In this document: positions 1 through 64,000 of the stretch, in pieces
How the letters are laid out: each line of letters begins with the position of its first letter
Position numbering within the stretch: position 1 is the first letter of the stretch
NCBI GenBank assembly: GCA_010093605.1
Contig: MU004182.1
Location: 1,907,195-1,971,194, forward strand
Direction: 5' to 3'
Length of the DNA stretch: 64,000 nucleotides
Source: Lophium mytilinum
Lineage: Eukaryota > Ascomycota > Dothideomycetes > Mytilinidiales > Mytilinidiaceae
The notes under the pieces: generated by a model
The model's input: the letters and a program-made list of their open reading frames with translations, nothing else
What the model was told of the DNA's origin: nothing
Database searches by the model: none
Program-made: the position numbers and the translations under genes

Positions 1-3000
1 AATTTTTAGCCTAATACTAAACTATCTAGATCTTACACTAATAACTTAATAAATGCTAGGTTACTATTAATATAAAGGGGCTTTAGTTTCTTCTTAAGAA
101 AAGAGGCAGTATAGGTATCCTATTAATTACTATAAAATAGTTACCGCTAAAGTAGCTAATTTAGTTATATAGACGCAATAAGAGTCTAGTCTTAGTACTC
201 TATTATCTAAATACGTATATAAACTAATTCTAACTTTACCTTTTCTACCTCTTCTATATCCTAAGAATTGTTAAACTATTATATTATTAGATAAATAAGG
301 CTAGTCTCTAATACCTAATAACCTTAAGCTAGACTCTAGAAGTAAGCTTATATAGGGCCTTAATATTAGCGCCTATAAATATAATACGCTATATACCGCA
401 ATAGAGACTAAAATAAGGTTAGTAGACCTACTAGGCGGATTTCTCCGCTTAAAGATAATTAGGGGGATAGTATAATCTATAATAATAGATATTATAAAGA
501 AGTTCTCTAAGATACTTTTACGCGTTCTACTTAAAGAAGAATATAAGTAGATATTAAAACTTATATAGTAATATAACTATAATAAAAAAAGATAAGATTA
601 TATTAATGTATCTTATTATTCTAATTCTATAGATACTCCGCCTGCTAAATAAAATAGAACTTTACTATACTCTAAATGCTACTGCAGTTTAGTATATATA
701 GAAATAAAGTTAATATTAGTAAAGTAGCTAGGTAGTAAGGCCGCCCGCATTATACTAGTATATAAACTTGCACTATCTATACTACTAAAGAGTGTGCTAG
801 TAATACCGGCCCCTAAATTTAGTATACTTATTACTAGGTTAAATATAATATTTAGTCTTAATATAGAACGTAAAACTATATATTACTATATTATAGATAA
901 TCTTAAGTTTCTAGTTAAGAATAAGGTAGACTAGTATATAGTAATAGTGTATTAGAGTTTATTAAGAGAACTAGACTATATTACCCTAATTATTAAGCCT
1001 TAGCTAAATAGTATATTAGATATATGCGATAATTTTAATTAATATAGCTAACGTAGATAGATAATACCCCCGCACCTATCTACTCTAGCTAGTACTATAC
1101 TATTCTTCTACCTATACCTATATTAGCCTCTACTAGTTATAAATGCCTGCATAATAAGATAAATAAGTAAGAAATTAGAGCTATAGAAAAAGTTAAAAAG
1201 AATATAAGAGTTATATAAGAAATAAGAGTATAGAACTATAAAAGGTAGAGAACTTAAATAGTATAAGAGTCTATATACCTAGCTAATCTAATTTATAATT
1301 AGACTATTCTATAGCCCGCCTTACTAAGGGAACTAGACTAGGACTATACTACCCTAAGGCGGGGCCTTATTATAACCTTATACTATCTTACTAGACTAGA
1401 ATATAGATAGCTTAATATTTCTATATATAGGTAGTATAGAGTTATCTAAACTATAGCTATTATTAAAACTAGAAGTATAGCTATACAGCTAAATATTCTA
1501 ACCGGGTATATAGATCCTATAGGGGGGGAATTCGCTACTAGTAGACTACCCTTCTATTCTTCTATCTAGAAACCTCTCTACTATAGAGAAGTACCCTATA
1601 ATATAGTATATAACCGCTTATAGCATAGTAACTAATAAAGGGCTAGAATTATAGAAAGAAGGCCTAAATAGTAGTAAAGAGGGTGTTTTAGGCTAAGAGA
1701 GAGAAGAATATAATAGCTTAAGATTGCGTAATTTAGTTAGTAAAGGTAGAGGCGTTTATTATAGATAATATAGAAGAGGGATATATACTATAGCTAGAGA
1801 AGATAGCTAGCGGGTTATTTGCGCCTAAGTAGGTTATCTAACCGGGGATAAAGTTAGTAATAAGGGGACGGCTGCGTATTATAATATTAATACCTCTATT
1901 AGGGCCTCTAACTTAGCTAGCTATCTATCTAATAATATAGAATATAAAGTCTATAATCTCTTAACTAACTACTATTCTAATAGTGTAGAAGATGCTATTT
2001 AGGAATAATAGCGGGAGGTAGTAGCGCGCGTGCAGTAATTAGTAGAAGTTAATATAAGTGCATAAGTATAAGCTCTAGTCTAAGGTAATATAATAGAAAA
2101 GATAATTACGTAGATAGAAGTATTTAATTATATAGAATAATAGGGCTTTATTAAGGGGGGGATAGAGAAGAGGTATATAACTAGCTAAAGACGCTAAGTT
2201 AATATATATAGACTATATCCGGCTAGCTCTATTATATTCTATTATAATAAACGCGCAACTTACTCCCCTTTTATTTTCTTCTCTCTACGCTACTTAATTA
2301 TAATCTACTTTACTTCTCTTTATAGTTATTATTCTTGCACTCTACCTTAAGAAATAGAATATTCTTTTACTATACGCCCCCTATCTATTATTTAGTAAGG
2401 CTTAATATTACCTACTTAAATATAGTAAAAGGTAATATAGAACTATCTCTCTTTACCCTAAATAGGGACTTACTATATAACTTAAATATACTATACTATA
2501 TACTCTATCTATAGTATACATTAATATATATATAGCTAAGGTATATAACTATAAATAGTAAAGAAGTAAAAATACGCTGCCTTAAAACTAATTAACACGG
2601 TAACGCGCCTAGCTCCCTTAACTCTAACGCCTGCTAACTAATAATAAATATATAGAACTTAATAAGTAAAAGAGAATATACTACTAGAATATTCTAAGAT
2701 AGTAATACTATATTATCTCGGCCGTCTAGCCGCACCTTATCTCTTACTAGAAAGAGAAAACGCGGTATAGAGAATAAGGATAGGCACGCGCCTATTTCTT
2801 AATCTAGTAATACTAACTTCCGCGTGTAAATAGACTTTAAGCGTAAGATTAGCTTATATATATATTATAGCTACTCTACTAAGTAGTGCATGCTAATAAA
2901 TATCTATTAGGGTGCCGCCGTAGTCTAAGATAAGATAGCGGCTAGAATAGAAGCCCGCAGGGCTATTAACTAAATAACTAGGTCTAATACCTTTATATTA

Positions 3001-6000
3001 AGTAGTCTACTATTCTTCTCTTCTACTAGCCGCTTCTTAGGCACGGGTAGAGGCATACCTGTTTATAACTATATTAGCTCCCTTAGTATAAAATAACGCA
3101 GTAAAATAATTTAGATATAGAATAGTATAGATAGGTATACTAAAGTACTAACTATAGAGGTAAAATATATAGTAGTAGAAAAATAAATAAAATACTAGAT
3201 ACTTAAAAGTATAGTATTAGGTACTAATATAATTAGGAAATATAGTAATAACCTTATAGCCTAGACTAAGAGTATTAGGCTAGATATATTTTAGTAAGTA
3301 CTAATATAAATATAGGTAGATATCTATAAAGACTAACTATTCTATATTTATACTAATATCCCTACTACTCTAGACCCTTTTTACGCGTAGAAGGTGCGTT
3401 ACCCTCTCTCTACTTCTATAACCTTATATAATAGCTAATTATAATATATAACCTAGATTTATAATACTTTTAGTTATTTCTATAATACTATAATAAAGGT
3501 TACTTATAATATTATATAAGAATACTATAGTCTTAGTTCTATAACTCTAGATATTGCCGGCACTACATTAACGCTAATAAAGAATTAGAACTATCTCTTT
3601 AGGGTAGATAAAGACTAAGCTAAGGTTAGTTACTAACCTAGTATTAGATAGTATTCTAATAGATTATAGGGGCCACCGGCAATCTTTATAGCTAAGGCTA
3701 TCTAGATAGTAGTTATAAATCTACTCTTTATAGAATAGTCTATAAACGCCTTAGAAATATAAAGATACTTAAAAGAGTTTTTTAACCCCTTCTTAGGCAA
3801 TACTATTATATATATATATACTTGCCTCTACTACACTATTAGTAAATATACCTTAGGCTAGAAGCGCATAAACCTAATTTACGGGGTTACCGCTACTAGT
3901 ATTAACTACCGCCCCCCTTATATAAGACTATGCTAACTATAAGCTAGGGTAGTAAATTATAATAAATATCTCGCCTAATAGCGGGTACTTAGCTTATGCT
4001 ATAAGCACTAACTATTATTCTACTAGCAAGAATTTATTATAAAATAGGTAGGTTAGTATATAAACTATAAAGAAGATAATAATAAGAATATATATAATAA
4101 CCCTAACCGCTATAATATATTAGATTTAACTAAAGATATAACACTAGAATAATAATAGGCCTTTACTATAAGGGTGGCGAGAATAGAAGTAAAGAAGCAG
4201 AATTAGCAGTAGAACCTTATTAACTAATATAAGAAGATATATGCGCTAATAAAGCGTATTAAGAGTAAAGTATAACTATTTAACTCTAGGTACTTATTCT
4301 TACTATATTTAATTCTATCTAGCCCCCCTTTTAGGGATACTTTATTAGATATTATAGATAGTATAGGTAATTATATAAGGTAGAGAGCTAAAGTATAATA
4401 TACTAATTATATTAACTATAGAATAATAAGATTAATAATATAGAGCCCCTTACTAACAACAACTTATACTACTTAGCTCTAATTTATAGGGAGGCTAAGA
4501 AGAGTATTAAGATAAAGGACTGCTAGAAGCGGTGCCCTCTTAATCTCTTATTTATATAATTTAGGCAGCGGTTCTATATAAAGAAAGATAAATATAGCTA
4601 GTATAAAAATAATACTATAATTATGTCTAATAAGGACTAATATTAAAAGTTTATAGCTGCCTGCGTTAAGGCACAGGATTCTAGAGAAGAAAGCCTGCGG
4701 CTAGTTATTAAGTTGCTTAAGAGTATTAGGGATAAGGAATAGTAGTATAGAATTAGTAAATAGAGTATAAGTAGACTCTATCTTATACTTAGTATTATCT
4801 TTCTATTTTATAATATATATACCGCAATTAGATGTATTTTAAATTACTATATAGTCTACTATTTAATACGCAACGTATATATTATATACTATTTCCTAGC
4901 CTAGATATCTAGCGCACGTGTTACTAGCTCTAATAGTCTACTAGGATATTAAAATTATTAAGGTTAGTAATAGTTACGTAATTCTTAGAAATATATATAG
5001 GTATTACTATCTATATAATATATAAAGTCTATAATATATATAAAGTTGCTATAGACTATAAAGCCCTAGCAGAGGTAGTAAAAAGAAATAACTAGATATA
5101 CTAGTGCAACTTTAAATTTCCTACTATATGCGATAATTATGTATTTAGTATATAAGGCCCTATCTACGTTATTATCTATCTATCTATAATCTAGGCGGAT
5201 TAGGCGGTTTTAGAAGGTTAGATAGAGAAGATAGATAGCTATATTTATAAAAACTATAAAGTAGTTATTAACTATAATAATTGCCTATAATACTAGATTA
5301 TCTATAATTAAGAATTATCTACGCAGCCTGCGCGCAAATTTTATATAAGAAGTAGGTAAACTTTTATAGAGTAGCGTAAAGCCCGCAGAGCGGTAAAATA
5401 TATAGTCTTCTAGAAGGTTATATAAGTAACTAGTATTCTCTACGCGTTTCTTAATTTAGAAATTCCTAATAATAGCGCCTTAGTTCTAGTATAATCTTTT
5501 ATATATATAGCTCTTAATCTTTCTAACTACTATACGCAACTATATATCTATATTCTCTACTAGCTTTTAACTCTATTCTAACTACTACTTCTCTAGCTCT
5601 ACTTTCCTTAGAAAATAAGCGGGCGGATAGAATATATACTCTATTACCGGCGCTAGATATACTTTAATCTAGTATTATAGGGATAATCTAGCCCTTATAT
5701 ATACTAGTAATAGACAACTATCTACTATATAATAACGCGGTAGAGAGAGGGAAAATAAAGCTACCTCTACTTTAATATCTCTAACTCTCCTTATAGCACT
5801 ATGCAAGATTATCTAGAATTATATAAGATTATCTATAATTATTATAGCATGCCCCCTATATTCTTGTATTTTAAAAGAGACTCTAGCCTATTTCTTTAAG
5901 TATATTTTAGGTTCTATAACTGCCCCGCTAGATAGAGAGTATATATTTTTATTACCTTTTAGTATATAAGTATACTATAGGCTAGGTTATAAAATAATAG

Positions 6001-6870
6001 TATTCTAACTCTTAAGGTTAAAAGTGCAATAGAAGAGACTATAAATAGAGAAGCAGCAATCTAAAATATAGGTAGAAGGAGTAAAGCGTACTAATATAGA
6101 GGGAAACAAGAGATATAAAAGAAGTAAATAGAAAGAAAAAGCTATAGAGGCGGTGGCGTTATAGCTATAATACTAGAGGCTATTCTATAATATAAATATA
6201 AGAGACTACTACTAGAGCTTATATTAGTAGTAAAATAGTTATATACTTTTTATTATTTATAGATAGTTATATACTACGGCCTAACTCTTAAATAATAGGT
6301 CTTAGTAGTAATATAGTAAGAGTCTACCTAAGAATATATTAAGTATTCTAATTATAATTTATAAGCTAGACCTAGCGCTAAATTATAGAATAGATAGATT
6401 ATATCTTTTCTACCTATTCTCTATATATCTATTAAATCCACTTTTTAACTACTATAGCTCTAACTTTACTATACTAACTATTTATAGAATAAAGATTAGA
6501 CGTTCTAGCCTAAGTACTTACTATCTCTACTTACTTCTACCCCCGCCTTATACTACTATAGAGAGAGAAGAGCGGTAAATAGAATTATTTTATAGTAGAA
6601 TATAGGCGGCATTATATACGGGGCACGTATATATTAGCTCTAGTACCGCTAAGGCTAATTAGGTAAAAGACACTATAGAACTAAATTATTAATAGTTTAA
6701 AATAATAGATAATAATTAAGTATTATTAGGCTGCATAGTATATAGGTAAACTACTACTAGTCTATATAGTAATATTACCTGCGCTAGTAGTTTATATAGA
6801 CGTTGCGTAATTTACGCGGTTTGCTGGAAGTTTACGCCGTTTACTGCCGAGCACTAATAGCCCTAACTTT
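1..6870. repeat. RIP-degraded AT-rich block, unassigned repeats
   Basis: About 6.9 kb of AT-rich DNA in which CA and TG dinucleotides are nearly absent while TA is extremely common and CG persists. This is the pattern left by repeat-induced point mutation acting on repeated DNA. All six frames are dense with stops and no gene survives. Some stretches (for example about 3.3-4.4 kb on the plus strand) keep protein-like composition, which suggests old element coding sequence, but I could not assign a family. The last part, around 6,800-6,850, is less depleted (it keeps several TG and CA steps) and may be the end of an older element. Nothing else can be supported here. Confidence 0.8.
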
Positions 6871-6879
6871 TACAGTTTT

Positions 6880-9800
6880 AGGTTTTTCTAATATTCTAAT
6901 ATAATAACTCTAATAAAATTAGAACTACTAAAAATAAGCTTTATAAGCTTATCTAGACTAATAGTATAATACCTAATTATATATAGAAGCTAATAAAGTT
7001 ATATATAATCTATCTTCTAGGCTATAAAGGCTATAATAATATCTATAACCTTAAGTAGAAACTCTATCTAGATATTATTACCGGCGCTATTTTAGGTAAA
7101 GGCTTTACTACTAGCCTATAGTATATTAACGCTGCGCGTAAATAGCTCTATAATAATAGTATTAATAAGAACGCGCAACCTACTAACTATAGCTTTAGAA
7201 ACTTTAACTATAACTAGCCCTAAGACTTTAATTATAATAGTTATAACTATAATAACTATAACTACTATAATAGTAATTACTATAACTATAACTATAATTA
7301 TAACTATATCTATACTCTACACCCCTTAACTATAGCTACTATCTCTATAGCCTAAGAAGATATTAAGATTACCCCTTCTTTTAACTAGGTACCCCCTAAT
7401 AAGCTCTATAAAGGCGATAGAGAAGCACTTATAAAAGATAGTAAATACTTCTACTACTATCTTTCTAAGTACTTTATGTAAAACCTATACTATTCTATAA
7501 ACTAACTTAATAAACTAGGCTTTACTACTTATTAGATAGATTTATCCTTAGTACCCCGCCTTAATAACCGTGCCGCCTGCGTTAAAGAACTCTTAGATAA
7601 TAATAATAATAGTTTTAATAACTATAAAACCCTTAATAATAAATATAGCTCTAATTACTCTAAAGGTAAAAGTTTTAAGGGAAAAGTAAAATTATAGACT
7701 ATAGTTGCGGTCTATAATATAATAAGAACTTAGTTATATAGAATCTTTAATATAGATAGCTTATTATTTTAGTAGCCTCTCTTAGTAAAACTTAATAGAA
7801 ACTATTTTAAAATAAAGATAGAGGATTTAATATTAAGTAGGTAAATAATATAGTTCTTTTAGTAATAGTATAAACCTATAAGAAAGAATAACCCGTAGAA
7901 ATAATAAAAATTAATTCTTATCTTAATTATAGAGCTACTAATTTATTTACTAGTACTAAGTTTACGCACCTAGTAAATCTACCTCTAAAACCCCTTAAAA
8001 AAGCCTAAGTTCTTAAACTAGCTAATAGATTAGCTATTATCTAAAAAGTAATATATAAAGCCCTCCTTAATATAGATATAAATAGCTATTAGAGCTATTA
8101 CTAGGCTTATATTACTAACCTAGAAGACTATAATATTATTATAGAACTTAACTAGCTCTAAGAATATAACCTAGCTATTAATTAGAAAGCTAGACGCTTA
8201 GATTTTATATATTCTTACTATAAGCCCTATAAGAACTATATATATTATTTTAACTATAACTCTATTACTATCTAGGTAAATAGTATGCATTCTTATAATA
8301 TACCTAATAATTACTATAACCTAATAGATTAGAAATCTATTAGCGTAGACGCCTACCTATAAATAGCCTCTATTACTAAGTATAAAGAATAGAAACTTAA
8401 GTAGATTTCTTGCTATATTCTAGAGACTCTAGAAAATAAGAATAAGAATTTTATTATAGCTTATAATAGCTTATAAGTTCTTGCCTTCTATATAGGTAAT
8501 AATATTCCGCTTAAAGTATATAAAATATTAGCTAAAGATATTAATAAGTTTATATATACTAAGAAGTACCTCTTTTAAGAAGAGATAGAATAATAGCTTC
8601 TAAAATGCCTACACCGCTATATTTATATATTTAACTAAGTTAAGGCTAATATACTATCTCTATACTAACCCGGAATTAATTACAAGATTAATCTAATAGA
8701 AGGAGCCGGTAAACTACCTAAGGCTAGGCTATATACTATATTAAAAGAAGAACTTAAAGTTATAAAGAAATAGATTAATAATAACCTAGATAAAGAATTT
8801 ATCTATAAGTTATAATTCTCTATATTCTCCCCTATACTTCTTATCTAAAAGCTAGAAGAGGGTGTTTATTTCTATATTAACTATAGAGCTATTAATACTA
8901 TAATAGTTAAGATAAGATATCTACTACTATTTATTTAAGAAATACTCTAAAAGCTTAGTAATGCTAAATAGTATTCTAAACTAGATATTATTTCCGCATT
9001 TAATTAAATTTAAATATAGAAGAAAGATATAGGTCTTACGGCCTTCTCTATATAATAGAGATAATATAAATCTATTATTATACCCTTTAGCGTTATAGAA
9101 GGCTCTAGATAATTCTAATTCTTTATTAATTAGATACTATATAACTATCTAGATAATTTCTATTTAGCCTATATAGATAATATTCTAGTCTATATAAATA
9201 GTACTAAAAAAGAATATAAAAAGTATATTATAAAGGTACTAAAAAGGCTTAATAAAGCTAGCCTTAACTATAACTTTACTAAATATAAATTTAATAAGAC
9301 TAAGATTAAATACTTAGGCCTTATTATTATAATAGAGGGCGTCTATATAGATATAGATAAGGTTACTACTATTATTAACTAGAAAACTTCTATATACCTA
9401 CGCGATATATAAGCCTTTATAGAATTTACTAATTTCTACTAATACTTTATATACGCATTCTTCTATATAGTCTTACTACTTACGTCTATAATAAAGATAA
9501 CTAACGGGAAGAAGATAAAGCTTAAAGCTTAATTTATCTAGAATAAAGAATATAAATAAGTGTTTTAGGCGCTAAAAGCGGTATTTACTACTATACCTAT
9601 CCTCTACTATTTCTAATATAGTAAAAAGGTCTATATTAAGACTAACACTTTAAACTATATTATTACTAGTATTATATTATAAAAAGGCAAAGATAGCCTA
9701 CTTTATTCTATTACCTTCTTCTTCTCTAAAATAAACCTCTAAAAGTGTAATTATAAGATCTATAATAAAGAATTACTTACTATTATTAAAGCCTTTAAAG

Positions 9801-11727
9801 AATAGAGGCCTAAATTAGCTAGTACTAATCTAGATAACTCTACTAATATACTTATAAATTATTATAACCTAGAATACTTTATATCTATAAAACACCTTAA
9901 CCGCCGCTAGGCCCGCTAGGCCGGTTTCCTTACTAGTTTTAACTTTAAAATTATCTACTAACTAGGTATCTTAGAAGGAAAGCTAGATAGCCTTACTAGA
10001 TAATTATAAGATCTTTCTATAGACCTAAATAACCTATAATATTAATTCTAATATTAAATAGTTCTTAAATTATAAAACCTAGGCCCGGGCGTTATACTAA
10101 CCTATTTACTAAAAAACATTAAATTAAGCTTATCTAATAATAGCCTAGGCCGCATACTAAATCTAATTAGGCTACTTCCCTACTATAAAGAGTTAGACCC
10201 GTTAATAACTATAGAGTTACTACTATTAAAAATATACTTTTAATTTCTTCTTGCACCTATACGGCTGCGCAGTTACGCGTATAATAATAACGATATTAAC
10301 TCTAACCCTAACTCTAACTCTAATTCTTCTCTTGCGGCTAATTCTTTTAAGAATAATAATAATCTTTATATAGAACCTAATCTAGTTTAGTAATATATAC
10401 TTACTAATCTATTTAATAAAGGCTACTCTAGCTAGCTATCTAAACTACTCTTTAACTCTATACTCTATAAACTTATTACCCTTATATATAATAATAAGCG
10501 CGTACTTTCTTAATCTCTATATAATATTATTAGTAATCTAGATATCTTAGAATTTAAAATCTGCTATAACTAATTATACTATTACGGCTAGTTATATATA
10601 TCTGCGTATAATAATTTACGCCTTAAGCTTCTATAGCTTACCTATAATACTACTATTAGTAGATACTTAGAAAAGCATAGTATATATAAACTTATCTAAT
10701 ATTACTACTTCTAGCTAGGTATATATAATTTAGTTAAAAACTATACTAGCGCCTACTATAGTTATAAATAATTAAAGGCCTTCTATAATAAGAAATAAGA
10801 TCTCCTATATTCTCTTAATATACTAGAATAGCGCTAGACTAATATTATAATAGACTTTATTATAGAGCTCCCTTTCTATAAGTATAATAGCTAAGTCTAT
10901 ACTAAGATTCTTATTATTATCTACTACGTAAGTAAAGAATATTACTATATTTCTATAAGCGGCACCTCTATTTATAATATTATTAATATCTTTCTCTATA
11001 AGATCTACCGCCTTTATAGCCTCCCCTATACTATTATTAGTAATTATAATCTATAATTTATTTTAGATATTTAGAAATATATTTATAAGTATATTAGTAT
11101 CTATTAGAATATTTCTATAGTAGCCTACCTAGAAACTAATAGATAAATAGAAAATATAAACGCTATTATAAAGGCCTATCTTAGGTAATTTATTAATTAC
11201 TACTAGAATAACTAGGTTAACTACTTACCTATTAGTAAGTTCTTAGTAAATAACTAAGTTAATACTTCTACTATAATAATACTATTCTTTATTAATAAGG
11301 GTTTTTACCTATATTCTAGGCTTAAGCCTCTACTAGGCGTAATAAATAATATTATACTAGACTCTCTACCTACACCTACTCTTAGTATTAATACTACTAT
11401 CTATTACTATTAGCTTAAAGGTAATATATATATTAACTAGATAAAGAATATTCTAAATAAATATAAGGCTATAATAACTTAGATATAATAGATTATACTC
11501 TACCCTCTAGTTATATATTTATCTATTACCGGCCTTCTATCTCTATATCTATTATATTACCTAGCGCTATCTATATACTAGCCCGCCTAGCGCCTACGCG
11601 CCTCTCTTCTCTATATATATAGTTTCTACCTAGAAGCCTCTCTTTCTACTTCTTATATAACCTCTTAAAATTAATCTATCTAGTTACCTTATACTACTAA
11701 GCTCCTCTATACTATAACTATAATATT
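6880..11727 (+). mobile_element. Ty3/Gypsy-type LTR retroelement fossil, copy A (5'-truncated)
   Basis: This copy lies in the same orientation as the fuller copy that starts at about 11.5 kb and matches it over gag and pol; the match begins near 6,890 and corresponds to about 13,660 onward in the second copy. It has the end of gag (with an Asn/Tyr-rich low-complexity tract near 7,230-7,320), then reverse transcriptase, RNase H and integrase-core regions, and runs directly into an LTR at about 11,484-11,727. It lacks a 5' LTR, the front of gag, and the roughly 1 kb integrase-tail/chromodomain segment present in the other copy. It is a fossil, broken by dozens of RIP-type stops. Age cannot be read from divergence because RIP dominates the differences. 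Confidence 0.75.
11484..11727 (+). repeat. LTR 1 of the chromovirus array
   Basis: About 244 bp, nearly the same sequence as the stretches at about 19,307-19,554 and 20,564-20,814. All three share the run beginning TAATAGATTA, the internal block with CTCTTCTC then TATATATAG, and the end CTATACTATAACTATAAT. Boundaries are good to a few bases, because RIP has blurred the terminal TG and CA. Confidence 0.7.
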
Positions 11728-14700
11728 AAATTATATTTAATACTCTAACTAGCACTAATTCTTTTTTACTATTACTACTTTAACTCTTAAACCTTAATTC
11801 TTATTTACTAAGCTATCTAATAGCTTAGTAAGTATACCTATATAACTATATATATAATACTAAAGAGTATATAGCTATAATATTTTACCTTACTAAGTAC
11901 TATTACTATATTCTTTATAATAAGTAATCTACCGCCTCTACTAGGCGCTAGAATAGAATCTAGATACTCTAGGCGTAGTAGCTTATAACTAGCCTTCTAC
12001 TTTCTACTACTATCTTATTTATAGTCTTGCGCGCTCTCTAAGTCTTCTTATAAGACTCTAAAGAGCGCACCCCTCTAAAAGCTAGCTAAAGAAGATACCT
12101 AGTAGTCTATCTAAGAAGATACCTAGTAGCCTACTTAAGAAGATACCTAGTAGTCTACCTAAATAGTGCGCATAGACACTTAGCTAACCTAAGAGAAAGA
12201 GAATTAGCTTACCTAGAATAAAGATACTACTAAAGATAATTATAACTCTATATATACTCTAGACCTAATAGTCTATAGCTCTATTATTAAGTACTATACT
12301 CCTAGCTATAGCTATAACCTAGGCACGTTTCTTAACTCTATTAATAATGTTACTAAGTTCTTAGACTATTTACTTCTGCCTGGTAATAAATAGTTTAACA
12401 GCCTAATTAAGATTATAGATTCTTAGGACTTTCTTATACAAGTTTAAGCTAATTTTATCTACTTTTTCTATATTCTTAGAAGCTATTAAGCTATAACTAA
12501 GATTCTTTAGTAAATATATAAGGATAACTAGAAAGCGTAGTATAAACTCTAAGATAAAATTAGAGTTCTTAAAGATAAATATAATAAAAAGAATAATAAG
12601 TTAGAAGCTATATATAAGAAACTTAAGCGCCTACTTAATATTAAAACTAAACTAGAAGAATATAAGAATAAACTTTATATCTATAAAGATAAAATTGCCT
12701 CTCTCTAATTAGATATTAAGGCCTAATAAAAGAACTATATTTAAGCTAATAAATAGTCTATAGAATAAGGAAAGATTATTAAGCGCCTTATAGCTAACCT
12801 TACTTAAGCTACTAAGAATAAGTATAAGTATAACACGCGTCTTACTACTTTAGAAGATAAAATTAGAATACTATATATACTCTAGCGCACTTCTATACCT
12901 ATGCTAACTATATAAGCTGCTTCTATAATAGCTATAGTAAACTATTAAAGCTATTCTATTATACTATAACTACCTATTAACTCTATTACTATAGTAGTAG
13001 AAGATCTGCTCGCCTCCCTTAATAGAGTAATTAAATTAAAAGAAGCATAAGCTAATAATAGCTTTTTAGTAGGTTATAACTATAATACTAATTAACTTTA
13101 TTACACTATAGAGCACGTAAGTAATAAAAATTAAGCTTACCGCACTATAGAATATGTACGCGGTTACTATAACTCTAGCCCGCTCTTATCTAATAATAGA
13201 AGCCCCCCTTATTACTGCAATTATATATATAGCCTATCTTATTATTATAACTACTTCTATAAGTATTACTTTTATTAATACTTATACTTACGCTTATACT
13301 TACACTTATATTTATAAAATGTAAGCTATCTATATTACTATTACTAAGACCCCTATATTAAAATATCTAAAGATTATTAGAACCTTAGTATTACTCTAAA
13401 TAGGGTCCCTTATATAGAAGATAAGTTCTAGCCCTATCTAGATAAGTTTAGAGGTAATAAAGATAAGTACCCTAAGTTTTATTATAGATTCCTAAATAAA
13501 GTTAACTATAGTAGCTATACTATAAGATCTAGTAAACCCTTATACCTTATCTACCTTAGTAAGTAACTTATAGGTATACCCTTTAAAGGCTTCCGCGCCT
13601 AGTAAGATAGCTACTAGCCCTTTCTTACTATCTAAGAAGCTATTATATTCTTAGACTTCTAATATAATAACTTTAATAAGATTAGAACTACTAAGAATAA
13701 GCTTTATAAGCTTATCTAAACTAGTAGTATAATATTTAATTATATATAGAAGCTAATAAAGTTATATATAATCTACCTTCTAGACTATAGGGGCTATAAT
13801 AATATCTATAACCTTAAGTAGAAACTCTACCTAGATATTATTACTAGAGCTATTTTAGGTAAAGGCTTTACTACTAGCCTATAGTATATTAACGCTGCAC
13901 GCAAATAGCTCTATAATAATAGTATTAATAAGAACGCGCAGCCTACTAACTATAGCTTTAGAAACTTTAACTGTAACTAACTCTAAGGCTTTAATCGCGA
14001 TAGTTATAACTATAATAACTGCAACTGTAATAACTATAATTACTATAATAGTAATTACTATAACTATAATTATAATTATAACTATAACTATACTCTACGC
14101 CTTTTAACTATAGCTACCGCCTCTATAACTTAAGAAGATATTAAGATTACTCTACCTTCTAACTAGATTCCTTCTAATAAACTCTATAAAGGTAATAGAG
14201 AAGCGCTTATAAAAGATAGTAAGTATTTCTACTACTATCTTTCTAAGTACTTTACCTAAAACCTATACTACTCTATAAATTAACTTAATAAACTAGACTT
14301 TACTACTTATTAGATAGATTTACCCTTAATACCCCGCCTTAATAATCGCGCCGCCTATATTAAAGAACTCTTAGATAATAATAATAATAGCTTTAATAAC
14401 TATAAAACCCTTAATAATAAGCGCGGTTCTAGTTACTCTAAAGGTAAGAGTAAGGGAAAAGTAAGGTTATAGACTATAGTTGCGGTTTATAATATAATAA
14501 GAACTTAGTTATAGAGAATTTTTAATACTAAAGGCTTATTATTTTAGCAGCCTCTCTTAGTAAAGCTTAATAGAAACTATTTTAAAATAAAGATAGAGAA
14601 TTTAATATTAAGTAGGTAAATAATATAGTTCTTTTAGTAATAGTATAAACCTATAAGAAAGGATAATCTATAGAAATAATAAAAATTAATTCTTATTTTA

Positions 14701-17700
14701 ATTATAGAGCTACTAATTTATTTACTAGTACTAAGTTTATGCACCTAGTAAATTTACCTTTAAAACCCCTTAAGAAAGCCTAAGTTCTTAAACTAGCTAA
14801 TAGATTAGCTATTGCCTAAAAAGTAATATATAAAGCCCTTCTTAGTATAGATATAAATAGCTATTAAAGCTATTACTAGGCCTATATTACTAACCTAGAA
14901 GACTATAATATTATTATTAGCCTTAACTAGCTCTAAGAATATAATCTAGCTATTAACTAGAAAGCGGGACGCCTAGACTTTATATAATCTTACTATAAGC
15001 CTTACTAGAATTATATATACTATTTTAACCGTAATTCTATTACTATATAGGCTAATAGTATGCGCCCTAAAAATATACTAAATAAATACACTAATTATAA
15101 CGCTACTAATTAGAGACCTATTAGTATAGACGCCTATATACGCATAGCGTCTATCTTTAAATAAAAAGAATAGAAACTTAAATAAATTCTATAATATATC
15201 CTTAAAGCATTAGAAAATAAAAATAAAGACTTTATTATTACCTATAATAGACTCTAGGTTATTGCCTTCTATATAGGTAATAACGTTCTACTTAAAGTAT
15301 ATAAAATATTAGCTAAAGATATTAATAAGTTTATATATATAAAAAAGCACCTCTTCTAAAAAGAGATAGAATAATAGCTTTCTAAATGTCTATATTACTA
15401 TATCTATATATTTAACTAAGTTAAAGCTAATATACTACCTCTATACTAACCTAGAATTAATTATAAAATTAATCTAATAGAGGAAGCTAGTAAACTATCT
15501 AAGGCCTGTCTATATACTATATTAAAGAAAGAACTTAAAGTTATTAAGAAATAGATTAATAATAACCTTAATAAAGGATTTATCTATAAGTTATAATCCT
15601 CTATATCCTTCCCTATACTTCTTATCTAGAAGCCTAAAGGGGGCGTTTATTTCTATATTAACTATAGAGCTATTAATACTATAATAGTTAAAATAAGATA
15701 CCTACTACTACTTATTTAAGAAATACTCTAAAAACTTAGTAACGCTAAATAGTATTCTAAACTAGATATTATTTCTATATTTAATTAAATTTAAATACAG
15801 GAAGAAGATATAGGTCTTATAGCCTTCTCTATATAATAGGGATAGTATAAATCTATTATTATGCCTTTTAGCGTTATAGAAGGCCCTAGGCAATTCTAAT
15901 TCTTTATTAATTAAATATTATATAACTACCTAGATAATTTCTATTTAGCCTATATAGATAACGTTCTAGTCTATATAAATAGCACTAAGAAAGAATATAA
16001 AGAGCACGTTGTAAAAGTACTAGAGAGGCTTAATAAAGCTAGCCTTAATTATAACTTTACTAAATATAAATTTAATAAAATAGAAATTAAGTATCTAGGT
16101 CTTATTATTATAATAGGAGGCGTCTAGATAGACTCTAAGAAAGTAGCTACTATTATTAATTAGAAGACCCCTATATGCCTATATAATATATAAGCCTTTA
16201 TAGAATTTACTAATTTCTACTAATATTTTATATATATATTCTTCTATATAGTCTTACTACTTACATCTATAATAAAGATAACTAATAGAAAGAAGATAAA
16301 GCTTAAAGCTTAATTTATCTAGAATAAAAAATATAAATAAGCGTTTTAGGCGCTAAAAGCAGCATTTACTACTGTACCTATCCTCTACTATTTTTAGTAT
16401 AGTAAAAAGGTCTATATTAAGACTAACACTTTAAACTATATTATTACTAGTATTATATTATAAAAAGGTAAAGACGGCTTACTCTATTCTATTGCCTTCT
16501 TCTCTTCTAAGATAAACCCCTAGGAATATAACTACAAGATCTATAATAAGAAATTACTTACTATTATTAAGGCTTTTAAAGAATAGAGACTAGAACTAGC
16601 TAGCGCTAACCTAGAGAACCCTACTAATATACTTATAGATTATTATAATCTAGAATACTTTATATTAATAAAATACCTAAACTAACGCTAGGCCTATTAG
16701 GCCGGCTTTCTTACTAGTTTTAACTTTAAAATTATCTATTAACTAGGCATCCTAGAGGGGAAACTAGATAGCCTTACTAGATATTTATAGGACCTTTCTA
16801 TAGACCTAAATAATTCTTATTATTAATTTTAATACTAAACTATCCTAAAATCTTATAACCTAGAGAATAGAGTAGTATCTTATTTACTAGATATTTAAAT
16901 AAGCTTACCTAATAATAGCCTAGCCCGCATACTAAATCTAATTAGGCTACTTTCTTACTATAAAGAGTTAGACCCGTTAATAACTATAGAGTTGCAACTA
17001 TTAAAAATATACTCTTAATTTCTTCTTATACCTATATAGCTGCGCAGCTACACGCATAATAATAATAATATTAACTCTAACCCTAACTCTAACTCTAACC
17101 CTAACTCTAACTCTAACTCTAACTCTAATTCTTTTCTTATAGCTAATTCTTCTAAAAATAATAATAATCTTTATATAGAACCTAATCTAGTTTATTAATA
17201 TATACTTACTAATCTATTTAATAAAGGCTACTCTAGCTAGCCGCCTAAACTACTCTTTAACTCTATACTCTATAAACTTATAGCCCTTATATATAATAGT
17301 AAGCGTGCACTCCCTTAATCTCTATGTAATATTATTAGTAATCTTAATATCTTAGAATTTAAAATCCGCCGCAACTAATTATACTATTACGGCCGGTTAT
17401 ATATATCTATGCATAATAATTTATATCTTAAGCTATTATAGCTTACCTATAATACTACTATTAGTAGATATCTAGAAAAGTATAGTATATATAAACTTAT
17501 CTAGCGCTACTACTTCTAGCTAGGTATATGTAATTTAGTTAAAAACTATACTAGCGCCTACTATAGTTATAAATAGTTAAAGGCCTTCTATAATAAGAAG
17601 TAAGGTCTCCTACATTTACTTAATATACTAGAATAGCGCTAGACTAATATTACTATAGACTTTATTATAGAGCTTCCTCTCTATAAGTATAATAGCTAGA

Positions 17701-19306
17701 TCTATACTAAGATTCTTATTATTATCTACTATATAAGTAAAAAATATTACTATATTTCTATAAGCGGCACCTCTATCTATAATATTATTAACGCCTTTCT
17801 CTATAAGATCTACCGCCTCTATAGCCTCCCCTATATTATTATTAGTAATTATAATCTATAATTTATTTTAGATATTTAGAAACGTGTTTATAAGTATATT
17901 AGCGTCTATTAGAATATTTCTATAGTAGCCTACCTAGAAACTAATAGATAAATAGAGAACGTAAACGCTGTTATAAAGGCCTACCTTAGATAATTTATTA
18001 ATTACTGCTAGAATAACTAGGTTAACTACTTATCTATTAGTAAGTTCTTAGTAAATAACTAAGTTAATACTTCTACTATAATAATGCTATTCTTTATTAA
18101 TAAGGGTTTTTACCTACGTTCCGGGCTTAAGCCTCTACCGGGCGTAATAAATAACGTACTAGACCCTCTACCTACGCCCGCTCTTAGTACTAACGCTACT
18201 ATCTATTACTATTAGCTTAAAGAAGATATATATATTAACTAGATAAAAGATATTCTAAATAAATATAAGGCTATAATAACTTAGATATAAACTAAATAAG
18301 TAGATTATATAAATTAGTACTATAATCCTCCCCTAAAGCTCTAAGTTAATAACTAGGTATAGCTTAACGCATGTAATATAAAGACTACCTAACTAAATAA
18401 ATTACTTAATTATAAGAACCTTAGTCCCTTCTATATTACTAAAGTTATTAATAATAGTTATACCTTCTAGCTTAACTTTATAAATATAAGCCTTAAAGGC
18501 TTTTAAACGCACCCCGTCTTCTATCTATACCTTCTCTACCTAGATAGGTTCTATCCGCTGCTAGGCTAACGCTAGCCACCGCTACCTTCTATTTAGGTAA
18601 TTAACCCTATTATATCTAAATCTATTAAATAATACACAATTACACGCATTATTAATAGCCGCTAGCGCGGCCGCGGACTAAAAGAATACTACTACCTTAA
18701 ATATAAAGAACTTTATAAAGAGTATACTATACTATAGAAATAGTAACTATAGAAATAGTTTATACCTAAAGCCGCGGATCTAATTAGTAAATTCTATAAT
18801 CTTAACTCTAATGCTAACGGTTCTTATCTAGACTTTAAATCTAATAATAACTAGCGCGCGCGCCTTACTAATAATAATAACCTCTCTACTAACTATCTAT
18901 AATTATAATTACTCTATATTAAGTTATATTCTTATCTTTATATAATTACCTCGCTGCACCTCTATACCGTAATTAATAGCCTTATATAGTTTATTATAAC
19001 TTTATATATAATAACTATAATAAGATTAGAATTCTTAGCCGCATAAAGTGGGCTAAGCTATTATAATAGGAAAGCCCTTATAAGTAACGCCTTAAGTACG
19101 CTAGCTTCTTATATATTAGTATATAATTAATAATTAGTAAACTACGCTATATAATTTACTATACTAGATAACTATTTACGCCCTTATATTTAAACCTAAT
19201 AGCTAATTACACCCTTATATTTAAACCCTATAGGGCCTATAATACTATTTCTTTTTCCTTTTTCTTATTCTTTTTATTTTTCTTCTAGCGTTCTTAAATA
19301 GGGGGG

Positions 19307-19554
19307 TAGTATAATAGATTACGCTCTACCCTCTAGTTATATATTTACCTATTACTAGCCTTCTACCTCTATATCTATTATATTACCTAGCGCCGCCTAT
19401 ATACTAGCCCGCCTAGTACCTACGCGCCTCTCTTCTCTATATATATAGTTTCTACCTAAAAGCCTCTCTTTCTACTTCTTATATAACCTCTTAAAATTAA
19501 CCTATCTAGTTATCTTATACTACTAAGCTTCTCTATACTATAACTATAATATTA
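19307..19554 (+). repeat. LTR 2 of the chromovirus array
   Basis: Second copy of the roughly 250 bp LTR. It is preceded by a G-rich run just before TAGTATAATAG, which fits a polypurine tract at a 3' LTR. Differences from the other two copies are mainly C/T and G/A. Confidence 0.7.
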
Positions 19555-20814
19555 GGTATAAACTAAATAAGTAGATTATATAAATTAGTACTATAATTCT
19601 CTACTAAAGCTTTAAATTAATAACTAGGTATAGCTTAATATATATAATATAAAGACTACCTAACTAAATAAATTACTTAATTATAAAAACCTTAGTTCTT
19701 TCCGCATTACTAAGGTTATTAATAATAGTTACGCCTTCTAGCTTAACTTTATAAATATAAGCCTTAAAGGCTCTTAAACGCACTCTATCTTCTACCTATA
19801 TCTTCTCTACCTAGATAGGTTCTATCTACTGCTAGGCTAATACTAGCTACTACTACCTTTTATCTAGATAATTAACTCTATTACCTTTAAATCTATTAAA
19901 TAATACCTAATTATATAAATTATTAATAGCCGCTAGCGCAGCTACAGACTAAAAGAACGCCGCTATCTTAAATATAAAGAACTTTATAAAGGTTATACTA
20001 TACTATAGAAATAGTAACTATAGAAATAGTTTATACCTAAAGCCGCGGATTTAATTAGTAAATTCTATAATCTTAACTCTAATGCTAATAGTTTTTATCT
20101 AGACTTTAAATCTAATAATAACTAGCGCGCGTGCCTTACTAATAATAATAACCTCTCTACTAACTATCTATAATTATAATTACTCTATAATAAGCTATAT
20201 TCTTATTTTTATATAATTACCTTACTATACCTCTATACTATAATTAATAGCCTTATATAGTTTATTATAACTTTATATATAATAACTATAATAAGATTAG
20301 AATTCTTAGCTATATAAAGTAGGCTAAGCTATTATAATAGAAAAGCCCTTATAAGTAATACCTTAAGTATACTAGCTTCTTATATATTAGTATATAATTA
20401 ATAATTAGCTAAACTATACTATATAATTTTATCTTCTAACCGGCCTAATAATTTAATAACTATTTACGCCTTTATATTTAAACCCGGTATAACTTAGATA
20501 CTCTTTTCTTTTTTCTTTTATTTTTACTTTATTTTTACTTCTAGCGTTCTTAAACGGGGGGGTAGTATAATAGATTACGCCCCGCCCTCTAGTTATATAT
20601 TTACCTATTACTAGCTACTAGCCTTCTACTTCTATATCTATTATATTACCTAGCACTATCTATATGCTAGCCTACCTAGCGCCTATACGCCTCTCTTCTC
20701 TATATATATAGCTTCTTTCTAGAGGCCTCTCTTTCTACTTCTTATATAACCTTTTAAAATTAACCTATCTAGTTACTTTATACTACTAAGCTTCTCTATA
20801 CTATAACTATAATA
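19555..20814 (+). mobile_element. 3' fragment of the same LTR retroelement family (copy C)
   Basis: Immediately after the 3' LTR of copy B, the sequence repeats the stretch from about 18,284 to 19,306 (integrase tail, chromodomain region and purine tract) and then a third LTR at about 20,564-20,814. This is a tandem 3' fragment, LTR-body end-LTR, as expected from unequal recombination between neighbouring copies. It carries no independent coding capacity and is RIP-degraded like its neighbours. Confidence 0.75.
20564..20814 (+). repeat. LTR 3 of the chromovirus array
   Basis: Third copy of the LTR, preceded by the same G-rich tract as LTR 2. It ends where a different tandem repeat (20,815 onward) begins. 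Confidence 0.7.
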
Positions 20815-21170
20815 TATATACCTTTTAGTATATATCTACTTTTTTAGAATTATAAATATATTATAGAATAGCTAGACTTAGTATTAAATATAGAAAATAA
20901 AGTAGAAGATAGGCTAGTACTTTATAGTTATAGTAGGTAGTTTAGAGTTATATTAAGGGTTAAGATATAGCATTAAAAGCCCTCTATAAGAATTTCTTAG
21001 TATACCTATATACCTTTTAGTATATATCTACTTTCTTAGAATTATAGCCGCGTTATAGTATAGCTAAACTTAGTATTAGATAGAGGAGATAGAGTAGAAG
21101 ATAGGCTAATACCTTATAGTTATAGTAGGTTATTTAGTATTATATTAAGGGTTAAGATATAGCGTTAAAA
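20815..21170. repeat. Two-unit direct tandem repeat, period about 188 bp
   Basis: The block starting TATACCTTTTAGTATATATC at about 20,817 recurs at about 21,005 and stays aligned for about 160 bp, through a shared GGGTTAAGATATAGC. Differences are mostly transitions, consistent with RIP. It lies between LTR 3 and the unique DNA. I cannot tell whether it is part of another element. Confidence 0.7.
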
Positions 21171-21222
21171 GTTAGCTATTTTAGCTATTTATTCCTTATA
21201 AACCGTGCCTAAATGTCCTTAG

Positions 21223-21283
21223 ACCCTCTATAAGGAATGCCGTTATCACGTGCCGTAATAACGGGCCTTCCTTGGTAGAGGGT
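21223..21283. repeat. Imperfect inverted repeat at the edge of the AT-rich block
   Basis: Left arm 21,223-21,246 and right arm 21,258-21,283 are complementary with a few mismatches (ACCCTCTA with TAGAGGGT, CCGTTAT with ATAACGG) around a short spacer containing CACGTG. A second perfect pair, ATTCCTTATA at about 21,191 and TATAAGGAAT at about 21,229, overlaps the left arm. This palindrome sits exactly where AT-rich sequence gives way to normal composition and could be the end of a mobile element. Confidence 0.55.
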
Positions 21284-21566
21284 TTGAGGGCAACTAAGAT
21301 AAGGATGCGACACCCTAGCGCAATGCATAAACACATGACTGGATGGCAGTATGGCTATCTAAATCATGAACGATATCGGCAGTATCTGCGGTACTTACTG
21401 CAAACTTAATTCGCCATGGTAAACATTATAAAGTCAATGGGTGAGTTCAAGCATTAAAGACACGTGCATACCGTAAGACTGACTTCTTTGGAGTATATCG
21501 CATATTCAAGAGGTCCAAGCAGAGAATAATGCTAATCGATCAGATTGTGGGTATATCTAGTGGTCT
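21284..21566. other. Intergenic, no gene seen
   Basis: Normal-composition DNA between the AT-rich block and the 3' end of the DUF2306 gene. No ORF, tRNA or clear repeat. Confidence 0.6.
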
Positions 21567-22616
21567 TCATACCTCGTCTTCACTTCTAGGATCCTGAACC
21601 TTCAAGCCCATTTCAATTTGCCTCTCAACGCTCACTTGCCTCAATCTCTCGCTCTCCTTTGGCGTCAAACTGAGATAGACTTCCACGCCTATCGCATGGA
21701 TAGCTAGCGCCAGCCATAATGCCATCCCAAAGCTCATCCGTAGACTCGCGCCAATCTCCTCGGGCCGGTTCTGGAAAGACGCATGCACAGCAACGTACTG
21801 ATTGACTTTGGCATTGGAAATGCTGCATAGCGGATAGCGGCCGCCGTAAGAACCGCCAGACCTTGCGTAAATGGAATTGATCTCGCCACAGGACATTACT
21901 GTGTTGAAAGAGTCCACCTTGGTGATGATCTGCGCGGATATTATCATGATAATGCGCAGCGTTATGATAGTGCCTAAATAGAACACGGCTCTCAACATCC
22001 ACGCGCGGTGTTGGTCGATCTGGAGTTGCTTGACATTGTAGTATGCATGACATATGCTGGTAGTTGACAAGATGGCAAGGACGCCTAGCCCGGCTTGAGT
22101 TTCGAGTGATCCTCCGAAGGCATGTCGAGCGATCATTAGAGCGCCCACGTTGCTTATGAAGACGAGAAAGATAACAAGGTAGCCATTGATGCGGTGGAAT
22201 AGGAGGAACTTGTAGCGGATGATGGGGACAAATTGCCAGACCATAAGGAACCCTGCGGGCAAGATGGCCGCGAGATGGATCGTTATGCCGATGCGATAGA
22301 AGCCGGACTTAAACCAGTACCACTCTCCAGGCGAACTTCCGTTGCGGTAGCTGCTTTGCGCAGAGCCTCCGACGTTCAGATAGGGGAGGCGCGCGAGGGT
22401 GAAGCCCATCATGGCACCAGCAAAGACAATGACTGCCTAGGTAAGCGGATTGAAATAAAGATGTCGCCTTTCACACTTACAGAGCGCGAGATTGTAGCCT
22501 TTCTTGAAGCCAACAGACTGATGTGTCTTTTGCCAAAACGTTACGGTCTTGTTTGGGGCCTTGTGGTCCTCCACTTTTCCAGAGTCTACACACAAAGCCG
22601 AAGCTGAGGATGACAT
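21567..22616 (-). CDS. DUF2306 family membrane protein
   Basis: Two exons on the minus strand, 22,616-22,481 and 22,432-21,567, separated by a 48-nt intron (GTAAGT donor, CAG acceptor), giving about 333 residues. The long exon alone would start at an internal Met; the upstream exon supplies the ATG and completes the first membrane helix (ALFIVFAGAMMGF). The protein has several hydrophobic helices and the family hallmarks HRINGY and DQHRAWMLR, the latter a conserved motif of the DUF2306 (predicted membrane protein) family common in fungi. No enzymatic function is established for the family. The C-terminal tail is acidic and cytosolic in character. It is divergent from the Zn2Cys6 gene to its right, sharing a 601-bp intergenic region, so co-regulation is possible but unproven. 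Confidence 0.85.
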
Positions 22617-23217
22617 CTCGTCGGTAGTAATGGGATTCGTTCTTTTGCCAGAAAGACTAGTATATTAAGAGTGGGACGGAGTGTTTAGCCGATATGGCTT
22701 TACAAATGCGGAGGTCTTTGAGATGTAACATTGTGAAAAGAGGTCGTAGAACGAGGAATATATACCAATCTTAGAGTTCGCGTCATGGCATCTCCGCTGT
22801 CCTTAAGTAGAACTAGGCGACAAGACCCAGTTAGGACAGGATGATGGGGTGTATCGATCGTGATAGCCGGAGAGATCTTAGAGAGGGGAAGGTTACGTCT
22901 AATCCCCTTCAGGTCGAGCCTACGACGCTAGCATTGGCCTGCCAGCTAGTCCTCTTCGGGTCGAGCTCGCGAGATCTTGGCACATCTTAGGGGTCTCACA
23001 CGTCACTACCAGCCACAGTGTGTTACTCGGACACTCCAACAATGTAACCTTTTTCTCTCTGTCTTACTCACATCGCGGTGCTAGTCAGGATTTGGCTTGC
23101 GTGGATGTACTGGTAGAATACCACCAGAATATGGCAATACCCGAGTGACTGGCCGGGTCTCCATCATAGCGATTCGTTACTTTCACCGTCGGCAACCAGC
23201 GAGCACGTCCCTGAACA
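22617..23217. promoter_or_regulatory. Divergent intergenic region (DUF2306 gene / Zn2Cys6 regulator)
   Basis: 601 bp between the two divergent start codons. It holds a pair of direct repeats near 22,910-22,965 (CTTCAGGTCGAGC and CTTCGGGTCGAGC). No TATA box could be assigned with confidence. Confidence 0.5.
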
Positions 23218-24782
23218 ATGGGTTTCACAGGAAAGCCAAGCCGGGGCTGTGAAGTGTGCCGCAGACGTCGTATCAAGGTAAGCCTGATCGAAATAGCCGT
23301 GGAGTGGTCGAATGATTGACTACTGACGAGGTCCAGTGCGATGAAGCCTTGCCTGGCTGCTCTCACTGCGCTAAGAGGCAAATCGTATGCCCTGGATATC
23401 GTTCCCAATTTGACGTTGCTTGGCGAAATCAAAACTTCGTAGCGGAGCATGCAGTCCTCCGCAGAAAGAAGGCCATCGACAAGGCTGATCGTGATGGTGC
23501 CGCAAGAACTCAAGTGGAACGTCATGCCTACTCTAAAATCCCGAAGTCTTTACCCCAAGACTATGAGCAATATGCCATAAATTTCTTTCTCTCTTCATAC
23601 ATCCTGCTGCCGAAGGATCCCGGCGTACGTCGAGGCTTGCTAGACTGTTTGTATCCAGTTTGGACTCAGATTTATTCTACGTCACCTCTGAAACCGGCTC
23701 TTACAGCAGTGGCTTCATGCATGCTGGAGGGATGGTCCCGACTTAGGCCAGATATATCTGTATCACTTTCACGAAAGCACTACGTGAAAGGTGTAGCAGC
23801 ACTAAGGGAAGCCCTAGAAGAAAACAAAGACATTGGGGACGACGTGCTTTTGGCATCACTCATGCTAGACATGTATGAAGAGGTGGTTTCATTCATGACC
23901 GGGACCCGCTCGTTTAGTCCTCATGTTCACGGGACCGCCTCGTTGATTGCTCAACGACGGCGGCAGCCCGTCAACAACAAGACGTCCCAAAGAGTTCTGC
24001 TTGGCGCACGAAGCCAAGTCGTGACAAGGGTATTAGCCAATGCCCAACCTTCTCCGTTTGATCCGTCCGAGTGGAGCGATGTAACGCATTATGTCTTAGA
24101 AACACCGGCACTCATACTGGATGACCTTAACATTGACGTAGCAAATATCCACGCTGCTGCTTCATGCCTCAACTCAAAGATTACGCAGAGGGACCTCGCG
24201 TGGGAGATACTACAGACGACAATTGAGCTCGACCAAAGATTGCTAGCCTGGGCAAGCTCCACAGCTCCAGTGGAATGGATGCCCGTCCGAGTCGCCGGTC
24301 CAGAATGCATCCCACAGGGCGTGCGCGACGCGGGCCTATATCACGAATATTGCCATGTGCACAAGAGCATTTTCGTTACCGGCACGCTCAACATATACTC
24401 TACTTCACGCATCAAACTTCAGTTAGCAATTCTCGCCTGTCTAGACCATTTGGGGATCGCCAGTTCCGATGCCGCACGAGTGACAGCTTTGGAGATTATC
24501 CAAGACTTAGCGGACAACGTGTGTGCTAGCGTGCCATTTCACCTAGGGAATAGAACGGAGCCTAGTCGCATCGACGACAAGTCTGTTCAATACCCTCATA
24601 TTGCAGGAATCCGGGTTCCCGATCACCATTACGCAGCGGCGGCTGCGTTTGGCGGATATCTGCTCACAAGACCACTGGTAGAGGTTCTCACGGCTCGCTG
24701 TCCCTTAAGGACTGGACAGCGAGAATGGATTGGGGGACAAATGCAGAGACTCAAGCAGATTTATGCCATTCGACCGATATAA
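23218..24782 (+). CDS. Zn2Cys6 transcription factor (Fungal_trans_2 type)
   Basis: Two exons, 23,218-23,277 and 23,331-24,782, about 503 residues. The first exon is only 20 codons and holds the first half of the binuclear zinc cluster (GCEVCRRRRIK). A 53-nt intron with a CTGAC branch site splits the cluster, and exon 2 continues VQCDEALPGCSHCAKRQIVCPGY, so all six cysteines are present in the usual C-X2-C-X6-C...C-X2-C-X6-C order. An FDVAWRNQN stretch directly after the cluster is typical of this subclass. The rest is mostly helical and fits the fungal-specific regulatory domain PF11951. It is expected to be a nuclear DNA-binding regulator; targets are unknown. It could govern the DUF2306 gene divergent to it or the catabolic block downstream. 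Confidence 0.88.
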
Positions 24783-25756
24783 ACCAACTCTCAACTTTAC
24801 TTCGAGTTTCTCCAGAGTAATTACGTTTGGCAGACGAGACTCTGTGCGTGATCGCCACTGCGTTCATTCTAGTACACGTTCGAAAATGCAATGAAAGCCT
24901 CCAGAAGTAGCCTCTTCGAACTTTGAAAGCTTTACTTCTGTTTTGCCTAGAGCTTTAATATGGCATCAAAGAATATCAGACATCGCAAGACAGATGCACG
25001 CAAACTTCCGTCTCGGAGCTATGTGGAGGAACTACGAGGAGACTAGAATGACTACCTGATAGCGACAGGTTAGATGCCTCTACAGATTGCTATGAGCTTC
25101 AGGAATGTGCAGCAAGTTGACATGTCTCTCGATTCGAAAGGTTCTTTGACTTCAACCTTTGACGGGAGCACCATCTTGGAAAAGCATCAGCTCCAACAGA
25201 TGGTTGAGGCGTGCCCTCGAGAGACGATTTTGATGGTAACGGTAGTGTTGAGTAAATCAACCGCAGGAGCGGCGTCTGGAGGCAGGTAACTTTGATGCAG
25301 CTGATGTAGCCCTAGTGGTGCGACAACAACGAGAGACTTTTGATGGTGACTTGAGATTGGGGAGATAACGGCTGCACGACTTCCGCCGCTAAATCCATAC
25401 TCTTCTGTGCTAGTATGGTTCATGACGCCAGGGTCTCGGTATGGGATAGCGCCGCGGAGCTCTACATAACTCGTATCTTATCGCGGTCCTTTCTCTGCCT
25501 GTTCCCTTGCTATGCATTACTTGAGAAAATAGCTTGATACTAAACCTGGACTCCTCCACTGAAACCTCCAAGGTGCGATACCACTAATACGGCATTTAAG
25601 AAAGCAGCATCGCGTCGGTTCGCTCCGCTCCGACTGCAAGTCCCACTTCTACACTATCCGAAACCATAACACCCAAGCGCACGTGAAGTTTTCTCGGCTG
25701 CAAGTGTGTCCATCGGGTCCGAAGAACCTTGACGGTTTGTTCAATCGAAAAACGGT
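24783..25756. other. Intergenic region, about 970 bp
   Basis: Only short ORFs without family resemblance or splice support. It serves as the 3' flank of one regulator gene and the promoter of the next. Confidence 0.6.
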
Positions 25757-28284
25757 ATGCAGCAGTCCAGCACCGCACCCGCCATCTCGGGAGCGAGCAA
25801 CCCGTCGCCAGGGACTCGGAGGGCCAGGGTAGCACTGGCATGTCAGCGCTGCAAAGGGAGGAAGCAAAAAGTGAGATGTACTCCATCGGATCTGAATCAT
25901 CTCTGACACTAGCAGTGTGATGGTCAGCGGCCCACGTGTAAGTCATGCCGCAAGGTGAGCGTGACTTGCATCTATGAGCAAGCTATTCGACCGCGCTATC
26001 CAGGGGGAAAAATGCTGTACTTCACCCACCTCAAACTATGTGACGTCGTTGTTGATTCACGTCTAGCTATATCAATGCCCTCGAAGAGCGAATTGCTTTC
26101 CTTGAGGCTCGGCTGCCCGAGTATGGGAGAGATCACTTAAGCAGTAGTCTCCCGTCGAAGGAAACGCACTTCGACACGGATCGTCGACTCTCTCCAACCA
26201 TGGATGATTCGCCTTCAGAAGAAGACGCATCCCTTGTGGATGGTGTGGCATATCTTTCCTTATGTGCTTCAGGCACTGCCGACGACTCTGCCAACGATCC
26301 ATTCTACTTTGGATCCAGTTCCGGAGCAAGTATAGCACGTATGATACAGTCGTCAATTTTCATTACCAAAAAGCCTCAGGTTGGTGGGACAGCTCCAAAG
26401 CATAATAAAGCAGCTCGAAACGCTTCCATCTCTTCCCTAAGCTCAGCCTTTCCAATTGATTCTGCTCTTGAATTTCCTCCTCCACATGAAGCGGAGCCCC
26501 TCTTTCGTGTGTTCTTCGACCGCTTGCACAGTCGATGGCCAGCTCTAGATAGAGCGCTGTACACGTCTTTCTTCCAGAGACAGTACGAAACAGGAGCGAT
26601 ACCTATTGTGGAGCGGAGTATTATGCACCTTATATATGCAATATCCGCGAGGTATATGCAGCTGACCAAAATGGCCTGCGAAATAGGCCCCGAGGTACGT
26701 TCGCCACCTCCATTACAAGGCAGCTCTTGACTTCAAAAGGTTCACTTCGGCGCAGCAGTGGAGCCTATGGAATACATACTGGACCAGCACAACATCTCAA
26801 CCGTCCAATTCCTAACCCTGCTTGCCGTGTTCGGACAAAGAAGCCCGTATGGCGCTGGCGTCTGGTCCCAAGTTCGATATGCCATAACTCTCTGCATTGA
26901 GTTAGGCCTACACAGAAAGCCAAGTGCGAGTACACCTGTCAAGAACTCACGCGAATTGGAGATCCGCAAACGCACCTTCTGGTCCTGCTACGGTCTCGAC
27001 CGACTTACCAGCTTGCTCTTGGGAAGAACCTTTGCAATAGCAGATAGGGATATCAATGCCGAGGTGAGTGATTGTTCTACCTTTTGTTTTGTCCATGGAG
27101 ACACCTCGCTGACCATCGAAAAAGCTACCAAGTGTTGCACTAGAGTTCTGGGATCTATCAGCGGCGCAAAGCCCTTCAGAAGGCCCGACGACATGGAGCA
27201 ACTTAATGCCATTCAACCACATCATCAGACTTCGTCAAATTCAGTCCAAGATCCACCGAATAGTTTTTCGAGTAGACGTGACTCCAGCTCCAAATGACCG
27301 AGGTCGTCTAGACGCAAAGATGGCAGATATACACGCAGAGCTGGATGAGTGGGTTAAAGCAATACCCTTTCCTCCAAAAAACGCTCAGGAGCCAGCTTGG
27401 ATGTATATGCCTGACAAGACTTACCACGATTCTAGTGAATACTTCACATTGCAATATCACAAGACCGTGCTTTCCTTGTACACCTCTTTGCTTCCAGTAA
27501 TACCTTCGACGGATCCCCGTTTCATCTCTTGTGGCAATTCCTCAGCCCAAATCTGCCTTACGTACAGGCGACTTCATCAACAAAAGATCTTGTCTTTCAC
27601 AGTCATCGCTCTTCACTCCTGTTTCATAGCAGGACTAACATTAATCTACTGTCTGTGGAGAGATCGGTCTTTGTTCTCCTATGATGTTCTTGATGCTACG
27701 CGGGCATGCAGCCAAACGTTGACTCTATTTGGAGAGAAATGGACGGGATCAACGAAATATGGAGATATATTCGAAGCATTATCCGGCAGTGTTCTACGCG
27801 TCGTGATGAATCCCGGCCAACACAACTCAGATGTCCGGCAATCCAAGGTTATACTAGAACCGATTGAGGAGACTTCCCAAGGCCAAGCCAGCGCTACAAA
27901 TCCACCCCAGGCGCCCAATCCTCTCTTTGGTGCAGTCAAAGAAGTTTTCATGGAAGCAGAAGAGGAAGTACCAGGGGGCTGGCAGTAAGGACCCCGTTGC
28001 CCAATATTCGTTACGAGGGCTAATCAAAAATTAGGGGCTGGAAGATGTTCAACGAAATGGTGCAGTCGCCTCCCCCGACCACAGAGTTTCCGCAAGCAAT
28101 CCCATCGAACCATGGTGATTTGTTTTCGACCCTGGGTGAGACGATTACTGAGGGAACTGCCGATTGGGATGGTACCAACGGCCTCTACGACGCCGATAGT
28201 ATGAATGGATTTCTACAAATGGACTCTTCGGCATTCCCCAACGGAAACGGATGGGATCACGGTTTTCTTGGAGTCTACGAGTGA
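25757..28284 (+). CDS. Zn2Cys6 transcription factor (PF04082 type)
   Basis: Six exons: 25,757-25,870, 25,916-26,016, 26,067-26,694, 26,740-27,063, 27,125-27,984 and 28,035-28,284, joined in frame to about 758 residues. The zinc cluster (CQRCKGRKQK then CDGQRPTCKSCRK and a final Cys) is split by intron 1. It is followed by a short linker and a dimerisation-type helix (YINALEERIAFLEARLPEYG). The middle homology region is clear: FWSCYGLDRLTSLLLGRTFA then DRDIN and EL-P across intron 4, the usual signature of fungal trans domain PF04082. The final exon adds an acidic, Gly/Asp-rich tail that could be an activation domain. Introns are 45-61 nt. It ends 81 bp from the convergent imidase-like gene and is the best candidate regulator of the neighbouring catabolic genes. 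Confidence 0.88.
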
Positions 28285-28365
28285 TACACGCTCTAGCGCA
28301 CATGGAAAAGGATGAAATGTGGATCACCTTTTGAATATCTCTTTTCGACGACAATAAGCTACCGC

Positions 28366-29432
28366 TTACGCTAATTTTCCCCTCTTATACGGATACTCTT
28401 TCTTAAACGCCTCAGCGATTTCTGTTCTTGTAGCAACCCAGACTCCCTCCTTTTTACTGATATATTCTACGAATTGCTTTAGCGCGCCGAACCTCCCTGG
28501 CCTGCCAGCTATTCTGCAATGCAATCCCACCGTCATCATCTTGGGCATCCCGTTCTCGCCCTCTTCGTATAGCACATCAAATGCATTCTTGAGATGCGCA
28601 AAGAAGCCATCCGGATCCGCAAATCCAGAGCCTATCACATGGAACTTGAAGTCATTGCAATCATAGCTGTACGGAACCATCAAACACCCTTTTGCCTCCT
28701 CGTCGGATTTGGAGGCTTCAGTCGGAAGATCAATCCAATAAGGCACGTCGTCTGCGTAGGTGTCGGAAGCCCAAACGAGTTCCTCGCCCATTTCCTCGTA
28801 GACTTGGGGAACGAGGGTACGGGAATGGGGCGAGTTACGCCCGTAGTACCATCCGCGAGGAGCGTAGCCTGTGAGGCCTTTCAGGGACTCGATACCCTTC
28901 TTGATGTATTCCTTCTCCTTCTCGATGCTGAAGTCGTGGTACTCGATCCAACGATAGGCACTACAATCAACACATACATCAGCTACCTTATCCTCTGATC
29001 TCTCCAAAGTTTCGAAAACCTTGAATCGACTCACTGCGACGCAACATCATGCCCCATCTCCACACACCTCCTCGCAACCTCCGGCTGCTTCTCCACCGCC
29101 TGAGCCACCGCATATAACGTAAACTTCATCTTATACTCATTGAACATCCTGAACATCCTCCAAAATCCCGCTCGCGAGCCATACTCATACTCACTCTCCA
29201 CATTGAGGTTGCGCTCGTTGATCCTGGGTGGTCCAGCCGGGTTCTCGCGCAGATTCTGCTCCGCCATGCCGTCGCCAGACATCACGGAGCGCTCGCCGCC
29301 TTCCTCATAGTTGATGACGAATGAGACGGCGATTTTGGCTTTGTTGGGCCATTTGGGGTCGAGGCCGGCTTCGCCGTAGCCGCTGAAGTCGCGGGGGTAG
29401 TCGTAGAGAGGGTCGCAGGTGTAGGCTGTCAT
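28366..29432 (-). CDS. PuuE/HpPgdA-type hydrolase, allantoinase or cyclic imidase-like
   Basis: Two exons, 29,432-29,035 and 28,960-28,366, with a 74-nt intron, giving 330 residues (bacterial PuuE is about 310). It belongs to the polysaccharide-deacetylase fold (NodB barrel) and specifically matches the PuuE branch, which opens cyclic amides: YPRDFSGYG at the N-terminus, FVINYEEGGE, ESEYEYGSRAGFWRMFRMF, ASHAYRWIEYHDFS across the splice, GWYYGRNSP, SDTYADDVPYW and MMTVGLHCRIAGRPGR. No signal peptide is visible, so it is probably cytosolic. Family members act as cofactor-free allantoinases or cyclic imidases rather than chitin deacetylases, though database names often say deacetylase. The substrate here is inferred, not shown. 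Neighbouring transporter and amidase genes support a role in breaking down a cyclic nitrogen compound. Confidence 0.82.
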
Positions 29433-30228
29433 GGCGGATTGGATGGATACTTTCTTTAGACAATATTATATATAAACGGCAATGCGAATAGAGAGATTAA
29501 TTGCGAGACCAAGCAGTTGTGCGATAGTGCTTTAGAGGCCTTGAAGCTTGCAGTGAAATAATTTGAGCATGGGTTTCTACAAGCTGCCCCTCTCCACCTA
29601 CCCCTCCGCATAGCTTTATCTCCTTATCGGCTCTGTCATGCCGTTCCTGCATGAACCCTGGAACCTTCGGCGTGATGGTGCTTTAGCGGCATGCACGTCG
29701 TCGGGAGGGCGTCGTTTGAGCCGATGGGCGGCCGGCAGTTCGGCCCTGATGCTGAGAATGGGGCCGAGACCTTTGATACGGAAAACGTCTAACAATTTCG
29801 TTGTGCCAGGAATGAGCCGCTAAGAAAGATTGTATGAAAGTAAGAGTGAGATATTGAAAGGTGAGCAGTGGGAGAACGTTGAGGTCACGTGATCCACCAT
29901 ACTATTTCCTTCACCACTCGGGATGGGCGCCGCCTGATGTGATTTTACAAGCTTAGGGTTTTATTCAAACCACTCTGATTGAAGCAACCGCAGACGAATG
30001 TACAAATGTCTATGAGACAATGTGTATAATACCAATCTCCCTTGTAGGGAGACGAATTCGCATGCAATATAAACACTAGCTCTTTGCGACTCCGTAAATG
30101 CTTACCGGCCTCCAAATGCTCAACTGCTTTTTCTACTCCGCTTGAAACAGTATGCCGAAGAAATCTATTGATGCAAAAGTCTCCCGAAGTCACGATGTTG
30201 CTTCATGCTTTATGCTCTTCTCATCCTT
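29433..30228. promoter_or_regulatory. Intergenic region with GATA-type and CACGTG sites
   Basis: 796 bp upstream of the imidase-like gene and downstream of the transporter gene. A CTTATC hexamer (GATAAG reversed) lies at 29,623-29,628, about 190 bp upstream of the imidase-like start, with TTTATC just before it. A palindrome TCACGTGA is at 29,885-29,892. GATA sites are bound by AreA-type nitrogen regulators in fungi; whether these are used is unknown. No gene is supported in this stretch. Confidence 0.4.
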
Positions 30229-32379
30229 TCACTTGGCCTGCGTGGTCTTTTTATTGATAGCTGCATCGCCAGGACCAATTGGGCTCTCTTCAGCTTTCTC
30301 TGAGTCTTCACCTTCATGATCATTTGGAGCGTTGACCGGTTTAGGCTTCGCTTTCAGATCCGTATTGCCGATTCCCGCACACATCAGGAAGTTGGCACCC
30401 GCGCTGGCGCAGTACATGATGAAAATGTACTTCAGTCCGTTCATATATGCACTCAACACTAGATCCGTCTCGTCTTTCGTTAGATTTAGCTCCTTGAGTC
30501 CGTATGTTGAGGAAGTAAGACTTTCAAGCAGCTCGTGCGACATGAATGGAAGACCAGATAGACGCGTGCGCAAAGTGTTCGAGAGGATCGCGCCGGATAC
30601 TGGAGTTTATAAGTTCGGTTCCCTTTGCAAAATCTCCAATGGAATGGGTACACACCGATCAACCCGAACGCGCCCCCAACGGTTCGAAGAAAGTTTCGGA
30701 GACCGGTCGAGACGGCGCGGTCTTCAGCCCGAGAATTTGCAAGAATTGCGACAAGCGCTGGGTGTCATTAGCAAAGTATGTTTTCACACGATAGGTACTC
30801 ACTTGGCTGTAATGTGAAACCTATGCCACATCCTTCAACGATAAGGACGACGATGATATTCCATAACCTCGTAGATCGAGAGAATGCACATTTCAGCCCA
30901 GTGCCGATCGTCCATACGGTAAATCCGGTGACGACTAGCGGCATGTATCGGCCTTTGCGGGACATGAATTGGCCTGAGAGAATGGAGGTGATGGAGGTAA
31001 GGATGATAAGTGGTAGCATCAGGGCGCCAGACTCGAGTGGAGAGAATGATAATACTGATTGAAAGTAGATACTTGAAGTTGATCAGTGACAGGACGGAGT
31101 CCAGAAGTAAGCTCAACGTACGGTACTGCATCCAATTAGTATACTGAAGAAACTAGCAAACTACAAAAGGACTTACGATAGAAGAAATTGCCGAAAAAAC
31201 AAATCCCGGTAAAGAAATTTTGAAGATAGAGCATGGGACAATGCGGGTAGCGAACCAAGTGTACTTGTCCGAGTCAGAATGCTAAGTTTTTGGCTCCATA
31301 GGAGTCGCTCACCAGGCATTATTGGAATAGGCGCTATTTTCCACTCATAGAGAACGAACGATATCGCGAGGCACAAGCCAACGGTGAGCATGGCAATCAC
31401 GAATGCAGAGTCCCATGCATATGTCGCACCGGCTCCAGAAAGAGGAATCTTGTCAAAGTAAGTACACGAATAGTCGTAATAAATAGGTAAACTGACGAGG
31501 ATCAATAACACGGATGCCAGATTCAACACCACTCCACCGAAATCGATTTTCTTGACTTTTGCAGCATATTGACCGGAGTCGTGCCTGAGCGGAAGAAAGA
31601 ACAAGATTACAAGAGCAGCGGGAATGGCAAGCATTGGAACGATCCAGAAGACCCATCTCCAAGTCGTTTTCTCGACGAGTGCGCCGCCGACAAAAGGACC
31701 AGTCCCATTCGCAAGAGCTATGATGGCTCCAAGTATACCTGCATATGCATTTTAGCTGTGGAAATCCGGAAACTGAACGATTTAGCTCACCTTGAAACTT
31801 CCCTCGGTTCTCCAGAGTAGTGATATCACTGACGATGATCATCGCAACACTATTCACCCCTCCAGCTCCGATACCAGCAATTGCTCGGAATGCGAACAAC
31901 GCCTCTTTGCTCTTTGCGAATCCACATAGCAGATCGCCAATTCCTAATAATGCTAAACATAGTAGCAAGCAGTTCTTGCGGCCAAATATATCACTCAAGC
32001 GTCCGTTAATGAGCTGAAATGCAGTCGAGGAGATCAGAAATGACCCGCCAATCCATGATGTCGCAGTTCCGGTGTTCAAATCCGCAGATATGGCTGGTAT
32101 GGAAGTTGAGACGCTGGTCTGATCAATGAAAGACACGAAAAGGGCGATTGAAAGTGTCGGAAATGCTACGAGAAGCCGTCTGCTGGACAGGACATTGGTT
32201 TGGTTGCCGATGCTGTGCACGCTGTGTCCATCGACTTCGGATTCGGCATCAGAGGAGACGGTGGCTTGGCTCGATTCCTTCTCTTCATGAGAGGTTCCAT
32301 CGCCAATAGCTTTTTCTAGGTCAAGTTTCTCGTCGTCTTGAACCGGTTGTGAGATGGTATCAGCATCTCGTGATGCCAT
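30229..32379 (-). CDS. MFS transporter, DHA2-like (14 helices), with a 4-nt micro-exon
   Basis: Eight exons on the minus strand: 32,379-31,791, 31,738-31,497, 31,448-31,313, 31,263-31,177, 31,125-31,122, 31,071-30,803, 30,757-30,656 and 30,599-30,229, total 1,800 nt, 599 residues. After an acidic N-terminus come the classic major facilitator motifs: SFIDQTSVSTSIPAISADL in the first helix, GRLSDIFGRKN (motif A), then WRWVFWIVPM and SILSGQFMSRKGRYMP. The drug:H+ antiporter-2 group, usually with 14 helices, is the best fit by length and motif order. The plasma membrane is the likely site. Exon 5 is only TACC and is needed to read FFYLPIYFQ, a conserved stretch. Intron 2 (48 nt) has no stop and keeps frame, so retention would be in frame. 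The start at 32,379 is the first ATG in the frame. It is divergent from the amidase across 747 bp; substrate unknown. Confidence 0.85.
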
Positions 32380-33126
32380 GAAGTCTTGATAGGTAATCTG
32401 AAAGGACAGGTTTTGGCAAAGAAAAGCGACGAAACTTGTAGTTTGGTTCAACTGCAGGCAAAGACAATGGAGAATCTCATAAGAAGAAGTTGATGCTTCG
32501 GATCTGGATCCTTGCTGACGCGAAAACTTCCTTGCCTACAGTTATTCCCGACTCTCCCGCATCTTCCCCACACGTCACCCGGTTCCTAGAGCCAGAGATG
32601 GCCATACGCTTGCTAGGAGGTACAAACCGGCGCCAAATGATTGACGTTGTCGGCGCCATGAGCCATCGGGAGCTTTCAGCCGACGCCTCGCACCAACGCG
32701 GGCTCGACGGCACGATAAGTTCGGTATTGCTAGTAAACACCGTCGACACAGGACTGAGGCCAATTTGAAGCGGGCCAGCTGCCGACTATCTGTCTTTCAG
32801 ATACAGTACTTGACTCCGACAGATCGGTGTTGTGTCGAAGATGTCCTGGGCAGGGGAAGGTTTCGGAAGACCCGACGGTAGCCCTAGCACCCTGCTATCG
32901 ATTACGAGTCATAGAGCCAATGGCACACCATAGTGGGGTGGTGGGGTGGTGAAGCTTCGAGCTACCTACACCAAATAATTCCATACTTCATTCTCTTCTC
33001 TCATTTCTTGAACATATGTTCCACGAGTAATCACAGTTTCTACATCCATCGTTCAAACGGGCAATACTCCAGCACTCACAGATAAATTGCTTCCTCAATA
33101 GTCGTTCTAGCACTTAGATTGCTATC
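32380..33126. promoter_or_regulatory. Bidirectional promoter between transporter and amidase
   Basis: 747 bp between divergent start codons. An exact 8-mer CGGCGCCA occurs twice in direct orientation, at 32,628-32,635 and 32,651-32,658, about two helical turns apart; the core GGCGCC is itself palindromic. A GATAAG site is at 32,714-32,719. These are candidate operator sites for a cluster regulator and for nitrogen control, seen only as sequence. Confidence 0.4.
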
Positions 33127-34617
33127 ATGGCCCCTACCATCGAGCCCTACAGCTTGACAGCTACAGAAGCAGTCGCTGAAATCAAGTCTGGTCGCTTGAC
33201 CGTGGAGAAATATGCTCAATCACTTCTATCTCGCTTCGAAAGTAGAGATTCTACAGTCCATGCTTGGGCATACTTGAACCCTGAACTGGTTCTTCAAGAA
33301 GCAAGGAAGCTTGACGCAATACCGCCAGCGGAACGCGGCCCCCTTCATGGTGTAGCTATTGGCGTGAAAGACGTCATACTCACGAAAGGTGCGAGACGGG
33401 CGCGATCCTAAGGTATTAGACATCCTACTAACTGCGATCTTAGATATGCCAACGCAGTACAACTCACCCATCTATAAAGACGACCACCCCCAGCTGGATG
33501 CAGGCTCGGTCATAGTCCTGCGGAAGAATGGAGCTCTCATATATGGTAAGTTCCCCATTGTATCTCTAGTATGCCAATTATCAACGCCGTAATCTCAACT
33601 AGGAAAAACCCACACCACCGAATTCGCTGCTACATCCGTCGGACCCGCCGCACGTAATCCCCACGATACAACCCGCACCCCCGGTGGCTCTTCCTCAGGA
33701 TCTGGTGCCGCTGTGGGAGACTTGCAGGTGCCGATCGGATTGGGCACGCAGACGATCGGGAGCACGATCCGCCCAGGTTCATTCAATGGCATCTATGCCT
33801 TGAAGCCAACGTGGAACAGCATATCACGAGAAGGCCAGAAGCTGTACTCGCTGATCTTCGATACGCTGGGGCTGTACTCCCGCAGTGTGGAGGATCTCCA
33901 ACTGCTCATCGACGTATTCCAGCTGCAGGACGATGAACCTGGCGAGCACTTTTCCGTGAAAGGGGCCAAATTCGCGGTCTTGAAGTTGAAAACTCCGAAC
34001 TGGCCTGAAGCTGGGCAAGGCACGAAAGACGCTTTGGATCTAGGCGTGAAGTTACTCAAGGACCAAGGCGCTGAAGTCGAGGAACTGGTATTGCCGGACG
34101 AGTTCGATGACCTGACGGAATGGCACCGGCAGGTTCTTAGCGGAGATGGTCGGATCGCGTTCTTGCCTGATTACTACTACGCGAAGGAGAAACTTCACGA
34201 GTCTTTGATAGATCACGTGGAAAATAGTGAACGGTATTCGAGAAAAGACCAGCTCAAGGCTTTCGATGGGCTCTCGGCGCTGCGGCCAAAAATGGATGCA
34301 ATCCTGGAGAAGTATGCGGCGATAATTGCACCCAGTGCACTGGATGAGGCGCCGGTGGGGAACAATACTGGAAATGCAACGTTCTGTGGCATATGGACCG
34401 TCAGTATACCGTTGCCTTCTTTAGGGAACCCCAACTAATCGTTTTCCAGGCTTTGCACCAACCTGTCGTCAACATACCCGGCTTCAAGGGTGCGAATGGA
34501 ATGCCCATCGGCTTATCAGTGGTAGCTCCGAGGTACCGAGATCAACACCTGTTGAGGGTGTGCAAGGAAATTGGAAAGATCTTTGAAGCGGAAGGTGGTT
34601 GGAAGAGAAGCTTGTAG
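33127..34617 (+). CDS. Amidase-signature family hydrolase
   Basis: Four exons, 33,127-33,388, 33,444-33,545, 33,603-34,399 and 34,450-34,617, total 442 residues. Introns are 55, 57 and 50 nt; the first has a perfect CTACTAAC branch site. The amidase-signature Ser-cisSer-Lys triad is complete: Lys81 in GVKD, cis-Ser155 in GGSSSGSGAAV, nucleophile Ser175 in GTQTIGSTIRP. The usual Asp of the GTDTGGS motif is Gln here. The C-terminal exon ends with the family-typical HQPVVNIPGF...GMPIGLSVVAPRYRD. No signal peptide is seen. The enzyme should cleave a linear amide to acid and ammonia; next to an imidase-like gene, a half-amide is a plausible substrate (inference). The stop is 84 bp from the convergent SDR stop. 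Confidence 0.88.
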
Positions 34618-34701
34618 TTTGGTATTTTCAATAATACTAGCCTTGCAGATTTATCGAAAGGCTAGACCCAAAATATACTGTCACCAATGCGGGAGTTCAC
34701 T

Positions 34702-35654
34702 TCAATTGATCACATAACCACCATCCACGACCATCGCCGCGCCTTGGACGAAACTCGCTTTCGTGCTGCAGAGGAATATCGCACAGTCTGCAATCTCTTG
34801 GGGTAGGCCCATCCGCTTCATGGGTGCAATGTCAATTGACGGCTTCAGCCTCTCCCGTAACTCTTCAGTGATCGTGGTCATGGGTGTGTCGATAATACCG
34901 GGGCAAATGCAGTTGATTCGGATGCCATCTTTGGAGTAGTCTATTGCGTCTGCTCTCGTCAACGCGATGACGGCAGCTTTGCTTGCAGAATAGGCCGCTA
35001 CATTAAACGTACATCAGTACGGGATCTTACTTGCTCAGATTAAAGTAAACGAACCGCATTCCGGTCGCCCCACGATGCCTAGCTGGCTCGCTATGTTGAC
35101 AATGCTGCCTCTTTGGGCTGGTCTAGCTGGATCATGGCTCGGAAGTGGCTCTTGCTTCAACATTGCCTTCAATTCGGCACGTGATGAGAGCCAGCATCCA
35201 CGGTAGTTGACGGCGTTGATCTTGTCGAAGGCGTCGAGGGAAGTTTCAGTTGAAGACATGTTGTTGCCCATGATGCCAGCGCTATTAACGCAGTAATCCA
35301 GTCTTCCGAATTGCTCAATCGCCTTTTCAACGAGCTCTTCGGCGAAGGCTTCGGACGAGATGTCTCCGTCAACAGCCAGAATCGTAAGACCTGGTCGACG
35401 GTATCGCTCCTCTAGAGAGTCTTGAGTCTTTGCGAGCGTTTCGTGGTTGATATCGGTGATAACGAGGCGTTGGCAGCCGGCCTCGAGGAATGCTCTGGCC
35501 ACCGCAGCTCCAATTCCTATTCAAGAATTATGATCCCACTATACCATCATGGAGGTATCAAATTCGTACCCGTTCCAGCGGCTCCTGTGACGAGAGCAAC
35601 CCCTTTTTCAAAGGGAGCATCGTAGGGAATTGGATGGGATGGAAATAGGGACAT
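34702..35654 (-). CDS. Short-chain dehydrogenase/reductase
   Basis: Three exons, 35,654-35,570, 35,516-35,055 and 34,997-34,702, total 280 residues, the usual classical-SDR length. The cofactor motif TGAAGTGIG is formed across the first splice. NSAGIMG, the catalytic Ser region SIVNIASQLG, and Tyr/Lys in YSASK (created across the second splice) are all present, followed by NCICPGIIDTPM and the C-terminal GAAMVVDGGYV. Asp in ITDIN after strand 2 suggests NAD(H) preference. The second intron has an uncommon GTTCGT donor, but phase and conserved residues support it. It probably oxidises or reduces an alcohol or ketone in the same pathway as its neighbours. A GATAAG site lies at 35,793-35,798, upstream of the start. 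Confidence 0.87.
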
Positions 35655-36409
35655 CTTTGGTTAAGTAGAAATGGCTAGAATTTCTTCAACCGAAGTTGAA
35701 AGAATCATACACTTATGGTATGAACAGATAATCAATACCGAAGGAATAAACGGAAATAAGAACTACATCAATGATCGAAATGAAGTGACAATGATAAGAG
35801 AGTGATGGAGTGGGGGAAGGTGGAGGAGTTTGGAAAGGCGGTCTCAAAGGTACGGCGCGTGATTGAAACTTCGCTGCTACCTAGTGGTCAAGTCGTCCAG
35901 AATCTATTTTTATATCTCCTCGACCACGTTACTCATCAAACAAACTTTGTTACCATCCTCTTCGTCATCGGGACTGATACAAATCACAAGCAAAGCACCA
36001 CAAGATATCGTCGCAAGGCCAGCAGAATGCGGCATGCCGAGGCAGGACACGATTATCCCAGCCTCAATGTGGCTGCCCTTGGCCAGGGGGCTGAGTTCTA
36101 CGTGGCGTGCTCCTCCAGGCATCATCGCAGGGCACAACACAGCAACATCCAGATAGACGATATTAAAACAGAGGAAGCCCGTTTCTGGACTGACTCTTAT
36201 CAAGGCTGTGCTGAGTCGGCTACAAGCACGGTACCACGAGTTGTTGTTTTCGAATTATACCACTTTTGCAGCTTGCTTTGGTGGCTGAGATCTGCGCCCG
36301 TTCACCGGACGCGCCCAGGTGCTGTGCATAAAGTCATCGCCAGCTGCCGTTGGTAGGCTTCATTTTCAACATCAAATTTCCTATCACTGCTCAAATATTT
36401 TTGGAAGAG
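35655..36409. other. Divergent intergenic region (SDR / ankyrin gene)
   Basis: 755 bp with overlapping short ORFs on both strands that have no recognisable similarity. It carries GATAAG at 35,793-35,798. Nothing else is supported. Confidence 0.5.
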
Positions 36410-37975
36410 ATGGGTAAATCTGAGAACGAGTACCACCCAGAGGAGGCAGATCACGCGTCTCCCTCCATTCCCTCAGATCCAGCGGCTTCAACAAGTCCTG
36501 CACCAGACGATTCTTTACAGAATGATCCCGACAGAATTGACCCTTATTACAACCCACATGAACTGGATGAGACTGGTCTCCCGGATTATTCCAAAAATGA
36601 CCCCCACGGCATCCAATCCATCATCCATTCCGCCTCAACCGGCTCCCTTAATATACCTATAATCGCCTACCCCACGGCCAAGCTCCACGACCATGACCTG
36701 GACCAATTCAAACTCTGCCGCGACATCGTAAACTCTTTTTTCTCTGCCATCACCAGCAAGAAAGACGAAGCTGTCGCCATGATGATCGAATCAAACCTCG
36801 TGACCGCCAACACGACCTCCATCAGGGGCGAAACGCCCCTCCTCGCCGCCGTACGCGTCGGAAATGTCCGTATGGTGCAAGAACTCCTCGACTTTGAAGC
36901 TGATGTTGATGCGTTCGGGACCACGCCGTATGAGGCTGGCGAGTCAGTAATATGGGATCAAGCGGACCAGTATCCAGGACTCATTCCTACCAACATACGC
37001 AAACGTACGCCACTCATGCTAGCAGCTGAGAAGGGAAACATCAACCTCGTTAAGCTCCTTGTGGATGTGTATCACGCCAACGATGCGCTGATCGCACCGG
37101 ATGGTGAACTCGCTCTACGGTTGGCCTCTGACAACGGGCATCGCGATATCGTTGAGTTTCTGCCGGGCCGTCGGGGCGGTGGGTGGCGGCGGTGGAAAGC
37201 GAAGCATGCGACAACGATGAATCGCGCGAAAAAGGCTATCAAGAATATAGCCTATTTCTTCAGAGTGGTGCTGTACAGTATCCCGAGATTTTTCATATGG
37301 AGCTGTCCGAAGCACCTGATCGTCCTTCCATTGAAAAACTCAGTAGTGTATTGCTGGAAGCATCGCGGAGAGTTCGGTGGTTGGTGTAAGCGACAGGCAA
37401 AAGCGATGCCCGAGCGCATTGCCCGAGGAGCCGCGAAAGTATGGAGAGGAATCAAGAAGGTTCCAGTAACGCTTTGGAAGATTGCGAAGGAGATCCCTGG
37501 AATCGTCAAGGACATTGCGAAGTGGGTGTGGGGCATTATCACAGGAATCCCAAAAGCACTCAAGGTGGCCACACTCTGGCTTTGGGATGGGGTGAAAAGT
37601 ATTGCTCATGGCATTGGATCCATACTTGGCCGTCTGGCCTCATTCCTCCACACGATTCTTTCTGGTATCGTGTCCTTCTTCCGTGATATTACGCTTAAAG
37701 ACATCTGGAATGGGTTTTGCTCCTTCCTCCATGCTGTCTTCATCGAGCTACCAGGAAAGATGGCGAAGTGGGTGGTGCGGTTTGGGGAAGTCTCATATAA
37801 GGTAATGAAAGCTTTATTTGGGTTTTGGGGTAAAGTGATTTGGTGGATTATTGTGGCATTGGGCGAAGTGGTGGTGTACGTCCCGACGAAGATCTGGGTC
37901 GTTCTTGCGAGTTGTGGGGAATCCCTCAAGAAGGCAATGATCGAACTACTCATATGGATCAACCCGAAGAGATAG
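36410..37975 (+). CDS. Ankyrin-repeat protein with a long amphipathic C-terminal region
   Basis: Single exon, 521 residues, starting at the first ATG of the frame. Residues about 1-75 are acidic and Pro/Ser-rich. Ankyrin-type repeats follow at roughly residues 125-260, with consensus cores GETPLLAAVRVGNVRMVQEL, RKRTPLMLAAEKGNINLVK and ALRLASDNGHRDIVEFL. From about residue 270 to the end the protein is basic and very rich in Trp, Ile, Val and Gly, with segments spaced near 11 residues that all look like amphipathic helices (for example VWRGIKKVPVT, LWKIAKEIPGI). This tail could bind or insert into membranes. No catalytic motif, no signal peptide. Function unknown; ankyrin repeats imply protein binding. 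Confidence 0.75.
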   Translation: MGKSENEYHPEEADHASPSIPSDPAASTSPAPDDSLQNDPDRIDPYYNPHELDETGLPDYSKNDPHGIQSIIHSASTGSLNIPIIAYPTAKLHDHDLDQFKLCRDIVNSFFSAITSKKDEAVAMMIESNLVTANTTSIRGETPLLAAVRVGNVRMVQELLDFEADVDAFGTTPYEAGESVIWDQADQYPGLIPTNIRKRTPLMLAAEKGNINLVKLLVDVYHANDALIAPDGELALRLASDNGHRDIVEFLPGRRGGGWRRWKAKHATTMNRAKKAIKNIAYFFRVVLYSIPRFFIWSCPKHLIVLPLKNSVVYCWKHRGEFGGWCKRQAKAMPERIARGAAKVWRGIKKVPVTLWKIAKEIPGIVKDIAKWVWGIITGIPKALKVATLWLWDGVKSIAHGIGSILGRLASFLHTILSGIVSFFRDITLKDIWNGFCSFLHAVFIELPGKMAKWVVRFGEVSYKVMKALFGFWGKVIWWIIVALGEVVVYVPTKIWVVLASCGESLKKAMIELLIWINPKR

Positions 37976-38733
37976 GACGTCACCATAGACGTTTATACAC
38001 TCGGGCTGCCATTGCTCTGGAGTGCATCGATACAGTTCTCCGAACCTAGAAGAGATGAAATTTCATCGTTCTAAGCAACCGTAAAGCTGCTAGACCGTCT
38101 CAGAAAAAGGTTGGAGAGGGGGGAGGGGTACACTGACTGGAACTATCCTGCTTCACTACAACAGGAGTCGCAGTACCCCTTCCTTGACGGTTGCCAAAGG
38201 TGGCCCTGCAAGTTTCCTGATCAGGCAGACAAGAGTGTTGAGGCATCCCTGGACACGTGGAGCTTTCATTTCCATAGTGAGTGCGGTAAGCATACGACGG
38301 AGAGGCAGATAAGCGTGCGGGATAAAACAAGTAGCTCTGATTAATGCATTGCACGGCCTACATACTGTTCATCCTTCAATCCAACTCAAGCCCGTGGGGT
38401 TTGTAACATGAAACAATGGTGACCAACATCTTGGAAGACTTGGGCAGGATATTTTTGAAAAATTCTAGCTTGAGAGACTGAGACGGAGTTCGAAGACTAG
38501 AAACTGAAAAGCCTGATTATAAGTACGTCAGGCATTCACTTCTTAACTTTAGTAATATAGAGGCCTCGAAATATAGCTGACGTGAAGTCTTAAGTATGAC
38601 GTCCTAATCTAAGCTAGCAATTGAACGAGTCCAAGATTCAGTGCGGTCGGACTGGTGTGATCTCCCGCTGATTTCGAGCCCGCCTACATCAGCCTAGGCT
38701 ACATATGTACATTCATTTTTGGCAAATCGTAAA
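37976..38733. other. Intergenic region, about 760 bp
   Basis: Short unsupported ORFs only. No repeat or RNA gene recognised before the Pol III unit at 38,734. Confidence 0.6.
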
Positions 38734-38893
38734 TCCGGTGTAGGCCAGTTGGTCAGACCGCGTCTTATAGCCTCAGCGACCATATTGTCGAGAGCCTGGC
38801 CACCTTGGAGTAGCGGCTCCAAGACGCCGGGTTAGCTGCAATGTGGTCGCTGACGTTATTAGACGAAACCCGTGTTCGATTCACGGCGCCGGA
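38734..38893 (+). tRNA. tRNA-like Pol III gene with a long structured intron; isotype not assigned
   Basis: The ends pair as an acceptor stem (TCCGGTG with CGCCGGA). An A-box-like TAGGCCAGTTGG follows at 38,741. A perfect T arm (CCGTG, loop TTCGATT, CACGG) lies at 38,870-38,886, and a Pol III terminator of T runs is at 38,897-38,906. An anticodon stem CGTCT/AGACG forms at 38,761-38,765 and 38,861-38,865. Between its halves is an insert with a 14-bp stem (38,774-38,787 with 38,839-38,852, one wobble) and an inner hairpin (38,804-38,810 with 38,817-38,823). Against a normal tRNA: the D stem has one C-A mismatch and the loop as read lacks U33, so this may be a decayed tRNA or a tRNA-derived element. 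Confidence 0.45.
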
Positions 38894-38906
38894 CCATTTT
38901 CTTTTT

Positions 38907-39609
38907 GCTATTTTCGACTCTGCTATGCCTAGTGTGAGTTTGAATAGGCCCGTGACCAAGATTGCGAAGACAGTATGTTAAAACGTGCATTCACTAGAAA
39001 TTTATCTGAAGACAGAATCGGAATACGAGGAAGGAAGAATGCTTGACCAGAAAAAGTGATACTTATATTACAGTTGAGAGCCGTGACGTTCGAAATGAAA
39101 GTAGAAGTGATATGAGGAAAAAGTTTGTCAACATTTGGGCTGCGGTCTTGCTCGGCAAAACTTTAACTGATTCCAGCGGAAAGCATGATGTCCCCGTGCA
39201 GATATGGAATGATTGACCTGGGGATAGATGATAGTTGAAAGCGTCTAGTGAAGATCCGCAAAGGGCAGAGTATCGTTCAGAAGACGTAGAGACGACGAAA
39301 CTCAGGTTGAGCTTTAAAAACACCCCATTGCCCATATATATGTAGGAAAGCCTTGTCCTACGGGTTGGAATAGAGTGGCTCCTCCTTAATAGACGCGCAT
39401 TGGAGTAGACCTCCGATACATAGCACGATGCTATAGTGCGGTGACAGATTGTCGTCGGCATAAGCTAGGAGGAAGTTCACCCCGCGGCTTTCCCGAGGTC
39501 TATAGCAACTTCATCAACTACATCTCAACTCAATCAAGCTCCTTTGCACCGCAACTATCGCGCAAGAATACCAATGGCGAGACGAAGACGATTTGAGATC
39601 TGAATCGCC
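38907..39609. other. Intergenic region, about 700 bp
   Basis: No supported gene. Includes the promoter of the AhpD-like gene; no clear TATA box. Confidence 0.55.
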
Positions 39610-40534
39610 ATGTCCAAACTATCTCCCATCCTCAAATCCCTCATCAACGCCGCCCACGCGCGTCCCGGTCCGATCCCAGCTCCACCGCAGATCAACTCCA
39701 TCTTCAAGCAGATCGAGAGGGAAGCTAGGGAACGACATGTTGGGCGTCCGTCATGGCTGGCTCTGGCAGTAAAAACTCCTTTCATCACTTCAAATGCGCA
39801 ATAGCCCCTCCAGTTGACTAACATGTTGACAGACAGCCACGACCATGACGCTGAACTCCCCCGGCTCCCTCAGTGCCCTCTATACCGTCGCGACAGCCTC
39901 CTCCTCGCCTTCTTCCGCCGTCCAAACTGCCGAATATATCCGTGAAGCTGGCCTGAAATGTGTCGGGTTCAATGGCCTTCCCAGAGTCATCAACATGCTC
40001 AACGCCTTCCATGCCTCTCTTCCCGCTTCCGTCGCATCGCAGCTCAATACCCAGCCCTCGCGAGTACTGAAGCCGGAGTCCGTGTCGGGAGTAGCAGAGA
40101 GGGGAAAGAAGCTATGGGACAGCATCTACCGTCCATTTGAGAACAAGCTGTACAATAAGTTGGCGACGTCACATCCGGATCTGCCGGTCCATATTCTGAA
40201 TTCCGAGTACGGGGCTCTCCTGGCTGACCCGCCTTCCAAATTCCAATCGCCGGCTACGGCTGTTGGGCGAGTGAATACTTCTATCATTGCTGTCGCTTGT
40301 CTACGAGCACAGCAGGGTGTCGGACCGCAGGTCCTGTCACACGTCTTTGGGCTGCGGAAGGCGGTTGAAGACGGGAGCTGGCGAGATGACGTTGCAGCCG
40401 TTGACGATGGAGGCGAGGAAGGCGTCAAGTGGCTCGCGAGTGACGAGGGCTGCGTATGGATATTGGAGAAGGTAGACAGCATCGTTGAAGCATTGGGAGG
40501 TGCAAACTTTGCACCGGCCAGGGCAAAGCTTTGA
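39610..40534 (+). CDS. Peroxisomal AhpD-like (carboxymuconolactone decarboxylase superfamily) protein
   Basis: Two exons, 39,610-39,768 and 39,833-40,534, with a 64-nt intron holding a TTGACTAAC branch site, giving 286 residues. The all-helical core with [19 protein letters not shown] and [18 protein letters not shown]...HVFGLRKA resembles fungal AhpD-like proteins. The CXXC redox pair of classical AhpD is missing (one Cys, then LRAQ), so peroxidase activity by the usual mechanism is unlikely. The protein ends in AKL, a good type-1 peroxisomal targeting signal, so import into peroxisomes is expected. Members of this superfamily have been reported as peroxisomal proteins in fungi. The reaction is unknown. 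Start chosen as the first ATG; phase 0 intron. Confidence 0.78.
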
Positions 40535-41276
40535 GCATGCTATGCTTACATTTGCTTCGTATGAAAGCATACTGCCATCTTCAAAATCTTAATACCACAC
40601 TGTTAACACCATATTTCTGTTTTTCCGTCTCGTCTGTTTCCATGAGCGCTTCAAGGTGAGTCTCGGCATATCAATTCAGTGATGACAACTGTCAGATTCA
40701 GTAAAATCAGTGCATCAATCACATCGGCACCCTCGCTATGAAAACGCGACTATCCCAAATGACCAAACATGATAAGAGAGATCATCTCTCGCTACCATCT
40801 AATTTGGCACAAACCTCATGTGTCAGTTTACTCGTCGCCGCCTCCGATCTAAATCTGGCGGAGTCCAGTGATTATAACGCAACTCAGATATGGTACCGAC
40901 TGCTCGATCTCATTTACCCAATTTGGCCACTGATGACTTACTGACCGGCATACAAGATGCTGGGTGTTCACGACATGGCGGCCGCCGAGTAGTCACTCCA
41001 GTTAATCCAGAGGCTCAGCAACTCGTCAAAACTGAAATACAAGTTCGATTCTCAGCGCCGGAGACACAGCTATTTTTCCTTCTCGCCTCTTGTCCATTGG
41101 TGTTGATATGCAATGCTAGAAGATAGCCACAGAAATGACAAGAAATACAGATGGCAACTTAAGTCCGAAACGTAATCTCACATCATAAATTATCCCAATT
41201 TATTTCTTTTCGGCATCTGAGCTGCCATTTTTCGCTTCCCCCCTCCAACCCGAATCCAGTCCACCTTTCAACACTT
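40535..41276. other. Intergenic region between two convergent genes
   Basis: About 740 bp with short ORFs lacking similarity or splice support. Nothing more is seen. Confidence 0.6.
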
Positions 41277-42728
41277 TCAATACTGTCCATTACTCTTCAA
41301 CTTCGTAAATCCCGGATACTTACTAAACTGGCTCTGGCTAATACTTCCGAGCACCGGGCAGCCTAGCCCATTCGTCGCACTACTAACCGCCGCCCCCAAC
41401 TTATCCTTTGCAGGATCAATATCCTGATACAACCCACTCAAAATATCGGGCGCCTCCTGCAAACTCGCCTCCAGCCCAAAACAAATCAAATTATTCACCT
41501 CAAGCAGATTCTTCGCATTAAACACGCCCCCAGTTAGCATCTCCAAATCAACCCCCGTAAACGAGTTCGTCGTCCCCGTATTCCCGCCGACAGAAAGGAA
41601 CTCCGGATGCTCGAGCGCCATTGCCAGCGCGTCCTCAGCCAGGTAAGGGATAGAATAATAATCTACCGCGTTGCGCTTATACCAATTATCCGGGAACGTC
41701 TCGTGGCCGGGCGTGTACTTGAAATTCGGATAGTCGCCAGTTACGCTGTAAAATGCTTTGAGCGTCTCGCCGTCCAACAAACCCATCGGATGTTCCGCGG
41801 ACTTGTTACCCATGAAGCGGTAGATGAAGCTCCACGCCGCGGGGGAAGCGATGACGCCGCTGAAGGGCGCGTTGAAGAAGTAAGGGTTCTCGGACACGCT
41901 TTCCTGGAAGCGTGTTGCGCGGTAGGCGGTTAGCACGGAGAGGTCGACGGAGTCGCCGTTGGCGCGGCCGAGCTCGTAGAGGGCTTTGAACTGCGAGGGT
42001 TGGAGGAGGTAGTCGTTGCCGCTGAACCCCGTTAGCCAGAATACTCGGCGCTGTGGTAGGGCCGGCAGGTGAGTGAGGCAACGTACTACTGGTACAAATC
42101 ACCCCTTGTAGGCGACACATCCCCTTCGTACTTGTTATGCGAGCCGGATAGGCCTTGGGGTGAACCCAACAGCCCGCCTAAGTTCAGTAACGAAGGATAC
42201 GGCCCGCCGATGGAGTACTTCGTCAGATCCCCGTCGAAGATGGCGCCGTAGATGGCGAGGAAGGTCGCGAGGTCGACGCCCATCCCGAACGCTTCTTGCG
42301 TGCCGGTAATGAAGTCGGTGATGCTGCCGACGCCGCTGTGGGGCATGTAGCCGTGGTTGGCCATGGCGTTGAGCCCGGGGCCTTGAAAGCGTTAGTTATG
42401 CTTACAGTGACCGGGTAGAAGGGGAGAACGTACATGGTCCCCGCTGATCACTCCCGGATGGCGGGACGAACTTGTGCGCGCCAGTGTTACTGACATATTG
42501 CGATTTGGCGTCGAAGGGGGGCGTGACGCCGGCGAGTTGACGCTTTTGCTTGGAGAAGGGGCATTCCGGGGGAGCTTCAGAAGACGACCTCTCCTCTACA
42601 GCGGCGCGGGCTTCGTTGTGCGTTCGGATTTGGATCAGAGCCTCTGAGAGGTGGGATGGGAAGGCGAAGACATCCTGAGGTGTGAGAGAGAGTAATGCCA
42701 CAGCACTATATGAAATGAAAGCCTTCAT
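41277..42728 (-). CDS. Heme-thiolate peroxidase (chloroperoxidase / unspecific peroxygenase family)
   Basis: Three exons, 42,728-42,434, 42,381-42,090 and 42,021-41,277, total 443 residues. An N-terminal signal peptide (MKAFISYSAVALLSL to about residue 22) predicts secretion. The axial Cys motif Pro98-Cys99-Pro100 is restored across the first splice, followed by GLNAMANHGYMP, the family's standard block. Glu184-Gly185-Asp186 supplies the acid/metal motif (EGD, as in long peroxygenases). HGNDYLLQPSQF follows across the second splice. The family (PF01328) uses hydrogen peroxide to oxygenate or halogenate small substrates outside the cell. The stretch after the signal peptide to about residue 65, with KQKRQL, may be a propeptide. 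Its 5' side faces the MULE insertion at 43,300. Substrate unknown. Confidence 0.88.
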
Positions 42729-42817
42729 CTTTCTTTCTTAAGCCTCGGAAAGAATATAGAAATGAAAACAAAGAATATCAGAAAGATATGCAACGGTGGT
42801 AGGAGCTCAGTGTTCAT

Positions 42818-42825
42818 TTATATAT
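42818..42825 (-). promoter_or_regulatory. TATA-like element of the peroxygenase gene
   Basis: TTATATAT on the plus strand (ATATATAA on the minus strand), about 90 bp upstream of the minus-strand start codon at 42,728, a suitable place for a TATA box. Confidence 0.4.
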
Positions 42826-43299
42826 CGTGGTTATCCCCTGCTAACATCGTCACTATTGATTCGTGCTACTCCCATTCCAACACCCCCCAGATGAGCTCCA
42901 TCACGATCGACAGCGCGCGCCCAGCAAACGTAAAATGCAAGCTTAAATTGCATCCATGTCCCCACCCCCCTTCCACACCCGAATTCAGCCAACAACCTCC
43001 AAATCCTCATGTTGTACGAGGTCCATCCTGTGCTCCCGACCCTAAACGGCATTACCCCCGCCCATAGTGCCCAGCACGAACGCACGAGCGGCATCTCACC
43101 ACGGAGGCGGCATGGAGATGAAGCATGGTTAAATCGCTAGCGCTGCTCGTCCGTCGATCATTGCGGAGAAAGCGCCTCCTTTTAAAGTATGTGGCGCCCT
43201 CTCAGCCAATCACGGACCGGGGATCGACAAGATCCCGAGGATGATTCACTGGTTTCCCAGCTCGGCCGCTTGCTGGCCCGTTCCTAGCGTGGCTGGGAC
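42826..43299. other. Intergenic region up to the MULE
   Basis: GC-rich DNA, no supported gene. It ends with the 9-bp target duplication GGCTGGGAC at 43,291-43,299. Confidence 0.6.
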
Positions 43300-43560
43300 G
43301 GGCTATAGTTTAGATTGCCTGTATCTTGGCGGCAAACATTTTACAATGCCTATAAACGCCTCCAGGACGCCAGATTAACACGCCTATACTAATTAAGGCC
43401 TAGTAACTAGTTCCTAGGCCTATTTAAGTATTAGCTCTATTATCTTATATTATAGAGGTATTTTTAGCTACTATATAACTCTATATAGGCCTTAGCTATA
43501 GTATTAAGGTGTAATTTCTTATATACTTTATATACCGCACACTACTATTATTATTATAAT
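43300..43560 (+). repeat. MULE left terminal inverted repeat
   Basis: About 260 bp. It matches the reverse complement of 46,896-47,157 almost throughout, with differences nearly all C/T or G/A. The inner limit is approximate. Confidence 0.8.
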
Positions 43561-46500
43561 AGCTTTTAGGCCTCTATATAAGCTTATAAATTAAACTAGG
43601 CTTAATAGGTTTATTTTTAATAGATAGCCGCCTCTAAGGCCCTTCTAGAGGCGCTTAATAAGCGCTAAATTGCCTAAAATAGTAATAGATATATATATTA
43701 AGCTATAGAGAATATAGCTAAGCTACTATACTATAGAAAGCTATAGAGAAGTAGATTTAAAGGCTTTATAGGCCTTATCTAGTTAGAAGAGCTATAGACT
43801 AACTTTTACTATAGCTATACTAAGAATCTATCTACCTATATTTCTATACTATATTAGTAATAAAAAAGTAATAAAAATTAATAGATTTTAATACTATAAA
43901 GCCGTAAGAACTTACTATATAGAGGCCCTTTCTATACCTTTTTAAAGGCCTTAATTTATTCTTTCTATCTTATATAGCCTCTTATATAGCCTCTTATATA
44001 GCCTTACTATTATTATCTATAGCCCTGCTATTATCTATATACTTACTATTATCTATAGCCTTTAATTCTGCCCTAAATTAAGCTATTCCTAGCCTAAATT
44101 AACTACTTTTTATCGCCTGCCTTATTGCCGCGATGTAATTAGCTAGTGTTTCTAATATTAGTAATTAATTTAGCTATTAGAATAAAATCTAACTTCTTAT
44201 CTATAATATAGCTATTAAGGAATAATAGGCTTCTTATATGCATGCTAGTAAGAATAGCCGCCTAGACCTCCGCTACTATTTAATAGAGGATTATAACTAG
44301 CGTCTCTATACTATAAGAAAGAAGAATAAGAAGTTAATTACTATAGTAAAGGTTAATAACCTCTACTATTATATTAGGGCTCTACTAGTTGCCCGGGCGC
44401 CTTATACTTATATTAAGTACCTACTAGAGGTGCTACCTTAATTTCTATATATTAATAGAGTAACACTAATAGTAACTATCTAGTCTATAGTTGCAATATA
44501 CTATAAAGGGCCTATTAAGAAGGCGCAGGCTTAAAAGGTTTAGAAGATTCTTACTAGTAAGAAGATAGTTACTATATAAGAGGACTACTAGAGAATTTCT
44601 AAGTTCCTCTAGCGCCTTTATAAGGCTAACCTAGGTATTATAATAGACCTTATAATATAGGGTAATATCTTTCTACGCATCTTTATCTACTCTAAGGAGA
44701 GTAACCTCTTTTTTAGTAATAGTCTTAGATAGATAGAACTTAATAGAATATACTAGCGGAATAGCTATAAAGGCGTTATCCTAATAGCTATTAGGCGTAA
44801 CTAGAATAATAAGATCTATCCGCTAGTATAGAGTATTATAGAGAATAAAAGTAATAAGATATAGGCGTAGTTCTATATAAATATAATTAGGGCTATAGTA
44901 GTTCTAAGGGCTAGCTAGTAGACTATCTACTTATAAGTATTATTTTCTTTTTTAAGAATATCTATGTATTTATTTATTATAGAAAGAACGCGCTAAACGC
45001 GTTAATTTTAGTAAGAAATTACGTATTTATAAGCAAGTTCCTATTATAATAAATAAGTATAGATATTAATAAAAATTATAATAGCCCCCTTTTAATTTCT
45101 ATACGCCTATTTATAATAGTATCTATACCTCTTAATTTCCTTCTATATACTTCTTAACGCCGCAGTTAATTTCTATACCTATTTTTATAGTCTCTATTAA
45201 CTATACTATTCTCTATAGTAGATTATTTAAAAATCTATCTACTTATACTATTTTTTTTATAGTAATTATAATAAAGGCCTAATTAATACTATTACTATCT
45301 ACTTTCTAGCCTACTACGCTATATACTATTGCTAGCACCTTATAGAGAATATTAAGAAGGCCTATAGAGTTACTAGCTTACGCCTATTCTATATAGTTAC
45401 TTAATATACTAATAATATATTATTTTAGTAGAATATAGCTAAAATAGCTATTTATAGCCTAGGCGCTGTAGCCTATATACTTACCTAGAACTCTAGAAAG
45501 TAGCTATTAAAAGACTACCCTACTAGGCGCTTTAGGTCTATTACTAGCGGCGTAAGTAAGTTCTAGAATAAGGTTATCTATAATAAGCGCTTAAAGTTAA
45601 TACTCTTACTTATTAGCTTTATCTAGTACTAATATATTATAACTTATACTAAGTACTACGCTAAGATTATAAAGCTTAGTACCTCTATCTAGCGCCTTTA
45701 TAATTTTAATAGCTTTAAGTACTTTTTTTAGTATAGCTAGAAGCTCTATATATAGGTATAGAGGGAGGGCGCTATATACTACTACTATTTAAATATATTT
45801 ACTAACCTAGATAGCGCCTTTCTCTTAATATATATTCTCTACTACTATATAGTAAAGGTCTATATAGTATGCCTTAACCTATATAATTATATATATAAAG
45901 AATTCTAGAATTATAACTTTTCTTACTACTATACTATTACTATTATTAGCGCCCTTAGGTAGAAGATAGAGAGATAGGTATAATTCTTCTATTAAATTAC
46001 CTTATAGCTAAGGTTCTATAAGGCCGTACGCCTACCGCTAGTATACCTAGTTAAGCGCTATTCTTAGCCTATAAGAACTAAGGATATTATTTTATTAAAT
46101 ACCTGCCTAGCGCCGCCTAAGAAGATGCTTTAAGGTCTAGTGCAGCGCAATTAATAGCGTGTAGGTAATAGCTATAGCCCTGTAAGAGTAGAGGGCTAGG
46201 CGTACTTAGTATATAGCCTAAGGGGTTATAATAAATAGAATAAATAGAAGTATAGAGAATATATAATAATTTAATATATTTTAATACTTTTATATAGGAA
46301 TTAAGCCCTTTTTTATAGTCTCTAGGCCTATTTTCCCTTAGTTTAGTATATAGGCCTTTATTAGTTACTTCTTATATATTTTTAGTTAATTTTTAATTAA
46401 TTATATTAACTACTTCTACTAGTAGAACGCCGGCTATAATCTAAGCCTAATTTAAAGGCTATTACTAACTACCTAATTAGATTAGTTCTACTTAGCAAGC

Positions 46501-46895
46501 TAATTAGATTATATAGAAACTTAATACTACCCTACTTATTTATTCCCTAATTAAAATCTATTACCGCTAAGTATTCTTACTTACTATTTTTATACTTTTA
46601 TTTAAAAATTTATAACTTTATTAATTTCTATACTAAATTATACTAAATTCTAGCTTAATAATTCTTAGACTTAGCGCTATCCTTTACTAAAAGGTAAGAA
46701 GTAAAAAGAAAGCAACCTTACTAGAAATTAAACCTATAAAAAGGTCCCTTATCTATAGTAGAGCCGGGTTAGTGCCTATTATTATAACTATAGACGCAGT
46801 AGTAGATACTAACCTAATACCGCCCTACTAACTACTAAACTATACTAGAACTATTAAAGAATAGCTAAAATTATTAATTATATATACCCTAAAAT

Positions 46896-47157
46896 AATAT
46901 TATAATAATAATAGGGGTGCAGCATATAAAGCATATAAGAAATTACACCTTAATACTATAGCTAAGGCCTATATAGAGTTATATAGTAGCTAAAAACACC
47001 TCTATAATATAAGATAATAGAGCTAATACTTAAATAGGCCTAGAAACTAGTTACTAGGCCTTAATTAGTATAGGCGTGTTAATCTAGCGTCCCGGAGGCG
47101 TTTATAGGTATTGTAAAACGTTTACTGCCAAGATACAGGCAATCTAAACTGTAGCCC
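46896..47157 (-). repeat. MULE right terminal inverted repeat
   Basis: Reverse complement of the left terminal repeat. It ends CTGTAGCCC directly before the right copy of the 9-bp target duplication. Confidence 0.8.
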
Positions 47158-48083
47158 GGCTGGGACGGGATGGCTGCAAGGGGTAGGGGCTTCATGCGGT
47201 GAAGCGCGGGTTTGCTGGGCTTCTGAGTGGTGGGATGTGCCTCGGTGTTTTGGGTTTGCGTCTGGTTTGGGAAGAGGGGAGAGGAGGTTGGGAGGGTGGT
47301 CATGGGGGATGTGACGTATCTGGTCGGCAGATGGTTCTGTGTGTGTTTGCGATAATGGGGTGTCTTTTGGTGTGGTTGTCTTATGGTTTGGGGTATGGGG
47401 TAAGTTAGGGGGTGAGTATGAGCAGATTGACTAGGTTCAAGCCCTTAAGTGGTAAGTGTGAGAACGAACATGGTCCTGGAATGAAGGTTGAATATAGTGA
47501 CAGATTTTGTATCTTAGCGGTAATCTGAGTGCCTGATGTTGGTACTGTGACTTGATAATACCTACTGTTGTGTCTCGTTTATGGACTTCTAATGTTTACC
47601 ACCCTAGCCAATCCGCCCGAAAAGCCCTTTATATTCGCAGTCTTTTCTTTCATCACCTTTATAGTATAATAGATCTAGTTGGAACTCAGGAAACATGACG
47701 CTACAGCTGAAAAGAAAGGGAGGTCCGAAGAAACACACAAACAAATAGCTCCAAGAAAGCACGAACAAGATCGAAAATCCTAGAAAACCTTAGCAAGTCA
47801 TTCACACCTATCCTCCTCATCTCTCTCCAAGAATCAAGTATAGCCGAGATGTCTCAAGAAACTCAAAGCGCTGCAAAGATCATTCTCCACCATCCCAGCA
47901 TCGCAAACAACACCCCTTCTCCACACTATGAGCTCCTCATCGAAAATTCCACCCACAAGCTCGTAGTTGTATATCTACACCACTACCGCTGCTGAGCGGA
48001 CCACATCCCGCGCACACTCACCTTCAACACGCTTCGACCACCAACTCAACACCTGAACCAAACCCACAACTCTGAAACCCAAC
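47158..48083. other. Intergenic region right of the MULE
   Basis: Begins with the right target duplication (47,158-47,166). G-rich at first, then normal. A 45-codon ORF starts at about 47,850 but has no family resemblance. No supported gene. Confidence 0.55.
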
Positions 48084-48257
48084 ATGTGCTCCACCCTCAG
48101 CGTCACCTACTGCTGCTACTGCGAAGCCGCACGGGATCGAGTTTTCCACTGTCCGGATTCCAACCCGCCATGTGTTTGCCACCGTCATATCACTCAAGTA
48201 TACCGGCTGTCGTGGTCGTGCGGAAGATGCTGGAGGGCGTGGATCAGGAGGAGATGA
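48084..48257 (+). CDS. Candidate small Cys-rich protein, 57 residues
   Basis: ATG at 48,084 opens a 57-codon frame beginning MCSTLSVTYCCYCEAARD and containing FHCPDSNPPCVCHRH and SWSCGRCWRAW, with nine cysteines and closely spaced His. The composition and Met-Cys start resemble small Cys-rich hypothetical proteins seen in filamentous fungi, but I recognise no domain and there is no signal peptide. The 3' end runs into a 62-bp tandem duplication, so the C-terminus repeats out of frame after the stop. It may be a real small gene or chance; expression evidence would decide. Confidence 0.35.
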   Translation: MCSTLSVTYCCYCEAARDRVFHCPDSNPPCVCHRHITQVYRLSWSCGRCWRAWIRRR

Positions 48258-48356
48258 ACACCGGGGTAGACGAAGCGGAGCCCGGAAGATGTTGGAGGGC
48301 GTGGATCAGGAGGGGCTGAACACGGGAATGGAGGGAGCGAAGTTCAGAAGATGTAA
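48223..48356. repeat. 62-bp tandem repeat, two units plus a partial third
   Basis: Units begin GAAGATG(C/T)TGGAGGGCGTGG at 48,223 and 48,285, with a partial third start GAAGATGTA at 48,347. The 62-bp period is not a multiple of three, so a protein frame is not preserved across units. Confidence 0.7.
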
Positions 48357-48527
48357 CGGATGCGAGGGATAGACAAGGCAGAGACAGGAACACTTTGATG
48401 GATGGGTGTGTACAAAACCCACGAGGAGGTGGCGTGTCATGATATCTACAGTTGTGGTACACACATATGATACAAAGCCTTTCTACAAAATGTACATCTC
48501 GCCGCTATGCGATGCCCCCGATGTTAC

Positions 48528-50900
48528 TTACAGTGGTGTTTCAGGGTAGGGCTCAGACTGCTCAGCTAACCCTCGCCGACACCAGTCCCTCAAGCGTTTC
48601 CATTCAGCGTCCACAATACCGGGCTTTACCCCCTCGTCATCGACTAGTGGTTCCGCGATCCGTACACACTCGTACAATGCTCTCGCTACATCGCCAACGC
48701 ACTCCACCGGTGGCCGCTCCATGAGCATATCCGGCGTCATGGTCCTCAGTACCTCTTGCATCATGTCGCGATCCGCGGCCTTGGTGAGAGAGTCGAGAGC
48801 GGTGATGTAGTGTTCCGCCGACCGAGGAATCTGCAGCCGAGCTAGGAGACGCCAGATGTCACGGAAGCCAATCCAGTCTCGGATTGAGCCGTAGCTACGG
48901 AGGAGATCGAGATAGATGTCTGGGTCCATAGGTTCGAGATCGTAGATCGCGATGAAGTTGCGGAGATATGTTCTTTGAGCTTGTAATTGTGTGGCTGATG
49001 TTGGTAGTTTAACTTGTGCATCCGAGACTGAATCTACATCTGTTGGTTCAGAAGGCTCGACTAAGAGATGCTTGTGGAAGGAGAGCATGAGTTCGGGAGT
49101 AAGTATTTTGTAGTTTAGGGCCTCCATCTCTTGGAGGATTTGTATGCAGCGCTCTAGCTGAGGCAGGGAGGGCAGATTTTGTGAGTTTCGGACGCTGACT
49201 TCTTGAAGTCGCAGTTCAAGGACCGTCTTGTACATGTGTTCAGAGGGTGTGAGACCAGAGAAGGCCATTTCATCGAGAAGCGAATCACTGTACGCAATAT
49301 CATACCCGGGAACTTCGATCTCGACAGCGTGTATGAACATCTCCATCCAGGCCTCAAAATGATACAGTTGGCGACCAAAGTCTGGGATGAGCTCATGAAA
49401 GTCGTGTAGGAACGTTGAAGATATCCTGTCGCTGAAACCAGATCCAAGTGCCTCGTATGCAGAGTGAATGGGCATAGCTCTTAGTTCTTCGAGAAGAAAT
49501 CGTAACCCCTTGAGGTCATCTGGTCGAGCTTTGGTAGGTTCAATTAGAACCTCGGTAGCAGCGTCTGTGGATTGAGGTCTTCTTACAAATGCATGCGGTG
49601 GCTGAATCGAAGTCATCCCGAAGATCGAAAAGCCGTGGGCGGTCGAGAGGGGGCTGATGCCAACAGTGTGCAACCGCCGAACTTGTTGAGCTGATTGCGA
49701 ATTCGACACTCGGGGTAGTGAAGATCTGGACACAGTCTCCGAAAGTGCATCCACAATTTGTGACGGCGACGAGCCCTCTGACTCCTGTTCTGCCTCTTGC
49801 TCCAATTCACTCGCTTGATCCCTATCCGCTCGTCGCAGTATTCTTTCCCATAGACCTTCCAAGTCGGTCTCTTGTCTTTTCTCTTCCGTAAACATCTGTA
49901 CAACAATGTTGACGCCGTCTGTTCTCCGCCCGAACCCGATAAACCCTTCTCTTGGAGGCTCAGGCTCCTCAGCCTCCGCACCTTGCACTCTTCCCACAGT
50001 TACACAGACCCATCCAGTTCGTATTCCATCATCGATGTTTTTGTCATCCATCTCTTGTCCTCCGACATTAGCCAAGAGACGCATACGACGCGCCTTTCTC
50101 CTGAGTTTTAGCTTCAGCTCGTTCCTTCCTAGCAGTCCGGCAGCATGTGGCTTCAACTTGTGTGTACTTCTCAACCAACGGGAAAATCTGTCCGCGGAAA
50201 CGTGTAGATGCTTCTCGCTACGCGCCGTTCCAACAATCATTATAAGCTTGGAACCCAGAGCTGGTGGTGGATCGAGGTGGCGGAGATCGAGAAGATTAAG
50301 GTCATCGAGACCGAGGTCAACAGAGATGCGCTGCAGGATTTCTTCGAGTATAGGGGGAGGATTCTTGGGGAGCTCAGGAATGCGCTGTCGGTGTGCTAGA
50401 GGGTGGGATTCGTCGAATGCGTCGCGAGGCCGCTGAACTTGGAGATACCAGGGTACATTAGGATCCACCGGCTGGGTTGGTTTCGGACTCGCCTCCAAAA
50501 TCGAAGCTGGGTCCTCCTCTTTTAGAATTTCCCTCTTCTCCAGAGTATCCTTGCGTGGGTCTGCAGGCGACGATTGAAGTGTGCTCGGTGTCTCATGCAG
50601 ATGCCATGCAATTGGGACAGGCTCTTGTCCCTCGGGCGCAGGTCCGTTTGCGCCTTCGACTAACCCATCTTCTCCATCAAAGGGAACGTTCGATGCTGAC
50701 TTCCGGGTTTTGCGAGGGAAGTTATGGGACGGAGTGGTGCCAAAAGTCCTGCGCTGGCCTAAAGATGCCGTTGAGTTGGCCGACGTCGACTGTTCCCGGA
50801 ATGGCACATTGACACCCGAGATGGAGGCGAACGATCGAACGACTGCATAGCGGCAGCCCTTGCATCGCAGTCTGGATGCGACGGCGTGGTTCATGGACAT
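48528..50900 (-). CDS. ATP25: ATPase synthesis protein 25, mitochondrial
   Basis: Single exon, 790 residues. The N-terminus is basic and Ser/Arg-rich with RRTFGTTP, a mitochondrial presequence. A conserved block WYLQVQRPRDAF...HPLAHRQRIPELP leads into an RsfS-like domain at roughly residues 180-320 (LGSKLIMIVGTARSEKHLHVSADRFSRWLR), and a long helical C-terminal half (LRAMPIHSAYEALGSGFSDR and following) matches the M-domain that stabilises the mitochondrial ATP9 (OLI1) mRNA. In yeast the protein is cleaved in two: the C-terminal part stabilises the message and the N-terminal part aids Atp9 ring assembly. Length exceeds yeast Atp25 (about 610) but fits filamentous fungi. A perfect GTAAGT overlaps the stop codon, so an alternative spliced C-terminus is possible. 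Confidence 0.9.
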   Translation of the reverse strand: MSMNHAVASRLRCKGCRYAVVRSFASISGVNVPFREQSTSANSTASLGQRRTFGTTPSHNFPRKTRKSASNVPFDGEDGLVEGANGPAPEGQEPVPIAWHLHETPSTLQSSPADPRKDTLEKREILKEEDPASILEASPKPTQPVDPNVPWYLQVQRPRDAFDESHPLAHRQRIPELPKNPPPILEEILQRISVDLGLDDLNLLDLRHLDPPPALGSKLIMIVGTARSEKHLHVSADRFSRWLRSTHKLKPHAAGLLGRNELKLKLRRKARRMRLLANVGGQEMDDKNIDDGIRTGWVCVTVGRVQGAEAEEPEPPREGFIGFGRRTDGVNIVVQMFTEEKRQETDLEGLWERILRRADRDQASELEQEAEQESEGSSPSQIVDALSETVSRSSLPRVSNSQSAQQVRRLHTVGISPLSTAHGFSIFGMTSIQPPHAFVRRPQSTDAATEVLIEPTKARPDDLKGLRFLLEELRAMPIHSAYEALGSGFSDRISSTFLHDFHELIPDFGRQLYHFEAWMEMFIHAVEIEVPGYDIAYSDSLLDEMAFSGLTPSEHMYKTVLELRLQEVSVRNSQNLPSLPQLERCIQILQEMEALNYKILTPELMLSFHKHLLVEPSEPTDVDSVSDAQVKLPTSATQLQAQRTYLRNFIAIYDLEPMDPDIYLDLLRSYGSIRDWIGFRDIWRLLARLQIPRSAEHYITALDSLTKAADRDMMQEVLRTMTPDMLMERPPVECVGDVARALYECVRIAEPLVDDEGVKPGIVDAEWKRLRDWCRRGLAEQSEPYPETPL

Positions 50901-51593
50901 GAGGGAGGCGTGAAAGGATGAGCAAGAAGAGCCTAAAATCTTTGGGATGAGGACGTTCGGAGATCAGTAGTTCCGCCCCGGTTTTGTTCCCTATAAGCCA
51001 ATCAGAGCGGTGCAGCCTGAATTAAACTGGCCAGTCATGTTCGTAATCTACCAGGACTAGCCCTCTATTTTCACCCTTTTCCTGCCCCATACAAAGGTAT
51101 AGAGGAGATTCTAAGCTCTTCCCGTTCAGCAAGTATCAAGACCGCCAAACATGACCGCTCCTCTAGCAGCCAAACTTCGAACGAAGCCTAAAAGTTTTTG
51201 GGGATAAAGGCTAATCCCTTGACTTGCCTCCTCTTTTGAAGGTTAAAGCACAAACAGCAGCCAGTATGGTTCTTCAGTCGGAGCACAAGTATGCGTCATG
51301 TACCCAAACTTGGAGTCTTCAGTATAAGCAGAGAGAAATTGCAAAGATGTGAAATGGAGAAGTAGTCACCCATTTAAATGAACTAGATACGCAACCCGTA
51401 GACCGCATCCCCACATTACGGATCATAATTAGCTTAGAGGCGCAGACATTACATCCGCCCCTAGGTGCTGAAAGGAAGAAAGAGACAGCCCTTATGCGGC
51501 ACTGTGACTACAAGAACGCCCGCTAGCTCCTACGCCCATCCCTGTATTCCCCATGCCTTCACCATATTGCCATGCTAACCCACCCCAACTCTC
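50901..51593. other. Intergenic region between ATP25 and SMC1
   Basis: About 690 bp: promoter of ATP25 and 3' flank of SMC1, both on the minus strand. Only short ORFs. No RNA gene recognised. Confidence 0.6.
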
Positions 51594-54500
51594 TCACCCT
51601 CGGATCGGAACATTATTCGGTTGATACTTTCGCAGCTAAAATCGAAGTCAGCATCGCTCCCTCCCACGCGTCCATCAAGAGAACTCACATCTAAGCTGAC
51701 AACCCTACTCGTCATCTTCGCCTGATCCCGCATTACGCCTACCAGCCCCTCACTCTCTTGGAACAGCGCCGCCTTCAAGCTAATCACAATGAACTGCATC
51801 CCGGGCCCTGCATGCTTCTGCACATACCGCGCCACACGCGCGATGTTCACATTATCCAGCGCCGCATCGATCTCGTCCAGCACGAAGAACGGGCTTGGCT
51901 GGAAACTATGGATCGCGAACAGCAGCGCCAGCGCCGCGATCGTCTTCTCACCTCCCGACAGCTCGTTCATCTCGCGGTAGCGCTTGAGCGGGGGCATGGC
52001 GTTGTACGTCAGACCGCCGAGGTAGGGCTCATCGGAGTCGGCCATGTCGATGTTGGCGCGGCCGCCGTCAGGCGCGAGGTGGTCGGTTGTGAGTTCTTTG
52101 TAGGTGACCTTGATCTGCTCCTGGATATGCGTCAAGGCCTTGTTGAAAAGCTCGAGGCGATGCTCCTGGACCTCCTCGAAGAGGGTTTTGGCGCGGAGAG
52201 CGGCGGATTTGGCGGACTCGTAGTCTTTCTCGGCGGTTTTGCCGGTGGAGGTTGTGGCTTCGAGGCGTTCGGCGGCCTTCATATCGACGTTCATCTTCTC
52301 AAGTTGGGAAGTCATGGTTTCGATTTTCTCTTTGAGCTGTTCGCCGCATTCGGGCGACTCGTTCTGTAAGGGTGGTTAGTTAGTAAGGAACTGGAAGTCG
52401 CGAGAAAGGCAATAATCATACCTCCTGCAGCTTCTCGTCAAGTTCGCTATAGTCTAGCTCAATGCCGTAGTCCGGCACTTCTGCCACTTGCATGGTTGCA
52501 TCAGGGTCTTGATCTTCATCGTCCACGTCCATTGCATCAGGGTCGTCCTCCTGTATATGATCATCTAAAGGTAGCGAGTTGAGATCTTTAGACCCGTCTT
52601 CCAGTGGCAAGTCGATCTCTTTGATCCTGCATTCGCGCAGCAGACTGTGCACAGCCCTAGATTCGGTCTTTACGACACCTTCTAGCTCTTTGACCTCTTT
52701 CATGATCCCTTCAACGGCCTTGTTGCGCTTGCGGAGTTGTTTTCGCTGTTCTTCCACAATTTCTACCTTTTCCGCCGACTTCTGTTTTTGAGTGTCGAGA
52801 GACTCCTGGAGTAACTCCAGCTCGGCTTTTGCTACATCAAGCCTCTCTTGGATGCTTTCCTTCTCAAGTTCAGCCTTTGCAATCTCGTCCTGATCCTTCT
52901 TGATTCGGGTCTCGAGACTTTTGATCCGATCGTTGTAGTGGCCCAGCTTCACTGTGTCGGCAGACAGATAGTTCTCGAGAGTCTGGAGCTGATTCTGAAA
53001 CTCCAATCTCTTTTCATCTGCCTTCCGATTGAGTGAGCCCTGCCGAGATTCATAGTCCCTGATGTTTTCGTAACCCAGACGCTGACACCAGGAACCAAAA
53101 AGCTCATCCTCCACTTCGGCGATGGCGTCTTGAAACGTCCTTAGGTTGCTCCTTAGCTCCTCCAAAGCCCGATTCTCTTGGTCATACTTCGGTTGGTTTT
53201 CGTGGAGCTGGTTCGCGAAGAATTTGAGGGCATTCCTGTTGCTTTGAATGTTTCGGTCTAGAGCGTTCGATTCGTCTTGTAACTCTCTGAGACGATTCGA
53301 TAACTGTGCGACCTCGCTCCTCGCTTTCGACCGTTGTGTCACTTCTTGGTCGAACTGGCTGTCCAGTTGCTTGATTCTTTCGAATAATCTCGCTATCTTG
53401 GCATCGATATTCGCGACACTATTGTCGTCCTCCCCCCATTTCTTGGACGCGTTCCTGTCGTCGACTTGTCCTCCTTCTAGGGTCTCTGCCCTGAATACGG
53501 TGCCTTCCAAATCTACGGCCTTTCCACCAACTTTGTGGACATATTGCATATCCTTGGCGATATTGCGGGTATCGCAAATAATGGAGTTACCACAAGCCCA
53601 TTGCATCGCTCGCTCATAAGCGGTATCGTATTCGATGGTATCAATCGCTAAGCGCACACCCTTATACTTGCCCTTGAGATTAGTATTGGCCGACGAGACC
53701 TGCACGGTGTCCAGAGGGATGAACGTGATCGCAGGATGTTGCTGGTCCTTGACGTAGTTGATGCATTCGTTGGCAATGCTGACGTTCTTGACTACCACGG
53801 CATCTACGTTTTTCCCGAAAACAACACCGATAGCTCGTTGGTACTTGGTTTCCTTGGGCTTGCATAGCAATTGGATCGTACCGTGTACGTCGCCACTATG
53901 CGTTTGCTTCAACTTCCTGACCATTTCTCGAAGGTTCTTTTCTTTCTGGGACTCTCTGCGGGTAGAATCAGCCCGATTTTTTTCCTCCAGTGACAGTCTT
54001 AACGAGTCTTCCGAAAGCCTTTTATTTTTTTTCATGTCTTCAATACTCGAGTCGAGCTTGGTGTTTGCAATGTCTTGTTTCTTCATCTCCACTTGTACCT
54101 GCTTCATCTCTGTCTTGATGGCTGTCTGGCGATCAACTAACTCTGCAATCTCCTCCTCGAGCTTTGTGACTTGGGACTGGGGGCTTTCAAGCTTGCTCTT
54201 TAGATTCTTGACAGTGTCCTCGGTAGTGTTGAGTCGTCGGGTGAGATCGTTCACCTGTCCCTTGTCTGCAGATGTCCGCTTCGTGACCTCGCCCTTCAGT
54301 CTGTTATACTCCTGGCGATCTGCTTCGGTCGGTTCTCGGCCCTCACGCTGATTTAGCTGCTTCCAATCAGCCTCCCACTTTTCCTGAGCCTTCTTAACTT
54401 TGCCAATTTCCTTCTTGTAGTGCTCGATAGTCCCTGTTTGTTTATCGCGATCGGCCTTGATCTTGAGAATCTGTGTCTGGAGGTCTTGTACCCTTTTGGA

Positions 54501-55615
54501 GGTATGTTCTATCTTCAAGCTGACAGGATATATGGTCTTCTTGGCCTCTTCGATGTCGTGCTCCTTGCCCCTGATTGCTCTCTCTGTCTTCGAAGCCTCG
54601 CGTGTAGCCTGTGCTTGCTCTCGCTTTGCTTCCTCGACTTTCTGGTGATACTTTTCCAAGCCGCGCCTATGCTCTTTGAGCTCGTCCTGGTGCTTTTGGA
54701 TCTCCTCGCCAGACTGCTGAATGACGCGCTCGTGATGGAATAGCCGCCACAAATAGTGGTCGACAACAGCCTGGTCGCGCTCGGCAGCTTTGCGCTCGTA
54801 CTCCTCGGCTATTTCCTTTTCCTGCCTCAGATGTCTGATGTCGGCATTGACCTGACGCCGTTGGCCGAGTTTGTCGTTCTGAGTCTCGAGTGCTTCCGCC
54901 GCCTCCCTCTTCAGCTTATCGTATTCACTCTTGTACTCCAGGCTGCCTGATATCTGCTCGATTAGGGTGGTTAGGGCTGTGGGGGACTGCGAGGCCACGG
55001 CTTCGACGTCCCCCTGGAAGACAAGGAAGTTTCGAGCTTTGATCAAGATGGCTTCTTCCTCGAGGGCTTGATTGTACTCCTTGGCAGTGACGATGCGATT
55101 GTTGATGCGGTATTCGCTTGTGCCAGCGGTGGTGACGGTCCGTTTCCACTTCTGCTCATCGCCAGCCTCGTCCTCGTAGACGGCCATGACCCATGCCGAC
55201 TGCGGAGTGTTCCGCTGGCTGCTTGTCTGCGACCCTGCTTCGCCGCCATCCCCGTTTGTAGCTTCGGTAGCAGTGCCGTCGGCGTTGATTTTGGAGGCGC
55301 TAAGAACATGAGGGCGGTAGATGAGTTCGCGAAGATGCGTAGAGCGTAGATGGCTTGACTTGATACCTAGGACGAAGGAAATTGCATCCATGCTGCATGC
55401 GCCAGTAAGAATAGCTCTGTGCGTGTGTGGTAGGGTACTCACGAGTTTGACTTGCCAGAGCCATTGGGACCGATGATGGAGGTGAAGTACGAGTCGCCAA
55501 AGAGCAAGACATGGTGGCCGCGATAGGACTTGAAGTCTGTGGGTTGTGAGCGGAGGCTTCATATCGGAGTGGGGTGCGACATACCCTTGACTTCAAGACG
55601 GACGAGTTTGCCCAT
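51594..55615 (-). CDS. SMC1: Cohesin subunit SMC1
   Basis: Five exons, 55,615-55,585, 55,536-55,443, 55,392-52,422, 52,363-51,689 and 51,635-51,594, total 1,270 residues, near the usual 1,230-1,260. It is an ABC-type ATPase of the cohesin ring, holding sister chromatids together with SMC3. Exon 1 gives MGKLVRLEVK and exon 2 DFKSYRGHHV with Walker A GPNGSGKSN at residues 33-41. Two long coiled coils flank a hinge around residues 520-640 (GTIQLLCKPKETKYQRAIGVVFG). The C-terminal head has LSGGEK at 1167-1172 and Walker B FFVLDEID at 1191-1198. The final 14-codon exon is short, but it creates SLDLRKY, the conserved SMC1 end; reading through the 53-nt intron instead gives an unrelated tail. It shares a divergent promoter with GPC1. 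Confidence 0.93.
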
Positions 55616-56298
55616 GACGGAGGTGCTGTCGCGTTACTAAGCCGTCGTTTGAATGCAGTCGCACAGCTGCAAGTGGTTGGAAGGTGGAGTTGAGGGCTGT
55701 CAATTCCGAAGGATCATGGCGGTTTGCGAGGTGTTGATGGCTATTCACAATGGCCGCTTGTCGCGAGCGCGTCGGTGCTCCGCCATAGTTTAGCAGTCAC
55801 GTGACGTCTAAACTCCTGTCTTACTTTCACCGCAAGAGTCAGTCAAGTAGGTTCCTATACTAGAGCTTGAGTGGCTGTTCTCCTCCTCGACTCCTCGTGC
55901 ATTATAATAGTTCTAAAGGCAGCAGCAGCAGAGACCAGCATCTGCGTCCAGAACTCGAACAGAAGTCTAAGATAATACAGCGGATTAGGCGGATATCGAC
56001 CTATGACGCGGTATCCCGCCCAACTCCCAATCAACTCTTTCTTTGCCAGCACGCTTCAGCATCAACAACAACCCACAACCACTTCACGCCTTTACGACCC
56101 CTCCTATATCACACCCACCTGCCGCTAAGAAGGTCCTGCAGATAGGTCTGGGCTGTCATGAAGACCATGTTCTTCTGCTCGTAGACACAAAAGTGCGCCG
56201 CTCCGTCCCCCAGCTCCCACATTTCCACCTCCCTTGCAAAGGGATGGAAGAAGCTAGCGAAGTGTATTCTTCGACTACAACCTTACTAACCACCTGCC
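55616..56298. promoter_or_regulatory. Bidirectional promoter SMC1 / GPC1
   Basis: 683 bp between divergent start codons. A palindrome TCACGTGA overlaps a GACGTC core at 55,797-55,808, typical of bZIP or bHLH binding sites. An MBF-type ACGCGT box, expected for a cell-cycle gene, was not found. Nothing else is supported. Confidence 0.45.
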
Positions 56299-58076
56299 AT
56301 GGCCATAGTCTCCCCGCCGCGCGTGTACACGCGCACCTCTCACTCCCGTAACACCTCCATCACCAGCCTGCACTCCGTCCCCGAGGACACTCCCCTAGCA
56401 CCCACCATGCCTTCTCCAACTCTTGACCCGAAGTCTCGCTCGCAACCTGAGATAGGTGCTTCTTCTACGCTCTCGACGGCGCCCCTTCCGGGAGACTCTA
56501 CACACGCGGGAACCGCCCTCTTGGGTGAGGATTCAGGCCCTAAGTCGCCCAGCACCCCATATTCCACGACTACGACCCCAGGGCTCTCCCGTAACCCATC
56601 TTTCTCGAACAGCAGCACCTACCGCGATGATGCCTCAGATGACGGCTCTTTCTTCCCTCCAGTGGATCGGCTCACAATGTTCGACTTCCTCGAGAACCTC
56701 GCTCTACCGCAGCGGCTCGAGAAGCTACAAACAAGCATCCAACAGCAAACTGAGAAGGTTCGGCGCCAGCAAGCACGCCTGAAGTCTACCGGACAATCTG
56801 CAAAAGATAGAGTAGTGGACGAATGGCGGCGGAGGCTCCCAACACCAGACGAACAGCTGGACAAATACAAGAAGCGAATGAAGGAAAGCGTGGAAAAGCT
56901 TGGTACGAGATGGAATGATAACAAGGCTGTTACGATGCGCGAGAAGCTGTCCTTCATTTCCGGTGTCATGAACATCTTCGTCTCGGGCTACCTGATCGGT
57001 GCACACCCGGAGTGGTTTCATTACTGGTACACAGTACAGCTCTTGTACTTCATGCCCATCCGATACTACACCTACCATAAGAAAGGATATCACTATTTCC
57101 TCGCCGACCTCTGCTACTTCGTAAACCTCCTTGCTCTGTTGAGCATCTGGATATTCCCCAACTCAAAACGGCTCTTTATAAGCACCTATTGCCTTGCCAT
57201 GGGAAACAACGCCGTAGCTATAGCTATGTGGCGCAACTCACTCGTCTTCCACTCCCTCGACAAAGTCACCAGGTACGTCCTTTCCTATCTACTCCCTATC
57301 CACTCTCAGAGCCCGCTAACATTACCAGCCTTTTCATCCACATCATGCCTTGCGTTACCCTCCACTGCCTCGTGCACCTCCTACCCCCTACCCTCCAAGC
57401 AACCCGGTTCCCTGCCATCTACACGATCAAAACCTCCCCGCCCACATCCCCTGAACACTATACCCTGCCGCAAATGCTCCTCTGGGCCACCTGCCCCTAC
57501 GCCATCTGGCAGCTCTCCTACCACCTTCTCATCACCGTCCGCCGGCGCGAGAAAATCCGTGCCGGCAGGCCTACCTCGTTTACCTGGATGCGGAAATCAT
57601 ACGCCCCGACACTCCTCGGCAAACTCGTGCTCTCGCTCCCAGACTCGCTCCAAGAACCGGCGTTCATGCTGATCCAGTATAGTTACGCGTGCGTGACGAT
57701 GCTCCCTTGCCCAATCTGGTTCTGGTACAGATGGGCGAGTGGCGGATTTCTCGCTGCCGTATTCATCTGGAGCGTGTACAACGGCGCCACGTACTATATC
57801 GATGTGTTTGGGAATCGGTGGCAGAAGGAGCTAGAGGCGTTGAGGCGGGATGTGGCCAAGTGGCAGGGGAGTCCGGAGGGGATAAGTGGGGCGGTGACGC
57901 CTGGAATCACTCCTCGCAGCAACACTGAGGGAGGGAAGGAGGCGAAGCAAGAGAAGGACGAAGATGAGAGGCGGTCGTCGTTAGATCGTATTCCACCGCT
58001 TGACGGCGGAAGTGCGACGGGGGTAAAGGTAGAAGGCCAAGGGGAGAGCGATGGGAATTTGAGAGAGAGGAAGTGA
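56299..58076 (+). CDS. GPC1: Glycerophosphocholine acyltransferase (DUF2838)
   Basis: Two exons, 56,299-57,272 and 57,329-58,076, with a 56-nt intron (GCTAAC branch site), giving 573 residues. The N-terminal 110 residues are disordered and Ser/Thr/Pro-rich, followed by a coiled-coil stretch (LEKLQTSIQQQTEKVRRQQARL). The membrane core from about residue 215 to 510 carries the DUF2838 signature: YFMPIRYYTYHKKGYHYFLADLCYFVN, LFISTYCLAMGNNAVAIAMWRNSLVFHSLDKVTSLFIHIMP (across the splice) and LPQMLLWATCPYAIWQ. The enzyme acylates glycerophosphocholine with acyl-CoA, recycling phosphatidylcholine, and is a multi-pass membrane protein, probably of the ER. The C-terminal tail is charged and probably cytosolic. 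Confidence 0.9.
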
Positions 58077-58694
58077 TAGGTCTTCGCAGTTCACGTCAGA
58101 TTCTGGGTACTCCTCTCAAATCATTCAGCAGTTTCAGCTTACACGACGATGCATGATCTTGGTGCTGGGATATCAGTTTAATTTGGTAGCGCTTTCTGTT
58201 CACCTGTAATCCGTTTCGCGCATTCAATTTGTTTAACGATGACACTTTGGCAAGAGAATGGATCTACTTAGGTCGGATATACCCCTTTTCATTAAGTCGA
58301 AACCTGCTTTGCAGTTGAGATGGTTGGGCTAGATCAAAGTAATAGGAATGATTTCTACATCCAGTGAGGTTTGGCCGCTTGAGCATCATTTTCACTCTGT
58401 CTTGTCAAATCTGGGATACTACATTGTATGTTCTCCGGTAATCCGGACTCTTATCTCGTCTCGGAACAACAATCCTCTTGCTCACCGCTTATTGAGGGTC
58501 CTTAGACCTCACTTTGCCGTCTGACACGATCACGTGCCTAACGCCTTTCGGCCAACACTTCACTTTATACATCAACTAACCTCTAGATCTTTTCTCCCTC
58601 CAAAATCTTTTCTTCTATCCTCAATCTCTATAGAGAATTTGATGAGGGCAAATCCGTTTGCAGATTGGAATCTTCGGACCCGGCATACTTTACC
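58077..58694. other. Intergenic region with a CACGTG site
   Basis: About 620 bp between GPC1 and the next gene, both plus strand. A CACGTG lies at 58,531-58,536, about 160 bp before the start codon, and is followed by a pyrimidine-rich leader. No gene seen. Confidence 0.5.
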
Positions 58695-60358
58695 ATGTCA
58701 TTCTCTTTCATCCCCGGCGTCGAGGCTGATTCGACCAAGATCCACGGCAGCGTTGAGGTAGTATGGAAGGATGCGGCTGGTAACAAAATATTGGCCACGG
58801 AACTCTTCCCTGTTAATAGTATGGGAGATAGCGGTATACTAACCATCCTTCTCACAGGTTCTGATATTGACTGCTGACCATGTGTTCACAGATGGGACCG
58901 CGGTCCAGCAGAGGGAATTTGCCACCACGCAACACCTCAAATTCGCCATTCCCGGAGCGGAGCTTGACTTGGAGAAGATACAGGGCTCTGTACAGATCAT
59001 CTGGAAGAACGAAGCTGGAACACAGGTCCTGGACACCGAGCTCCTTTCGGTAGCAGTTAAAGTGACCAACTGTATGTCTACAGGCTTTCTGAACATGCTA
59101 ATGCAGCGCACTAACATGATTTCAAAGGCGAAACATCAACTGGACAGCAAGGCCCACCAAGCACTCCACGTCCCACCATCACCATTCCCGGCATAGAAGT
59201 CGACGTAGCCAAAATCCAAGGGAGCGTACAGATCATCTGGAAGCATGCAGCCGGTACCGAGATACTGTCCACGGAACTCTTCTCTGTTAATGGCGTGGCG
59301 GATAGCGGTATGCACATACATCGCCTCTTATATTCTCGTTGAGACCATTTCCTAACTTGTCTCGCAGATACAGCATCAGTTTCCCAAAGGGAATCTTCCG
59401 GCGTACACCAGTCTGTCACTACTCCAGATGATCCTTCGGATCCGGCCACGGTCCAATCACTGATCATCAAATTGGGACCAATTGGAAGGAAGCGCAGTGC
59501 GCCTACATCGTCTTCAAGTGGGACATTAAAGCCCGCATTCAAGAAAAAGAAGAAAGAGAGGGTGAAAGGTACAGGCATTTCTTCTCGACGTGTTGAGATC
59601 TTGTACTCACATACCTCATAGGAACACCATCAATCGCCTCTGCGGATTCTTCCAGGAATTCAAGTTCCCTCATCACGTCCAATGAGCCATCGATGCCGGT
59701 CACATCTACCCCTAAAACGGTTGCCCGAACTGAACTAACTCAAACTGAATCCGGGCACGGGATCTTGGGGCAGACTTCGATGGGGTCCATCAAAGATCAT
59801 TCCTTGCAAGATAGAATCGCGGCTCTTCGTTCGGAATACGCAACAGCCCGACCCTCAGGCCCTAGCGACAGCTCCGTGGTCACCCCTGTCACTACGGGTA
59901 CTAAAACAAGCCCCAGTACTGCTCTCAACTGCGAAAGCGCGGATACAATCAATGACCGGGGAATCTTCATCTTCGCTAGTCGAAGAAGTGGGCGGAATGA
60001 CTCGGAGATTCATCAAGGCTTCGTTTACATGAATCTCGAAAATTTGACCATAGTGGTGTGCCATCACGACAGAGTAGACGCTATCCCAGCTGCATACTTC
60101 TGTAAGTCAGACTCTCAATTACTCCCAAATACTGGACCTAATTCAGACCTAGTTAAAGCAGATCACGTCCCCTGTAGATCTAGCACTTACCATATGATCA
60201 CGTTCCGCGGCTTTCTGGCGAGCGAAGACGACCGGCTCTTCTGGCTCCGTATGCCTCCGAAGACGCAGCCTGAAAATTACTGGTACAAGAACGAGGCAAC
60301 CCACAATAGCAAACACTTGCAGCTTTTCCTGGATGATGTTGCAAAAGCCTTAAGATAG
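58695..60358 (+). CDS. PG-(E/D) repeat protein A, unknown function
   Basis: Six exons: 58,695-58,833, 58,892-59,071, 59,128-59,307, 59,368-59,568, 59,622-60,101 and 60,147-60,358, total 463 residues. Each of the first three exons encodes one copy of a roughly 40-residue repeat: FIPGVEADSTKIHGSVEVVW, AIPGAELDLEKIQGSVQIIW, TIPGIEVDVAKIQGSVQIIW, each followed by K-x-x-AG...L-x-TEL. Exons 2 and 3 are both exactly 180 nt with phase 1 at both ends, a sign of exon duplication. A basic stretch (FKKKKKERVK) in exon 4 could be a nuclear signal. Residues about 350-463 form a separate domain (IFIFASRRSG to FLDDVAKALR) that resembles the C-terminus of the gene at 62,058. The last intron (45 nt) has no stop and keeps frame. 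I recognise no known family. Confidence 0.7.
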
Positions 60359-62057
60359 GACTTAAGGTTCTAGTACACCTCCAAAATTTCTGCGGACCTT
60401 ATCAATGCCCGAGTCACTTTCTTTAGCGTTGGAAAAATTTACTTACATTTCTCCCCACTCCTTAGTAATCAAGACATTGGGGCTTGAAAAAGCCTCCTTT
60501 TTTGAGGATATCTGCCTAGAGAGACATCAGATCAGCGTGCTAGGTCGACCTCTTTATATTTTCTAGATAGCTCTCAAGTCCAATCTGATCTTGTCTTTTC
60601 AATCTGTGTCGTACGATTCAATGTCTCGCTCTCTTCACTTTCAGGGTAAAGCAATGGCACGGTGGCAGTACCTGGAATATAATCTATGAGGTACTGCATG
60701 CTACTGTCTGAGATACCTTTAGAAATTATGCGATGTACAATCCTAAGCAGCGCGAATTGGATTGGGGTTGAAAGCTCTCAATCAACCTAGCTTTCCGTTG
60801 CCGAGGGTAGACTCGCATGCGAGAAGAAATCTCAAAGAGAGAGCAGACAGACTTGTATTCTAGTACTGCATTCGACCCACATTGGATGCTAACAGGATAT
60901 TGAAGGTCCGATGGCTATGGCGAAGAGGGAACTTGCTGGATTATTGGTGGAGTTTCGGGGGATCCAATTGGCGGACATCTGAAGGGCCAGACGGAGGTAA
61001 CAGTCCGGGAGTCTGCGCTTTTGACTGCATTGTCACTGACCAGACCTTCAAACAAAAGCATGAGGTAGGTCCTGAAAAAAGCCTACAGTGGCTTATCATT
61101 GCTAGAAATTAGTCTGACGAGAGGTGCTTGTGTGAATACCTGTAAGAACAACTTCACTTAAGGCTTGAGATTCACATGGCTGACGACTAGGCTGGCTATA
61201 TCAGTCAAGATGGCCATCAGAGACATAGTGCTTTACCATGACCTTGACTGTATCAAAGCTTTTGGCATCGTCGGCTACGAACCCGGTTATGGGATCACCG
61301 GTGGTTCTGTTTCACTGGTATTGGACATCGGGTGCGCTATAAGGAACAGAAGTCATAAGAAGGGAACTGGAAGGACTTTTCGGTACCGCAGACTATCAAT
61401 TCAGTTCTGTGACGCTCACTGAAGATGCATTCCAAGACATCCAGGAAAATCACAGGTAAGCAGGTCATCGGACCTAACAAGTCTATCCTAAAACAACATC
61501 AGCATCTCTGTGGCACACTCGTACCCTCTTCTCCAACAGCCTCTTCCCGGTTCATTTTACTTCTACCGCCATTCAACGTAGGTACACACCGCAGAGTCCT
61601 GCACTTGGCATTGGCTTGCTTGGCCTTCGCTCTTCCGAGCAACTTCTATCCGGTTCATCTCACCTCTACCTTGATTCAACTTGCACGCTGCTGATTCCTT
61701 CTCAAATTACATGTCGTTGCTCAACAACGTAACCTGGAGCCAGCTCACCAACTACTCTAAGGATCTTCCAACTTAATGGCTTTTCGGCTATCACCTCCGA
61801 GTTAACTTCCGACCGCAACAGCCCAGCCGGCAGATATCACGGAGATTTCTCCGTCGTAGTCTGCTTGATATTTCACTTTTCATTGCTAGTCTCGACTTCT
61901 CGTAGACACGAAGCGCATCTCCTCTTCGCAGCGGGCGCGCGCAAATAGCTGGACAGCTTCTCACTTTCCATTCCTACCAGGCATTTCGTTTCCGCGCCAG
62001 CTCCGCACGCCTCGGCCGTATCATGCATCGCAATAGCTGTATCTAAAAGCAACAATC
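60359..62057. other. Intergenic region, 1.7 kb
   Basis: The longest gene-free stretch outside transposons. Several short ORFs without similarity. A degenerate direct repeat (CCGGTTCAT...CTCTACC...ATTCAAC) occurs at 61,547-61,579 and 61,650-61,680, about 103 bp apart. The last 300 bp is pyrimidine-rich and likely the leader of the next gene. Confidence 0.55.
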
Positions 62058-63991
62058 ATGGCACGCCGCGTCACCTTCCCCGGTCTCGACCTCTACATTG
62101 GTCAGCTCCATGGCAAATTGTCCATGTCTTTGGCATCGAAGACATACCCTAGCTTCTCATTGGAGCTATATGGCACTACGCAAAGCAGTTCTATTGAGTA
62201 TCATCAAAGCCCTCCCCCTAGCGGACTCAGCTCCCCAATCGCCAGGCGAATCATGTTGCCTGGGCTGAATCTGGACGTCTTAAGACTGGGAGGCATTCTG
62301 AAGTTGTGCTTTGAAGGGCTTGAAGGTGCGAGACTCGTATACGAGCTGGCTGGATGTGACGAGCAACTTAACCCAGCTACTATCACAACACCGTTCAGCC
62401 ATCAGGCAGACCCTGAGAAGTCGCCCAACCCAACGAAAAGCTCCTCTGAATCTCCGGTGGCGCAGTCTTCCCCTATAAAGCCTTCCGCTACAAAGTCTTC
62501 CGCTGCGCAGTCTCCCGCAAACGCAAACGGGAATAGCAACCAACAGAAACACTTACCAGCATCGAAAGAGAACGTAGCCAAGCCACGTTTGAAGGTACCA
62601 TCATCCAGTCCCCAGGACCCCGAGTCAGTCCTCAACAATAGCATAACTCAGCAGTCAATCAGCACACCTCAAACGTCCTCGACGGAGAGTCTTCCATCCC
62701 TTAGTACCCCCAGGTCTACCATTCCCACTAAATCTCCGCAAACATCCTCTACATCGCCAGTAAGCTTAGACGCCGGGCACCCCGTCCAAAAACCGACTGT
62801 TGCTGTTGCTGTCGTTACGAAGGCCGCCTCACTCAACCCCACCTCGGCCATATCGACACCCGCTAAGGCAGCATGGCCTCGTAGTCCACAGGTCCCAGCC
62901 ATCACGGACAAAAGGCCATGCAACGCTCCGACATCAGCACCAGCAGCAAAGAAGATTAAGATAAAGGTTGAAGGGCATACGGTGTCTAACGTGACAGCAC
63001 CCGACAAGCGTTATGGCTTGCTGGGGTATCTCGAAGAGACCCCCATCATCAAAGCCGAAAATCCAGCCACTACAGAAGTCGGATCTGGTAATTCTGAGCT
63101 GAAGACATCTACTGTCACTCAAGCCCAGCCTGCAGGTATCAACACAGTACCCAACTCTGGGGCAACTTCTGGTCTCCAAGCACCAGCTGGTCAGGCTAGC
63201 ACAGTCAACGTGGCAATTTCCGAGCCCTCGCCAGATTCCGCCATACAAATTCAACTACTGGAAACCAAGGTTTTGCTTGCGGTGAGAAGTTTGGAATGGC
63301 TGAAGGGCAAACGGTCTTTCGACGAAGTGGAACTCCCGCAGCGGCGTGAAGCATGGAAGTCTTATCTAATGGCATTCCAAGAACTAGCCAGCTTCAAGGC
63401 GAAGCAAACTGATACCAGGCGAGCGCAAGATCGATTGATCTTTCAAGCGGCTGGAGAGGCTATAAAAGCGGTGGCCAAGGAGAAAGAAGAGGCTCTAAGA
63501 GACATGGATGTCATTTATGTCTATGGCTACAATACTACCCCAAGATTAGGCTTCAGAACATACGGGAAGCTCCGCATTGATCTGAAAGCTCGGTCACTGC
63601 ACTGGGAATACGTCGATGTATCGCGCGCTGAAGACGTCAGCCTCTACGCAAGTAGTAAGTACTCTAATTTGTGCTTGTTTGTTCCGCAAGAAAAGAACCT
63701 AATATCATGATAGCGAGCGTGTCATTGACCCGCGCCAGTCCTGGAATTCTGCTGCTGGAACTGCGCGCTGGCCGGATGGGGATTGGAACGTACTTTTCCA
63801 TAAAGGTCTCTGACAGCCACAAGATCCATGGCGTGACTCCCAAGAGCTACGAATGGAGGAAGTCACATACGGAGAACAATATTTGGGTTTACCCGGGTGT
63901 GGTTGACATCATAAAATCCCTTCGACCACTCAGTAAAGCGAAGAGCATGATCGCTAACTCCAGCGCTACGGCTAGCTCTACAGTAGCTTAA
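62058..63991 (+). CDS. PG-(E/D) repeat protein B, unknown function, relative of the gene at 58,695
   Basis: Two exons, 62,058-63,654 and 63,714-63,991 (59-nt intron, GTAAGT donor), total 624 residues. The N-terminus has two repeats starting RVTFPGLDLYIGQLHGKL and RIMLPGLNLDVLRLGGIL, each ending in an LEL/YEL strand about 20 residues later; the spacing matches the PG-(E/D) repeats of the gene at 58,695. Residues about 115-380 are a Ser/Thr/Pro-rich linker with a basic patch (AAKKIKIKVEG), possibly a nuclear signal. A helical segment (LLETKVLLAVRSLEWLKGKR) precedes a C-terminal domain (IYVYGYNTTPRLGFRTYGKL to IIKSLRPLSK) similar in layout to that of protein A. No known domain recognised. Confidence 0.72.
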
Positions 63992-64000
63992 GCCATAATG

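Follow-up and report, generated by a model that had tools for sequence, protein, structure and literature searches.

The window (the whole stretch of DNA that was analysed, 64,000 nucleotides of contig MU004182.1 of Lophium mytilinum) contains two genes located on the same strand and separated by 1.7 kb. The first one, gene A (58695–60358, forward strand), was modelled as a protein of 463 amino acids encoded by five or six exons. Exons 1–3 occupy positions 58695–58833, 58892–59071 and 59128–59307, exons 4 and 5 occupy 59368–59568 and 59622–60101, and the last exon covers about 60147–60358. Introns 1–4 are of the GT..AG type, 53–60 nt long and in phase 1; the last intron, also in phase 1 and placed at 60102, is uncertain, with in-frame choices of 45, 51, 57 or 60 nt, or no intron at all. 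The second one, gene B (62058–63991, forward strand), was modelled as a protein of 624 amino acids with two exons (62058–63654 and 63714–63991) separated by a sole phase-1 intron (63655–63713). The positions given for both genes in the earlier note were correct.

Gene A encodes three repeats of about 35 residues, one in each of exons 1–3: A1 (58710–58805, exon 1; IPGVEADSTKIHGSVEVVW..ATEL), A2 (58948–59043; IPGAELDLEKIQGSVQIIW..DTEL) and A3 (59184–59279; IPGIEVDVAKIQGSVQIIW..STEL), the latter two each lying in a 180-nt exon flanked by phase-1 introns. The N-terminal part of gene B encodes two repeats on the same forward strand, B1 (62076–62168) and B2 (62256–62348). Repeat pairs were scored by local alignment against 2000 shuffles, which gave z values of 18.9 for A1 and A2 and 26.2 for A2 and A3 (the two pairs scored within gene A), and 9.4 for B1 and B2. 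The spacing from the PG motif to the next conserved G was identical in all five repeats. Thus, exon positions, alignments and spacing all bear out the number of repeats that had been proposed, three in gene A and two in gene B. The gene A repeats evolve like coding sequence, with purifying selection in the r1–r3 pair (dN 0.19, dS 1.19, NG86), the only one of the three pairs with a computable dS. A candidate fourth, worn repeat in exon 4 of gene A (59368–59568), a phase 1-1 exon whose tail is basic (KKKKKERVK), was not significant (p 0.12, 0.19 and 0.33 against A1–A3).

Between the two genes, all six A–B repeat pairs exceeded their shuffles (z 3.1, 3.8, 5.7, 6.1, 5.8 and 9.1), with p values, uncorrected for the choice of motif, of 0.012, 0.005 and, for the remaining four, 0.0005. 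When a scoring matrix based on the A repeats only was run along gene B, the top two of 605 positions fell exactly on B1 and B2; the best score was matched by none of 2000 shuffles and the second by one of 2000. A six-frame scan of 325,047 positions in 307 kb of sequence (the window, the contig 11 locus mentioned below and 240 kb of neighbouring contig) ranked the two gene B sites fifth and joint tenth, and six non-family sites equalled or beat the second of them. Profile–profile comparison of the A and B repeats gave P = 0.0014, with a probability of only 17.5%. Gene B was absent from the matches of the A-repeat HMM at E<=20, and the B-repeat HMM matched the third repeat of gene A at E 0.23 only. 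On these sequence comparisons, shared ancestry of the A and B repeats is supported, though weakly by profile search. The check suggested for the repeats had a divided outcome: the pair and matrix scores beat shuffles, whereas the HMM search found no link between A and B.

A third copy, gene C, is located about 14 kb downstream of gene B on the opposite strand. It contains a repeat, a phase-1 intron downstream of this repeat, an A-like C-terminal end and in-frame stops. The profile built from the A repeats reached it at E 1.9e-4 among 2,379 ORFs and at E 6.3e-4 among 7,910 ORFs, where the runner-up had an E value of 0.65; the five-repeat profile reached it at E 0.12 only. The back half of the gene C repeat resembled A1–A3 (z 10.2, 7.0 and 8.7), and the front half resembled B1 (z 5.4) and B2 (z 4.8), with a z of only 0.7 against A1. 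Gene C is probably a decayed copy with the architecture of A and B. RIP was rejected as the source of its stops, since the dinucleotide indices of gene C are not RIP-like. The A, B and C cluster is located near AT-rich blocks.

Genome searches with the C-terminal ORF of A, exon 1 of B, repeat A2, the N-terminus of B, the whole of A and the C-terminus of B found genes A and B only, apart from a match on contig 11 (E 0.10), which was rejected because another frame is open there. Pieces of gene C returned only themselves. It should be noted that the searches with A and B sequences leave room for further distant copies, since they missed gene C. Within the 307 kb, no profile match with an E value under 0.09 fell outside A, B and C; the C-terminal profiles match these genes by construction, having been built from them.

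The C-terminal regions of gene A (59954–60355, containing the uncertain intron) and gene B (63501–63988, interrupted by its intron) had been described as shared. The common layout is present and a same-phase intron lies at a like place in both, but sequence comparison did not bring out a match. BLASTP gave nothing beyond a 3-residue match (E 11); against shuffles, the first half had a z of -0.8 and the second half a z of 3.2 (p 0.01). With a profile of the A and C regions, 593 and 239 of 1000 shuffles were as good as gene B for the two halves, and hhalign returned P values of 0.39 and 0.66. The B and C regions were likewise not matched (z -0.4 and 0.3; 551 of 1000 shuffles as good). The A and C regions agreed best in their second half (z 8.2, above all 1000 shuffles) and less in the first (z 3.2; 13 of 1000 shuffles as good), and a search with the second half of the A region reached C at E 0.077 only, while the first half did not match it. 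The phase-1 intron lies 49, 51 and 56 residues past the chosen region start in A, B and C, respectively. Indirect support for a C-terminal region common to both A and B comes from this same-phase intron at a corresponding place and from gene C; homology of the two regions is plausible.

The reading that we prefer, with a probability of roughly 60%, is that A, B and the decayed C form a small clustered family, in which a repeat-bearing exon would have been duplicated besides the whole genes. The family has the look of a rapidly changing one. Because exons 2 and 3 of gene A are flanked by phase-1 introns on both sides, repeat copies could be gained or lost in frame; multiplication of the repeat would then have proceeded through phase-1 exon cassettes, whose phases and lengths are given in the gene model. 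Alternatively, only A and C might be related, and B might be a neighbour of separate descent, with an internal duplication that resembles the A repeat by chance and a motif chosen post hoc. The A–B match in the C-terminal regions, no better than p 0.01 and in one half, would fit such a coincidence, as would the ranks of the B sites, merely fifth and joint tenth among 325,047 positions, and the failure of the A profile to report gene B. However, the two best A-matrix sites of gene B coincide with B1 and B2, the second being reached by one of 2000 shuffles, all six A–B pairs beat shuffles, and the front half of the C repeat also resembles both B repeats. In addition, intron phase and place agree, and A and B share a strand 1.7 kb apart. 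An unrelated B is rather unlikely on this evidence. The earlier suggestion of an old, strongly diverged duplication finds support in the repeats, in intron phase and place and in the nearby decayed third copy.

To relate the family to known ones, Pfam was queried with A, B, repeat A2 and both C-terminal regions. Whole A matched three families only (PF23044, PF07483 and PF18673, the last at E 0.099) and repeat A2 matched two; neither gene B nor either C-terminal region had a Pfam match. The SH3-C_UBE2O family (PF23044) matched whole A over three stretches with 32.9 bits (E 6.1e-8, above the 21-bit cut-off). The repeats might hence be SH3-like modules in a degenerate form, related to the SH3-C domain of UBE2O, which would make A a diverged member of an already known family; the modelled hairpin described below could form part of a small beta barrel. 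On the other hand, repeat A2 alone scored 12.4 bits (E 0.15), under the same cut-off, and the best stretch covered domain positions 34–66 of 68 only, so that the score of whole A is the sum of three alike short matches. UBE2O itself also contains a ubiquitin-conjugating (E2) domain, for which Pfam gave no match at E<=10 in either A or B; gene B was not matched by PF23044 either. Membership of this known family is therefore improbable. A genome search with the PF23044 family gave no match, and neither did its controls.

PDB sequence searches gave no match with A at E<=10 or with B at E<=1, and four dGTP triphosphohydrolases matched by the A-repeat profile (E 1.8–1.9) were judged to be chance. 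Patterns from the A repeat found no related locus in the prokaryote and viral collections, and the family was absent among the matches listed for titles on the UBE2O SH3-C domain or on fungal exon duplication with phase-1 introns. The impression that the family was unrecognised thus holds for the Pfam, PDB, prokaryote and viral searches (fungal protein collections were outside their scope), with the PF23044 match of whole A as a caveat. As far as searched, the family is undescribed within these libraries, yet of an ordinary kind.

Structure models had pLDDT values of 36 and 67, too weak to name a fold, and all 31 matches of the fold search had E >= 3.7. The repeat was modelled as a hairpin with a local pLDDT of about 83–86, and the C-terminal region of A as four strands followed by a final helix (pLDDT 36). 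The proteins would consist of small N-terminal beta modules, a long linker and a C-terminal region with weakly predicted strands and then a helix. Peak 19-residue hydropathy was 0.79 in A and 1.24 in B, no signal-peptide-like or membrane stretch was seen in either protein, and both have long Ser/Thr/Pro-rich linkers with basic patches. In fungi, the products of orphan genes that cluster next to AT-rich blocks are often proposed to be secreted and to work outside the cell. The present cluster, which is small, includes one decayed copy and has AT-rich blocks near it, would suit this, but secretion of A and B is highly improbable, as their N-termini lack a hydrophobic core (12-residue maxima 0.62 and 0.64) and their linkers bear basic patches.

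Within the preferred reading of one clustered family, A and B might tentatively be regarded as intracellular, probably nuclear, adaptors: the repeats would provide multiple copies of one putative binding surface, the linker would give reach and carry a putative nuclear signal, and a putative second partner would be bound by the C-terminal region. A broader proposal, possible but still short of an even chance, is that a hitherto undescribed small beta repeat, which takes up about 35 residues of an exon unit of 60 and is duplicated as in-frame phase-1 cassettes, is joined to an unrecognised C-terminal domain. The resulting fungal proteins would form a family of multi-valent binders inside the cell, with repeat number varying between copies. 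If the family spans other fungi, the catalogue would gain a repeat, and perhaps also a domain, that is new, together with a clear example of how symmetrical exon duplication multiplies repeats, easily followed across strains. If limited to L. mytilinum or its close kin, it would be another of the fast-evolving orphan families that are common beside AT-rich blocks.

Three known systems can be compared with this family. The PH-like superfamily is characterised by a barrel of seven strands with a C-terminal helix as its cap. In a low-confidence model (pLDDT 36), the order of several strands and then a C-terminal helix is also predicted for the C-terminal region of A; Pfam gave no sequence match, and a PH-like nature is possible, with a low probability. 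The Tryptophan-rich Synechocystis C-terminal domain (W_rich_C, PF07483) matches 22 residues of repeat A2, whereas the score of whole A (19.7 bits) is below the curated cut-off of 26.2 and only domain positions 40–61 of 105 are covered. SH3-C_UBE2O differs in that about half the domain is covered, repeat A2 stays below the cut-off, the E2 domain is lacking and gene B is unmatched, whereas the G-S-V-x-(I/V)-x-W ... EL segment of the repeat aligns to the second half of PF23044.

Gene models confirmed the coordinates that the earlier note had given for two neighbouring forward-strand genes, gene A (58695-60358) and gene B (62058-63991), in this genome of 43,183,309 bases in 24 contigs. The genes upstream of them are ordinary ones, encoding an RsfS-domain protein, a hinge-containing SMC protein and a DUF2838 protein. 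The first four introns of gene A (58, 56, 60 and 53 nt) are all GT..AG and in phase 1, exons 1-3 each carry one repeat of about 35 residues (A1-A3), and exons 2 and 3 are 180 nt each. Exon 4 (59368-59568, phase 1-1) is a possible worn fourth repeat (SVSQRE..TPDDPSDPATVQ), with no significant similarity to the A repeats. The fifth intron has a phase-1 GTAAGT donor at 60102 and in-frame acceptors giving 45, 51, 57 or 60 nt; it may also be retained, and none of these options alters the domain picture. Gene B has a single modelled intron (63655-63713, phase 1).

Within gene A, identity to A1 is 45% for A2 and 55% for A3, and the two pairs compared with shuffles by local alignment gave z scores of 18.9 and 26.2. 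Second codon positions were 75-92% identical and third positions 36-58%, and dN was 0.19 against a dS of 1.19 for the first and third repeats, the only one of the three pairs for which dS was computable. The two repeats of gene B also matched each other (z 9.4). The proposal that A and B share this repeat was partly borne out: all six A-B pairs scored above shuffles (z 3.1 to 9.1), a matrix built from A only placed its two top sites in B on B1 and B2, and profile-profile comparison gave P 0.0014, though at a probability of just 17.5%. On the other side, the link was too weak for ordinary HMM search, and B's second site was equalled or exceeded in score by six sites outside the family in 307 kb. 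On sequence comparison, the A and B repeats are likely homologous.

The A-repeat profile also matched the opposite strand about 14.6 kb past B, at 1985758-1985856 of the contig (4564-4662 of L016, the downstream stretch; E 1.9e-4 among 2,379 ORFs and 6.3e-4 among 7,910). Reading around this match gave gene C, outside the window on the opposite strand, from contig position 1985913 down to about 1985000 (L016 3806-4719). Its repeat begins PPISMPGMDF and ends ILRTEF with a phase-1 donor directly after; a Ser-rich, basic linker follows, and the C-terminal region begins IKIRMF, continues to a phase-1 GTAAGT donor and ends EYWVEGEA...MRR. The repeat holds an in-frame stop, the linker a second one unless an intron removes it, and the frame of the last block is closed shortly upstream. 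Gene C is most likely a decayed gene, and no RIP signature was seen in its base composition. Its linker contains DLIEISDSDSD, which we take to resemble a SUMO-interacting motif, as a candidate. Between B and C, L016 1-2000 is AT-rich (GC 29-34%); its dinucleotide indices are RIP-like (TA/AT 1.4 and 1.68), and it is perhaps, judged by eye, a mutated transposon. AT-rich blocks (GC 26-33%) also lie beside balanced gene stretches at 1-20000 and 44001-48000 of the window, a pattern of fungal genomes with RIP-mutated repeats; the short introns and the genes present likewise fit a fungus.

The C-terminal region claimed to be common to A (59954..60355) and B (63501..63988) fared less well in sequence tests. 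BLASTP between them returned a 3-residue match only, and comparison with shuffles gave z -0.8 for the first half and z 3.2 (p 0.01) for the second. For the second half, a profile built from A alone was equalled on B by 39 of 1000 shuffles; an A+C profile stayed within the shuffle range on B, being equalled by 593 of 1000 on the first half and by 239 on the second. B and C did not match either (z -0.4 and 0.3; 551 of 1000 shuffles as good). The ends of C and A (ENYWYKNEA...ALR) were similar (z 8.2, a score that none of 1000 shuffles equalled), although a search gave only E 0.077; the first halves of the two C-terminal regions matched more weakly (z 3.2; 13 of 1000). Common descent of the three regions is nevertheless supported by a phase-1 intron at a corresponding place, 51 residues after the region start in B, where it is the only modelled intron, with donors at 49 in A and 56 in C, the starts being our choice; it is likely but unproven.

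A single-sequence AlphaFold model of the A region (pLDDT 36), made from unspliced window sequence reading through the uncertain last intron, predicted four strands (3-10, 19-26, 30-38 and 77-85) followed by a helix (120-133); it agrees with the layout first proposed and cannot name the fold. The repeat model from a five-row alignment (pLDDT 67) predicted a hairpin (30-38 and 45-54) where the blocks reach pLDDT 83 and 86, and its 31 Foldseek matches all had E of 3.7 or more. Hydropathy revealed no membrane or signal-like stretch in A or B; Ser, Thr, Pro, Gln, Asn and Gly make up 52% of the A linker (166-345) and 55% of the B linker (106-395), and basic patches occur in both (KKKKKERVK and KKIKIK, respectively). 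The proteins may be intracellular, probably nuclear, with several small beta repeats that would form a multi-copy binding surface and a C-terminal region that would act as a second binding domain, a tentative joint reading to which we give roughly 25-30%.

That the family was unrecognised held throughout the collections searched: Pfam gave no match over the per-domain cut-off on what was scored, the PDB sequence search no convincing match, and patterns from the A repeat 74 matches in the prokaryote genome collection and 34 in viral contigs, none confirmed. As this was judged outside fungal sequence collections, the labels 'lineage-restricted' and 'undescribed' are unproven. Small, clustered, fast-diverging fungal families are of an ordinary kind, and the most interesting part of this one is its exon-cassette repeat.
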